From contig PBLV01000045.1 in the NCBI GenBank assembly GCA_002721895.1, positions 1 to 46,914 of the forward strand: a stretch of DNA of 46,914 nucleotides, in the 5' to 3' direction. Source of the DNA: Verrucomicrobiales bacterium (GTDB lineage: Bacteria > Verrucomicrobiota > Verrucomicrobiae > Limisphaerales > UBA1100). Both the position numbers and the translations under genes were made by a program. This document shows positions 1 through 46,914 of the stretch, one piece after another. Position 1 is the first letter of the stretch; every line of letters starts with the position of its first letter. The notes beneath the pieces are model-generated. The model worked only from the letters and a program-made list of their open reading frames with translations. It did not search any database and was not told where the DNA came from.

Positions 1-582
1 CGGTTTGACGGCAAGGATGATTTTCTGCACCTCGCCGGCGCGCCGCTTTGGGGGCAGGATTTCAGCCTCTTTGTGATTGCCAGCGATCGCGGCACGAATC
101 CCAAGCACCGCGAAATCATTTCCAACTGGCACCAGCGCGGGCGTTCGACGTCGTCGTTCTTTCTCGGGCTCACAGGCAAAGCCAACGTCCGCCTCAGCGA
201 CGCCTTTGCCCCGGCGGGCGCGGTGAAGGATCCGGCCAAGCACTTCCTGCTTTCCGCATTCAATTCCGCGCAGGGCGCCGCCACCTATCAGGGGCGCACG
301 TTGCTCGCCTCCGCCGGACAGCTCTCCAAGCGCGATGTAGCCGGGCCGTACGTGATCGGCGTGCAGGGAAATTACGGCACCGAATATTGGAACGGCGACA
401 TCGCCGAGCTGATCCTGTTTGCCCGCGCCTTGAGCGACACCGAACGCGAAGCAGTCTGGAGCTATCTGGCCAATCGTTACCAGCTAAAGCTTGGTGTGCA
501 ACCCAGCGATCCGCAACACCTTGCTTTGGCATCGCTCTGCCACGTGCTGATGAACACCAACGAATTTTTGTATATCGACTGA
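1..582 (+). CDS. DUF1553-type protein with LamG domain, C-terminal part
   Basis: The reading frame is open from the first base, so the 5' end lies outside the window; 193 residues are visible. Most of it reads as a LamG/concanavalin A-like jelly roll: the fragment opens RFDGKDDFLHL, followed by a beta-rich stretch and GDIAELILFARALSDTER, a typical end of a LamG domain. The last residues, ALASLCHVLMNTNEFLYID, are the conserved tail of DUF1553 (PSD1-type) proteins. The LamG domain is therefore inserted just before the DUF1553 tail. The stop TGA overlaps the ATG of the DUF1501 gene by one base. DUF1549/DUF1553 and DUF1501 genes are commonly paired in Planctomycetes and Verrucomicrobia; their biochemical role is unproven. 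Likely secreted or periplasmic, perhaps binding glycans through the LamG domain (inference). Confidence 0.85.
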   Translation, partial: RFDGKDDFLHLAGAPLWGQDFSLFVIASDRGTNPKHREIISNWHQRGRSTSSFFLGLTGKANVRLSDAFAPAGAVKDPAKHFLLSAFNSAQGAATYQGRTLLASAGQLSKRDVAGPYVIGVQGNYGTEYWNGDIAELILFARALSDTEREAVWSYLANRYQLKLGVQPSDPQHLALASLCHVLMNTNEFLYID

Positions 583-2024
583 TGACCCGCCACTTTCCAT
601 GCGGCCGTACGCGGCGCGAATTTGTCTGGGAGATGGGCGCCGGCTTTACGGGGCTCGCGCTCACTTCGTTGCTGGCGGAGGACGGCTTTTACCAAAAGCA
701 CGGGATCGGTGGCAGCCAACCGCTGGCACCGCGCGCACCGCATTTTGCGGCCAAGGCGAAGAGCTGCATTTTTCTGCTGATGAATGGCGCGCCCAGCCAG
801 GTCGATACCTTCGACTACAAACCAGAACTGGAAAAGTATGCCGGCAAGTCGTTGCCCGCCGATAAAAAATACATCAACTCCGGCGGGCGCAAGGTGGGTT
901 TCCTGACGCCCAACTTCCGCCCCTTCCGTCCCGGCGGCGTCAGTGGGCTGCAGGTTTCCGATTATTTTCCCAACGTGCGGAAACAAGCCGACAAGCTGGC
1001 GGTCATCAAATCCTGCCACGCCGACAGTCACGCGCACGGCTCGGCGCTCGTAGCCATGAACACCGGCAGCACCTTTATCGGCCGGCCGTCGGTGGGCAGT
1101 TGGAGCGTGTACGGACTCGGCACTGAGAATCAGGCCCTACCCGGTTACGTGGTGATGATGGACAAACGCGGCGGTCCGATTTCAGGCCAGCCCAATTATT
1201 CCAGCGGCTTCATGCCCTCCACCTACCAAGGCACCCTCTTTCGGCCGAGCGGCAATCCCATCCTCGACCTGCAAGGGCCCGCGCATCTCGACCGCGTGGC
1301 GCAACGCCGGCAGCTCGACCTGTTAGCGCAGCTCAATCAAAAGCATCTCGACGCCCGGCCCGGCGGCGCCGACCTCGCTGCGCGCATCCAGTCCTACGAG
1401 CTCGCCTACCGCATGCAATCCGCCGCGCCTGAAGCGGTGGATTTGAAAAAGGAAAATCAAAAGATGCTCGATGCCTATGGCGTGGGCAAAAAGCCGACCG
1501 ACGAATTCGGCCGCAACTGCGTCATCGCCCGCCGCCTCGTCGAACGCGGTGTGCGGTTCGTGCAGCTTTACTCCGGCGGCGGACACCTCGCCGACACGTG
1601 GGATGCCCACGTGAGCGTGGAGAAAAACCACGGCCAACACGCCGGCGAAGTCGACCAGCCCATCGGTGCGCTACTCAGCGACCTCGAACAACGCGGCCTG
1701 CTGGATTCCACGCTCGTCGTGTGGGGCGGCGAGTTCGGCCGCATGCCGTTCAGCGAAGGCAAGAATGCGCCGGGCCGCAATCACAACCCGTACGGATTCT
1801 GCATGTGGATGGCCGGCGGCGGCGTGAAAGGCGGCATGAGCTACGGTGAGACCGATGAGTTCGGCTTCGAGGCTGTCGTCAACCGCACACACGTGCATGA
1901 CATCCACGCCACCATGCTTCACCTCATGGGCCTCGACCACGAACGCCTCACCTACTTCCACCAAGGCCGCGAGGAAAGTCTCACGGACGTGCACGGCAAG
2001 GTGGTGAAGGAAATCCTCGCCTAG
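582..2024 (+). CDS. DUF1501 family protein, Tat-type signal
   Basis: The protein has 480 residues. The ATG was chosen because it overlaps the preceding stop (TGATG), implying translational coupling, and because it supplies a twin-arginine-like signal (TRREFVWEMGAGF plus a hydrophobic stretch). DUF1501 features are visible: KSCIFLLMNGAPSQVDTFD near residue 65, a central LPGYVVM segment, and the C-terminal LVVWGGEFGRMPF, GRNHNPYGFCMWMAGGG and HDIHATMLHLMGLDHERLTY. The family has an alkaline phosphatase/sulfatase-like fold, but its catalytic role is not established. It forms an operon with the LamG/DUF1553 gene. Its TAG stop and the TAG stop of the opposite-strand gene form the shared hexamer TAGCTA, so the two genes abut with no intergenic base. 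A longer in-frame extension upstream lies inside the preceding gene and was rejected. Confidence 0.9.
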   Translation: MTRHFPCGRTRREFVWEMGAGFTGLALTSLLAEDGFYQKHGIGGSQPLAPRAPHFAAKAKSCIFLLMNGAPSQVDTFDYKPELEKYAGKSLPADKKYINSGGRKVGFLTPNFRPFRPGGVSGLQVSDYFPNVRKQADKLAVIKSCHADSHAHGSALVAMNTGSTFIGRPSVGSWSVYGLGTENQALPGYVVMMDKRGGPISGQPNYSSGFMPSTYQGTLFRPSGNPILDLQGPAHLDRVAQRRQLDLLAQLNQKHLDARPGGADLAARIQSYELAYRMQSAAPEAVDLKKENQKMLDAYGVGKKPTDEFGRNCVIARRLVERGVRFVQLYSGGGHLADTWDAHVSVEKNHGQHAGEVDQPIGALLSDLEQRGLLDSTLVVWGGEFGRMPFSEGKNAPGRNHNPYGFCMWMAGGGVKGGMSYGETDEFGFEAVVNRTHVHDIHATMLHLMGLDHERLTYFHQGREESLTDVHGKVVKEILA

Positions 2025-4616
2025 CTACTCCAGCCAAACCGGCTGGGAGATCACGCCGTTGGCCGCCACGTCCCATGCTTCGAGGCGGGCCCAGGTTTTG
2101 CCTTTTAGGTTGAGCGGGATCTTGAGGGTTTGTTTGCCGAAGGCACCGGTTTGGGTGAGGTCGATGAGTTGGCGGTACACTTTTTTTCCGTCGCCGGTGA
2201 TGACCTCGGCGAAGGACATGGGAAAGGTCCAAGTGAGGTTAACAGCCAATTCAGCGCGGCCATCGGCTTTGAGCTTGAGGGTTTGGCCGGATTGTCTCCC
2301 GCCGATGGTGAAGCGGGGCATGAGCACTTCGCCGGTTGAGATGAAGAAGGCGCCTTCCTGCAGGGCTTTCAGAACGGGCTCCCAGCCATCTTCAAAACGG
2401 GGCACGTGATCGAGGCGCAGGTAGTTGATATTAGCGTGCGCGTAAAACTCGGTGGTGCGGTCCACCTGAAAAATATCAACCTCGCCGACGATGTATTTTC
2501 GGGAGCCCCAATTGGCGGTGTCATCGAGCAGATCCAACACGCGGCGGCCGAGCCGTGGTTGCGAAAGATCCGCCGGCATGGCCTTCCACGCGCCGCCGAG
2601 ATAGTGAGTGGATTTGAAAAAGGGTTCGTGGCGGTACAGGTCGGGGAAACCGGTCGAGGATTTGATGCGCGGATGTGCCGTCCACATCAGCCCGCCTTCG
2701 CGTTCCATCAGTTTCAAGACATCCGCTGGACTGCCCACGTGATACACGCGGCCGTACTTTGGGTGCATCTCCACGAACGGCTTGTCCTTGGCGCGGTTCA
2801 GCACCCACATCACGGGGCGCGGAAAAAAACTAATCCAATGCCCGCCGAGGTGCACGTTGGGTTCCTCGCCGGGCAGCAGGAGAAAGTTTTCATCCGAAAG
2901 GCGGGCGCACTCGTCGTGAAGCAGCTTCAGCAACGGCAACGCCTTGTCCGCAATCCGCCGATCCCGGCCCAGTCGGTTGTGAAACTCCGCCAAGTGAACG
3001 ATCTCGACTCCGGCCTTTTTGAACACGTCCACGAACTCGGGCTTGGTAATCGGCGCGGGGAGATTGATTTTCACCGGCCGCACCAACCCCGCGTCAATGG
3101 CCTGACCGCCGCCGTCGTTCCAGCAATGAACGGCCAACAGGTTTTCGCCCTTCTTCAAAGTCTTCCGCGCCGCCGCGCTGATGGGCACTTCGCGATAGGT
3201 TTTGGAAAACCCTTTCACGGAGAACGCCAAAACCCCGTTCAGATAAACCTCCGTGTCCTCGTCGTACAACAACGACAGCTTGAGGTCGCCGGCCGGAAGC
3301 TCCTTGAGAACAAATGCCCGGCGCAGCCAAATATCCTGCGTTTGCCAATCCGTGCCCTGGCGCAAACTGGGCGTGCCTTGCTTGCCGAAACCGCCGCGCC
3401 CCGTCTTCCATGTTTGGTCATCGAAAGCCGGCAACATCCAATCCTTCGGCGGCCGCGCCATCGTGTATCGCCAGCTTTGCCCCTTTTGCCGCGATGTGGG
3501 AATCACTTCGACGGAAGACGAATTCTGCGGCCTGTTGAGCAAATCCGTGGTGTGCTCAATGTGATAATGGCTGGTGAACGTCTTGTGCCCGAGCACCTCT
3601 ACAAACCGATCGCCGTGCGTGTAGGCCTTCACGCGCTCAAATAATTTTTCACCACGCGCCGTGGAAGGCAGCCAGAAGATGCCCAGCTCCTGCTGCGTTT
3701 TCGGCGGTGCGTTGGACCACGGAACCCATCGGCGATCCCCCTCGAGATCCTGTCGAATGCCAATACCGAAACCAGCCACCTGTTTCATGAAATCGTTCCC
3801 GCGCCACGTGAAGCCAAGGTTGTACGCTTCATCGAGCGGATAAAAATACCGGTGAGGCGGCGGGAACACGGCCACCGCTCCGGCCTCGGTCTCCAAGGCA
3901 ATCGTGCGATGGCGCACCCTCTCCGGCGCGGCAGGTTGGCCGTCCGCCTTCGCCCGATGCACTTGATCATCCAGCCCAATCCACGACACCGCTTTCCCCA
4001 CCGGATCGCAAGTAAGCCCGGTGTGATAAAGCAAGGCCCGCGCGTCCTTTTCCGTTTGCACGATCGACTGCAGATGAATCAAGTCGCACCCGGCGTACAC
4101 GGTGAACCGTAGCTTGCCTGAAAACGATTCACCTGCCAGCTCACCAAGATCAACCATGCACCGCCGACCCAAACTGCGCACCGTGACGGACTTGAGCTTT
4201 AAGACCAGCGGGCCGGACTCACTGGGCTTGCGACTGGTGCGATCAAAGAAAATCGTCCAGCCATTGCGCTTCCGCAAATCCCGCTGCCCCACTGTCAGAA
4301 CCGTCATCGGATTCACCTCACGCACAATCACCGTCGACTGGCCATTGTGCGGCGTCACCGAAATCGATCGAACCAATGCCCCTCGTCCGGAGAGGTTTAG
4401 TGTTAATTCCGTTGCCTCCTCCGGCGTCCCCCATTTCATGACCAGCGATTTACCGGTCGCCTTAACCGCTACCCCGCACGCCAGGTCGTACGCCTTCGTA
4501 TCCACCATCACCGCAGAAACCGCCTGCGGGGCCATCAAGCTCAAAACGCCCCAAGCAGCCAACTTCGTAAACCGGGCCGGTATTCGGTGGAAAAAACAAA
4601 TGCTGTTTACAGTCAT
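2025..4616 (-). CDS. Exported PHP-like metallohydrolase with inserted galactose-binding-like domain
   Basis: The protein has 863 residues. The ATG at 4616 was chosen because it gives a signal peptide (basic start, AAWGVLSLMAPQAVSA); the open frame further upstream overlaps the neighbouring lipoprotein gene. Residues about 40-330 are a beta-rich region I do not recognise. A PHP-type metal site seems to be assembled from HYH at 350-352, H355, EFH at 544-546, a GEEPN segment and the AHPR histidine at 648, followed by GEVD. Between the first two histidine clusters, at about 375-520, sits a jelly-roll resembling sugar-binding domains of glycoside hydrolases (DIWLRRAFVL, YLNGVLAF, NLLAVHCWNDG). PHP domains hydrolyse phosphoesters, but substrates of such exported forms are unknown to me. 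It lies 94 bases downstream of the lipoprotein gene on the same strand. The PHP call is inference from motif order. Confidence 0.65.
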   Translation of the reverse strand: MTVNSICFFHRIPARFTKLAAWGVLSLMAPQAVSAVMVDTKAYDLACGVAVKATGKSLVMKWGTPEEATELTLNLSGRGALVRSISVTPHNGQSTVIVREVNPMTVLTVGQRDLRKRNGWTIFFDRTSRKPSESGPLVLKLKSVTVRSLGRRCMVDLGELAGESFSGKLRFTVYAGCDLIHLQSIVQTEKDARALLYHTGLTCDPVGKAVSWIGLDDQVHRAKADGQPAAPERVRHRTIALETEAGAVAVFPPPHRYFYPLDEAYNLGFTWRGNDFMKQVAGFGIGIRQDLEGDRRWVPWSNAPPKTQQELGIFWLPSTARGEKLFERVKAYTHGDRFVEVLGHKTFTSHYHIEHTTDLLNRPQNSSSVEVIPTSRQKGQSWRYTMARPPKDWMLPAFDDQTWKTGRGGFGKQGTPSLRQGTDWQTQDIWLRRAFVLKELPAGDLKLSLLYDEDTEVYLNGVLAFSVKGFSKTYREVPISAAARKTLKKGENLLAVHCWNDGGGQAIDAGLVRPVKINLPAPITKPEFVDVFKKAGVEIVHLAEFHNRLGRDRRIADKALPLLKLLHDECARLSDENFLLLPGEEPNVHLGGHWISFFPRPVMWVLNRAKDKPFVEMHPKYGRVYHVGSPADVLKLMEREGGLMWTAHPRIKSSTGFPDLYRHEPFFKSTHYLGGAWKAMPADLSQPRLGRRVLDLLDDTANWGSRKYIVGEVDIFQVDRTTEFYAHANINYLRLDHVPRFEDGWEPVLKALQEGAFFISTGEVLMPRFTIGGRQSGQTLKLKADGRAELAVNLTWTFPMSFAEVITGDGKKVYRQLIDLTQTGAFGKQTLKIPLNLKGKTWARLEAWDVAANGVISQPVWLE

Positions 4617-4710
4617 AAAATGGATGATGAACCTGAAGACCAACCCTATCGCACGATCCAAATTCAGAGAAGCCCAGAGGATCAAATTCGGAGTTGACTT
4701 GGTAAACCCG

Positions 4711-5583
4711 CTATTTCTCCAGCCGCTTGAAATCAGTAGATTCGCTGCGAAAATGAACAGTGAAGGATTTCCAGAGAAACCATCCGTTGGCCTCGGCGGC
4801 GACCTTCCAGTCCACCCAAACCTGGGGGGAAATCCTTTTTTGCAGCGCGGTGACCTTAAACGTATCCAGTTTTCCCGCGAGTCCCCCAATGGCAAAAAGG
4901 GGGTTGACCAGCTCTGCCTCAAGCTTTGATATATGAAAATCTTCCCCATCTATCCATGACTTGATCATCATGTGTTTCAGCGCGGTATTGACAATTGGAT
5001 CCTTGAACCGGTTATCGGGATCAAACAGAAACTGAAGAATATAAGCTGGCCTGCCCTGCACTGTTCCCGTGCCAAGCAGTCTCGGCAAAAAGTGATCCCC
5101 GTACAGGTCAATCTGCCGCATCAACAAATGGGCATCGGCCTTGGCGTTTGGGTCATCGGGGTTTCCCGTTCCGAGGAACTTCATCTTGTGTTTTTCAATT
5201 TTCCTTCTCTCCTTCTCAACCTGCTCAGGCGTTGGCGGCTGGCCGTCATACAGCAGCAATTCCGGGAGACGGTTGTCGGTATATGACCGGAACCGTCGTG
5301 TCTGTTTCCGTTTCAGTTCTCCACCCGAGTCAAAATCTTCAATGACAATGTCGCGGTTAAATTCAAACACAAGACCCTGTTCCGCCTTTAAACCGCGCGC
5401 CGTTTCCGCCTCTCGAAACCGCTCGATTATCTCCTCGGCCGACAAGGCCTCGTTCAGGCCAGAGTTCGGTCTGGGCATGGAACCAACAACTTCCGGCCCC
5501 ACCGGCTCACCGCCAGCGGTAATGCAGCCCGCCAAGAGACTCACACCCAACAGCAAAAACAGGACATGCAACCGTCCTTTCAT
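4711..5583 (-). CDS. Predicted lipoprotein, unknown function
   Basis: The protein has 290 residues. The ATG at 5583 gives a clean lipoprotein signal: a basic start, a leucine-rich core and the lipobox LLAG-C with Cys20. An in-frame ATG further upstream would bury the signal and was rejected. The mature part shows a helical segment (SAEEIIERFREAETARGLKAEQG), a charged stretch rich in Lys and Glu, and a beta-rich C-terminal half with repeated mentions of conversion-like text (RPAYILQFLFDP, FHISKLEAELVNPLFAIGG, PQVWVDWKVAAEANG). This resembles outer-membrane lipoprotein-sorting or LolA-like folds in general shape only; I do not claim a family. It is transcribed divergently from the sialidase-like gene and lies upstream of the PHP-like gene on the same strand. 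Confidence 0.75.
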   Translation of the reverse strand: MKGRLHVLFLLLGVSLLAGCITAGGEPVGPEVVGSMPRPNSGLNEALSAEEIIERFREAETARGLKAEQGLVFEFNRDIVIEDFDSGGELKRKQTRRFRSYTDNRLPELLLYDGQPPTPEQVEKERRKIEKHKMKFLGTGNPDDPNAKADAHLLMRQIDLYGDHFLPRLLGTGTVQGRPAYILQFLFDPDNRFKDPIVNTALKHMMIKSWIDGEDFHISKLEAELVNPLFAIGGLAGKLDTFKVTALQKRISPQVWVDWKVAAEANGWFLWKSFTVHFRSESTDFKRLEK

Positions 5584-5666
5584 CGCCCCGATTCTATGGA
5601 TTCTACCGCCGGACACGATCAAAAAGAGTTGCCCTCTTGTGGACTGTAGTTTTGCGGTTGCCATCG

Positions 5667-5680
5667 GCCGAACGTTCGGC
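5667..5680. promoter_or_regulatory. Perfect 14-bp palindrome, candidate operator
   Basis: GCCGAACGTTCGGC is a perfect palindrome centred in the 118-bp divergent gap. It ends 21 bases before the sialidase-like ATG and starts 83 bases upstream of the lipoprotein start, so it could serve either promoter. It contains CGAAC and GTTCG with no spacer, unlike the spaced Gram-positive LexA box. Function is inferred from position and symmetry only. Confidence 0.35.
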
Positions 5681-5701
5681 ATCATCCCGCAACCAGTTCA
5701 C

Positions 5702-6850
5702 ATGAAAAAACTCTCCCTGACCCTGTTGTCCGCCAGCGTGCTGTTGGCGGGAAATCTTTTTGGAGCAGAAGTGGAAGGCTCGCTGAAGCCTTTCACCGGC
5801 AAGCCGAGCATGGATCTACAGCAGGTGTTCCGCGGTGAACGGTTCGGCAACATTGTTGTGTCCATGAAAGGCACGGTGATCGCCACGTGGGGCACACGGT
5901 ATGTGCGTGCAAAGCGCAGTGAAGATGGCGGCAAGACTTGGGGCCCAGAAATCATCATCGCCAAGCCCGGCTTCCAATGCGGCGGGTTGACGGTGAATGA
6001 AGTCAACGGCGACATCATCGCGTTTGTGGAAGACCGCCATCCGCCCGCGCCCATTCACGTGTACATCAGTAGTGACGACGGCAAATCGTGGAAAAAGATC
6101 CCAACGAAGATTGCCCCCGACTCCAAGGGCAACGCGCCATCCATGCACATGAACGAACACGGCATCACCCTGCGGCACGGCAAGCACAAGGGCCGTCTCA
6201 TTCGTCCCTCGCGCTGGTACGCTGGCCAAAATCACCGCAGCAAATGGCCTGAGCACTATACCAACGCCATTTTCAGCGACGACGGCGGCAAGACCTGGAA
6301 GACCAGCGACCCCTTCCCGGCCAAGGGCACCGGCGAGGCGACGATCGCGGAGCTGAGCAACGGCACCATTTATTACAACTCCCGTCGACACTGGGCCGAG
6401 GAAGGCGCCAACCCCCGCCGCCGCTGGACCGCCACCAGCACCGATGGTGGACAAACCTGGAAAAACCTCGTCTTTTGCAAAGTGCTGCCCGACGGCCCGC
6501 AGAACACCAACTACGGTTGCATGGCTGGCCTCACGCGATTGCCGGTGAAGGGACACGACATCCTGCTTTACACCAACTGCGACAGCCCCGGCGGCCGGCA
6601 TCACGGCACCGTATGGGCAAGCTTTGACGGTGGAAAAACGTGGCCGGTGAAGCGGCTTGTTTTTGCTGGTGCCTACGCCTATTCCTCCATCACCTCCGGC
6701 CGGCCCGGTACCATTACCGAAGGCATGGTCTTTAATCACTTCGAGGGCGGCCCCAAGGGCGGCTCCACTGTTGCCCGCTTCAACCTTTCGTGGATTCTCG
6801 AAAAAGGCGTGGCCACGGGCGATGGCAAAATCCCGGCCGACCTGAAATAG
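5702..6850 (+). CDS. Sialidase-like BNR-repeat exported protein
   Basis: The protein has 382 residues. The ATG is followed by a signal peptide (MKKLSLTLLSASVLLAGNLFGAE). Asp-box (BNR) motifs of the S-x-D-G-G-K-T-W type recur along the chain: SEDGGKTWGPE, SSDDGKSWKK, SDDGGKTWKTS, STDGGQTWKNL and SFDGGKTWPV, indicating a six-bladed beta-propeller of the sialidase superfamily. RLIRPSRWYAG and ELSNGTIYYNSR resemble segments around active-site Arg and Glu residues of exo-sialidases. Family members cleave terminal sialic acids, but many PVC homologues act on other sugars or have no assigned activity, so substrate is left open. The gene is divergent from the lipoprotein gene and stands alone on its strand. 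Expected location is the periplasm or cell surface. Confidence 0.85.
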   Translation: MKKLSLTLLSASVLLAGNLFGAEVEGSLKPFTGKPSMDLQQVFRGERFGNIVVSMKGTVIATWGTRYVRAKRSEDGGKTWGPEIIIAKPGFQCGGLTVNEVNGDIIAFVEDRHPPAPIHVYISSDDGKSWKKIPTKIAPDSKGNAPSMHMNEHGITLRHGKHKGRLIRPSRWYAGQNHRSKWPEHYTNAIFSDDGGKTWKTSDPFPAKGTGEATIAELSNGTIYYNSRRHWAEEGANPRRRWTATSTDGGQTWKNLVFCKVLPDGPQNTNYGCMAGLTRLPVKGHDILLYTNCDSPGGRHHGTVWASFDGGKTWPVKRLVFAGAYAYSSITSGRPGTITEGMVFNHFEGGPKGGSTVARFNLSWILEKGVATGDGKIPADLK

Positions 6851-6874
6851 CACAGACTCGCTGCCATCTCCGGA

Positions 6875-6886
6875 ATGACACGTCAT
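6875..6886. promoter_or_regulatory. Short inverted repeat ATGAC-AC-GTCAT
   Basis: Arms ATGAC and GTCAT with a 2-base centre lie 25 bases after the sialidase-like stop and about 90 bases before the LRR-VHL start. It has no T-tract, so it fits an operator better than a terminator. Such a short repeat can occur by chance. Confidence 0.2.
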
Positions 6887-6976
6887 GCGGGCAAGGAAAC
6901 AGCCCGGGGTTGGCGGCTGGGGACTCGTGAAAGATTGGGCCTTGAAGTTTTCGGTACCGTTGCCAACATGGGGCCA

Positions 6977-7852
6977 ATGAAGGCCATGAAGCACTCGGTT
7001 TTATTCTCGTTGACATTGGGAATCCTCCTGTCCGCTCCCCAAATTACCCACGCGGCGGACGCGGATGCGCTGGAGGCAATTAAAAAGAACGGCGGTTTGG
7101 CCCTGCCTTGGCCGGGTGAAGTGGATAGCTGGGAAGTTGAATTCCATCTGCGCGGCCGCGACCTGACGGATGCGCAACTGAGCCAAGCCGTGTCCCTCAA
7201 AAACATCCTCTCGCTAAACCTGCGCGACACAAAAATCACCGGAGCCGGGCTTGCTCATTTGAAAGGGCTCACCAAACTGCGCCGCCTGCACTTGGAACGC
7301 ACCCAGATCGACGACGCCGGCATCGCCCACCTTGCCGGTCTGGCCGATCTTGAGTACCTGAACCTGTACGGCACCAAGGTGACCGACAAGGGAATGGAAC
7401 ACTTGGCGAGCTTGAAAAAGCTCAAGCAGCTTTACATCTGGCAAACGGATGTAACCGAGGCAGGTGCTACCAAGCTCGCCAAGGCGCTGCCTGACTTGAG
7501 AATCGTGCGCGGTGTCGACCTCAGCAAAATCGTCATTGCCAAAAAGGAAGAGGCGATGCCAACAAACGTCCTGAAATGGATTCCCATGACCGCCGAGGAC
7601 AAGCCGCCCAAATCAGTGCCCGGCTCGTTCATCCTCGTGTATTTTGAAAACAAATCGACCCAACCGGTGAAGCTCTTCTGGGTCGGCTACGACTCCAAGC
7701 TGCGCCAATACGGCGAGATTGCCCCCGGTGGTACGCGCAAGCAAACAACCTACTCGGAGGCCTCGTGGGTGGTCACCGACAAGAACGACAAGCCACTGGG
7801 CCGGTTTCTCACCGGATACAAGGAGGCAAAGGCCATTATCCCCGCCAAATAA
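6977..7852 (+). CDS. Leucine-rich repeat protein with C-terminal VHL-beta domain
   Basis: The protein has 291 residues from ATG 6977; ATG 6986 is an equally possible start, and neither has a good ribosome binding site. A signal peptide (HSVLFSLTLGILLSAPQITHA) leads into about four or five bacterial LRRs with the pattern LxxLxLxxTxITDxGLxxL (roughly residues 50-175). The last 75 residues resemble the beta domain of the von Hippel-Lindau protein: YFENKS, W235, Y245, APGGT, T258 and W264 fall at the same spacing as human W88, Y98, S111 and W117, but the position of H115 is Ala262. The LRR part suggests protein-protein contact outside the cytoplasm. Bacterial VHL-beta domains are known from sequence but their ligands are not, to my knowledge. 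The gene lies between the sialidase-like and second DUF1501 genes. Confidence 0.8.
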   Translation: MKAMKHSVLFSLTLGILLSAPQITHAADADALEAIKKNGGLALPWPGEVDSWEVEFHLRGRDLTDAQLSQAVSLKNILSLNLRDTKITGAGLAHLKGLTKLRRLHLERTQIDDAGIAHLAGLADLEYLNLYGTKVTDKGMEHLASLKKLKQLYIWQTDVTEAGATKLAKALPDLRIVRGVDLSKIVIAKKEEAMPTNVLKWIPMTAEDKPPKSVPGSFILVYFENKSTQPVKLFWVGYDSKLRQYGEIAPGGTRKQTTYSEASWVVTDKNDKPLGRFLTGYKEAKAIIPAK

Positions 7853-7866
7853 GCCACGCCACAGGC

Positions 7867-7895
7867 TTGTCATTTGAGGGTGAATCAGTTAAAAT
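7867..7895 (+). promoter_or_regulatory. Candidate sigma-70-type promoter for the DUF1501 gene
   Basis: TTGTCA (7867-7872) and TAAAAT (7890-7895) each match the consensus at five of six positions and are separated by the ideal 17 bases. Transcription would start near 7902, about 34 bases before the ATG at 7936. Confidence 0.45.
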
Positions 7896-7900
7896 GCGCC

Positions 7901-7915
7901 GACGTCAAAAACGTC
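7901..7915. promoter_or_regulatory. Inverted repeat GACGT-caaaa-ACGTC at the predicted start site
   Basis: A 5-bp inverted repeat with a 5-base centre covers the predicted transcription start of the promoter at 7867-7895. That position suits a repressor operator or a 5' stem in the transcript. Inference from position only. Confidence 0.3.
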
Positions 7916-7935
7916 AGCGAAAGGGATTTTGAGGG

Positions 7936-9282
7936 ATGCTTGACCTAAGACACACGCGAAGGAACTTCCTGCAATCCAGCATCGGCTTGGCCGGCTTGAC
8001 CCTGCCCACATTCCTCAAGGCCAAGGCCAGCGCAACCCCCACGCGACGTGGGGCGAAATCGTGCATCATCGTCTACACTTGGGGTGGCATGAGCCACTAC
8101 GAGTCCTTCGATCCCAAGCCCGAGGCACCCTCGGAATTCCGCGGCATTTTCAAGCACATCCCAACCGCCACGCCCGGCATCAACTACTGCGAGTACCTGC
8201 CTCAGCTGGCCAAGCACTCCGAGAAACTCGCCCTCGTCCGCTCCGTGCACCACCGCCACGGCGGCCACGGTGCCGGCATGTACATCAACATGACCGGCCA
8301 CAACCCCGTCGGCGCAAAGCCCAAGAGCCGCAAGAACTGGCCCTCCTTGGCCTCCATGCTCTCCTATTTTCACAACCCCGCCGCTGGCACACCACGCGCC
8401 ATCCGCATGCCCTACTCCATGTACGACAACGGCGGACAGCAATCCGGCGAGCACGCCGGCTGGATGGGCTCCAAGTACGATCCTATCCTCGTGCGCACCC
8501 CCGCCGGCCAGCCATGGCGCGGCGTCAACCGCTACAACGACCGCGAACTGAACCTCAAACTGAACCTTGAGAAGGATCGCATCGCGGATCGGCGCGGTCT
8601 CCTCACTCAACTCGACAACGCCCGCACTGAGGAAACCGCCTACGAACAACTCGACCACTACTCCCGCATGGCCGCCGACATGCTGCTCGGCTCCCCCGTG
8701 CGCGACGCCTACGACTTGGAGAAGGAAGACCCCAAAATTCGCGCCATGTACGGCGACCACATGGGCGGCCAATCCCTGCTGCTTTCCCGCCGCCTCGTGG
8801 AAGCCGGTGTGCCCGTGGTGCAAACCCTCCTCTCCGCCAGCGACCTCGCCGGTGGCAGCGGCGACAACTGGGACACCCACAAGAATCATTTCCCCAAGAT
8901 GAAGGACCGGCTCCTGCCAGTCTTCGACAAATCCGTCTCCGCCTTCCTTACCGACCTTGAAATGCGAGGCATGCTCGAGGAAACCCTCGTGGTCTTCCTC
9001 ACCGACTTTGGTCGCACCCCCAAGGTCAACGGCAATGGCGGCCGCGACCATTATCCCAACGTCTATACCCTCGCCTTGGCCGGCGGCGGCATCCGCGGCG
9101 GCCAAGCCTACGGTGCCAGTGACAAGAAGGGTACGGAGCCCGCCGAGAACATGTGCGCCCCCGCCGATATCCACGCAACCGTGTTCAAGGCCATGGGCAT
9201 CGACCACAAGACTGAGCTCAACGACCCCATCGAAGGCCGCCCCTTCATGCTCTGCGACGGCGAACCGCTCCCGTTATTCTAA
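7936..9282 (+). CDS. DUF1501 family protein, Tat-type signal (second copy)
   Basis: The protein has 448 residues. The ATG is preceded by GAGGG and gives a twin-arginine signal (HTRRNFLQSSIGLAGLTL). Conserved DUF1501 segments are visible: KSCIIVYTWGGMSHYESFDPKP, LVRSVHHRHGGHGAGMYINMTGH, NWDTHKNHF, LVVFLTDFGRTPKVNGNGGRDHY and PADIHATVFKAMGIDH. It differs clearly from the copy at 582-2024 (TDFGRTP versus GEFGRMP; a different central region), so it is not a recent duplicate. No DUF1549/DUF1553 gene adjoins it; the next gene is an exported alpha/beta hydrolase 175 bases downstream. It has its own candidate promoter. The catalytic role of the family is unknown. Confidence 0.9.
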   Translation: MLDLRHTRRNFLQSSIGLAGLTLPTFLKAKASATPTRRGAKSCIIVYTWGGMSHYESFDPKPEAPSEFRGIFKHIPTATPGINYCEYLPQLAKHSEKLALVRSVHHRHGGHGAGMYINMTGHNPVGAKPKSRKNWPSLASMLSYFHNPAAGTPRAIRMPYSMYDNGGQQSGEHAGWMGSKYDPILVRTPAGQPWRGVNRYNDRELNLKLNLEKDRIADRRGLLTQLDNARTEETAYEQLDHYSRMAADMLLGSPVRDAYDLEKEDPKIRAMYGDHMGGQSLLLSRRLVEAGVPVVQTLLSASDLAGGSGDNWDTHKNHFPKMKDRLLPVFDKSVSAFLTDLEMRGMLEETLVVFLTDFGRTPKVNGNGGRDHYPNVYTLALAGGGIRGGQAYGASDKKGTEPAENMCAPADIHATVFKAMGIDHKTELNDPIEGRPFMLCDGEPLPLF

Positions 9283-9457
9283 TTCGCCAAACACCCGACG
9301 CGCCGTGGACCTAGGCGGCGGCCCGGCCTACAAATGCGGTGGGATAAAATTCTGGTTCTACCTCCGCACCTTTTCAATCCCTCCGCGTGAGGATTCATCA
9401 ACCGGCTGGCCCAGCGAAATAGTTGCGCCCGTTCCATCGCCCCGCCACACTGGGGGC

Positions 9458-11356
9458 ATGTTCCGTTTACTGCTTCTGTTCAGCTTGTTGACCGCTGATG
9501 CGCGGGCTGAGCTGCGGGTGTTGCCCAAGGATTTCAACACGGTCAAAAAGCAACAAATGATGCGTGCCTACCTGCGCAAGCAAGTGCACGCGGCGATGGA
9601 CGCACGATTAAAGGAACTGGAAGATGCCTTAAAAAACCCAGCGGCGATGGCGACGTATCAGGCGAAGCGAAAAGATTTTCTGCGGTGGACTCTGGGTGAT
9701 ATGCCGAAACGCACCCCGCTCAACGCGCGCGTAACGGGGGTGCTGCGCGAGGAGGGGCTCACGATTGAAAAGGTGCTTTTCGAGAGTCGGCCCGGATTTT
9801 TCGTGACGGCAAATGTCTACCGGCCCGCGGGCAAAGGGCCGTTCCCGGCGGTGCTGCATCCGTGCGGTCACTCGGCCAACGGCAAGGCGTACAAGGAGTA
9901 TCAGAAGGCCAATCGCCTGCTCGCGCAGCACGGGTTTGTGGTGTTGTGCTACGACCCCATCGGTCAGGGCGAACGTCGGCAGCTGATCAACGCTGACGGG
10001 CGGTTGCCATTGCGGCCCACCAGCGAACACGCCGTGCTGGGTCCCGCGCCAATCTTGTTGGGCGGCGGGCTGGGTCGTTGGATGGTGTGGGACGGTGTGC
10101 GCGCGCTGGATTATCTCGCCGGCCGGCCGGAGGTGGATGCCAAGCGGCTCGGTTGCATGGGCAACTCCGGCGGCGGCAACTTGACGAGTTTTTTGATGGC
10201 GTACGATGATCGCATCGTGGCCGCCGCGCCGGGATGTTTCATAACCACGCACCGGCGTAAGAATGAAAAACCCGGCCCGGGCGATGCGGAGCAGAATCTC
10301 TTCGCGCAGATCCGAGAGGGATTTGATCATCCGGACTTTATTCTGACACGCGCACCCAAGCCCACACTCATTTTGGCCGCCACACAGGATTTCGTGCCCA
10401 TCGAGGGAACATGGGAAGCCTTTCGCCAAGCGCAACGAGCGTACACGGTATTTGGCCTGCCCGAGCGAATTGCTTTGATTGAGGCCAACGAAAAGCATGG
10501 TTTCAGTCGGCGACTGCGCGAGGGGGCCGCTCGTTTTTTTGTGCGCTGGCTGCAGGGTCGCCACGTGGAAATCATCGAACCGGAAAATGTGCCCGTGCGT
10601 GCCGAGGCCGACCTGTGGGCCACGCCTGATGGACAAGTGTTGAGGCTAAAGAATGCTCGGTCTATTTTCGACTGGTTTAAGGCTGACGCCAGGCAACTCG
10701 CCGTCCAGCACAAGCCGCTTACTCGTGAGCGCCTACGCGCGATCACCGGCATTCGCGCGCCGAAGGATTTGCCCATAGCCAAAGTCACAGAGCGTCTTCG
10801 CGAAGGCCTGCCCCAGCCGCTTATTTTTACACCCGAAACCGGCATCTCCCTGCCCGCGCTCTACTGGCCGCAAGGCAAACAAACGCCCATCTTGATCACC
10901 CCCGCTGACGGCCTCAAAACCGTATTCCCCCAAATCGCCAAGCTACAGGCAGACGGGCATCCCGTGCTGGCTGTAGACCTTCGGGATCTTGGCGAAACTG
11001 CCACGCGGAACTGGCGCTTTTACGGCGCGGACTGGTACATCGGCTACCTCCTCGGTCACTCATTCCTCGCCATGCGTACCGAGGATATCTTCACCTGTGC
11101 CCACTGGCTGGCCCAAGCACACTACACAAAATCAATCCATCTCATCGCCCATGGCGAAACCGTCACTGCCGCGCAACACGCCGCTGCGCTGGAGCCGAAG
11201 CTCATTTCCAAGATCACCCTTGCAAATCCATCCCCCGACTGGCAATCCCTCCTCACCCATCGCCAAGCCAACCGGTATCTACACACCGTACATCCCCGAG
11301 CGCTGCGGTACTACGATCTGCCAGATCTCAAAAAGCTCCAGGCGGGCGGAAATTGA
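9458..11356 (+). CDS. Exported tandem alpha/beta hydrolase (acetyl xylan esterase-like)
   Basis: The protein has 632 residues. ATG 9458 gives a signal peptide ending near ADARA. The first hydrolase domain (about 110-360) has VLHPCGHS, a nucleophile elbow GNSGGG with Ser237, Asp311 in ATQDFVP and His347 in EKHGFS, a complete catalytic triad. It resembles the AXE1/abhydrolase_7 group of acetyl esterases that deacetylate polysaccharides. The second half (about 440-620) repeats the fold (PILITPADG, VLAVDLRDLGET, SIHLIAHGETVTAA), but the elbow reads AHGET with Gly in place of the catalytic Ser, so this domain is probably inactive and may bind substrate or partner. An in-frame extension upstream overlaps the DUF1501 gene and was rejected. 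Context suggests polysaccharide turnover. Confidence 0.8.
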   Translation: MFRLLLLFSLLTADARAELRVLPKDFNTVKKQQMMRAYLRKQVHAAMDARLKELEDALKNPAAMATYQAKRKDFLRWTLGDMPKRTPLNARVTGVLREEGLTIEKVLFESRPGFFVTANVYRPAGKGPFPAVLHPCGHSANGKAYKEYQKANRLLAQHGFVVLCYDPIGQGERRQLINADGRLPLRPTSEHAVLGPAPILLGGGLGRWMVWDGVRALDYLAGRPEVDAKRLGCMGNSGGGNLTSFLMAYDDRIVAAAPGCFITTHRRKNEKPGPGDAEQNLFAQIREGFDHPDFILTRAPKPTLILAATQDFVPIEGTWEAFRQAQRAYTVFGLPERIALIEANEKHGFSRRLREGAARFFVRWLQGRHVEIIEPENVPVRAEADLWATPDGQVLRLKNARSIFDWFKADARQLAVQHKPLTRERLRAITGIRAPKDLPIAKVTERLREGLPQPLIFTPETGISLPALYWPQGKQTPILITPADGLKTVFPQIAKLQADGHPVLAVDLRDLGETATRNWRFYGADWYIGYLLGHSFLAMRTEDIFTCAHWLAQAHYTKSIHLIAHGETVTAAQHAAALEPKLISKITLANPSPDWQSLLTHRQANRYLHTVHPRALRYYDLPDLKKLQAGGN

Positions 11357-11367
11357 TCAATCGTACT

Positions 11368-11397
11368 CGTACTCAATCATCATCGATTAGGAGTACG
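11368..11397. terminator. Hairpin after the alpha/beta hydrolase gene, possible terminator
   Basis: CGTACTC-AATC pairs with GATT-(AG bulge)-GAGTACG around the 6-base loop ATCATC, 11 bases after the stop codon. It lacks a T-tract on either strand, so it may be a weak or Rho-assisted terminator or an mRNA-stabilising stem. The upstream arm is itself part of the repeated TCGTACTCGTACTC. Confidence 0.3.
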
Positions 11398-11418
11398 GGG
11401 AGGGGGTGTGATTACGAG

Positions 11419-11446
11419 AATTGGCGTTTGCCAATTTCATTGCCAA
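11419..11446. promoter_or_regulatory. Palindrome AATTGGC-gttt-GCCAATT plus third half-site
   Basis: Perfect 7-bp arms with a 4-base centre occupy 11419-11436; a further TTGCCAA at 11440-11446 repeats the right half-site (11428-11434) 12 bases on. The cluster lies 28 bases before the RidA ATG. Symmetric TTGGC/GCCAA sites are typical of dimeric HTH repressors, so this is a candidate operator for the RidA and lactonase genes. No regulator gene is adjacent. Confidence 0.4.
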
Positions 11447-11474
11447 GGCAGGTGGCGCGCGGCAACCTTCCCGC

Positions 11475-11918
11475 ATGAATCCCGAGGACAAGGCGAAGGA
11501 ACTGGGCGTTGAATTCACCAAACAGGAACCCGGTTACTTGAATCTCTGCATTCGCAGCGGCAACCTGCTCATCACCAGCGGCCACACCAGCACCGCCACC
11601 GGCGTGCTCGGCGCCGGCTTGTCCGTCGAGGATGGCTACGCCGCCGCCAAGGATTGCGCGCAAAAGATTCTCAACTCCGTCCACAACGCGCACGGTACCA
11701 TCAACGGGCTCAAGGTCATCAAGCTCCTCGGCTGCGTTTACTCCGCTCCCGACTTCACCGACCAACACCTCGTCATCAACGGCGCCAGCGATCTGCTCCA
11801 CGAGATTTACGGCAAGGACGGAGACGGCTACCACGCCCGCAGCGCCCTCGGCTTCGCCGCCCTCCCCACCGGCGCCGCCGTGGAAGTGGAGGCGATTTTT
11901 GAGATTGTGGAGGCATAA
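11475..11918 (+). CDS. RidA/YjgF-family protein
   Basis: The protein has 147 residues, the longer RidA subtype (the short enamine deaminase is near 130). Family features are visible: GNLLITSGHTS, a VEDGYAAAKDCAQKILNSVHNAHGTINGLKVIKLLGCVYSAPDFTDQHLVINGASDLLHEIYG core, and the C-terminal HARSALGFAALPTGAAVEVEAIFEI. The usual catalytic Arg near the C-terminus is seen as the Arg of HARSALG. RidA proteins hydrolyse reactive imine/enamine intermediates from PLP enzymes; longer forms are less well characterised. The ATG at 11475 starts just after the palindrome cluster; a TTG farther upstream would run through that cluster and was rejected. The lactonase gene starts 12 bases downstream, so the two are probably co-transcribed. 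Confidence 0.85.
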   Translation: MNPEDKAKELGVEFTKQEPGYLNLCIRSGNLLITSGHTSTATGVLGAGLSVEDGYAAAKDCAQKILNSVHNAHGTINGLKVIKLLGCVYSAPDFTDQHLVINGASDLLHEIYGKDGDGYHARSALGFAALPTGAAVEVEAIFEIVEA

Positions 11919-11930
11919 ACGTTGAGACCC

Positions 11931-12956
11931 ATGAAACTCTTTTCGAACAGAATCGAAATTAGGACAGCGAACCCATCCAGTCTCTTTTTAGCCGTCTGGC
12001 TGATGGGTGCGCTGGGGCTGGGAGCCGCGGTGTTCAAGCCGCAGGCCCAGGATGCCATCACGCCAAAGAACATCGCCATGGATATGGTTTGGGCGGAGGG
12101 AAAATTCACGGAAGGCCCCACGCTCGGCCCAAAGGGGGTGATATTTTTCTCAGATATTGGAAATCGGACGATGCGTTTTGACCCGGCCACGGGCAAGACG
12201 ACTGTGTTCCGCCCAGAGAGCGGCAAGTCAAACGGCTTGATGATGGATCGCAAGGGCCGGCTTGTGGCCTGCGAGGGTGCGCATGGCGGAGGCCGACGCG
12301 TGAGCTTGACCACTATGGATGGCAAAACCCGCACGCTGGTCGACCGCTGGATGGGCAAGCGGTTCAATTCGCCCAACGACTTGGCGATTGATGGGAAGGA
12401 CCGGATTTATTTCACCGACCCACGCTACGGTGGCGGCGATGACCGGGAGCTGGATTTTGAAGGGATTTTTCTCATCACCGGGAAAAATGTCGTGTTGGCT
12501 ACAAAAGACATTCAACGGCCCAACGGAATTCTCGTGTCCCTCGATGGACAGCATGTTTTCGCGGCGGACAACCACAGCGATCCCCAAAAAAACCACCACC
12601 TTGTCCGGTTCAACGTGCAAAAAGATGGAACCTTGGTGAACAAGAAAATCCTTTTTGATTTTGGCCCCAATCGCCGGGGAATAGACGGGATGACCATGGA
12701 CACCAAGGGAAACCTGTATGCCACCGCGGGACGAGAGAAGCATGCGGGTATTTATGTGTTCTCTCCCGCAGGCGAACACCTTGCCTTTATCCCCACTCCG
12801 GGGCCACCGACCAATTGCGTCTTTGGCGGCGGGAAGGAAAAGAACGTGCTTTATATCACCGCTCAAGCGCCTCCGGTGAAGGGTGGAAAACGTCCGTGGG
12901 CCTTGTTTCGCACCAAGCTGAAGACAACGGGTCTACACATTTACCCCTCCAAATAG
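11931..12956 (+). CDS. Exported SMP-30/gluconolactonase-like protein
   Basis: The protein has 341 residues. ATG 11931 gives a signal peptide with a hydrophobic stretch (SLFLAVWLMGALGLGAAV). The SMP-30/gluconolactonase/LRE beta-propeller is seen in KFTEGPTLGPKGVIFFSDI (metal-ligand Glu), FNSPNDLAIDGKDRIYFTDPRYGG (Asn), RPNGILVSLDGQHVFAADN (Asp) and GIDGMTMDTKGNLYATAG. The four metal-binding positions of the family therefore appear to be kept. Members hydrolyse sugar lactones or related esters with a bound divalent cation. Export indicates action outside the cytoplasm, probably on carbohydrate-derived lactones (inference). It lies 12 bases after RidA. A TTG nine bases upstream is in frame but weaker. 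Confidence 0.85.
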   Translation: MKLFSNRIEIRTANPSSLFLAVWLMGALGLGAAVFKPQAQDAITPKNIAMDMVWAEGKFTEGPTLGPKGVIFFSDIGNRTMRFDPATGKTTVFRPESGKSNGLMMDRKGRLVACEGAHGGGRRVSLTTMDGKTRTLVDRWMGKRFNSPNDLAIDGKDRIYFTDPRYGGGDDRELDFEGIFLITGKNVVLATKDIQRPNGILVSLDGQHVFAADNHSDPQKNHHLVRFNVQKDGTLVNKKILFDFGPNRRGIDGMTMDTKGNLYATAGREKHAGIYVFSPAGEHLAFIPTPGPPTNCVFGGGKEKNVLYITAQAPPVKGGKRPWALFRTKLKTTGLHIYPSK

Positions 12957-13023
12957 CCCGGTCGCGGCCACCATCAAGGCGTAGCTGGGGATAGGCTGTC
13001 GGTGAGCGGCGAGCACGGAGGCT

Positions 13024-14595
13024 TTAAACAATGCCCGAGCTAATCTCGATGCCTTGGAACCACATTTCCAACTGCTGCGGATTGGTGCAGTTGTCCATCG
13101 CGATTTCCTTGCTGATGCGGCCATCGTTCACGAGGTTGTACATGCACTTGTTGAAGCTCAGCATGCCGTCGTCCTCGCTGACGTCGATGCAGGCGGGAAG
13201 CTTGTTCAACTCGCCGTCAAAGATCTTCTGCTTAATCAGTGGCGTGCCGATCATGATTTCCTGAGCGGGCACCATGCCGCCATCGAGCGTGGGGCACATG
13301 CGCTGAGCAACGGCGCCGACAATGACCTCACTATATTTCTTGCGCTGCATCTCACGCTCTTCCTCAGGGAAAAAGTCGAGCAAACGGCCGGGCACTGAGG
13401 CTGCTGTCCGAGTGTGAACAGTGGACAACACCATCGCACCAGTGTCCGCCGCCCGCATGGCCGCACCGATGGAGGTGGCGTCCCGCATCTCACCCACGAG
13501 GACCATGTCTGGATCCTGCCGGAGAGCACTTTTCAATGCGCGCTGAAAGGTCATCGTGTCCAAGCCCACCTCGCGCTGCTCGATGACGCACTGATCGTCG
13601 TCGAACATCATCTCAACCGGATCCTCAATAGTGACGATGTGCTTCCGGAAATTCTTGTTCAAGTGCATGACCATCGCGGCCATGGTGGTGGACTTGCCCG
13701 ATCCGGTGATACCGGCCAGCAACGTCAGCCCGCGCTTGGCCTCCGAGAGTTTCAGGCAGATCGGGTTGATACCCAGTTTCTCAATGGGCGGAAGGTCATT
13801 CTTAATGTACCGCATGGCCATCGCCCACTTGCTGCATTGCGAGAAGACGTTGACGCGGAAACGGCCAAATTTTGGATTGAAGTAAGAAAAATCTACCTCG
13901 CGGTCCTTTTTAAAATCCTCCACGAAGTGCTCAGGACACATGCTGAAGATGACCTTCTCAATCCACTTGCGGGTGGGCATCGGAAAATCCCGGTCGCGCA
14001 AACCACGGCTCATCCGGAAATGGATATAGGTGTCCTCCTTGATGTGAAGGTCGGCCACATCCTCATTGACGGCATCCTGCAAAACCATGTCAAACAAGCG
14101 CAGATCTTCATCCTCGATGGACATGTCCGGCTCGATACCCTCGGAAGTAAGCAGCAGACCTGCGGGAAACCGAAGACTGATGTCCTCCTCATCGCGCAAC
14201 GTGACCCCGCCGTTGGGATCGCGCTCGCGATTGATCAAGTCCATGTTTGCCGGCGGTTGCTCCTTGGCCGGTACCTCGGCGGGTGCCCCCACCTCCTCGA
14301 CCGATGTCTGGGCAACATCCGGATCAGCGGCGGGCGGCGCACTATCAGTGGGAGGAGCCTCTGGAACGGGTGCCGGAGTTGCCGGGGGAGCCTCCACAAC
14401 CGCGGTCGCCGGCGGCTGTTCCGCCACCTCGGGCGGCGCGGGACTTGGCGGCGGAGCCACGGCCGCACTGGGCGAAGGCGGAGGTGCCATCGCCCCCGGA
14501 CTGGAGGGAGGCGCGGCGGCCACGGCAGGCTGCGCATAAGCTTCCTCGGCCTGATATGCAGCCGGAGCCTCGGCGGGTGTCGGTGGTGGTTCCAT
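13024..14595 (-). CDS. pilT: PilT/PilU-type twitching ATPase with Pro/Ala-rich N-terminus
   Basis: The protein has 523 residues, much longer than the usual 345-380 of PilT. Residues 1-115 are Pro/Ala-rich and of low complexity (runs such as MAPPPSPSAAVAPPPSPAPP). An acidic stretch follows, then the ATPase: Walker A GITGSGKS at 295-302, Asp box VTIEDPVE, Walker B with PDMVLVGEMRD at 363-372 and the His box STVHT with His394. GEMRD is characteristic of PilT. The C-terminal MYNLVNDGRISKEIAMDN occupies the place of the PilT AIRNLIREGK motif but matches poorly. PilT powers type IV pilus retraction on the inner membrane. It is 68 bases downstream of fabH, last in that minus-strand run. PilU is the alternative assignment. 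Confidence 0.85.
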   Translation of the reverse strand: MEPPPTPAEAPAAYQAEEAYAQPAVAAAPPSSPGAMAPPPSPSAAVAPPPSPAPPEVAEQPPATAVVEAPPATPAPVPEAPPTDSAPPAADPDVAQTSVEEVGAPAEVPAKEQPPANMDLINRERDPNGGVTLRDEEDISLRFPAGLLLTSEGIEPDMSIEDEDLRLFDMVLQDAVNEDVADLHIKEDTYIHFRMSRGLRDRDFPMPTRKWIEKVIFSMCPEHFVEDFKKDREVDFSYFNPKFGRFRVNVFSQCSKWAMAMRYIKNDLPPIEKLGINPICLKLSEAKRGLTLLAGITGSGKSTTMAAMVMHLNKNFRKHIVTIEDPVEMMFDDDQCVIEQREVGLDTMTFQRALKSALRQDPDMVLVGEMRDATSIGAAMRAADTGAMVLSTVHTRTAASVPGRLLDFFPEEEREMQRKKYSEVIVGAVAQRMCPTLDGGMVPAQEIMIGTPLIKQKIFDGELNKLPACIDVSEDDGMLSFNKCMYNLVNDGRISKEIAMDNCTNPQQLEMWFQGIEISSGIV

Positions 14596-14663
14596 GTCTT
14601 GTCAGACCCTACGGTCTAATCCGACATTTTGCCAGCTTGTTTCAACAAAAAGGCCAGCCTAAG

Positions 14664-15653
14664 TCACCACTCCAGCACCGTCGCACCCCAAGTCAATCCG
14701 GCCCCAAAGGCGACAATGAGGATCAGGTCGCCTCGCTCAATGTGGCCGGCGGTCAGAGCCTCGTCCAGAGCCACGGCCACACTGGCGGCAGAGGTGTTGC
14801 CGTATTTTTGAAGGTTTACGAAAACTTGACCCTCCGTCGCTCCCAGCCGGTCGCCCACGGCGCTGATGATTCGCTGGTTGGCTTGGTGGGGGATGATGCA
14901 TTTAATGTCTTCGATACCCACCCCGGCACGCTCAAGCACTTCCTTGGCAGCGGCGGTCATGGCGGTAACGGCGTTTTTGTAGACCTCCTTGCCTTCCATT
15001 TTCAGGAAATGGAAACGGTCGTTCACCGAGTCCACGGTGGCGGGTTGCCGACACCCTCCGCCGGGCATGGCCAAGATATCGGCCTTGCCGCCGTCACTGC
15101 CCAGTCGCGTGGCCAGCACCCCGCGTGAACCCGCGCGCCGTTGCAAGACAGCCGCGCCCGCGCCATCCCCAAACAGGACGCAAGTGTTGCGGTCTTTCCA
15201 GTCGATGATTGATGAGAGTTTCTCCGCACCAATGATCAGGACATTTGCATATGTGCCGCTCTCCACGAATTGGCGGCCAATCTCCAGCGCGTAGAGAAAA
15301 CCGGTGCAGGCCGCCTCCAAGTCAAAGGCAGCGGCACGCGCCGCACCCAATTCCTGTTGAACGAGGCATGCCGTGGCGGGAAATGGCATATCCGGCGTGA
15401 TGGTTGCCACGATCACCAAGTCCAAGTCGGCGGCGTCAAGGCCCGCGCGTTCCAACGCGATGCGTCCGGCTGCCGTGGCCATGGTGGAGGTGTGCTCTCC
15501 GTCCGCTGCCATGCGCCGCTCTTTGATGCCTGTCCGCGTGGTGATCCAGTCGTCAGAGGTCTCGACGATCTTCTCGAGATCAGCGTTGGCGAGCACGCGC
15601 TCAGGCACGTACGAACCGATGCCAGTGATGGCACAACCCTCAGCCATGGGCAT
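14664..15653 (-). CDS. fabH: 3-oxoacyl-ACP synthase III (FabH)
   Basis: The protein has 329 residues, the normal FabH length. It condenses acetyl-CoA with malonyl-ACP to start type II fatty acid synthesis in the cytoplasm. The catalytic triad is visible: Cys116 in DLEAACTGFLYAL, His256 in IIPHQANQRII and Asn286 in YGNTSAAS. DDWITTRTGIKERR near the N-terminus and the C-terminal GAGLTWGATVLEW are characteristic. Either Met1 or Met3 could be the start. It lies 27 bases downstream of rpmF in the order coaD, DUF177, rpmF, fabH, pilT. In most bacteria plsX sits between rpmF and fabH; there is no plsX here. Confidence 0.96.
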   Translation of the reverse strand: MPMAEGCAITGIGSYVPERVLANADLEKIVETSDDWITTRTGIKERRMAADGEHTSTMATAAGRIALERAGLDAADLDLVIVATITPDMPFPATACLVQQELGAARAAAFDLEAACTGFLYALEIGRQFVESGTYANVLIIGAEKLSSIIDWKDRNTCVLFGDGAGAAVLQRRAGSRGVLATRLGSDGGKADILAMPGGGCRQPATVDSVNDRFHFLKMEGKEVYKNAVTAMTAAAKEVLERAGVGIEDIKCIIPHQANQRIISAVGDRLGATEGQVFVNLQKYGNTSAASVAVALDEALTAGHIERGDLILIVAFGAGLTWGATVLEW

Positions 15654-15680
15654 CCGAAGCAGAGTCTAGAACGCGGCCGG

Positions 15681-15869
15681 TCAGGCGCCCGCGGAGACGG
15701 AAACAACCTGGCGGCCCTTGTAAAAGCCGCACGCCGGACAAACCCGATGGGGCACGTAGGGCTCCGCGCACTGCGGACAGGTGGTCACCTGAGGCAGCAC
15801 CACTCGGCTGTTGGACGCCTGGCGCTTGCGTTTGCGAGGGCGCGATGTCTTTCGTTTTGGTACCGGCAT
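15681..15869 (-). CDS. rpmF: 50S ribosomal protein L32
   Basis: The protein has 62 residues and the typical start MPVPKRKTSRPRKRKR. A zinc ribbon is formed by CPQC and CPAC (CTTCPQCAEP type), then a GFYKGR ending. It is a component of the large ribosomal subunit. AAGGAAAG precedes the ATG, overlapping the end of the DUF177 gene. The DUF177-rpmF pair is a conserved bacterial arrangement. Confidence 0.97.
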   Translation of the reverse strand: MPVPKRKTSRPRKRKRQASNSRVVLPQVTTCPQCAEPYVPHRVCPACGFYKGRQVVSVSAGA

Positions 15870-15878
15870 TGTCTTTCC

Positions 15879-16352
15879 TTAATCGCTTTTCCACTCATCC
15901 AGCCGCGCCCAAGGCGACTCCTCGGGATCAGCCGTCGCGGCGTCCCCGTTGGTCTTCGATGCGAGGCCGGCACAGTCCGGCGCACACAGCGGATGCCGCG
16001 GAAAGCCAAGCAGAATATCTTCCCTCAGTACCGGAGTCAAGTCCACGGCTTCCTCCTTGATCTCCACCGCATCCTCCCCTGTCAGCGGCAAATGCGCCGT
16101 CCATTCGGGAAGTGTCACGGTATGAACAAAGGGTTGTAGACAGCGCGCACAGTCGCAATCCAACGGTATGTCGAGTCGGCCGCGCACCAGCAGTGCATCC
16201 TCCAAGAGGGATGCCTCCAGATTGTAGGTCAGTGGCTGGACCGAGCGGATTAGCTCGTCATCCTCGATAATACCCAGTTTTTCCGCCGGAATTTCCCCCA
16301 CGAGGGGCAGGTCTCCCTCCTTCAACGCTTCCAGATTCACTTGCAGTGTCAT
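15879..16352 (-). CDS. DUF177 (YceD-like) protein
   Basis: The protein has 157 residues. The ATG at 16352 was chosen over an in-frame ATG seven codons upstream because it follows a strong GGGAGGAGG ribosome binding site. DUF177 features are present: a beta-rich N-terminal half, CDCARCLQPF with paired cysteines, an acidic VEIKEEAVDLTPVLREDILLGFPRHPLC segment and a second Cys pair (CAPDCAGL). The family is linked to 23S rRNA accumulation and is almost always next to rpmF, as here (9 bases apart). It is 32 bases downstream of coaD. Confidence 0.92.
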   Translation of the reverse strand: MTLQVNLEALKEGDLPLVGEIPAEKLGIIEDDELIRSVQPLTYNLEASLLEDALLVRGRLDIPLDCDCARCLQPFVHTVTLPEWTAHLPLTGEDAVEIKEEAVDLTPVLREDILLGFPRHPLCAPDCAGLASKTNGDAATADPEESPWARLDEWKSD

Positions 16353-16354
16353 GG

Positions 16355-16363
16355 CCTCCTCCC
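16355..16363 (-). promoter_or_regulatory. Strong ribosome binding site deciding the DUF177 start
   Basis: GGGAGGAGG ends two bases before the ATG at 16352, with its anti-SD core GGAGG centred about 6-8 bases away. It fixes the start and rules out the longer reading, which would place the site inside the gene. Confidence 0.7.
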
Positions 16364-16384
16364 TCTGTTTCAAAGGTACACGAA

Positions 16385-16873
16385 CTAGCGCTTTTTGGCG
16401 CGCAGTTTTTTGCGCAGGGCGGCTTCCACCGCTGCGGGCACAAACGCGGATACTTCCCCCCCGAGCGACGCCACTTCCTTGACCAAGCTGGAGCTGAGAT
16501 AGATGTATTTGCCGCGCGGCATCATGAAGATGGTTTCCACTTGATCCGCCAGTCTCCGGTTCACGAGTGCCATTTGGAATTCGTACTCAAAATCCGAGAC
16601 CGCGCGCAGACCGCGGATGATGGCGCACGCATCCATCCGCGCCGCGTAGTCCACCAGCAGACCCTTGAAGGAATCCACCTCCACGTTTGCAAATGCCTTC
16701 ACCTCCTGTTTCAGAAGCCGCCCGCGTTCCACCTTGGTGAAGAGCGGTCGCTTGCCGCGATTGTCCGCCACCGCCACGATCACTCGGTCAAACAAGCGTG
16801 CGGCCCGGCCAATCACGTCCACATGGCCGAGCGTTGGCGGGTCGAAGCTCCCCGGGTAAATCACCGTGCGCAT
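16385..16873 (-). CDS. coaD: Phosphopantetheine adenylyltransferase (CoaD)
   Basis: The protein has 162 residues, the standard CoaD length. It transfers AMP from ATP to 4'-phosphopantetheine in coenzyme A synthesis in the cytoplasm. The nucleotidyltransferase motif YPGSFDPPTLGHVDVI contains the T/HxGH signature. RGLRAVSDFEYEFQMALVNRRL and the C-terminal YLSSSLVKEVASLGG complete the family pattern. It is the first gene of a minus-strand run continuing to DUF177, rpmF and fabH, all linked to CoA/ACP metabolism or translation. It is divergent from the membrane/thioredoxin-like gene across 92 bases. Confidence 0.96.
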   Translation of the reverse strand: MRTVIYPGSFDPPTLGHVDVIGRAARLFDRVIVAVADNRGKRPLFTKVERGRLLKQEVKAFANVEVDSFKGLLVDYAARMDACAIIRGLRAVSDFEYEFQMALVNRRLADQVETIFMMPRGKYIYLSSSLVKEVASLGGEVSAFVPAAVEAALRKKLRAKKR

Positions 16874-16965
16874 GCCCCACCATCACGCTGCCAGCCGGGA
16901 CCGCGCAAGGAATTTCGCGGCATCGCCAAGCCGCTTTACCTGTGCTACCTTGCCTTGGCCGAAGC

Positions 16966-18012
16966 ATGAGCGACCCGCCAACCAGTCCTGACCCAGCTCC
17001 CGCGCCTTCGCCGCCAAGGACCGCGCACGCCTTCACTAGTCTCGTGTTGGGCCTCTTTGGCGTCCTGCTTCTGGCCGGCGCGGGACTCCTGCACCATTGG
17101 CACACCAACCCGCCGGCCTTTATGCAGCTTACCCCGGCCACTCACCCCGCTTCCACCAACGCCCCACCCGCCCAGAACGCCACCAATGCACTTCAGGATT
17201 TACTGAAACAGAAAACCAGCGCCCCGCTCCAGCAGGAGATTGCCTCCAAACTCCTCAGCTTCAGTACAGGCGTAGCGGTTCTGGCTGGGGTGATTGGTGC
17301 CGCGGGACTGATCATGGGAGTGCTAAGCCTCCGCCTTGCCGGGGCCGAACGTGGAAAAGCTTGGACCGGCATGATGCTCTCACTGGTGTCCATCCTCGCC
17401 TGGGGACTGGCCGGATGGAACGTCGTTTTAAACATTCGCATTAAACAGAAAGCCATCGCCCAGATTGGGGATGAGTTCGCCAACTACACGAATATCATCA
17501 ACAACGCCTTGAATATGGCCGATGATCTCCTGCCGGGCGTGCGCGCCGGGCAGGACACCGTGATCTTTGAAAACGAATGGCGCGGCAAACTGGCGCCCGA
17601 CCTGCACGTACAGCCAGTCAATTCGCCAGGCGATGTCCTCCTGAGCGAACAACGCGAAATCCGGCCTGTGCTGATCGCCGTCTTGAACACGCAGTCCGGC
17701 CTTTGCCGGCCGCTAATCGATGCACTCAATGAAATCCATCGCGACATCCCCTCCTCGGACCTTTTAATACTGGTCGTCAGTCATCGTGAAAATCCCGCCG
17801 CCCTGACTGCCGCCGTCGAGGCCCAAGGCATTCGCTTTCTGACCGGCAAGGCCGTCAATCCCCTGCCCCCCTACAAGGATGCCCTTTCACCCACTGTCTT
17901 CGCCATTGACCATGAGGGAGTCATCCGGAAGGCGCTTGTGGGAAACGATGCCGCCAAGACCGATGATCTGCGAAGAATCGCCCGAAACCTGCGCGATGCC
18001 GCCCGGCGCTAG
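16966..18012 (+). CDS. Membrane protein with redox-degenerate thioredoxin-like domain
   Basis: The protein has 348 residues. The ATG at 16966 was chosen because upstream in-frame sequence overlaps coaD. A Pro-rich start (residues 1-20) precedes three predicted membrane segments at about 24-45, 102-122 and 136-156. The last 120 residues look like a thioredoxin/TlpA fold: PVLIAVLNTQSGLCRPLIDALNEIH, then SPTVFAIDHEGVIRKALVG with the usual cis-Pro position. The active-site CxxC is replaced by SGLC (Ser244, Cys247), so ordinary dithiol exchange is not possible. A role in binding or monothiol chemistry is conceivable. The neighbours, coaD (divergent) and ndk (convergent, 15 bases), give no hint. 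The fold call is inference. Confidence 0.65.
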   Translation: MSDPPTSPDPAPAPSPPRTAHAFTSLVLGLFGVLLLAGAGLLHHWHTNPPAFMQLTPATHPASTNAPPAQNATNALQDLLKQKTSAPLQQEIASKLLSFSTGVAVLAGVIGAAGLIMGVLSLRLAGAERGKAWTGMMLSLVSILAWGLAGWNVVLNIRIKQKAIAQIGDEFANYTNIINNALNMADDLLPGVRAGQDTVIFENEWRGKLAPDLHVQPVNSPGDVLLSEQREIRPVLIAVLNTQSGLCRPLIDALNEIHRDIPSSDLLILVVSHRENPAALTAAVEAQGIRFLTGKAVNPLPPYKDALSPTVFAIDHEGVIRKALVGNDAAKTDDLRRIARNLRDAARR

Positions 18013-18027
18013 AAAACCACGGCCTAA

Positions 18028-18447
18028 TTAGAACACCTCTGATTCGCCAAAAAACCGGGCGATCTCGATTTGCGCGTTCTCCACCGAGTCGGATGCGTGG
18101 CAAACGTTCTGCATGCCGGATTTGCCAAGGTCACCCCGGATCGTCCCCGGCGGTGCCTTGGAGGAGTCCGTCGGCCCTAACAGTTCCCGAATGCGGCCCA
18201 CCGCGCTTTCGCCTTCCAAGATCAAGGCCAAGACCGGTGCGGATTTCATGAATTCCACGATGCCTGAGAAAAAAGGCAGCTCCGTCAGGTGCGCGTAATG
18301 TTCCAACAGGATTTCGTCCGTCAACTGAATCATCTTCACTCCTCGCATCTCAAACCCCGCCGTTTCAAAGCGCGCAATCACCTCTCCGGCATGCCTTCCC
18401 TCAAGGCAATCCGGCTTCAACAAAATCAACGAACGCTCCAAGCTCAT
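18028..18447 (-). CDS. ndk: Nucleoside diphosphate kinase
   Basis: The protein has 139 residues, the usual bacterial length. It transfers the gamma-phosphate between nucleoside tri- and diphosphates through a phosphohistidine. The catalytic His117 lies in the signature NVCHASDS, with Lys11 in LLKPD near the start. GPTDSSKAPPGTIRGDLG is the nucleotide-binding Kpn-loop region. The ATG at 18447 follows AAGGCGGG; an in-frame codon upstream was rejected for that reason. The gene is divergent from mqnP across 112 bases. Confidence 0.97.
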   Translation of the reverse strand: MSLERSLILLKPDCLEGRHAGEVIARFETAGFEMRGVKMIQLTDEILLEHYAHLTELPFFSGIVEFMKSAPVLALILEGESAVGRIRELLGPTDSSKAPPGTIRGDLGKSGMQNVCHASDSVENAQIEIARFFGESEVF

Positions 18448-18485
18448 CGACCCGCCTTGTAAGCACAAGACTGTCCCAAGGCAAC

Positions 18486-18513
18486 TTGAAACCCTTCACC
18501 GTCCGGTCATAAC
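18486..18513 (+). promoter_or_regulatory. Candidate promoter for the menaquinone genes
   Basis: TTGAAA (18486-18491) and CATAAC (18508-18513) are separated by 16 bases in the ndk-mqnP gap. The predicted start near 18520 leaves a 40-base leader before the GTG of mqnP. The -10 element matches only four of six positions. Confidence 0.3.
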
Positions 18514-18559
18514 ACCCAATGCGCTTGAGTTTTGCCGCTCGTTTGCGCACCGTCCCCCC

Positions 18560-19597
18560 GTGGGCACTGACACCATTCCGCCACGGAAACCCAGCCGGGT
18601 CTGGGCGCTCGTTCGCAACTGGGGAGGCTTCGTCAAGTTCTCCCACACCCTCTTCGCCCTCCCCTTCGCCTTCGCCGCAATGGCCCTGGCTGCTCGTGCC
18701 AAATTCAGCGAGGTGCCTGAAGCAGAACGGGAAGCCTTTGCCGCCCTCGAACGCGGCTGGCCTGGCTGGAAACCCTTCCTCCTCATCCTCGTGGCCATGA
18801 TCACTGCCCGCACCTGCGCCATGGCTTTCAATCGTATCGCCGACCGCGATTATGACGCCGCCAACCCGCGAACCCGTGAACGCCACCTCCCCGCCGGCAA
18901 GATCAGCCTCACCAGTGCCTGGACACTCACCTTGCTTTCCGCCGCTGCGTTTCTTGTTGCCTGCTGGTTTCTCCCGAGGATTTGTTTTTACCTCGCCCCC
19001 GTTGCCCTCTTCTTCATTTTTTTCTACTCACTCACCAAGCGGTTTAACGACTTCACTCACGTCTTCCTCGGCATCGCCTTGGCCATTGCGCCTGTGGGCG
19101 CTTGGCTCGCCGTCACCGGCGAAATCCAGTTTATCGCCTCCGACTCCGGCAGTTTCATGGGCAAGATTCGCCATGGCCTCTTCACCCCCCTTACCATGGC
19201 CGTGCTCGTGCTCGCGTGGGTTGTTGGCTTTGATCTGATCTACTCCATTCAAGATTACGAATTCGACCGCGAAAACAAGCTCCACTCCCTGGTCGTCCGT
19301 TGGGGCCCCGACAACGCCATCCAAGCCGCGCTTCTCTGCCACATGCTGATGTATGGCATACTCGTTTTCTTTGGCCTCCTGAGTGGCTTCAAACTGGAGT
19401 ATTGGATTGGGCTGGTGGTCATCATGGGCTGCCTGGGACTTGAGCACTGGATTGTCCGGCGCCGGCTCCGCAAGGGCGAATTCCGGCTTGCCGAGCAGCA
19501 GTTCTTTCGCCTCAACGCTCTCATCAGCATGATCTTCCTTGTGGTGGTCTTGGCCGAGGTTGCGCTCATAGATTTCTGGAGTTTCCGCGGAATGTAA
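18560..19597 (+). CDS. mqnP: UbiA-family prenyltransferase, probable MqnP
   Basis: The protein has 345 residues and about eight membrane helices. The start is GTG; no ATG precedes the first conserved segment. Both Asp-rich prenyl-diphosphate motifs are present: NRIADRDYDAANPRTRERHLP after the second helix and DLIYSIQDYEFDRENKLHS later. UbiA-family enzymes attach a polyprenyl chain to an aromatic acid in the membrane. The stop overlaps the start of mqnE by one base (TAATG), followed by mqnA. That context makes MqnP, which prenylates 1,4-dihydroxy-6-naphthoate in the futalosine route, more likely than UbiA of ubiquinone synthesis. Confidence 0.88.
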   Translation: MGTDTIPPRKPSRVWALVRNWGGFVKFSHTLFALPFAFAAMALAARAKFSEVPEAEREAFAALERGWPGWKPFLLILVAMITARTCAMAFNRIADRDYDAANPRTRERHLPAGKISLTSAWTLTLLSAAAFLVACWFLPRICFYLAPVALFFIFFYSLTKRFNDFTHVFLGIALAIAPVGAWLAVTGEIQFIASDSGSFMGKIRHGLFTPLTMAVLVLAWVVGFDLIYSIQDYEFDRENKLHSLVVRWGPDNAIQAALLCHMLMYGILVFFGLLSGFKLEYWIGLVVIMGCLGLEHWIVRRRLRKGEFRLAEQQFFRLNALISMIFLVVVLAEVALIDFWSFRGM

Positions 19598-20760
19598 TGA
19601 TGAGCCTCGCCCGCCAAGCTGGCCCTCTCACCGACCTTCTTGAAAAGGTCGAGGACGAAAAGCGCCTTACCAGCGAGGATGCCCTTCGCCTCTTTGAAAG
19701 CCGCGACCTCAACACACTCGCCTACCTCGCAAACACGGTCCGCCAGCGCAAGGTCGGCAACCAAGCCAGCTTCATCGTCAACCGCTACATCAACTATTCC
19801 AACTACTGCATTCTCTCCTGCCAATTCTGCAGCTTTGCACGCAAAAAACGAGATGGAGACGGCTTTGAGCTGACCCTTAATCAAATCACCGCGAAAGCCC
19901 ACGAAGCCCTCGCCCTTGGCGTCACCGAACTGCACATCGTCGGTGGCCTGCACCCCTCCCTGCCGCTCGATTACTACACCGACATGCTTCGTGCCCTGAA
20001 GGCCCTCGATCCTCGCCTCCAACTCAAGTGCTTCACCGCCGTCGAGATTCTGCACCTTTGCCGGCTCGCCAAGAAAACCACTTCCCAAATTCTCACGCTC
20101 CTTCGCGAGGCCGGCCTTGATTCCCTCACTGGCGGCGGGGCGGAAATCTTTCAATCCAACGTCCGCGACGCCATTGCGCGCGGCAAGGAAACCGCCGGGG
20201 AATGGACCGAGGTCCACCGCATCTGGCATCAAATGGGTGGCCGCAGCACCGCCACCATGCTCTTCGGCCACGTCGAAACCGTGGTCGACCGCGTCGACCA
20301 TCTCCATCGCCTCCGCGAGCTACAGGACGAAACCGGCGGCTTCACCGGTTTCATCCCACTCCCCTTCCAGCCCGAGAACAATCCCATTCCTGTGGAGCAT
20401 CCTCCATCCGGCTTTGACATCCTTCGCACCCTCGCCATCAGCCGCATATTCCTCGACAACTTTGACCACATCACCGCCTACTGGATTGGCCTTGGCCTGC
20501 CTCTCGCCCAAGTCGCCCTCAGCCACGGCGCGGATGATCTCCACGGCACGATCGAGGAGGAACATATCTTTCACATGGCCGGTGCCGGCAGTCCCCAGGC
20601 ACAAACCATCCCTGCCATGATTCAGGCCATTCGCGAGGCCGGCCGCACACCCGTCCAGCGGAACACCTTCTACGAGCCCATCCGCGAATGGACCGATGAT
20701 ATCACCGGCCCTATTCCCGCCCCCTCGAATCTCCTGAAGGAAAACCTCGCCACCGCATGA
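19597..20760 (+). CDS. mqnE: Aminofutalosine synthase (radical SAM MqnE)
   Basis: The protein has 387 residues. The radical SAM cluster motif CxxxCxxC is at Cys71, Cys75 and Cys78 (CILSCQFCSF). ELHIVGGLHPSLPLDYY, LTGGGAEIF, TATMLFGHVET and GFTGFIPLPFQPENNP follow the MqnE/MqnC/CofH pattern. MqnE joins 3-[(1-carboxyvinyl)oxy]benzoate to SAM to form 6-amino-6-deoxyfutalosine. It shares one base with mqnP and overlaps mqnA by four (ATGA), so these genes form one translationally coupled unit. The proximity of mqnA and mqnC supports MqnE over F420-related paralogues. Confidence 0.93.
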   Translation: MMSLARQAGPLTDLLEKVEDEKRLTSEDALRLFESRDLNTLAYLANTVRQRKVGNQASFIVNRYINYSNYCILSCQFCSFARKKRDGDGFELTLNQITAKAHEALALGVTELHIVGGLHPSLPLDYYTDMLRALKALDPRLQLKCFTAVEILHLCRLAKKTTSQILTLLREAGLDSLTGGGAEIFQSNVRDAIARGKETAGEWTEVHRIWHQMGGRSTATMLFGHVETVVDRVDHLHRLRELQDETGGFTGFIPLPFQPENNPIPVEHPPSGFDILRTLAISRIFLDNFDHITAYWIGLGLPLAQVALSHGADDLHGTIEEEHIFHMAGAGSPQAQTIPAMIQAIREAGRTPVQRNTFYEPIREWTDDITGPIPAPSNLLKENLATA

Positions 20761-21509
20761 GCAGGCGCATCGGCTCGGTCCCCTATCTAAACTCCGTCCC
20801 GTTGACACGAGGCATTGAGGACGAGACCGAGTTTGTCGTGCCCTCAAAGCTCGCCGACCTCCTGCGCGCGGGAGAACTGGATGCCGCCCTGCTGAGTGTC
20901 ACGGAAGTACTGTTCAATGAAGGTTACGATGTGCTCGACGGTGTGGCCGTCGCCTCGCGCGGCACGGTCAAAAGTGTCTTCCTTGCCCACCGCCAGCCTC
21001 TGGATGCAATCGAGGTGATTCATTGCGACACCGCCAGTCTCACCAGTGTAAATCTCCTGCGCGTGCTGCTGGCCGAGCGCGGTCTGCAACCCAAGCTGGA
21101 ACCCTTGGTCGATTACTCCCAAGCCTCCATCCTTCCCAACGTCCTACTCATCGGCAATCCCGGTATTGAGTTCCTCCGTGCGCCACACGCCCATTCCATT
21201 TGGGACCTGGGCCAGGCTTGGGACACACTCACCGGCCTGCCCTTTGTCTATGCCATCTGGGCTCTACGGCGTGGACGACACGACAACGCTCTGCGCGAAA
21301 AACTTCGCGCCGCCAAAGCCGACGGCCTAGCGCATCTTGAGCAAACCATCGCGGAGTACACAGACTTTGATCCCGACTTCCGCCGCGCCTACTTGGGCGA
21401 CCACATCCGGTACGATCTTGGCAAAGAGGAAAAAGCCGGCTTGGCCCGGTTCATCGAGCTATTGCGCCAACACGGAAACCAGCCCGTGTACGTGCCCACG
21501 TATGTCTGA
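20757..21509 (+). CDS. mqnA: Chorismate dehydratase (MqnA)
   Basis: The protein has 250 residues. The N-terminal RIGSVPYLNSVPL is the MqnA hallmark; LRAGELDAALLSVTE and LVDYSQASILPNVLLIGNPG also match. The C-terminal part has LTGLPFVYAIWALR and YLGDHIRYDLGKEEKAGLARFIELL. MqnA removes water from chorismate, the first step of the futalosine pathway, and has a periplasmic-binding-protein-like fold though cytoplasmic. It overlaps mqnE by four bases. MqnD is a paralogue, but the SVPYLN motif and gene order favour MqnA. Confidence 0.93.
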   Translation: MSRRIGSVPYLNSVPLTRGIEDETEFVVPSKLADLLRAGELDAALLSVTEVLFNEGYDVLDGVAVASRGTVKSVFLAHRQPLDAIEVIHCDTASLTSVNLLRVLLAERGLQPKLEPLVDYSQASILPNVLLIGNPGIEFLRAPHAHSIWDLGQAWDTLTGLPFVYAIWALRRGRHDNALREKLRAAKADGLAHLEQTIAEYTDFDPDFRRAYLGDHIRYDLGKEEKAGLARFIELLRQHGNQPVYVPTYV

Positions 21510-21550
21510 ACCAGTTGCCAAGTATCTGGATTGTGTTAAGTTGGATTAGG

Positions 21551-22231
21551 ATGAAACGGCCCAAGTCCTTCCTCTCCACACTTGCCACCTTGGCCATTCT
21601 TCTGCTCGCGCAATCCGTGGAAGCGCAAGCGCCGAGCATGGGCAACAACCCCTACATCAACCCGGCCAACCCCCGCCCGTACCCGCCGGGACATCGTCCG
21701 CCAAAGCCGCCACCGCTGCCCGCCGAGATTGTTGAAATGGCCAAAAAACTCCTGCGCGACCGAGTGACCGAAATCCGCGCGCAGGCGCGTAAGGGCGACT
21801 ACAAGGCCCAGTACAACCTCGGCGTTGTTCATGTCTATGGCGCGGGCGCGACGCTGGATTTTAAACAAGCTTTCGAGAATTTCCGCAAATCCGCCGAGGA
21901 GGCGGTATATGCGCCCGCAACCTTCAATCTCGCCATCTGTTACGCCAAGGGGCTGGGCACGGAGTTGGACCGGGTGCAGGCCTACAAGTGGTGGAACTTG
22001 GCCGCCGCACAGGGGCACCCTCAAGCTGCGGCCGCCCGCGACAACATTGCCCGCTACATGAACCGGCGCCAGATCGCTGCCGCCCAATCCATGGCCACGG
22101 GTTACGAACGCAAACTGGAACTGCGAATTCTTCGCGACAAACTTAAGGCTCAACGCGAAAAGATCAGCCCCAACAGCCGCCTACACGACGCCGCCTATAA
22201 CCTGTCCCACGAGTTCTTCCGAAAACGGTGA
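21551..22231 (+). CDS. Exported Sel1-repeat protein
   Basis: The protein has 226 residues. The ATG at 21551 gives a signal peptide (SFLSTLATLAILLLAQSVEAQA). A Pro-rich linker (about 30-55) precedes two Sel1-type TPR-like repeats: AQYNLGVVHVYGAGATLDFKQAFENFRKSAE and ATFNLAICYAKGLGTELDRVQAYKWWNLAAAQGHPQA. A basic helical C-terminus follows. Sel1 proteins are adaptor or scaffold proteins; no specific role is apparent. It lies between mqnA (41 bases) and mqnC (91 bases) on the same strand, an odd place for an exported adaptor. It may be co-transcribed by position alone. Confidence 0.8.
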   Translation: MKRPKSFLSTLATLAILLLAQSVEAQAPSMGNNPYINPANPRPYPPGHRPPKPPPLPAEIVEMAKKLLRDRVTEIRAQARKGDYKAQYNLGVVHVYGAGATLDFKQAFENFRKSAEEAVYAPATFNLAICYAKGLGTELDRVQAYKWWNLAAAQGHPQAAAARDNIARYMNRRQIAAAQSMATGYERKLELRILRDKLKAQREKISPNSRLHDAAYNLSHEFFRKR

Positions 22232-22322
22232 TTATGTAATCGCCAGCCACAGGCTTGATCGAAGCCCCCTTGCAACGCCCGCAGGCTGAGCTTACATTCG
22301 CGCGGTGATTCACGATCCCTCC

Positions 22323-23396
22323 ATGGATGCCCTGCTAGACAAGGCTTGGGCGGGCGAACGGGTCAATGACGTGGAGGCGCTACGGCTGTATGCACTGCCG
22401 CTTGAGACCCTTGGCGCGCTGGCACATCGGCGTCGGGAATTGGCCAAGGCTGAGGCTTACGAAGGTCATGGCAACGAGATCGTCACTTACAGCGTTGATC
22501 GCAATGTCAATTACACCAACGTTTGCAACGTGTACTGCAAGTTTTGCGCGTTTTGGCGCAGTGAAAAGGCGGCTGACGCGTACGTGATTTCGTATGCGGA
22601 AATGGACCGAAAAATTGAGGAAACTCTGGCACTGGGCGGAACACAGATTCTCATGCAGGGCGGGCACCACCCCAAATTGTCCAAGCAATGGTATCTCGAC
22701 CTGCTCTCGCACATTCGCGACAAGTTTCCATCGATCAACGTCCATGGCTTTAGTCCGAGTGAGTTTGTGCATTTTCGCGAGGTGTTCAACGAGCCGCTGG
22801 AAGAGATTGTCCATGACTTTCGCGCAGCCGGCCTAGGCTCCATTCCCGGTGGGGGAGGTGAGATTCTCGTGGACCGCGTACGCGAGAAGATTTCACCTTT
22901 AAAGGCCATGAGCGATGACTGGCTGGAGGTGATGGCTGTTGCCCACCGCCAAGGATTGGCCACCACGGCAACGATGATGTTTGGCCATGTGGAGACGGTG
23001 GAGGAGCGCATTGAGCACCTGAAACGCGTGCGGGTTCAGCAGGACGAAACCGGTGGCTTTACCGCCTTCATCGCGTGGACTTTCCAAGCCGAGAACACGC
23101 GGCTGAAGGCGCCGACGGTTGGGGCGCACGAATATCTGCGCATGCAGGCATTGTCCCGTATTTACCTGGACAACGTGGCGAACATCCAGAGTTCATGGGT
23201 CACTCAGGGCCGCGAGATCGGGCAGGTGGCGCTACAATATGGAGCCAATGACCTGGGGAGCATCATGATTGAGGAGAACGTGGTCTCGCAAGCGGGCACC
23301 ACATTCCGCATGGGCGTGGCTGACATGCAGCGCCTCATTCGGGATCTGGGCTGCGAGCCGCGTCAGCGGGACAACTGGTATCGGCTGGGGAGTTGA
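22323..23396 (+). CDS. mqnC: Cyclic dehypoxanthinyl futalosine synthase (MqnC)
   Basis: The protein has 357 residues from ATG 22323; GTG 22305 is an alternative six codons upstream and neither has a good SD. The radical SAM motif CxxxCxxC is at Cys68, Cys72 and Cys75 (CNVYCKFCAF). Further marks are ILMQGGHHPKLSKQWY, GLGSIPGGGGEILVDRVR, TTATMMFGHVET and GFTAFIAWTFQAENT. MqnC cyclises dehypoxanthine futalosine. MqnB (futalosine hydrolase) and MqnD, needed before and after it, are not in the window. Its 3' end overlaps the convergent membrane-protein gene by 62 bases. Confidence 0.92.
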   Translation: MDALLDKAWAGERVNDVEALRLYALPLETLGALAHRRRELAKAEAYEGHGNEIVTYSVDRNVNYTNVCNVYCKFCAFWRSEKAADAYVISYAEMDRKIEETLALGGTQILMQGGHHPKLSKQWYLDLLSHIRDKFPSINVHGFSPSEFVHFREVFNEPLEEIVHDFRAAGLGSIPGGGGEILVDRVREKISPLKAMSDDWLEVMAVAHRQGLATTATMMFGHVETVEERIEHLKRVRVQQDETGGFTAFIAWTFQAENTRLKAPTVGAHEYLRMQALSRIYLDNVANIQSSWVTQGREIGQVALQYGANDLGSIMIEENVVSQAGTTFRMGVADMQRLIRDLGCEPRQRDNWYRLGS

Positions 23397-24195
23397 TCTT
23401 GTCGCCAGCCGCGTCCTCCAAGTCCTCCCGGCCACCATCCGCCGCCGCAAGGATCGCTTCATCATCAAAGGCACCCGGCTCAAAGATCACCCGCAGCGCG
23501 GTCTGCCTCGCCTTCCAGATCATGCTCAGGGTCGTGGCCACCGAGGGCAGCATGAGCAGGATAACCATCCGGCCGCCTTGCGCATTCACTGCGTCCATCA
23601 CCATTTTCAATCTCCCCTCAGCCACGAACAGTCCATCAATGGCTTGATAGAACGCCACCAACGCGAGTACCAGCAGGAGAAGCAGCGGATTGAGCTTGGC
23701 GAAGATGCGCGTATCGGCCTGTAACACCACGTTGGGCAGTAGTCTGGCCAATCGGCGGAGCAGCAGGTTGAGGTGTATCAGGTAGACAAACGCGCCCACG
23801 GTAAACACCAGCACATTCAGCCGAAGCACAATCTCCCCGCCCGGCACACTCGTACCCGCCTCGGCCCAATACAGAAACGGCGCCAGCCCAAGGCACAACA
23901 GAACGAACAAGCGCGAATGAAACAAGTCCCGCTGCCAGTCCGCGTCGTCCGGCTGGAACCGAGCCATTTGCCAGACTCCAACGACCAACAGTCCCACCGC
24001 CCCCAGCACGGGTAACAATCCCAGCAGCCAAACCGCGGGCGGCACCGTGCCATCCAGCAGCACGATGATGAAAAGTCGAATCCAGTCTCCCACTGCGCCG
24101 GGAATGCAAACCACCAGCGCAAGTGGCAACCCGATGAGCAGTGCATTCAAGCCCCGCAACAGCGGGCGCAGCTCGGCAAGAGGAGGCTGGGACAT
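23335..24195 (-). CDS. Integral membrane protein, unknown function
   Basis: The protein has 286 residues. About seven hydrophobic segments are visible, roughly at residues 17-40, 52-75, 94-110, 124-145, 165-185 and near 210-225, with RRLARLLPNVVLQADTRIFAKLNPLLLL between them. A polar, acidic C-terminal tail (about 240-286) is encoded partly by the 62 bases that overlap mqnC on the other strand. It starts eight bases after the speA stop on the same strand and may be co-transcribed with it. I do not recognise the family. An amine or polyamine transporter would suit the neighbourhood, but nothing in the sequence shows that. Confidence 0.75.
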   Translation of the reverse strand: MSQPPLAELRPLLRGLNALLIGLPLALVVCIPGAVGDWIRLFIIVLLDGTVPPAVWLLGLLPVLGAVGLLVVGVWQMARFQPDDADWQRDLFHSRLFVLLCLGLAPFLYWAEAGTSVPGGEIVLRLNVLVFTVGAFVYLIHLNLLLRRLARLLPNVVLQADTRIFAKLNPLLLLLVLALVAFYQAIDGLFVAEGRLKMVMDAVNAQGGRMVILLMLPSVATTLSMIWKARQTALRVIFEPGAFDDEAILAAADGGREDLEDAAGDKINSPADTSCPADAARSPDPE

Positions 24196-24203
24196 GGCTG
24201 GAA

Positions 24204-26138
24204 TTAAACCGAAAGGTACGTGTAGTCGCGCAGGCCGCGGTCATACTCATCCAGCAGCTTCATGGCCTGACTGGGCTTGAGGCGGTCAGCCTTGATGGCT
24301 GCATCCACCTGCTGCTTCATCCAGCGCTTGAGCTGCTTCTCGTCGTACTGCACGGTGTTCAGGGATTCCACAACCGTATGGCCGCGGATGACCTCCTCCA
24401 CGTAATACCCCGATGCCTCGTCCGGGTCGAGAAAGACATGTACCTCATGCACGCTTCCAAACAGGTTGTGCATGTCGCCCATGATGTCCTGATAGGCGCC
24501 GGTCAGAAAAATCCCGAGCGGATACCGTTCCATCCCCTTGCCGTTCCGGCGCAGCGCATGCAGGGGCAACGTATCGCGCACAGCCTCCAGATCGATGAAT
24601 TTCTTGACCGCGCCATCGCTGTCGCAGGTGATATCCACCAGCCGCGCCTCCCGCGTCGGCCGTTCGTCCAACCGGCCCAGCGGCATGATTGGGAAAAGCT
24701 GGTCCAGCGCCCAGTGGTCCTGCAGGCTCTGGAACACACTAAAGTTGCATACGTACTGATCCCCCATGCTGTCCATCAGCCGAACGATCTCCTCGGGAAC
24801 ATGTTCGCGCCCGCGATAATAGGCCGTGACCTTTCCGCAAATCTCCCAATACAAAGTCTCCACCTTCGCCTTCGTATCCAGCTCCAGCACGCCCAGCGTG
24901 AACATGTCATGCGCGTCTTCCTTACACTGCAAGGCTCCATGGAAAGCCGCCAGTTTGTTTTGAGTCCGGCCGAAGTTGCGCCGGATTTTCAGGAGTTTCC
25001 GAACCAGTGCGTGCTCCTCATCACCATACTGCAGCCGCGGTTTGAGCGACTTGGCAATCGCCCCGAAAGCCTCCACCACCAACACACTGTGGTGCGCCAC
25101 GATGGCCCTTCCACTTTCGCTCACCACGTCTGGTGCTGGCACCTCCTCCTCATCGCACACGCCTCCAATGGTCCCCACCACGCCGTCGGTGTATTCGCGC
25201 AGCGTGTAGTTGGAGCTGCTTTCCCCTGCCGCCCGACTGCCGTCATAATCCACCGCCAATCCGCCGCCCACATCCAGATACTCGATCGGGAAATCCATCT
25301 TCCTGAGCTTCGCGTAAAAACGCGCCCCCTCTTGCACCGCCTTTTTTACCGTCAAGATATCCGGCACCTGCGACCCAATGTGGAAATGCAACAGGCGCAG
25401 GCAGCGCGACAATCCCTCGCGGCGCAGCAAATCCGCCGCTGCCACCAAGTCTGCCGTAGTCAATCCAAACTTGGCATCTTCACCACCACTGTCCGCCCAT
25501 TTACCCGCCGACCGGCTCAACAGTTTCAGTCGCATGCCCACCATCGGCTCCACGCCCGACTCACGCGCCAGCCGGAGAATCAAGGGTAATTCCTCAAGCT
25601 TCTCAATCACCAACACCACCTGCTTGCCCAGCCGCAGCCCCATGAACGCTCCCCGGATAAAATCCTCGTCCTTGTAGCCGTTGCAAATGATCAGGCTCCC
25701 CGGGTCATCCAGCAATGCCAGTGCCGCAAACAATTCCGCCCGGCTTCCCACTTCCAGCCCAAAGTCAAACGGCCGCCCCGCATCCACGATCTCCTCCACC
25801 ACCTCGCGCAACTGGTTCACCTTGACCGGAAACACACCTCGATATCGCCCGCCGTATGTGTGCCGTTCCATGGACGCGCGAAACTCCCCGTTGATCGCCG
25901 CCACACGGTGACGAACAATATCCTGAAAACGCAGCAGCATGGGATAACGCAAACCCCGCTTGCGCGCCTCCTCTACCACCGCCAAAACCTCCACCTCGGC
26001 ACCGTCCTTTCCCAGTGGCCGCACCTCCACGCGGCCACGGGTGTTCACGCCAAAATAGCCCGCCCCCCAGCGGTCCACATTGTACAGACTCGCCGCGTCC
26101 TCAACCGACCACGTGCCATTTTGCCCAGCGTCACTCAT
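24204..26138 (-). CDS. speA: Biosynthetic arginine decarboxylase
   Basis: The protein has 644 residues, close to the 630-660 of SpeA. It decarboxylates arginine to agmatine with PLP, opening the agmatine route to putrescine. The PLP lysine is Lys106 in FPVKVNQL. LLHFHIGSQV, EYLDVGGGLAVDYDGS and VSESGRAIVAHHSVLV are the fold-III barrel and substrate motifs, and the C-terminal DIMGDMHNLFGSVHEVHVFLDPDE is typical. SpeA is an ornithine/DAP-decarboxylase-like fold-III enzyme, often requiring Mg2+. It is divergent from the Nif3 gene across 98 bases and followed by a membrane-protein gene. Confidence 0.96.
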   Translation of the reverse strand: MSDAGQNGTWSVEDAASLYNVDRWGAGYFGVNTRGRVEVRPLGKDGAEVEVLAVVEEARKRGLRYPMLLRFQDIVRHRVAAINGEFRASMERHTYGGRYRGVFPVKVNQLREVVEEIVDAGRPFDFGLEVGSRAELFAALALLDDPGSLIICNGYKDEDFIRGAFMGLRLGKQVVLVIEKLEELPLILRLARESGVEPMVGMRLKLLSRSAGKWADSGGEDAKFGLTTADLVAAADLLRREGLSRCLRLLHFHIGSQVPDILTVKKAVQEGARFYAKLRKMDFPIEYLDVGGGLAVDYDGSRAAGESSSNYTLREYTDGVVGTIGGVCDEEEVPAPDVVSESGRAIVAHHSVLVVEAFGAIAKSLKPRLQYGDEEHALVRKLLKIRRNFGRTQNKLAAFHGALQCKEDAHDMFTLGVLELDTKAKVETLYWEICGKVTAYYRGREHVPEEIVRLMDSMGDQYVCNFSVFQSLQDHWALDQLFPIMPLGRLDERPTREARLVDITCDSDGAVKKFIDLEAVRDTLPLHALRRNGKGMERYPLGIFLTGAYQDIMGDMHNLFGSVHEVHVFLDPDEASGYYVEEVIRGHTVVESLNTVQYDEKQLKRWMKQQVDAAIKADRLKPSQAMKLLDEYDRGLRDYTYLSV

Positions 26139-26236
26139 GCCAAGGGGAATGGCGGATCATGAAAAAGCTCGCCGCCAAATGCAAACCGCACGTGATAAAA
26201 AATTGCGCCATGGCCTGAATGTGGTTTCATCCCGGC

Positions 26237-26998
26237 ATGGCGGCAGCGGACTTGAAGGCAATCGTAAATCACTGCGACCGAGAACTGCGCGTGGAAGCCA
26301 TTGCGGATTCACCGGGCGCACACAACGGCCTGCAGGTGGAGAATTCCGGCAAGGTGCGGGCCATTGCCGCCGCCGTGGATGCGAGTCTGGCTACGGTCCA
26401 AAAGTCGGCCATGGGCGGTGCCAGCCTGATGGTGGTTCACCACGGCCTCTTCTGGACCGCAAAACATCCGTGGATCGGGCCGCGACGCAAGCTCATCCAG
26501 ACGCTGGTGGAGCATGACATGGCGGTGTACAGCGCCCACCTGCCACTGGACCTGCATCCGCGCCTGGGCAACAACGCGTTGCTCTGCAAGGCGCTCAAGT
26601 TCACCCGGCCACGCCCATTCTTTGAGGAACACGGCACACCCATCGGACTGCGGGTCAGCACACGGTTGTGCCGGGACATCTTGGCAGCACGTTTAAAGAC
26701 CATTCTGGGTGTGCCGCCGGTGCTCCTGCGGGGCGGCCCCAGTGTGTGCAAAAAAATCGGCATCGTGACCGGCGGCGCGGGGGGAAGCGTGGAGAAGGCG
26801 GCTAAGGAGGGCGTGGACACGTTCATCACCGGCGAAGGCCCGCACTGGACAGGAGCCCTCGCGGAGGAACTGGGGATCAACATCTACTACGGCGGCCATT
26901 ACGCAACCGAGACTTTTGGCGTCAAGGCACTGGCGAAACACTTGTCCCGAAAGTTTCGCGTCCCATGGGAATTTGTGGATCACCCCACCGGGTTGTGA
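26237..26998 (+). CDS. Nif3/DUF34-family dinuclear-metal protein
   Basis: The protein has 253 residues. ATG 26237 was chosen over a nearer upstream start because family homologues begin close to this Leu/Ile-rich helix (ADLKAIVNHCDREL). Metal-ligand motifs are visible: HNGLQVE, VVHHGLFW (His pair), SAHLPLDLH, FITGEGPHW and YYGGHYATE. The family forms toroidal hexamers with two metals per subunit; GTP cyclohydrolase-like roles have been suggested but are unsettled. The 3' end overlaps the convergent YfhO-type gene by 19 bases. Confidence 0.9.
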   Translation: MAAADLKAIVNHCDRELRVEAIADSPGAHNGLQVENSGKVRAIAAAVDASLATVQKSAMGGASLMVVHHGLFWTAKHPWIGPRRKLIQTLVEHDMAVYSAHLPLDLHPRLGNNALLCKALKFTRPRPFFEEHGTPIGLRVSTRLCRDILAARLKTILGVPPVLLRGGPSVCKKIGIVTGGAGGSVEKAAKEGVDTFITGEGPHWTGALAEELGINIYYGGHYATETFGVKALAKHLSRKFRVPWEFVDHPTGL

Positions 26999-29900
26999 TT
27001 TTCATCCTCTGCCCGCCGCAATCCCACCACGCCAAAGGCCAGCCCCGCCAGCGCGGCCAAGGCACTGACGAGCACGGGTTCCCGGGTGGGCTGATAGCGG
27101 AACACAACCTCGTGCCCTCCCGCGGATGGCGGCAGGTGTACGGCGCGCATGAGGAAATTGGCGCGCAACAATCGCGACGGCTGGCCGTTGACGAACACCT
27201 GCCAGTCCGGATTATGCCGATCGTTTAAAAGCAGGATAGTGTCCTTCTCTGTGGGTGGGGTTTTCAACTCGATGTACTTGGTGTGGTTGACCACATATTC
27301 CACGGGCCCCGGCGAGGCACCCCCAGACGGCTGGGGCAGTCCATTCTCAGCCAGCACCACCTGAGTCTGGGGATCAAATTCCGCGCTGGCCAACCGCTCA
27401 AGTGCCTCCCGATCGCTGGCTCCCTGTTTCCAATCGGCATACAATTTCGCGCGCGGCAATGCTCCCCGGAACTCAGTCACCGCAAACTTGCCATTGGTGG
27501 TTACGCTCGTGGAATAGGAGACTGGCAACTGCCCCGACTCCATGCCCGCTGGCACGGGCACGATGTTGAAATCGGCCAGAGGCCGGAAGCGCTGGCGACG
27601 GGGATCGAGAACAGCGTTGAGCGCGGAAGTGGCATTGGCATCTCCTAACCTCCTGCGCGCGGCCTGGGTCATGATGGAACTACCGGCATAACTGACAATA
27701 TAGCGGGTGGAAGTGAGTTCCAACTTCCGGAGAGCCAAGCGGACGGCTTCATTCACCTGGCTGGGCGCAACGGCCGGGGCAAGGTTTGTGCGAAATGCCG
27801 TGTCCGCCAGTTTGGGCCGGGGCTCCTGCACAATGTCCAGCATGGGCACGCCATGCCAAGGCATCTGATGTTGTGCCCACTCAACGCCATAGACACTGGC
27901 CAATTGCCCGGAAACTCCCTTTGTCCGGAGTTGCAGGCCTCTTTGCTGAATCTGCTGGGAACAAAACTGCATAAGTTCCGGATCATTGCTCGGATGGGAG
28001 GCTGAAAAGGACTGAACAAACTGTTGGAAATCTGCGGATGTCTGGCACTGCAAAATGCCGCGATGAAAATTCTCGGCAGCGACGGCCAAAGAGGCATTGG
28101 TGAACACTTGGTTCGCCGGTGGAAGGGGTGCCAAAAGCACATCCAAGACATGAGCCTCTAGCGAAGGTTGCACGACTTGAGGACCTCCTGGGGTGGGAAC
28201 GGCCAAGTTGAACCGCTGACCGTCCAGCAGAGCGGTTCGGCCCTGGGTTGATTGGCCGGCCAATTTCTCCAAAACAGGATTGGAGGGATATTTCTCGGAC
28301 AGATTCCAGTATTTGATGTACGGGCCATGAGCGGAGCCGAGATCCACCACCAGCAGAATTCCAAGTGCCGCCCATAAGCCCACCACACCCTTGGGCGACC
28401 ATCTCAAGCGCGGCACCGCCAACAACAAAAGCAAAGCCATCAACAGTAACAACAGCGTTCTCCAGATTTGTCCCATGCCAAAGGCCGCCATCGCTTTTGC
28501 ACCTTGTTCATCCGCCAGTCCCAATCCTCGCGATATATGCACGGCTACGTCTCCCTGCAACGTCATCAGCGCCAATGACAGCGCCGCCGCGGCCATGAAA
28601 AATACGCCGGAACCAATCGCCCAAGTCTTCTCAAAGCCTTCCCCAGGCTGAAACAGGTTGCTTAGCATTGAGCCGGCCTCCTTCACGCGGCGTCGGGTAT
28701 CCTCCAAGTAGAGCCGCGCAATCCCCTGCAGCCCCAAGCCAAACAGGATGACCAGCAACAGGCTGAAGGGCTGCATAAACTTGATGGGGTTCCGAATGTC
28801 ATTGAAGAAGGGCAACGGGTAAATCAGTTGATATAAAAATCCGTGCCGCCCCCATGCCAGTCCCAGTGAGATGATCGCCAGCGTGGCCGTAAACCAAATG
28901 AACCGGCATTCCACGCGAGAATAAGGCCCATCCTCCCGGCGGAACGAATTCACCAAGCCCCAAACCGCGACGACCAGAACCAGCACGCCCGCGTAAACGC
29001 CATATCCGGAATGATGCGGCATGCCCATGCGGTGCTCCGGCCAGCCAGGCGTTTGCCCCACGCTCCCCCAGTAACGCTGCTCGGGCGGGCTGTCCATCCG
29101 GTAACCAAACAAACCCGGCACAGCCAGTCGCGCGGTTTCCGCCTTGGGCAGGCTCCACTGGGTGGCGCCATTCCACTGGTGTTCCGCAGAAAATTCCTGA
29201 TTCACAATGCCTTGGGTTTGTGTTTCCCGAACGCTGGCAATGGTGTTCCAAGCCATGAGCCCGGCAAATACCGCCATCACAGCAACCACCGCCGCCCCTC
29301 GGCCCAACGCGAGCAGCGTCCAACCTTCACGGTTTAAAACAAGAAACACCGCATACGCCGCGGCATATAGACTGAAAAGTGCGCCAATGTCGTAGGCTTC
29401 CATGACTCCCTGGCCCACCGCCAATCCCGCCAACACCGCCAAGGGCCACCATCGGCGGCCCCGTCCGCCCACCAACGCCGCCAATGCGAGAAAGGTCATC
29501 CCCGCCGCCAGCGCCCGCACAGGCAATCCCCACGTGGCGTAAGTGAAGAAGGCCCCATTCAACGCCGCCGCCAGGGCGCCTAGCAGGCAAACCGCAGATC
29601 CACATCCCATTTGCCGAAAGAAAACCCAGGCACACATGCCCGCCAACCAAAGGCAACCGGGCGCATAAAAATTGGCAAACCAAACCGAGCCATCCGTTCC
29701 CAGCGCCATGCCCAGCAGGCCAACAAGCGTCGTGAAGCCAAGGGCCGCCGCCGGGTAGGCATAGCCGATCCACGTATGGTCCACCCAAGTGCCCCACCCC
29801 TCCCCGCCATTCTCGAAATAGTGTTTAATGAAGCCCAAGGGTGCGTCATTGGCAAACAGCACGCGGCCGACTTGAAGGCTTTCGCGAAACAATGCAACCA

Positions 29901-30084
29901 GCACCAGCGCCAACACGCCCGCCGCAAATGCCGCCGCGGGCCAACCCGGTCGCCCGGCAGGCATGGATTTTTTCGACGGTTCGGCTTCCAATGTGCCCGC
30001 CTCGGAAGGGGGTTCCGGCGATGGAGAATCCGTAGCTTTCTTCTTCCTGTTTCGTTTCGCGCGTGCCACGGGATTGAAAGTCAA
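26980..30084 (-). CDS. Large YfhO-type membrane protein, possible GT-C transferase
   Basis: The protein has up to 1034 residues. A cytoplasmic basic start (ARAKRNRKKK) leads into more than ten predicted membrane segments over residues 45-600, followed by a long exported part. The C-terminus has WQVFVNGQPSRLLRANFLMRAVHLPP and HEVVFRYQP, the hallmark ending of YfhO, and a final helix. YfhO proteins are thought to transfer sugars from lipid carriers in teichoic acid or surface glycans. The start is uncertain: the frame opens with TTG 30084, and GTG 30069 is an alternative; neither has a good SD. Two overlapping hairpins immediately precede it. It follows the DegT gene by 46 bases and closes the sugar operon; its 3' end overlaps the Nif3 gene. 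Confidence 0.8.
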   Translation of the reverse strand: MTFNPVARAKRNRKKKATDSPSPEPPSEAGTLEAEPSKKSMPAGRPGWPAAAFAAGVLALVLVALFRESLQVGRVLFANDAPLGFIKHYFENGGEGWGTWVDHTWIGYAYPAAALGFTTLVGLLGMALGTDGSVWFANFYAPGCLWLAGMCAWVFFRQMGCGSAVCLLGALAAALNGAFFTYATWGLPVRALAAGMTFLALAALVGGRGRRWWPLAVLAGLAVGQGVMEAYDIGALFSLYAAAYAVFLVLNREGWTLLALGRGAAVVAVMAVFAGLMAWNTIASVRETQTQGIVNQEFSAEHQWNGATQWSLPKAETARLAVPGLFGYRMDSPPEQRYWGSVGQTPGWPEHRMGMPHHSGYGVYAGVLVLVVAVWGLVNSFRREDGPYSRVECRFIWFTATLAIISLGLAWGRHGFLYQLIYPLPFFNDIRNPIKFMQPFSLLLVILFGLGLQGIARLYLEDTRRRVKEAGSMLSNLFQPGEGFEKTWAIGSGVFFMAAAALSLALMTLQGDVAVHISRGLGLADEQGAKAMAAFGMGQIWRTLLLLLMALLLLLAVPRLRWSPKGVVGLWAALGILLVVDLGSAHGPYIKYWNLSEKYPSNPVLEKLAGQSTQGRTALLDGQRFNLAVPTPGGPQVVQPSLEAHVLDVLLAPLPPANQVFTNASLAVAAENFHRGILQCQTSADFQQFVQSFSASHPSNDPELMQFCSQQIQQRGLQLRTKGVSGQLASVYGVEWAQHQMPWHGVPMLDIVQEPRPKLADTAFRTNLAPAVAPSQVNEAVRLALRKLELTSTRYIVSYAGSSIMTQAARRRLGDANATSALNAVLDPRRQRFRPLADFNIVPVPAGMESGQLPVSYSTSVTTNGKFAVTEFRGALPRAKLYADWKQGASDREALERLASAEFDPQTQVVLAENGLPQPSGGASPGPVEYVVNHTKYIELKTPPTEKDTILLLNDRHNPDWQVFVNGQPSRLLRANFLMRAVHLPPSAGGHEVVFRYQPTREPVLVSALAALAGLAFGVVGLRRAEDENHNPVG

Positions 30085-30087
30085 ACA

Positions 30088-30112
30088 CAGTCAGCAACTG
30101 ACTGGGACAGTC
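30088..30112 (-). promoter_or_regulatory. Two overlapping hairpins before the YfhO-type gene
   Basis: CAGTCAG-caa-CTGACTG (30088-30104, 7-bp arms) overlaps GACTG-gga-CAGTC (30100-30112). They cannot form together because they share GACTG. They fill most of the 46-base gap, the only sizable internal gap in the operon, and end 4 bases before the TTG. That suits an operator, an attenuator-like switch or an RNA-processing site (inference). Confidence 0.35.
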
Positions 30113-30130
30113 TGCCAGATCGCAACCCAC

Positions 30131-31258
30131 TCAGGCAACGCCCAACACTTCACACAATGTTCTCACCACGCGCTCCACTTGCGTCTGACTTAAACAGGAC
30201 GCCGAGGGAAGATTGATGCCCCATGGGGCAAGACGATGGCTCACCATATTGCGGCGCTGCGCGGCCAAGGCTTCCCTTCGCCCATCATACGCCGGCAGAC
30301 TGCTGAGGGGGTTGAAAAATGGCCGGCTATCGATGCCCTGTTCCGAGAGAGCGGCCATGAGTTTCTCCTTGGGCCAGCCCAGTGCGGGGTCAATTTGGGC
30401 TGTCACCATCCAGTAGGAGTTTTTCGTGCCGGCCGGTTCGTGGTTAAGCACGATCTCTCCCGTCTCATCAAGCGCCTCGTGGTACCAGCCAAAGATTTCA
30501 CGCTTGCGAGCCACCAACTCATCCGCGCGCTCCACCTGCGCCAGCCCAATCGCCGCCGCCACGGGGGCGAGCTTGTACTTAAAGGCCACCTCCTCGTTTT
30601 TAAAAAAAATGTCTCCCGGCGCGCGGCCATGGTCGCGCAACTGCATTACGCGTTCGAACACGGCATCATCATCCGTCACCAACATGCCACCCTCACCGGT
30701 GGTAAAGGTTTTTGATCCGTGAAAACTAAAGGCGGCCACATCACCCCATGCGCCGGCCATGCGTCCGTGGCATTCGCTGCCAATGGCCTCGGCGGCGTCC
30801 TCGATGATCTTCAGGCCATGCGAGTCAGCCAGTTGCCGAAGCGCGGTATAATCCGGCATGCCTCCGTAAAGGTCCACGGGCAGAATGGCGCGGGTACGGT
30901 CGGTCAGGCATGCTTCCACGGACGCAACGTCAAGGCACCAAGTTTGCTTGTCCACATCAGCGAACACCGCAGTGGCCTCCACGTAGTCCACCGGCGCGGC
31001 ACTGGCAATCCAGGTGATGTCGGGGACAATCACCTCATCCCCCGGGCCCACCCCTAGGGCCGCCAGCGCGAGATGCAATCCCGAGGTGCAGGAAGGCAGG
31101 CTCACCGCATGTTTCACCCCGACGTATTCGGCAAACGCCGCCTCGAATCGACGAGGGTAATCACCAGCGCGTTCGTACCAGCCATGCGCGGCCGCATCGG
31201 CAGCGTAGTCGATCTCCCGCTGGGAAATATCCGGACCGGCAATGGGAATGCGATCCAT
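30131..31258 (-). CDS. DegT/DnrJ/EryC1 sugar aminotransferase
   Basis: The protein has 375 residues. ATG 31258 was chosen; a TTG two codons earlier is in frame. The internal-aldimine lysine lies in FSFHGSKTFTTGEGGML, and PSCTSGLHLALAALGVGPGDEVIVPDITW, IIEDAAEAIGSECHG and FKYKLAPVAAAIGLAQVER are typical of the perosamine-synthase-like branch that aminates C4 of nucleotide 4-keto-6-deoxy sugars. The donor is usually glutamate. It begins two bases after the CmcI-like stop. With the CDP-glucose dehydratase upstream, a CDP-4-amino sugar is the simplest hypothesis; C3 amination is the alternative. Confidence 0.88.
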   Translation of the reverse strand: MDRIPIAGPDISQREIDYAADAAAHGWYERAGDYPRRFEAAFAEYVGVKHAVSLPSCTSGLHLALAALGVGPGDEVIVPDITWIASAAPVDYVEATAVFADVDKQTWCLDVASVEACLTDRTRAILPVDLYGGMPDYTALRQLADSHGLKIIEDAAEAIGSECHGRMAGAWGDVAAFSFHGSKTFTTGEGGMLVTDDDAVFERVMQLRDHGRAPGDIFFKNEEVAFKYKLAPVAAAIGLAQVERADELVARKREIFGWYHEALDETGEIVLNHEPAGTKNSYWMVTAQIDPALGWPKEKLMAALSEQGIDSRPFFNPLSSLPAYDGRREALAAQRRNMVSHRLAPWGINLPSASCLSQTQVERVVRTLCEVLGVA

Positions 31259-31260
31259 GG

Positions 31261-32046
31261 TCAACCCGCCACTCTTTTTAAAAATCCACCCGGCGCCACC
31301 GTAATCTGAAGCTTGTTTTCCATCGCGCAGTCGATCTCAAATTGGCCGTTCGATTTTAAAAACTCCGCGACCGCCGTGCGTGGGTTGTCGCCCTTGTCCC
31401 ACGGCCGATCCGGAAAAGAGCCGGTCGGCAGGTTTTCGATGAGCGTGTCAAACACCACGCAATAACTGCCGGGGGAAACCAATGGCGCGTAAGCTTCCAG
31501 TTCGGCGAGCACGTGGTCGTGGGTATGGTTGGAGTCCAGAAAAACCATCACGCGATCGTGTTCACGGGCAATTTCCCTGACCTGCTCGACGATCTCCGTC
31601 GCGATGCTTGATCCTTCGATCATCTGGATTCGATCCGCCAGAGGATGCCCTTCAATGGCCTTCCGATTGTGCGCGCGGATTTCAATATCGATGCCCAAAA
31701 CCTTCCGGCGCGATTGCCTCGGGTCCACCGTGCCTCCCTTGACATGTGCCTCTTCCAAATCCAACAAGGCCAGCAGGGAGGCACTGAGCACAAGCGAGCC
31801 ACCGTGGGCAATACCTGTCTCGATGACCAAATCCGGTTTGACCGACCAGATCAGTTCCTGCACCGCGCAAATGTCCTGCGGGTACTGAATAATCGGCCGT
31901 CCAAGCCAAGTGAAATTGTACAGGTAATTGCCACTATCACAGGCAGCCTGCATCCACTCCATGGATTTTGAAGCCAACCCCGGAGCATCACCCAACCGGC
32001 GGATGTTCTCCCGCACTTCACTAACAAATTGCTCTTCCGGCTCCAT
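31261..32046 (-). CDS. CmcI-like (cephalosporin hydroxylase family) protein
   Basis: The protein has 261 residues. ATG 32046 was chosen because the upstream extension reads through the end of the ATP-grasp gene. A Rossmann SAM-binding pattern is visible: LVIETGIAHGGSLVLSASLLALL, VLGIDIEIRAHNRKAIEGH, MIEGSSI and VMVFLDSNHTHDHVLAELEAYAPLVSPGSYCVV. The family includes CmcI of cephamycin synthesis and rhamnosyl O-methyltransferases of glycolipids; in glycan clusters it usually O-methylates a sugar. Start is ten bases after the ATP-grasp stop. Methyltransferase activity on a hexose is inferred from context. Confidence 0.82.
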   Translation of the reverse strand: MEPEEQFVSEVRENIRRLGDAPGLASKSMEWMQAACDSGNYLYNFTWLGRPIIQYPQDICAVQELIWSVKPDLVIETGIAHGGSLVLSASLLALLDLEEAHVKGGTVDPRQSRRKVLGIDIEIRAHNRKAIEGHPLADRIQMIEGSSIATEIVEQVREIAREHDRVMVFLDSNHTHDHVLAELEAYAPLVSPGSYCVVFDTLIENLPTGSFPDRPWDKGDNPRTAVAEFLKSNGQFEIDCAMENKLQITVAPGGFLKRVAG

Positions 32047-32056
32047 CGTCCGCAAA

Positions 32057-33040
32057 TTAATGCCCGGCGTCCACCCGGCTGTCGAACTCCAACTCCACCC
32101 GGTCCACCGCCACCCGCCGCGCCCGGCCTTTCCGGATTGTGGAAGCAGCCGGCTCCTGTCCGTCCAAATAAAAACCCAAAGCCATGGCCACCTCGTTATA
32201 GCCAAAGGCCGCGCGCATTGCCGTGGTGCTGGAAAATCTCGGATTTATTTCCAACAGCCACGTCCTCGCCCCGTCTTTGCGAAACTGATAATTGGTTGGC
32301 CCAACCGGCTGCAAACATCTCCCCAGCGCGACGGCTGCCCTAGCAACGTCATCATCATCCACCACCTCGGCAAATCGGGTGTGACCCGAGGTCGACAGCT
32401 CACGCCGGAAAATCAGCGGCGCCATGGATCGCCCATCACCCAAGCCGAACATCCCAACCGTGAACTCGCAATCATCCCTGCCCACGATTCGCTGAATCAT
32501 ATTGAATCCATCCGCGTGACGCACCAAATCCCCCGCATTTTCCAATCGCACTATCCCTCGCGAACCGGAGCCACATCTCGGCTTTAAAAGAAACGGCGGT
32601 GGCCCCAGCAGTTCCACACATTCCTCCCAGTCTTTTTCGCAGACCGTTGGGATCGCCCATTCTCCAGCAGCCGCAATCTGCAGCCACTTATCCCGCGCCA
32701 AGTCGATCAATTCCCGCGAATTCAAGCCCAGCCGGGTTGCGGTCAATTCTCCGCGATGAGCGTCCAAATAAAATACATCCTCATCAATCCCCGGCAAAAC
32801 AAGATCTGCCTCATCTGCAAGCCCGCGCCAAAAATCAAGATAAGCCTCACTTTCCTCCGGCACCCGCGGCTTAGGATAAAACTCATCGCAGGCATCGCGC
32901 CCGACACAACCCGGATTACGATCCACTCCCAAGACCTTCACCGGCCGGCCACTCGTCCGCAGTCCCTCAACAATCCCACACCCGATGACAGCCCCCACAC
33001 CCGTCACCATCACAGCGATCTCTTTTCGCTCCACGCTCAT
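32057..33040 (-). CDS. ATP-grasp ligase-like protein
   Basis: The protein has 327 residues. An N-terminal Rossmann-like region (MVTGVGAVIGCGIVEGL, VLGVDRNPGCV) precedes the ATP-grasp fold: DKWLQIAAAGEWAIPTV, FLLKPRCGSGSRGIVRL (ATP-binding Lys and loop) and WLLEINPRFSSTTAMRAAFG (Mg2+-binding Glu and Asn). ATP-grasp enzymes form amide or ester bonds through an acyl phosphate; this carbamoyl-phosphate-synthase-like subtype is common in surface polysaccharide clusters, with largely unknown substrates. The ATG overlaps the preceding stop by four bases. Joining an amino acid to the operon's amino sugar is a hypothesis. Confidence 0.85.
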   Translation of the reverse strand: MSVERKEIAVMVTGVGAVIGCGIVEGLRTSGRPVKVLGVDRNPGCVGRDACDEFYPKPRVPEESEAYLDFWRGLADEADLVLPGIDEDVFYLDAHRGELTATRLGLNSRELIDLARDKWLQIAAAGEWAIPTVCEKDWEECVELLGPPPFLLKPRCGSGSRGIVRLENAGDLVRHADGFNMIQRIVGRDDCEFTVGMFGLGDGRSMAPLIFRRELSTSGHTRFAEVVDDDDVARAAVALGRCLQPVGPTNYQFRKDGARTWLLEINPRFSSTTAMRAAFGYNEVAMALGFYLDGQEPAASTIRKGRARRVAVDRVELEFDSRVDAGH

Positions 33041-33909
33041 GTCACATCCAGCGGACCAAACGCACTCTCTGTGCCAGCATCACGAATCCGCGCCAGCCCT
33101 TCCCTCAGGGATATGGCGGGGGAAATTTCCAAGGCCTGAAACATCCCGGCATCTTTCGGATAGTTCACCCGCCGAAATGGTTTCTTGACGTCGCTGATCC
33201 GTGCTGTTCCGCCTCTTCCGAAGATGCCAAATGCCAACTCCGCAAGCTCCCCCATGTTTATTAACTCTTGATGAACCACCGGACATACGCCAGATGTACC
33301 TCTTTGTCCTGCCGTCAACATCAGCCGTGCCGCATCCTCTACATGAAGGAAATTCCGCGGCCCTTCCGAAGCCGGGAGATTTAAATCCAGCCCGGCCCCC
33401 GCGTACGCCACCACCCGTCCAAACCAAGCCTGATGTTTTACAGAACGGCCGTTTGTATCAAACAACTGCGGAAACCGAAGGGCACAAAACCTCCCTCCTC
33501 TGCGCATCATTCCCCACTTCAACAATGACTCCCCCTGCGCCTTCGAAAATCCATAACTTGTCATGCCTCCCGGCTCAAATTTTTCACAGGAGGAAAGGGT
33601 GCCCGCGCCAACCACCGAACGGCAATTCAACCGGTCCGCCAATTCCAAAACATGCAAACACCCGGCTGCGTTAATCTCAAAATTTGCCCGCACGCCTTCG
33701 GGACTGTCGTCACCAAACCCAGCCGCGCAGTGAAACAGCACATCCGCCACACTCTCCACCGCCTCCTTCAATCCATGACGCAAATCCAGATTAATCTCCG
33801 CGTCAGTATCCCTGCCCACGCGAATCACGGTTACGCCCGACTCGATCAGGATCGCGCACAGTTGTTCCCCAAGCATCGAGCCCGCCCCGGTCACCGCGAC
33901 CACTTTCAC
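33037..33909 (-). CDS. NAD-dependent epimerase/reductase
   Basis: The protein has 290 residues from GTG 33909, which overlaps the methyltransferase stop by four bases (GTGA), so the start is well supported. The N-terminal Rossmann motif is VTGAGSMLGEQLC, followed by LFHCAAGF, the catalytic SYGFSK (Tyr-x-x-x-Lys) and RNFLHVEDAARLML. The protein is an extended SDR. In a CDP-4-keto-6-deoxy sugar pathway it could be the 4-ketoreductase or an epimerase. The ATG of the ATP-grasp gene overlaps its stop by four bases. The substrate is not visible in the sequence. Confidence 0.87.
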   Translation of the reverse strand: MKVVAVTGAGSMLGEQLCAILIESGVTVIRVGRDTDAEINLDLRHGLKEAVESVADVLFHCAAGFGDDSPEGVRANFEINAAGCLHVLELADRLNCRSVVGAGTLSSCEKFEPGGMTSYGFSKAQGESLLKWGMMRRGGRFCALRFPQLFDTNGRSVKHQAWFGRVVAYAGAGLDLNLPASEGPRNFLHVEDAARLMLTAGQRGTSGVCPVVHQELINMGELAELAFGIFGRGGTARISDVKKPFRRVNYPKDAGMFQALEISPAISLREGLARIRDAGTESAFGPLDVT

Positions 33910-34625
33910 GCAGCCTCTGCCTCCAGCAACAAAGCCACGCACAAATCCGGAAAATCCACCCCAACCTCCATCATCGCCCTCAAATTCTCCTTGAAATCAG
34001 GCAGTGTCTTCAAAACCGGAAGCGGGAGAGGTTTGAGATACAATCCCTCCTCATGCGTCACCTTCCAACCGTGGTTTTCAACATCTGCCCGCAAGGTGTC
34101 ACGGCAATACTGGCGCTGGTGTCCCAAGGCCCTGTCGTTTTCGTTCAAGCTGTATATGTCGTCAATCTTGCCCAATTCCAAACCCATCCGGCGGTTGAGA
34201 GACTTGGCATTGGGCACAGCAATATACAAGCGGCCACCGGGAAGCAAAAGCGCGCGATAACGGTCAAGAATCAGTCCCGGATCATCCACATGCTCGAGAA
34301 TAAATCCCATGATAATCACGTCAAACCGGTCACCAGTCTCAAAGGTCTCGAACCACCCTTCCACAATTTCGCCGCTGAAATCCGGGTGAGAATCCCTGAA
34401 GCGCCGAATCATGACTGGGGATCCCTCAACCATCATGTGACGGTCACATGCCTCATTGAAAATTGAAGCCGTGTAGCCATGCCCGATCCCCAATTCCAAG
34501 AGTTGCGCGCAGTGCCCAAACCGGCCCACCACCCGCTTGGGATACCAATGCATTAGGAGATCATTCTCAATGGCCACCGGGGAATCGGGAGAATATTCGG
34601 ATGTAAACGCGTCCAGCTTGTTCAC
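33906..34625 (-). CDS. Class I SAM-dependent methyltransferase
   Basis: The protein has 239 residues. Start GTG 34625 overlaps the GT2 stop by four bases. LLELGIGHGYTASIF is motif I, then GEIVEGWFETFETGDRFDVIIMGFILEHVDDPGLILDRYRALLLPGGRLYIAVPN, a Methyltransf_11/23 pattern including the post-motif PGG. Such enzymes in glycan operons mostly O-methylate sugars or carry out C- or N-methylation. Residues after 150 (LGHQRQYCRDTL, LYLKPLPLPVL) are close to those of capsular methyltransferases. Substrate unknown. Confidence 0.87.
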   Translation of the reverse strand: MNKLDAFTSEYSPDSPVAIENDLLMHWYPKRVVGRFGHCAQLLELGIGHGYTASIFNEACDRHMMVEGSPVMIRRFRDSHPDFSGEIVEGWFETFETGDRFDVIIMGFILEHVDDPGLILDRYRALLLPGGRLYIAVPNAKSLNRRMGLELGKIDDIYSLNENDRALGHQRQYCRDTLRADVENHGWKVTHEEGLYLKPLPLPVLKTLPDFKENLRAMMEVGVDFPDLCVALLLEAEAA

Positions 34626-35593
34626 GGCCTTCGGAAATGACCCTGCCCAAGAACCCTCCGCAGGGCAACCGCCAAGTTACCCAAGCACCATGCGGGCAGG
34701 CCGGTGATTGCGCGAGTCGTTCGCAATGCCTCCGCACGGCGAACTGAATCCAAATCCTCAATGCCACCCAACAAAATCCGCGCCGCGGCAGCGACAAAAC
34801 ATCGCCGACGAAAATTCGCCATCCAACCCGATTTGCCGCGAATTTCATCCACCCGGGAAGTGGCTCTCCAGTAGTCCTGGATCAACTCCGCCGGACGCTC
34901 GCGGTTACGCGTGGTCGTAGTGGCCCCATGGCGACGATATTGGCAAAGTGCCTCGGGCACCTCAAAGAACCGTTTGTAATCACGGGTACACTCGGAAAAA
35001 AACACCGCATCCGCGCACTGAATAAACTCCAGCCGCAACCCAGCCGGCAGCGGGCGTCGATCCGTCTTCATCAACACCGCCGGCGTGCATATAGTTCGCA
35101 ACACCGCCTGAGCCGCCAAGAAATCCTCCATGGGAATTTCCCGTACCGGCGCGCCCGATTCAATCCGAAACGAATTCGCCAAGTCCCCTTCCTCCAAAAG
35201 ACGCCCCTCCTCATCGATCACCTCAAACGCAGAATACGACAGTGCATTTCCCTCCACCCCAACCAGGGGTTCAAGAACACGTTCCACAAAAGTCGGTTTC
35301 ACCAAGTCGTCCGCCGTCATCATGTGCAGAACATCCGTTTCCGACGCAAACTCCATCCCCAAGTTGAAACTAAGACCACTGTGCAGATGCTCTGCCGTCC
35401 GGCGATATTCCACCCCCTCCCCGGCAAACCCCTTCGCAATCTCTGCCGTGTCATCCGTCGAGCAATTATCCTGAACGATTAATCGGTCCGGCCGCCGTGT
35501 CTGCCCCAGCAAAGATCGCAGTGTCGCCTCAATAAAGGGTCCACCGTTGTAAACAGGAACCACCGTAGTGACATGAAACGATTCCCCAATCAA
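34622..35593 (-). CDS. Family 2 glycosyltransferase
   Basis: The protein has 323 residues from TTG 35593, chosen because it lies two bases after the WbqC stop and follows AAAGGGGG at a 5-base spacing. An extension upstream would read through the WbqC gene. The GT2 fold is shown by VTTVVPVYNGGPFIEATLRSLLGQTRRPDRLIVQDNCSTDDTAEIA and the DXD-like MTADDLVKPTFVE. It transfers a sugar from a nucleotide donor, probably during assembly of a surface glycan in the cytoplasm. The C-terminal third is basic and amphipathic, consistent with membrane association. Whether its donor is the operon's own CDP sugar is not visible. Confidence 0.88.
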   Translation of the reverse strand: MIGESFHVTTVVPVYNGGPFIEATLRSLLGQTRRPDRLIVQDNCSTDDTAEIAKGFAGEGVEYRRTAEHLHSGLSFNLGMEFASETDVLHMMTADDLVKPTFVERVLEPLVGVEGNALSYSAFEVIDEEGRLLEEGDLANSFRIESGAPVREIPMEDFLAAQAVLRTICTPAVLMKTDRRPLPAGLRLEFIQCADAVFFSECTRDYKRFFEVPEALCQYRRHGATTTTRNRERPAELIQDYWRATSRVDEIRGKSGWMANFRRRCFVAAAARILLGGIEDLDSVRRAEALRTTRAITGLPAWCLGNLAVALRRVLGQGHFRRP

Positions 35594-35595
35594 AA

Positions 35596-36315
35596 CTACC
35601 CCCTTTCCCACCTCAGGAATTCCCTCCAAGGAACCGTGCCAGACACAATAAACTCTCTTCCCGCGGGCCCACAATTTGCCACCAAATCAAGGCCCGTGAC
35701 ATATGGCGTAAACTCCCCATGCAACTGCGGATATTCCCGCTTTTCATAATCCATGTATTCCACTCTCACCCCAGCCGCCTCAAACGCCTCATGATCCAGA
35801 TAATTCTTGGCGCCATGACCTGTCACATAACGCTCCCCGTCCACCTTCTGGCAAAGCTTCAACACCCGTTCAGATCCGCCACCATTCACGCCAAGATCCG
35901 AAGATCGCATATCCTTTGGCATCATCCCAAAATAACCAGCCATATCGATCATGCTTGCAGTTCCCAAGCCCGACAGCGATTCGTGTGTCAAACTGAGCAC
36001 CGACTCCGCCAAATCTAACATTTCCCCCATGAAAGGTGCTGCCGCGTATGCCTGCTGAAGCGTAGCCAAATGCTTGCGCCGCCAACTACCAGACGCTGGC
36101 TGAACCTCATTGAGTTTATTCTTCATTGGGTGATCGGCCCTCGGAATAGTCAGCCACTGAACGCCTTGCGAAGTCTTCACCTGCACACGATTAAAAAAAC
36201 TCCCCTTTGAAAAATCTGCATCATCCAAACAAATAAACACATCGGCCAACGCCATCTGCTCCAGCATGCCGACCCATGGGAAGTACATGGGTTGCGATAT
36301 AACCACGGTTTTCAT
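35596..36315 (-). CDS. WbqC-family protein
   Basis: The protein has 239 residues. The N-terminus VVISQPMYFPWVGMLEQMALADVFICLDDADFSKGSFFNRVQVKT is the recognisable WbqC pattern, and the C-terminal YLDHEAFEAAGVRVEYMDYEKREYPQLHGEFTPYVTGLDLVANCG also matches. The name comes from an O-antigen gene; the enzymatic activity of the family is, to my knowledge, not firmly established. In glycan clusters it tends to accompany 4-aminotransferases, as here, hence an acyl or aminoacyl role is often proposed. It sits nine bases after the C-methyltransferase gene. Confidence 0.85.
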   Translation of the reverse strand: MKTVVISQPMYFPWVGMLEQMALADVFICLDDADFSKGSFFNRVQVKTSQGVQWLTIPRADHPMKNKLNEVQPASGSWRRKHLATLQQAYAAAPFMGEMLDLAESVLSLTHESLSGLGTASMIDMAGYFGMMPKDMRSSDLGVNGGGSERVLKLCQKVDGERYVTGHGAKNYLDHEAFEAAGVRVEYMDYEKREYPQLHGEFTPYVTGLDLVANCGPAGREFIVSGTVPWREFLRWERG

Positions 36316-36324
36316 TCCACCAGT

Positions 36325-37557
36325 TTAAACAAGTCTCATTTCTGGCAATGGAATCAAGAATCGGCCTCCCAATTCACGATACTCCGACTGCTGGGACTGG
36401 ATTTCGTCTGCAAAGTTCCAAGCTAACAATAATACAACATCCGGGCGTTTTTCCCGCAATGCACCCGGCTCCTTAATGGGCACACGCACCCCTGGCATTA
36501 GTCTTCCCTGTTTGTGTGGACTTCGGTCTGCCACAAAATCAATCTGTCTAGAATCCAGTCCGCAATAATTCATCAGGACCGCCCCTTTCGCCGCCGCTCC
36601 ATAGGCTGCCAATCGCTTCCCTTCCCCTCGCAACGATTCCACAAACTCTCGTAATTTCTTTCGGGTGTTCTGTGCACACTTGGCAAACCCATCATAAAAT
36701 GCGGTTGTTCCCACACCTATTTCCTCCTCATGCTCGCGCAGGATAGACACCGAATCATCCGCCGGGCAACCCTTGTGCCGGACAAATATCCGCAGTGATC
36801 CCCCATGCACTGACAGTTCCTCCACTTTGACAACCCGCAAGCCATGCCGCTCGAACAAGGGTTCCAGTGCAGTAAGCGTGAAGTAAAAAACATGCTCATG
36901 ATACACCGTGTCAAATTCCCCATAGGAAATCATTTTCGCCGCATGTGGAAATTCGAGGATTGCTGTCCCCGCATCACCCAATAAAACCCTCAAGGCTTCC
37001 CCAAAATCGTTGGGGTCAGGCACATGTGCAAACACATTGCAGGCGACGATCAAATCGGCCCGCTTCTCCTTGGCTAAATCACGTGCCAAGGCTGTGTTGA
37101 AAAAGTCCACCCTCGTCTCCACCCCTTTCTCCCTGGCCACTTGCGCCACGTTGCCCGCCGGTTCAATTCCCAAATGCGGTATCTCCGCCGCGGCAAAATG
37201 TCTGAGCAGATATCCATCATTGCTGGCGACTTCCACCACCCAGCTTTCCGCGCCAAGGCTGAATTCGTCCATATAGCGACGCGCACTTTCCTCTGCGTGC
37301 TTCAGCCATAAATCCGAATAGGAGGAAAAGTACACATACTCGCTGAAAAGATTCACCGGAGGGACAACATCCAAAATCTGCAACAACCAGCAATCCGTAC
37401 ACACTGCAAGCCGAAGAGGAAAGGACGGCTCCGGGTATTCCAAATCCTCCGGCCTTGGCAGGTTATTGGCCAATGGCTGTCTGCCAAGATCCAGAACCAA
37501 GCATCCCGCATTTGAACAACACGATCGGCAATGAAATTTGTCCAAAACGACACTCAT
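36325..37557 (-). CDS. Sugar C-methyltransferase (TylCIII/NovU-like)
   Basis: The protein has 410 residues, the normal length of the nucleotide-sugar C-methyltransferase family. The N-terminal zinc-binding region has CRSCC and CTDCW. The middle methyltransferase has EVASNDGYLLRHFAAAEIPHLGIEPAGNVA and VYHEHVFYFTLTALEPLFERHGL, the latter containing the catalytic-region Glu/His pattern of the family. The C-terminal third (YGAAAKGAVLMNYCGLDSRQIDFVADRSPHKQGRLMPG) is the second Rossmann domain. These enzymes C3- or C5-methylate dTDP- or CDP-keto-deoxy sugars after epimerisation. The ATG shares one base with the stop of the epimerase-like gene, which fits the reaction order. Confidence 0.9.
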   Translation of the reverse strand: MSVVLDKFHCRSCCSNAGCLVLDLGRQPLANNLPRPEDLEYPEPSFPLRLAVCTDCWLLQILDVVPPVNLFSEYVYFSSYSDLWLKHAEESARRYMDEFSLGAESWVVEVASNDGYLLRHFAAAEIPHLGIEPAGNVAQVAREKGVETRVDFFNTALARDLAKEKRADLIVACNVFAHVPDPNDFGEALRVLLGDAGTAILEFPHAAKMISYGEFDTVYHEHVFYFTLTALEPLFERHGLRVVKVEELSVHGGSLRIFVRHKGCPADDSVSILREHEEEIGVGTTAFYDGFAKCAQNTRKKLREFVESLRGEGKRLAAYGAAAKGAVLMNYCGLDSRQIDFVADRSPHKQGRLMPGVRVPIKEPGALREKRPDVVLLLAWNFADEIQSQQSEYRELGGRFLIPLPEMRLV

Positions 37558-38111
37558 TAAAATGGACTGGAAAACTCACTCCACTTTGGCATGGCAGCGT
37601 CCTTTTCCGAAAGCCTGGGTGAATCCATCGGCCACTTAATCCCTACCTCGGGATCATCCCATCGCAAACCTGCCGCGTGGTCCGGAGAATAGATTTCATC
37701 CATCTTGTACAAGAGTTGGACATCATCTGTAAGTGTGCAGAAACCATGGGCGCACCCCATAGGCACATAGACTTGATTCATTTGTGCTGCGCTCAACTGC
37801 ACCGAGTACCACCTGCCAAAAGTAGCCGAACTCCTTCGCAAATCCACGATCACATCAAACACGATTCCGCAAACGGCTCGGATGAGCTTCGTTTCAGCAA
37901 AAGGCGGGGTTTGGTAGTGCAGACCGCGCACAGTCCCACATGTCCGCGTCCATGACAGGCTCTCCTGCACCCACTCATTAGTCAATCCGTGGTCGCAAAA
38001 CCAATCAGCATCATAGATGCGAGCGAAGCTGCCTCGCTCATCGAAATGCGGAACGGGGACAATTTCAAACGCACCATCGATCGGCAGGGGTTTCAATTCC
38101 ATGGCACTCAT
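37557..38111 (-). CDS. dTDP-4-dehydrorhamnose 3,5-epimerase-like protein (RfbC family)
   Basis: The protein has 184 residues, the usual RmlC length. Start ATG 38111 overlaps the rfbG stop by four bases; the longer frame upstream was rejected. The RmlC cupin is visible in FDERGSFARIYDADWF, TVRGLHYQTPP (catalytic His), VDLRRSSATFG and YVPMGCAHGFCTL. The family epimerises C3 and/or C5 of 4-keto-6-deoxy nucleotide sugars. Here the substrate is more likely CDP-4-keto-6-deoxyglucose made by rfbF and rfbG. Since a C-methyltransferase follows, it may act chiefly at C3 or C5 to prepare the methylation. Confidence 0.88.
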   Translation of the reverse strand: MSAMELKPLPIDGAFEIVPVPHFDERGSFARIYDADWFCDHGLTNEWVQESLSWTRTCGTVRGLHYQTPPFAETKLIRAVCGIVFDVIVDLRRSSATFGRWYSVQLSAAQMNQVYVPMGCAHGFCTLTDDVQLLYKMDEIYSPDHAAGLRWDDPEVGIKWPMDSPRLSEKDAAMPKWSEFSSPF

Positions 38112-39184
38112 TTTGTCCAAGGATTGCCCGCCATTTCGGCCCCGTCGCAATAAAGTCTAATTTGCTCCTGGGAAAAAGCCCGCACATCCTCTGCGTGGTC
38201 TTGGTGCCGGGAACGATACCAGACAGCCGTTTGTTCCACTGCGGTTTTCCACGTCCAAGTTGGCCTCCATCCCAGTTCTTTTTTTGCGAGGGCGATGGAT
38301 AACGTCAATCGCGCTGCTTCCGGTGGTGGATTATTCTCCGCCATGTTTTCCCACTCGCCTGGCCAGTGTTTCAAAAACTCATCCATTAATTGCTGCACGG
38401 ATTGGATCGAGTCTGGCTCAGGCCCAAAATTATAAGCCGGTGAAGCTGTCTCCATCCGGCTCCCCAGCCACAGATATCCTGACAGGCAATCCAACACATG
38501 TTGCCAAGGCCGCACGGCTTCTGGATTGCGCACCGGCACGGGCTGACCTCTCTGCAGAGCTCGTACCGCATCCGGCACAATCCGGTCAGGCGCATAGTCC
38601 CCGCCTCCAATCACGTTGCCAGCCCGAGCCGTGGCAACCAGAGCCAATTTTTCATTCCTGTTGAAGAAAGACCGACGCCAACTGTGCGCCACCAGTTCCG
38701 CCGCCGCTTTACTTGATGAGTATACATCCGCGCCACCCAGTGCATCTTCCTCGGAATGCTGCCGATCACTTTCATTGGCGTAGCACTTGTCGCTGGTGAC
38801 CACCAGCACGGGGGTCTTCAAGCCCAACCGGCGTACCGACTCCAGCACATACGCGGTGCCCATCACATTTGTTGCCATCGTCTCCAGTGGCTCCTCGTAG
38901 GAGTGTCGGACCAACGGTTGAGCAGCCAGATGAAAAACGAAGTCAGGTTTAACCTTTCGTATCACCGCCTTCACATCCTCAAAATTCCGAATATTACAGT
39001 GGGCTTCGGACGCGAATGTGCCTGGGGCGATGATCTCGTGCAGGCTTGGTTCCGTGGGCGGCTCCAGCCCAACTCCGTGGACTATCGCCCCGAGTTCTTG
39101 CAACCACAGTGACAACCACCCACCCTTGAACCCCGTGTGCCCGGTCACCAGCACGCGGCGGTTCCTGTAGTAATCCCCAAACAT
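38108..39184 (-). CDS. rfbG: CDP-glucose 4,6-dehydratase
   Basis: The protein has 358 residues, matching RfbG/DdhB. It removes water from CDP-glucose to give CDP-4-keto-6-deoxyglucose using bound NAD+. The SDR fold shows VTGHTGFKGGWLSLWLQELGA, FHLAAQPLVRHSYEEPLETMATNVMGT, VTSDKCYAN and the catalytic YSSSK. RGQPVPVRNPEAVRPWQHVLDCLSGYLWLG is typical of CDP-glucose dehydratases rather than dTDP-type RmlB. It starts three bases after the rfbF stop. There is no CDP-6-deoxy-3,4-glucoseen reductase or E1 dehydratase (ddhC/rfbH) in the window, so 3-deoxy sugars such as tyvelose are unlikely products. Confidence 0.93.
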   Translation of the reverse strand: MFGDYYRNRRVLVTGHTGFKGGWLSLWLQELGAIVHGVGLEPPTEPSLHEIIAPGTFASEAHCNIRNFEDVKAVIRKVKPDFVFHLAAQPLVRHSYEEPLETMATNVMGTAYVLESVRRLGLKTPVLVVTSDKCYANESDRQHSEEDALGGADVYSSSKAAAELVAHSWRRSFFNRNEKLALVATARAGNVIGGGDYAPDRIVPDAVRALQRGQPVPVRNPEAVRPWQHVLDCLSGYLWLGSRMETASPAYNFGPEPDSIQSVQQLMDEFLKHWPGEWENMAENNPPPEAARLTLSIALAKKELGWRPTWTWKTAVEQTAVWYRSRHQDHAEDVRAFSQEQIRLYCDGAEMAGNPWTK

Positions 39185-39187
39185 CGC

Positions 39188-39961
39188 CTACCAAGTTTTC
39201 CACGGCGCCCTACCGCTCGACCACATGTTCTCCAACAATTGCTGTTCGCGATAGGTGTCCATGCACTGCCAAAAGTCATCGTGGCAAAACGCCTTCAATT
39301 GGCCGGAGGCCGACAGAGCTTTCATCGGCTCTTGTTCCAAAATGCAGTCGTCCCCGGAAAGGTAATTAATGATCCCTCGGTTAAACACCATGAAGCCGCC
39401 GTTGATATAGGCGTCTTCTTGGTTGGGTTTCTCGCGGAAACCGGTGATCGTAAAATCCTTGAGCGACAGTTCGCCATAGCGGCCCGCGGGTTTAACCGCT
39501 GTGATCGTTGCCAAAGTCCCATGCTGTTGGTGAAACTCAATCGAGGCGTTGATGTCAACGTCTGACAAACCATCACCGTATGTAAACAGGAAGGTTTCAT
39601 CCGGGACGTGTTTCATGGCTCTCCGCAGACGTCCACCCGTCTGGGTTTCCTGGCCAGTATCGAGCAAGGTCACAGTCCAGTCCTCGATGCCTTCGTTGTC
39701 GTGAAAATCAATCTTGGACTGTGGCCCCATTTGCAGCGTGACATCGTGGGTATGCCAAAGGAAATTGCGGAAGTAATCCTTGATGACTTCTCCCTTGTAG
39801 CCGAGACACAGGATGAAGTCCTTGTGCCCATGGCTCGCATAGTGCTTCATGATGTGCCACAGGATGGGCTGCGGCCCCACAGACACCATGGGCTTGGGGC
39901 GGAATTCCGTTTCCTCCCGCAGACGCGTGCCCAAGCCGCCGCATAGAATCACCACCTTCAT
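39188..39961 (-). CDS. rfbF: Glucose-1-phosphate cytidylyltransferase
   Basis: The protein has 257 residues, the length of RfbF/DdhA. It makes CDP-glucose from CTP and glucose-1-phosphate. The nucleotidyltransferase signature is VVILCGGLGTRLREETEFRPKPMVSVG, followed by LCLGYKGEVIKDYF, the YGDGLSDVD metal site and YINGGFMVFNRGIINYL, with EKP of FREKPNQE. The ATG at 39961 sits 13 codons inside the longer frame and matches family starts. It is the first gene of the 13-kb operon. The 96 bases between it and the small lipoprotein gene on the other strand should contain the operon promoter, which I could not identify confidently. Confidence 0.94.
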   Translation of the reverse strand: MKVVILCGGLGTRLREETEFRPKPMVSVGPQPILWHIMKHYASHGHKDFILCLGYKGEVIKDYFRNFLWHTHDVTLQMGPQSKIDFHDNEGIEDWTVTLLDTGQETQTGGRLRRAMKHVPDETFLFTYGDGLSDVDINASIEFHQQHGTLATITAVKPAGRYGELSLKDFTITGFREKPNQEDAYINGGFMVFNRGIINYLSGDDCILEQEPMKALSASGQLKAFCHDDFWQCMDTYREQQLLENMWSSGRAPWKTW

Positions 39962-40057
39962 CTGCCGCCGCACCGTACGCCAGTGGAGGCAAGGGTTCAA
40001 TGTAAACAGGATCCGCTTTTGGATTGATCCGGCGAGAACGGATGCTACGTTCGCCGC

Positions 40058-40207
40058 ATGAAAGCCTTCCGCCTGATTCTCCTCTTGGCCACGGTAGCCG
40101 TGTTTGGCTCAGGATGCTGGTCCACCAAACGGTTTTTCCACGAGTTAAGATGGTCCGGCCAGCAGGAGCCCGTTCCTCAGGAACCGGGAGAAGTTACTCC
40201 CGGCTGA
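40058..40207 (+). CDS. Small predicted lipoprotein (49 residues)
   Basis: A short frame of 49 residues opens with MKAFRLILLLATVAVFGSGC: a basic start, a hydrophobic core and a lipobox FGSG-C with Cys20. The mature 30-residue tail is WSTKRFFHELRWSG followed by an acidic, Pro-rich QEPVPQEPGEVTP. Small entericidin-like or LPS-assembly-type lipoproteins have this form, but I recognise no family. It lies between the divergent rfbF and the methyltransferase gene. A convincing SD was not seen, so the gene is not certain; the fit of the lipoprotein signal is the main support. Confidence 0.55.
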   Translation: MKAFRLILLLATVAVFGSGCWSTKRFFHELRWSGQQEPVPQEPGEVTPG

Positions 40208-40257
40208 GCCTTCACGCTTGCTCCCCTCCCGCCCTGTTGGCACATTGATGGCCGGGG

Positions 40258-41283
40258 GTGCGTGATATTCTTTTCAGGTTGTTTCCGCCGGACGGGCTGG
40301 CACGCAGGGCCGTCAATGGCCTGATGCCGGTGGCTGACGTTTTGCTTCTTCCGTGCACGTTTCTGGCCTCCTCTCTGCTTTGCGCCATTCGAATGGCGGG
40401 CGTTGAACGATTCCGCGCCGCACGCTGGGCGTTCAGGAAAACCGGTGTGTTTCCCGTGCGCGACCAATACTACGAGCCGCTGGTCAACCCAAGCCACCTC
40501 CACCGGTCGCTGGACGAGCCACGCGAACTGCCCGGCATCAAATGGTCCGACACCGAACAACTGGAGCTGTTGCAAAAATTTGACTACGCCAACGAATTGC
40601 TTGCCTTTCCTTGGGCACCCGACGGCAAGGGCGGCTTCTATTATAGCAACCCCGCCTTCGGCCCGGGCGATGCCGATGTGCTCTACAGCCTCGTGCGCCA
40701 TCTAAAGCCACGCCGTTTCATTGAAATTGGCAGCGGTCACTCAACGCTTCTCACCCGAAAAGCCCTCCAGCGCAACCGCGAGGAAAACCCGGATTGCCGT
40801 TGCCGCCATATCTGCATCGAGCCCTACGAGGCGCCTTGGCTGGAACAGTTGGAGGTGGAATTGATCCGCGAACGGCTGGAACGGATGGATCTCAAGCTCT
40901 TCACCGAGTTGCAGGCCGGCGACGTTTTGTTCATTGACTCCTCGCACGTCATTCGACCGCAAGGCGATGTCCTCCGCGAGTACCTCGAAATCCTGCCCCG
41001 CCTTGCCCCGGGCGTTTGGGTGCATGTGCATGACATCCACACACCCCGCGACTATCCCCCGGCCTGGGTGAAGGACGAGGTTAAACTATGGAACGAACAG
41101 TATCTGCTGGAGGCATTTTTATCACACAACAACGATTTTCGGGTGGCCTGGATGATGGGGCACATGTTTCACACCCATCAAGAAGCCGTCCTGGCCGGGT
41201 GCCCGGCCCTTCGGCGCGCGCGAAAGCAAGGCCATAACGCCTGTGGCGGAAGCCTCTGGCTGGAAAGATTGGGTCAGGGTTAG
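40258..41283 (+). CDS. Class I SAM methyltransferase, Methyltransf_24-like
   Basis: The protein has 341 residues from GTG 40258. The first 50 residues include a hydrophobic segment (ADVLLLPCTFLASSLLC) that could be a membrane anchor. The methyltransferase fold shows RFIEIGSGHSTLLTRKAL (motif I), HICIEPYEAPWLEQL, DVLFIDSSHVIRPQGDVLREYLEILPRLAPGVWVHVHDI, typical of Methyltransf_24. It begins 50 bases after the small lipoprotein gene. Its TAG stop overlaps the TAA stop of the convergent GT4 gene. A role in methylating a surface glycan is inferred from neighbours. Confidence 0.82.
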   Translation: MRDILFRLFPPDGLARRAVNGLMPVADVLLLPCTFLASSLLCAIRMAGVERFRAARWAFRKTGVFPVRDQYYEPLVNPSHLHRSLDEPRELPGIKWSDTEQLELLQKFDYANELLAFPWAPDGKGGFYYSNPAFGPGDADVLYSLVRHLKPRRFIEIGSGHSTLLTRKALQRNREENPDCRCRHICIEPYEAPWLEQLEVELIRERLERMDLKLFTELQAGDVLFIDSSHVIRPQGDVLREYLEILPRLAPGVWVHVHDIHTPRDYPPAWVKDEVKLWNEQYLLEAFLSHNNDFRVAWMMGHMFHTHQEAVLAGCPALRRARKQGHNACGGSLWLERLGQG

Positions 41284-42428
41284 CGGCCCAACAACGAGGC
41301 GACGCGCTTGGCAAAATCATCGGGTGAAAACATGCGCCGAATTTCCACTTCTGCCTTTCGTTCCTTCGTCGTGAGATCACGGCGCCCGGCGATGGTTTCC
41401 AACAACCGCGAAGCCAAGTCAGAGGCGTCCGGCTGGATTGTGCAGGCCAGTGGATAGCCCTCAAGCACCTCGGGAATGGCCCCCCGCTCACTCGCCACCA
41501 CGTGCCGCTCCATTAACCGCCCTTCCAAGGCTGTCCGGCAAAGGCTCTCCTCCACACGGGAGGGCACACAAACAATCTCATGCTCGCTGACCAACGCGGG
41601 CACCTCTTCCGGGGGCACAGACGGGAGCAAATGAACCCGCTCATCATCGCGGGCTGTGGCGCGAGCCTCGTCGGCCAATGGTCCATCCAAGCCGGCCAAA
41701 GTCAACGTGGCCTTGTCGCGCAATTGCGGCCATGCGTCCAGCAGCAGGTCCACCCCTTTTTCGGGCGACAAGCGTCCAAGGAACAACAGGCGCGCCGGGC
41801 CATCACGCCGGGCGGGCACCGGACTTGCCTTTAAAAGTGCGTCGTCAAGGGGAGGGTGCAAGGTTGTGTAACGGTTCTCGCCCGCAAAAGCCGCCCCTTG
41901 GCCACGAGTGAAGCGTGAAACGGCCGCCACTGAGTGACAGCGGGCCATGGAGAACTGCCACAGCGGTTCCCGCATGGCGAGCAGCTTGGAAATGAGGGGC
42001 CCAGCGATGGATTTGATGTTTAGCCGGTCCAGTCGTCGCGGCAGGTTTTCCTGCAGCCACAGGGCCACGGGCGGGCCTCCGGGCTGGGCCAAGTCAACGG
42101 CAAGGGTCACGGCGTTGAAATCCACGCAAAAGACACCATCATAACTGAAGGGCTCGACCTTTCCGCGAGCCTCTGCCAAGAGGTATGCATCCATGCCAGG
42201 CCCCGGCAGAAAGATGATGGATCGCTTGAACCACTGCTCGCCGGGCCGCCGCCACCACGGCACACGCAAACGGTGGATGCCTTTTTCACCGTGCGGCTTG
42301 CCGCCCGCAAGGCAGAGCACATCCACCTCCCACCCGGCGTCAAGCAGCAGGCTTCGAGCTCGACGGGCCACCAATTCCGCGCCCCCAAAGTCGTGCTCGT
42401 AAAACAGTGAGACCAGCAGGATGCGCAT
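41280..42428 (-). CDS. Family 4 glycosyltransferase
   Basis: The protein has 382 residues, typical of GT4 (GT-B fold). The N-terminal domain opens MRILLVSLFYEHDFGGAELVARRARSLL, and the C-terminal donor domain has LLFLGRLSPEKGVDLLLDAW and VCVPSRVEESLCRTALEGRLMERHVVASERGAIPEVL, containing the EX7E-like nucleotide-sugar site in a modified form. It transfers a sugar to a lipid-linked or polysaccharide acceptor in the cytoplasm. The ATG shares one base with the stop of the upstream methyltransferase (TAATG), so the two are coupled. It is convergent with the Methyltransf_24 gene. Confidence 0.9.
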   Translation of the reverse strand: MRILLVSLFYEHDFGGAELVARRARSLLLDAGWEVDVLCLAGGKPHGEKGIHRLRVPWWRRPGEQWFKRSIIFLPGPGMDAYLLAEARGKVEPFSYDGVFCVDFNAVTLAVDLAQPGGPPVALWLQENLPRRLDRLNIKSIAGPLISKLLAMREPLWQFSMARCHSVAAVSRFTRGQGAAFAGENRYTTLHPPLDDALLKASPVPARRDGPARLLFLGRLSPEKGVDLLLDAWPQLRDKATLTLAGLDGPLADEARATARDDERVHLLPSVPPEEVPALVSEHEIVCVPSRVEESLCRTALEGRLMERHVVASERGAIPEVLEGYPLACTIQPDASDLASRLLETIAGRRDLTTKERKAEVEIRRMFSPDDFAKRVASLLGR

Positions 42429-43153
42429 TAGCGGGGTGCCTCATGTTCGGCGATTAACAGGGCATTGGCGTAGGGATAAGGGCTGCCAAAGGCGGCACGA
42501 ATGGCAGCTTGATGGGAGGCCTCTTCCCACTCGCGTGGTCCCCGGCGAATGAGAAACTCCGTTCGGGCCATGCCCAAGGCGCGCCTGCGTATCAATTCGT
42601 CCAAGTCCGGATTGTAGCCGATGGGAACAGTGAAGGCAAACCTGCCGCCGGGCGCAAGCAGTGCCTTGCAGGCATCAATGGCATCCAGAATTTTCCCAGC
42701 GGACACTCCTGTCGCGTCATCATCAAAGCCAATGTGTTCCAGCGTGGAAATGGAAAACACCAGGTCAAACCGCTCCTCCGTCCGGTAAGCCACGATGTCC
42801 TCGTTGATCACGCCCGGCGCATGCTCATACTTGTCCACCACGGGATGGCTTGTGTCGGCGTAGTGCGACATCACGTTGCCCACCTCCAGGATTGACTGCC
42901 CCTTGAATTCGTCGAGATACGCCAAGCCCAGCCCAACCTCGACGCAACGCTCGTTGCTCCAAGTGACATTGTGATCGTGGTAGATACAATCCCATTCGTG
43001 CCCACGCAGGCTAAACCGGCGCGGCTTCAGGCGCGGCCGAACCCAGGGTGAGAGGGCTTTGCGCACCGGCAGACGTAATAACTCCAGAAACCCAAACCGC
43101 CGCACGAACCAGCGCACCTTTTCCAACCCGCCGTTATATAAATGACCCGCCAT
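42428..43153 (-). CDS. SAM methyltransferase-like protein
   Basis: The protein has 241 residues from ATG 43153; a TTG five codons earlier is possible. The basic N-terminal third (VRRFGFLELLRLPVRKALSPWVRPRLKPRR) could associate with membrane. The methyltransferase part shows ILEVGNVMSHYADTSHPVVDKYE in place of a classical glycine-rich motif I, then RFDLVFSISTLEHIGFDD and CKALLAPGGRFAFTVPIGYN. The reduced glycine content of motif I is notable, though the post-motifs are clear. It is coupled to the GT4 gene by a one-base overlap, suggesting they act on the same glycan. Divergent from the next methyltransferase across 100 bases. Confidence 0.8.
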   Translation of the reverse strand: MAGHLYNGGLEKVRWFVRRFGFLELLRLPVRKALSPWVRPRLKPRRFSLRGHEWDCIYHDHNVTWSNERCVEVGLGLAYLDEFKGQSILEVGNVMSHYADTSHPVVDKYEHAPGVINEDIVAYRTEERFDLVFSISTLEHIGFDDDATGVSAGKILDAIDACKALLAPGGRFAFTVPIGYNPDLDELIRRRALGMARTEFLIRRGPREWEEASHQAAIRAAFGSPYPYANALLIAEHEAPR

Positions 43154-43253
43154 GCGCGCCGGAGCCAACCAACCCGGCTCAACCCCGGCAAGTCATTGTT
43201 GTGGACAACCCAAGGTTGACCCCGCCCCGGCGAGTGCAAAGCTCGGCGTGCCG

Positions 43254-43937
43254 ATGATCATCCATCGCCTCATCGCCCTCCATTTTAATTACGAAAAAAA
43301 CGCGCGGGCATTCTTTGAATTGCAGGCGAAAGACGCCCTTGAATGGTTGCAGGGGGGCGGCGTAAAGATCGGGCCCGGCACCAGCATGCTGGATCTCGGC
43401 TGCGGCCACGGTCACCCGGGCAGGCTCTGCACCTCCGCTGGCGCCGAGGTGACCTTTGCCGACTACGAAGATCTTCGACTCGAGGAAATGAAGGACGGCC
43501 CCTTCAGGCAGGTCGACCTCAATAACGCCGATCTTTCCAGCTATGGCCAGTTCGACCTGGTGATGTGTTCCAACGTCCTGGAACATCTGGCCGACCCCAA
43601 CCATCTGCTCCACAACCTGTCCAAGTTGCTCAAGCCCGGCGGTGTTTTTTATCTGAGCTGGACCAACTGGCTTTCGCCTTGGGGCGGCCACGAGTTTTCC
43701 CCGTGGCATTACCTCGGCAAAACCTCCGGCCCCATCCACACGGTCGGCAAAAACCTCTTCCGCACCTACATCGGCACTGTCCTGAAAACCATCCGCGCGC
43801 AACCGGGACTGGCTGTCCAGCGCATGGCCCCGCGCTACTACAACGAACTCGCCTTCCTCACCCGCCTGCCTCTTGCGCGGGAGTTTTTGACCTGGAACTG
43901 CGCCCTGCAAATCCGGCGGACAGATGCCACCGGATAA
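43254..43937 (+). CDS. Class I SAM-dependent methyltransferase
   Basis: The protein has 227 residues. ATG 43254 starts MIIHRLIALHFNYEKNARAFFELQAKDALEWL; the longer frame overlaps the divergent gene and was rejected. Motif I is SMLDLGCGHGHPGRLC, followed by VTFADYEDLRL, FDLVMCSNVLEHLADPNHLLHNLSKLLKPGGVFYLSW and a C-terminal region with NLFRTYIGTVLKTI. The pattern is Methyltransf_11/23, common in glycan modification. It is convergent with the following GT4 gene, separated by four bases, and divergent from the preceding methyltransferase. Substrate unknown. Confidence 0.87.
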   Translation: MIIHRLIALHFNYEKNARAFFELQAKDALEWLQGGGVKIGPGTSMLDLGCGHGHPGRLCTSAGAEVTFADYEDLRLEEMKDGPFRQVDLNNADLSSYGQFDLVMCSNVLEHLADPNHLLHNLSKLLKPGGVFYLSWTNWLSPWGGHEFSPWHYLGKTSGPIHTVGKNLFRTYIGTVLKTIRAQPGLAVQRMAPRYYNELAFLTRLPLAREFLTWNCALQIRRTDATG

Positions 43938-43941
43938 GGCC

Positions 43942-45027
43942 CTACCCATCCCGCGCCCACGCCTCCAACTGATCACACGCCGCCGGCAGGACATTGTCCC
44001 AATGCAGATCCCTTGCCCGGTCCCGGCCCGCCTCGCGCCAGCGCTGATATTCGTCCGGCACCGCCAACGCGGCCCTTACTCCATCCGCCAGCGATTGAGG
44101 CGTTTCCATCTCGGCCACCCAACCCGTTTCCCTGTCACGTGTTGATTCCACCAGCCCGGGCACCGGATACACCACCGCCGGCGTTCCCATTGCATTACCC
44201 TCGGTGATGTTCAAGCCCCATCCCTCCCGCACCGATGCATGCAACTGCAAATGCGCCTCCCGCAACGCCGCGTTTTTCTCCTCCTCGGCCAAACGGCCCG
44301 CAAACTCCACGGGCAATCCCCGTGCCTGCCGTTCCAAGCGCGAACGCTCCTGCCCATCGCCCACGATTTTTAACGATGCCTGGATTCCCTCCTTCCGCAG
44401 GTGCCGCAACGATTCGATGACATGATCCACCCGCTTGTTCGGCGCCAACCGCGTCACCACAATCAATCGCAACGGCTCCTCCAGTTTTTTCTCCCCCAAA
44501 TCATCCAGCGCTTCCATGTCAATCCCATACGAAACCTGCGTGACCGAATTAACCCCCAGTCCACGCAATTGATCCGCCGTGAAGTCGCACCCCGTCCAGA
44601 AAGGCGTATGGCGGTATCGTCGCAGAAACCACCGCTCCTGCAGCCGTCCCACTGCACTAACCGGCCAGGGATAAAACGAACTCCAAATCGGTCCCAACAC
44701 CTCATGAATATAAGCCACCACCCGCCCCTTCACCCACCACGGGGCAAACCATGGAATCCCATGATGCTGATCCATGACCAAGTCAAACGACTCCTGCCCG
44801 CGCGCCCAACGTCGCGCCGCCAGCCAACTGGTGAACCGTCCTCCCGCCCGAACAACCCGCAGTCCCTCAAGCATCTCCTCCCGCGGCGCGCCCGGAAAAG
44901 TGTTGGCAAACCAAACCACCTCGTGCCCGCGCGCCAGCAACGCCCGCAGGTAAGCCTCCGAAACCCGCTCCGCCCCGCCCGCCAACGGGTTGCGTAGATC
45001 ACGCCAGTTGAGCATCAAAAACCTCAC
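43942..45027 (-). CDS. Family 4 glycosyltransferase
   Basis: The protein has 361 residues from GTG 45027, which gives the family-typical start VRFLMLNWRDLRNPLAGGAERV; ATG 45015 is an alternative four codons later. The donor domain has RLIVVTRLAPNKRVDHVIESLRHLRKEG, LKIVGDGQERSRLE and LHASVREGWGLNITEGNAMGTPAVVY with an EX7E site. The acceptor domain includes SFDLVMDQHHGIPWFAPWW and VVAYIHEVLG. It transfers a sugar during surface polysaccharide synthesis. The 401-base gap upstream contains the 21-bp repeat array and would hold its promoter. Confidence 0.9.
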   Translation of the reverse strand: MRFLMLNWRDLRNPLAGGAERVSEAYLRALLARGHEVVWFANTFPGAPREEMLEGLRVVRAGGRFTSWLAARRWARGQESFDLVMDQHHGIPWFAPWWVKGRVVAYIHEVLGPIWSSFYPWPVSAVGRLQERWFLRRYRHTPFWTGCDFTADQLRGLGVNSVTQVSYGIDMEALDDLGEKKLEEPLRLIVVTRLAPNKRVDHVIESLRHLRKEGIQASLKIVGDGQERSRLERQARGLPVEFAGRLAEEEKNAALREAHLQLHASVREGWGLNITEGNAMGTPAVVYPVPGLVESTRDRETGWVAEMETPQSLADGVRAALAVPDEYQRWREAGRDRARDLHWDNVLPAACDQLEAWARDG

Positions 45028-45191
45028 CCCGCGCCAAATTGCCCCCCAACCCCCTCCAACGCAAGAATCGAAGCCCAACATCCCCAACCCACGCAGGCTC
45101 GGAGGCCTTCACTACGGCAGGTCGGGAAGTCTGCGATACCGGATTTGGTGAAATTGCCAAATTTTTTTATTTTTCTTCGTTTTTCTGAAAA

Positions 45192-45301
45192 GCAACGTGT
45201 TGTTTGGGCGTTGCAACGGGTTGTTTGGTCGCTGCAACGTGTTGTTTGGGCGTTGCAACGTGTTGTTTGGTCGCTGCAATGGGTTGTTTGGTCGTTGCAA
45301 C
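45192..45301. repeat. Tandem array of five 21-bp units plus a partial unit
   Basis: Units start at 45192, 45213, 45234, 45255 and 45276, with a 5-base partial at 45297. Each begins GCAACG (GCAATG in the fifth) and contains GTTGTTTGG near its middle. Units 1-2 and 3-4 form 42-bp dimers that differ at one base. The joins 1/2 and 3/4 create the perfect palindrome CGTTGCAACG; the others give near-palindromes. The 21-bp period equals two helical turns. There are no spacers, so it is not a CRISPR array. Confidence 0.85.
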
Positions 45302-45318
45302 ACGATTCCACAACCCAT
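45279..45318. repeat. Inverted repeat at the end of the 21-bp array
   Basis: ATGGGTTGT (45279-45287), inside the last unit, is the exact reverse complement of ACAACCCAT (45310-45318), outside the array, with a 22-base loop. It could form a long-loop hairpin or a pair of binding half-sites. Confidence 0.45.
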
Positions 45319-45428
45319 CGTTCCCCGGGGATGAACCGGGCTTACTCTATGCCTGACACAAAAGGAGGCATCGCGCCCATGTAACCTCGGGGCTTGCCAA
45401 TGCTCTTCAACCGGTCTAGTCACCTCTT

Positions 45429-46631
45429 GTGCGTGCCGTCTTCTTTTTCCTTTCCTGTATTTGCCCGGTTTCCGCGCTGGCAAAGGTCTCCCCTCCGCCG
45501 CCCAAGCTCGTCAAGGCGTGGAAACTGGATCCGTTTTACACCAAGCACCTCAGCGTCAATGGATTTCCCATCATCGCCTCAAAAAATGTCTCGGACCATG
45601 CCCTGCGGGAAGCTGCCTACCTGATCCGCAACATGCTTGGCCAGCGGAAGGACCTGCTCCGTGCACTGGTGAAAAACAAGGTGCGGTTCTCCATCATCGC
45701 CCACAACGAGTACACCACCGACATTCCCGAGCATCGCCGCCTTCAACCCCGCCTGTTCTGGAACCGGCGCGCCCGTGGCCTTGGCCCTTCAAAGGACATT
45801 CCCGTTGTCTCCTGCGGCGAGGAAAATCTTTTAAACTATCCCGGCGATCCCTACTCCACGGAGAACATCCTGATTCACGAATTCGCCCACGCCATCCATT
45901 CCCGTGCCCTGTCGGAAACCGACCCCACCTTTGATGATCGGCTGAAGGCCACCCACGAGGCGGCCCTGAAAGCCGGCTTGTGGAAGGGCAAATACGCCGG
46001 GCGCAACCACCACGAATACTGGGCCGAGGGCGTGCAGTCGTGGTTTGGCACCAACCGCGAGGATGACCACGATCACAACCACGTTAACACCCGTGCCGAG
46101 TTGGAAAAATACGACCCCGCACTGGCCAAGCTCGTCGCCGAAGTCTTTGGCAAAAACGATTGGCAATATCAACACCCCGCCGACAGGCAGCCCGCTTCCG
46201 CGCATCTTAAAGGCTTCGAACCCAAGGCCGTGCCCACATTCGCGTGGTCCGCCAAGGCTAACGCCTGGTACCAGCGCTACCGCAAGGGGCTGGAAACCTT
46301 GGCACCCGATCACGCCGTGGAACTCGAACTCTTGTCGCCGGAATCCGAAAACTGGCGTTCTCCGCGCACACCCCACGAGACGGAAATCTTCATCGCCAAC
46401 GCCACCGGCCTCACCCTGCACATGGAGTGGATCGACTTTGCCGGCAAGGCCAAGGTATACGGAACCCTCCGCCCCACCGGCCATTTTCGCCAGCGCACCT
46501 TCGCCGGGCACATTTGGAGAATCTCCGACGCCCAGACCGGCCAAACCCTCCATTACTTCATCACTCCAAAAGCGCCGGGGCAACTTGTGCTCAAAAACTT
46601 GAACAAGAATGCACAGGACGGGAAAAAGTAA
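45429..46631 (+). CDS. Exported zincin-like protein with C-terminal VHL-beta domain
   Basis: The protein has 400 residues. GTG 45429 gives a signal peptide (VFFFLSCICPVSALA, cleavage near residue 18). A zinc-metallopeptidase site is seen in ILIHEFAHAIH (HExxH at 150-154), with EYWAEG (Glu200) as the likely third ligand and a His-rich DDHDHNH stretch near 215. Residues 319-390 resemble the VHL beta domain: W334, Y344, T357, H361 and W363 have exactly the spacing of human W88, Y98, S111, H115 and W117, which line the hydroxyproline pocket. The protein is therefore a predicted exported peptidase with a possible hydroxyproline-recognising domain. Closest peptidase family not identified; peptidase function is inferred from the HExxH. 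Confidence 0.8.
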   Translation: MRAVFFFLSCICPVSALAKVSPPPPKLVKAWKLDPFYTKHLSVNGFPIIASKNVSDHALREAAYLIRNMLGQRKDLLRALVKNKVRFSIIAHNEYTTDIPEHRRLQPRLFWNRRARGLGPSKDIPVVSCGEENLLNYPGDPYSTENILIHEFAHAIHSRALSETDPTFDDRLKATHEAALKAGLWKGKYAGRNHHEYWAEGVQSWFGTNREDDHDHNHVNTRAELEKYDPALAKLVAEVFGKNDWQYQHPADRQPASAHLKGFEPKAVPTFAWSAKANAWYQRYRKGLETLAPDHAVELELLSPESENWRSPRTPHETEIFIANATGLTLHMEWIDFAGKAKVYGTLRPTGHFRQRTFAGHIWRISDAQTGQTLHYFITPKAPGQLVLKNLNKNAQDGKK

Positions 46632-46693
46632 ATCCCAGCCATGGGCCGGACATGATGTCTCCAACAAGGTCGGCGAATAAAACTCTGGCTAAT

Positions 46694-46914
46694 CTACTTC
46701 TTCGGTGCGCGGCCGGTGTGTTGGGCATTTCGCCCACACATGGGCCACGGGCTTTTGGCTAGGCCTTTGGAGTCGGTCTTAATGGCATAGAGCTTTTTGT
46801 CATTTGACCCGACGTAAACCGTGCCATCCGAGCCAATGGCGGGGGAGGAGGTCACACTCTCTCCCGTTTCAAATTCCCATAGCTTGACCCCAGTCGTGCC
46901 ATTGATGGCATAGA
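46694..46914 (-). CDS. PQQ-type beta-propeller repeat protein, C-terminal end
   Basis: The frame is open to the end of the window, so only the last 72 residues are visible. Repeat blades of the PQQ/Trp type are seen: YAINGTTGVKLWEFETG and then SSPAIGSDGTVYVGSNDKKLYAI. The ending SPWPMCGRNAQHTGR is a tail commonly found in outer-membrane or exported propeller proteins of Verrucomicrobia. It is convergent with the zincin-like gene across 62 bases. The function of the full protein cannot be judged from this fragment. Confidence 0.85.
   Translation of the reverse strand, partial: YAINGTTGVKLWEFETGESVTSSPAIGSDGTVYVGSNDKKLYAIKTDSKGLAKSPWPMCGRNAQHTGRAPKK

What the first reader, a model, noticed from the sequence alone, without database searches (positions are those of the whole stretch)
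30131..39961. CDP-sugar operon combining C-methylation, 4-amination and ATP-grasp/WbqC chemistry
Eleven genes with gaps of at most 10 bases or 1-4 base overlaps run from rfbF to a DegT aminotransferase. rfbF and rfbG would make CDP-4-keto-6-deoxyglucose; an RmlC-like epimerase and a C-methyltransferase follow in reaction order. There is no ddhC/rfbH, so the 3-deoxy CDP sugars are not the product. A DegT aminotransferase, ATP-grasp enzyme and WbqC protein then suggest an amino sugar with an amide-linked substituent. I know of no described CDP sugar with all these features.
Basis: partly seen in the sequence, partly recalled or inferred. Interest (0 to 1): 0.8.

Follow-up and report, generated by a model that had tools for sequence, protein, structure and literature searches.

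The report
CDP-linked branched amino-sugar operon
Eleven tightly packed bacterial genes look like a kit for making a rare branched amino sugar for the cell surface; the same core kit recurs across many phyla, and a related version sits in the glycolipid gene cluster of Mycobacterium kansasii, which makes such a sugar, kansosamine.

Summary
In detail: eleven same-strand genes at 30131-39961, rfbF to DegT, with gaps up to 10 bases or overlaps of 1-4. rfbF, rfbG and RmlC pass curated cut-offs; no rfbH-type dehydrase. The doubtful point was whether DegT works on the CDP sugar. Comparative evidence says so: of 80 loci with close DegT relatives (13 named phyla, archaea included), 63 carry the C-methyltransferase nearby, 56 rfbF, 69 the CmcI-like methyltransferase, 2 a GDP-mannose dehydratase; of 18 control loci with other DegTs, none has the C-methyltransferase. 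Acylation-type modules are swapped between the core genes (hexapeptide acyltransferase; PhyH-methyltransferase-GNAT-WbqC; ATP-grasp-SDR-methyltransferase). The M. kansasii-complex lipooligosaccharide locus, identified by published primers, encodes rfbF-rfbG-RmlC-C-methyltransferase-DegT-ATP-grasp-SDR-methyltransferase; M. kansasii makes N-acylkansosamine, a 3-C-methyl-4-amino-4,6-dideoxy sugar (structure recalled). Best reading: a kansosamine-type CDP sugar, N-acylated and O-methylated. WbqC is predicted to share the fold of BshC, which couples an amino acid to an amino sugar. No product was tested.

The parts
39188..39961 (-). rfbF, glucose-1-phosphate cytidylyltransferase
   Evidence: TIGR02623 360.8 bits, cut-off 300.25
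38108..39184 (-). rfbG, CDP-glucose 4,6-dehydratase
   Evidence: TIGR02622 426.3 bits, cut-off 278.45; YSSSK and TSDKCY motifs in the sequence
37557..38111 (-). RmlC-like 3,5-epimerase; inferred to invert C5 (C3 too if it acts before methylation)
   Evidence: TIGR01221 167.5 bits, cut-off 155.75; RGLHYQ and LLYK regions align with solved RmlC
36325..37557 (-). sugar 3-C-methyltransferase (CMT)
   Evidence: PF08421 and PF08484; closest solved relatives MtmC 4rv9 and TcaB9 3ndi, their Y-x-E-H kept at 219-222
35596..36315 (-). WbqC family protein; proposed amide-bond-forming enzyme
34622..35593 (-). family 2 glycosyltransferase
   Evidence: PF00535 69.1 bits; start codon TTG inferred
33906..34625 (-). 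SAM-dependent methyltransferase, candidate O-methylation of the acyl group
   Evidence: PF13489 56.4 bits; close relatives in L020 and L078, which also have the SDR and ATP-grasp
33037..33909 (-). SDR (extended type), proposed acyl or sugar tailoring
   Evidence: PF01370 58 bits; Y-x3-K kept
32057..33040 (-). ATP-grasp enzyme, proposed carboxylate-amine ligase for the N-acyl substituent
31261..32046 (-). CmcI/rhamnosyl O-methyltransferase-like, proposed 2-O-methylation
   Evidence: PF04989 318.1 bits; NF045824 92.2 bits, below cut-off 400; present in 69 of 80 related loci
30131..31264 (-). DegT/perosamine-synthetase-like sugar aminotransferase, proposed C4 amination
   Evidence: PF01041 365.7 bits; PLP lysine K184 invariant; closest solved relative perosamine synthetase 3bn1

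Best explanation
The operon makes a CDP-activated 4-amino-4,6-dideoxy-3-C-methyl hexose of the kansosamine type, N-acylated and O-methylated, and feeds it to a surface glycan. Steps: rfbF makes CDP-glucose; rfbG gives CDP-4-keto-6-deoxyglucose; CMT puts a methyl on C3 next to the ketone; RmlC inverts C5 (C3 is quaternary after methylation), giving an L sugar; DegT aminates C4; the CmcI-like enzyme O-methylates, probably O2; WbqC and the ATP-grasp enzyme attach a carboxylic acid to the 4-amine, and the SDR and second methyltransferase tailor that acyl group; GT2 transfers the sugar. Supported by family membership and conserved linkage: the CDP-glucose route and the recurring core rfbF-rfbG-CMT-RmlC-CmcI-DegT. 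Inferred: positions and stereochemistry of methylation, order of steps, the acyl group, and the roles of WbqC, ATP-grasp, SDR and the O-methyltransferases.
For: DegT clade linkage: in 80 loci, CMT 63, rfbF 56, rfbG 55, RmlC 57, CmcI-like 69; at least 3 of the 4 core genes in 53 of 80, and in 46 of the 56 with enough flank. 14 loci lack all four; of 9 of their genomes searched, 7 have an rfbG over the cut-off elsewhere, 5 of these 7 next to a CMT. Controls: 18 loci with other DegTs have 0 CMT and 2 rfbF; gmd-like genes (E<=1e-60) in 2 of 80 loci. DegT tree: clade loci and M. kansasii-type DegTs on one side of a branch (SH-aLRT 89), controls on the other. M. kansasii-complex LOS locus: both published MKAN27435 primers match exactly in L123 and L127, next to rfbF-rfbG-RmlC-CMT-DegT-ATP-grasp-SDR-TylF-type methyltransferase and, further on, a PKS, in the tag order of Table 1 of PMC4403928; its rfbF and rfbG pass the CDP cut-offs. 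Window CMT is 44%, DegT 45%, rfbG 48% identical to that locus. Acyl-type modules swap between the core genes. WbqC-BshC structural match; two papers list WbqC beside or near a DegT aminotransferase elsewhere.
Against: No product, substrate or expression data. The kansosamine structure is recalled; the 1984 paper is not held, and the gene-to-sugar link in M. kansasii is by elimination. The M. kansasii-type DegT is a sister branch at 45% identity, in a quick tree with midpoint root; its RmlC falls just short of the RmlC cut-off (149.4 vs 155.75); its ATP-grasp is only about 27% identical to the window's and its SDR carries an extra N-terminal domain; L123 and L125-L127 have no CmcI-like gene in the fetched stretch (L124 does). 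DegT's closest solved relative is a GDP-perosamine synthetase. In 17 loci the rfbG-like protein is distant from the window's, and 4 of 4 scanned miss the rfbG cut-off, though 10 of 10 of their rfbF scanned pass. The CmcI-like protein fails the rhamnosyl O-methyltransferase cut-off. WbqC has no sequence match to BshC. 9 of 53 core loci show none of the acyl-type modules. CMT occurs without DegT: 14 fetched Verrucomicrobiota CMT loci have 0 DegT. The loci were chosen by similarity to DegT, and relatedness among them is not corrected for.
Confidence: 0.66

Rival explanations
1. Two pathways share one operon: rfbF-rfbG-RmlC-CMT make a CDP 3-C-methyl sugar without nitrogen, while DegT, ATP-grasp and WbqC act on a second nucleotide sugar (for example GDP-4-keto-6-deoxymannose, giving perosamine).
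For: DegT is closest in the PDB to GDP-perosamine synthetase; CMT with rfbF also occurs without any DegT (11 of 14 loci), so a nitrogen-free C-methyl sugar route probably exists.
Against: The DegT clade sits with rfbF and CMT across phyla and with gmd-like genes in only 2 of 80 loci; no second dehydratase lies in the operon; two control loci have rfbF, an rfbG-like gene and a DegT next to the clade without CMT (L133, L136), which again ties this DegT type to CDP sugars.
Confidence: 0.17
2. The pathway is as proposed up to the CDP 4-amino-3-C-methyl sugar, but the substituent on the amine is an amino acid or an N-acylated amino acid put on by WbqC (as BshC puts cysteine on a glucosamine), with the ATP-grasp adding a further residue, not a methoxy-acyl group as in kansosamine.
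For: WbqC model matches BshC; WbqC and ATP-grasp occur together in the window, L020 and L078, which would be redundant if both made the same bond; PylC, an amino-acid ligase, is among the closest folds of the ATP-grasp.
Against: No sequence link of WbqC to BshC; the accompanying methyltransferase and SDR fit an O-methylated hydroxy-acyl group at least as well; the M. kansasii locus, where I saw an ATP-grasp but no WbqC, makes an N-acyl, not an aminoacyl, sugar (structure recalled).
Confidence: 0.12
3. The operon is a coincidental assembly of glycan genes with no single product, as in many O-antigen clusters built by gene exchange.
For: Gene order differs between carriers, acyl-type modules are swapped, and the GT2 has moved relative to other Verrucomicrobiota.
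Against: The core set recurs in distant phyla and CMT is absent from the control DegT loci; gaps and overlaps are those of one transcript.
Confidence: 0.05

Closest known systems
Mycobacterium kansasii N-acylkansosamine / lipooligosaccharide locus (MKAN27425-27485, PMC4403928)
   Same: rfbF, rfbG, RmlC, CMT, DegT, ATP-grasp, SDR and further methyltransferases in one run; rfbF and rfbG pass the CDP cut-offs.
   Different: Different phylum; order RmlC-CMT-DegT-ATP-grasp-SDR there; a DSP-like domain on its SDR, a TylF-type methyltransferase where the window has a CmcI-like one; no WbqC seen; 44-48% identity in CMT, DegT and rfbG. The parts of the paper I read do not assign these genes to kansosamine.
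TDP-sugar 3-C-methyltransferases MtmC (mycarose) and TcaB9 (kijanose) (pathways recalled)
   Same: Same family and catalytic motif.
   Different: TDP-linked 2,6-dideoxy sugars of antibiotics (recalled); here the neighbours are CDP-glucose enzymes and no 2-deoxygenation gene was seen in the operon.
CDP-3,6-dideoxyhexose pathway (abequose, paratose, tyvelose, ascarylose; recalled)
   Same: rfbF and rfbG.
   Different: No RfbH/ddhC dehydrase: DegT keeps the PLP lysine and misses the RfbH cut-off.
GDP-perosamine synthetase
   Same: Closest solved relative of DegT, full-length match.
   Different: Genomic partners are CDP-glucose enzymes; gmd-like genes in 2 of 80 loci.
BshC, bacillithiol synthase (cysteine-adding; function recalled)
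   Different: WbqC is under half the length of the BshC chain (239 vs 540) and shows no sequence match.

Membership tests
CDP-glucose / CDP-4-keto-6-deoxyglucose pathway | rfbF and rfbG over curated cut-offs | tested here: met
   360.8 vs 300.25 and 426.3 vs 278.45 bits
CDP-3,6-dideoxyhexose pathway | RfbH/ddhC-type PLP dehydrase lacking the catalytic lysine | tested here: not met
   DegT 157.6 bits to PRK15407, cut-off 423; K184 invariant
Sugar C-methyltransferase (TylC3/TcaB9/MtmC type) | Zn-binding, SAM and C-terminal domains with catalytic Y-x-E-H (catalytic role recalled) | tested here: met
Sugar C-methyltransferase (TylC3/TcaB9/MtmC type) | Acts on a CDP-linked 4-ketosugar | not testable with these tools
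   needs assay; rfbF near CMT in many loci
DegT sugar 4-aminotransferase | DegT fold with PLP lysine | tested here: met
   PF01041 365.7 bits, K184
LegC, PseC, ArnB, DesI, WecE aminotransferases | score over the curated cut-off | tested here: not met
   best LegC 278.7 vs 420
Kansosamine-type cluster (as in M. kansasii LOS) | rfbF, rfbG, RmlC, CMT, DegT together | tested here: met
   window and L123-L127
Kansosamine-type cluster (as in M. kansasii LOS) | orthologous ATP-grasp and DSP-SDR acyl module | tested here: inconclusive
   ATP-grasp related at about 27% identity; SDR related by profile (prob 96.1, 18% identity) but without the N-terminal domain
Kansosamine-type cluster (as in M. kansasii LOS) | product is a 3-C-methyl-4-amino-4,6-dideoxy sugar | not testable with these tools
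   no product data
Rhamnosyl O-methyltransferase (NF045824) | score over the curated cut-off | tested here: not met
   92.2 vs 400 bits; broader PF04989 met
WbqC family PF08889 | profile match | tested here: met
   214.7 bits, cut-off 21.3
BshC-like ligases | shared fold | tested here: met
BshC-like ligases | sequence similarity to a solved BshC | tested here: not met
   no PDB sequence match at E<=1

The most novel reading that the evidence does not exclude
A previously unrecognised, near pan-bacterial (and archaeal) CDP-sugar family: a recurring core makes CDP-4-amino-4,6-dideoxy-3-C-methyl-hexose and interchangeable acyl modules decorate the amine, kansosamine being one product; within it WbqC is a small BshC-like enzyme that forms an amide bond on the amino sugar.
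Probability: 0.4. Interest if true: 0.75.

Novelty: new variant of a known kind. Interest (0 to 1): 0.62.

Why it matters
It gives a testable CDP-linked route to branched amino sugars, offers a gene assignment for kansosamine, which I found unassigned in the papers I could search, and gives the WbqC family, called functionally uncharacterized in PMC5532660 (passage), a concrete chemical hypothesis. If right, gene order alone would predict a branched amino sugar in the surface glycans of many uncultured bacteria, and the swapped acyl modules would be a readable code for its substituent.

Tried and rejected
Considered and rejected: 3,6-dideoxy CDP sugars (no RfbH); DegT as a LegC, PseC, ArnB, DesI or WecE enzyme (below cut-off); GDP-perosamine as the default (gmd-like genes in 2 of 80 loci).

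Led nowhere or little: paper searches on WbqC with ATP-grasp (none); WbqC alone (12 listed; I read the matching passages of five: they call it uncharacterized or possibly O-antigen-related, and two list it beside or near a DegT; the other seven were seen as a listing only); CDP-4-keto-6-deoxyglucose or C-methyltransferase (listing of 20 of 832), C-methyl/virenose/CDP terms (listing of 6), 4-amino/3-C-methyl/CDP-glucose terms (listing of 2), 3-C-methyl and methoxypropionyl terms (listing of 18, passages of PMC12961483, none) and CDP-glucose terms (listing of 1). PMC4703794 holds kansosamine only in its reference list. The window's own genome is not held, so other nucleotide-sugar genes of this organism could not be checked. 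WbqC (E<=1) and ATP-grasp (E<=0.001) have no sequence match in the PDB.

Limits: locus annotation rests on phmmer with the window's proteins (later with representatives from other loci) and, for the counts, bit thresholds that I chose; stop-to-stop frames were used, not gene models. The 80 loci are the best 80 of 191 relatives found. The module test used the 53 of 80 loci with at least 3 core genes; 27 were left out: hexapeptide enzyme with WbqC 0 of 53 (p 0.0005), with ATP-grasp 0 of 53 (p 0.005), WbqC with ATP-grasp 1 of 53 (p 0.06); 9 of 53 have none of these modules; the p values ignore relatedness. In all 80 the hexapeptide enzyme is never with either, and WbqC and ATP-grasp are together in 2, L020 and L078, as in the window, so those two are not shown to exclude each other. 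Five to ten first-look candidates per genome were scored in the DegT genome searches. Control loci were 6.8-20 kb long.
Full report
What is there. Eleven same-strand genes at 30131-39961 encode, in order of transcription, rfbF, rfbG, an RmlC-like epimerase, a sugar C-methyltransferase (CMT), a WbqC protein, a family 2 glycosyltransferase, a SAM methyltransferase, an SDR, an ATP-grasp enzyme, a CmcI/rhamnosyl O-methyltransferase-like protein and a DegT aminotransferase. Gaps are at most 10 bases, overlaps 1-4. rfbF, rfbG and RmlC pass their curated cut-offs. CMT is closest in the PDB to MtmC and TcaB9 and keeps their Y-x-E-H motif. DegT keeps the PLP lysine and is not RfbH.

Does DegT belong to the CDP pathway? 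I collected 80 loci encoding close DegT relatives (52-76% identity, the best 80 of 191). They come from 13 named phyla including archaea (labels; many are metagenome bins, whose labels may err). Within the fetched flanks CMT is found in 63 of 80, rfbF in 56, rfbG in 55, RmlC in 57 and the CmcI-like gene in 69; at least three of the four core genes are present in 53 of 80, and in 46 of 56 with enough flank. Fourteen loci lack all four; in ten of these the piece is under 9 kb or DegT lies within 0.6 kb of an edge, in four (L018, L044, L076, L079) it does not. Of nine of the fourteen genomes searched, seven have rfbG elsewhere over the cut-off, five of those seven next to a CMT. Only 2 of 80 loci have a gmd-like gene at E<=1e-60.

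A weak spot: in 17 loci the rfbG-like protein scores only 96-135 bits to the window's. Four scanned match the CDP-glucose dehydratase model best but miss its cut-off (186-213 vs 278.45). Sixteen of the 17 have rfbF, and ten of ten rfbF scanned pass the cytidylyltransferase cut-off, so these loci still point to CDP.

Controls. In 396 genomes from the phylum of L073 (Actinomycetota), 9 had a DegT match at E<=1e-100, and in 248 genomes of a genus reached through PPE-family content (taken as Mycobacterium) 21 had one at E<=1e-70. The ten best of these 21 were looked at over 14-20 kb: CMT and rfbF lie close to DegT in nine of ten, not in L129. The other 11, and 7 of the 9 above, make 18 control loci: CMT in 0, rfbF in 2 (L133, L136). 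The nineteenth locus of that call, L150, is a clade member with CMT, rfbF, RmlC and the CmcI-like gene. In a quick DegT tree with midpoint root, 92 rows (the window, the 80 loci, L150, and the ten mycobacterial ones, L129 included) form one side of a branch (SH-aLRT 89), with the L133/L136 pair next and the other controls further out. In reverse, 15 of 194 genomes from the Verrucomicrobiota have a CMT (E<=1e-70) but only 1, the centre genome itself, has the clade DegT at E<=1e-150; one CMT locus from each of the other 14 was fetched: 11 have rfbF, 0 a DegT. So rfbF-rfbG-CMT-RmlC is a wider module, and the DegT would divert its product to an amino sugar. A CMT tree mixes DegT-linked and unlinked members.

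Swapped acyl modules. Between the core genes I saw three recurring sets: a hexapeptide acyltransferase (17 of 53 core loci); PhyH dioxygenase with GNAT and WbqC, usually with a further methyltransferase (10 of 53; WbqC in 16 in all); and ATP-grasp with SDR, usually with a methyltransferase (12 of 53). Nine of 53 show none of these; four of the nine have another methyltransferase type. The hexapeptide enzyme co-occurs with WbqC or ATP-grasp in none of the 80; WbqC and ATP-grasp co-occur in L020, L078 and the window. In Verrucomicrobiota the same chromosomal place (flanked by the window's 1034-aa protein, a Nif3-like gene and an arginine-decarboxylase-like gene, the last two names recalled) carries the PhyH-GNAT-WbqC set in L001, L002, L011 and L042, and the ATP-grasp set with WbqC in the window. 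Such exchange between acyltransferase-type sets is what one expects if all act on the same amine; this is inference.

Link to a known sugar. The only paper found that discusses kansosamine in its text (PMC4403928; abstract, passages, methods, results and references read) reports that M. kansasii LOS-IV to VII contain fucose and N-acylkansosamine, and its Table 1 lists MKAN27440 as a glucose-1-phosphate cytidylyltransferase, 27445 as an epimerase/dehydratase, 27450 as a rhamnose epimerase and 27475 as a methyltransferase, all without M. marinum orthologues. In what I read the paper does not tie these to kansosamine. Both its MKAN27435 primers match exactly at the ends of one reading frame in L123 and L127. 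Next to that frame in L123 lie rfbF, rfbG, RmlC, CMT, DegT, ATP-grasp, an SDR and a TylF-type methyltransferase, then an opposite-strand methyltransferase and part of a polyketide synthase: if tags step by five, just enough genes for 27440 to 27485. One mismatch: the frame lies on the strand opposite to rfbF together with the epimerase, whereas the table marks only the epimerase with c. rfbF and rfbG there score 466.7 and 484.2 bits to the CDP models; RmlC scores 149.4, just under its cut-off of 155.75. Kansosamine as 4-amino-4,6-dideoxy-3-C-methyl-2-O-methyl-L-mannose with an N-2-methoxypropionyl group is recalled (Hunter 1984, cited; not held). By elimination among the LOS sugars named, it is the only one that would need a C-methyltransferase and an aminotransferase.

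Verdict. The sugar class is probably known from M. kansasii; the CDP route, its breadth and the WbqC idea appear new within what I could search.

Noticed in passing
L039:7206-8456, L043:7192-8433, L057:12236-13492, L062:13364-14602, L064:6046-7284, L123:12461-13765: The SDR of the ATP-grasp module outside the window has an N-terminal domain of about 125 residues with a CX5R motif (such as CCDxGISRS), like a dual-specificity phosphatase; two such proteins scanned (L014, L123) gave no Pfam match there.
   Followed up: partly
L009:5720-6799, L013:5358-6695, L020:1625-2821, L061:3061-4083 and 13 more loci: rfbG-like dehydratases scoring only 96-135 bits to the window's rfbG (17 loci); four scanned match TIGR02622 best but below its cut-off. 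Possibly a separate CDP-glucose dehydratase subfamily.
   Followed up: partly
L133 and L136: rfbF, rfbG-like and a DegT next to the clade without CMT: perhaps a CDP 4-amino sugar without the C-methyl branch.
   Followed up: no
window 45429-46631: 400-aa protein with a C-terminal VHL beta domain match (32.3 bits, cut-off 21), a domain best known from animals (recalled).
   Followed up: no
window 26980-30084: 1034-aa protein directly downstream of DegT, same strand, no Pfam match at 1e-5, found at the same place in other Verrucomicrobiota; may belong to the same transcript.
   Followed up: partly
window 40258-45087: Upstream of rfbF: two GT4-type glycosyltransferases and methyltransferases, partly conserved in L001, L002, L006, L007 and L011, suggesting a larger glycan locus.
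   Followed up: partly
L130, L131, L132: Three genomes of the mycobacterial genus carry CMT, rfbF and DegT side by side but no clear rfbG in the 15-20 kb looked at.
   Followed up: no
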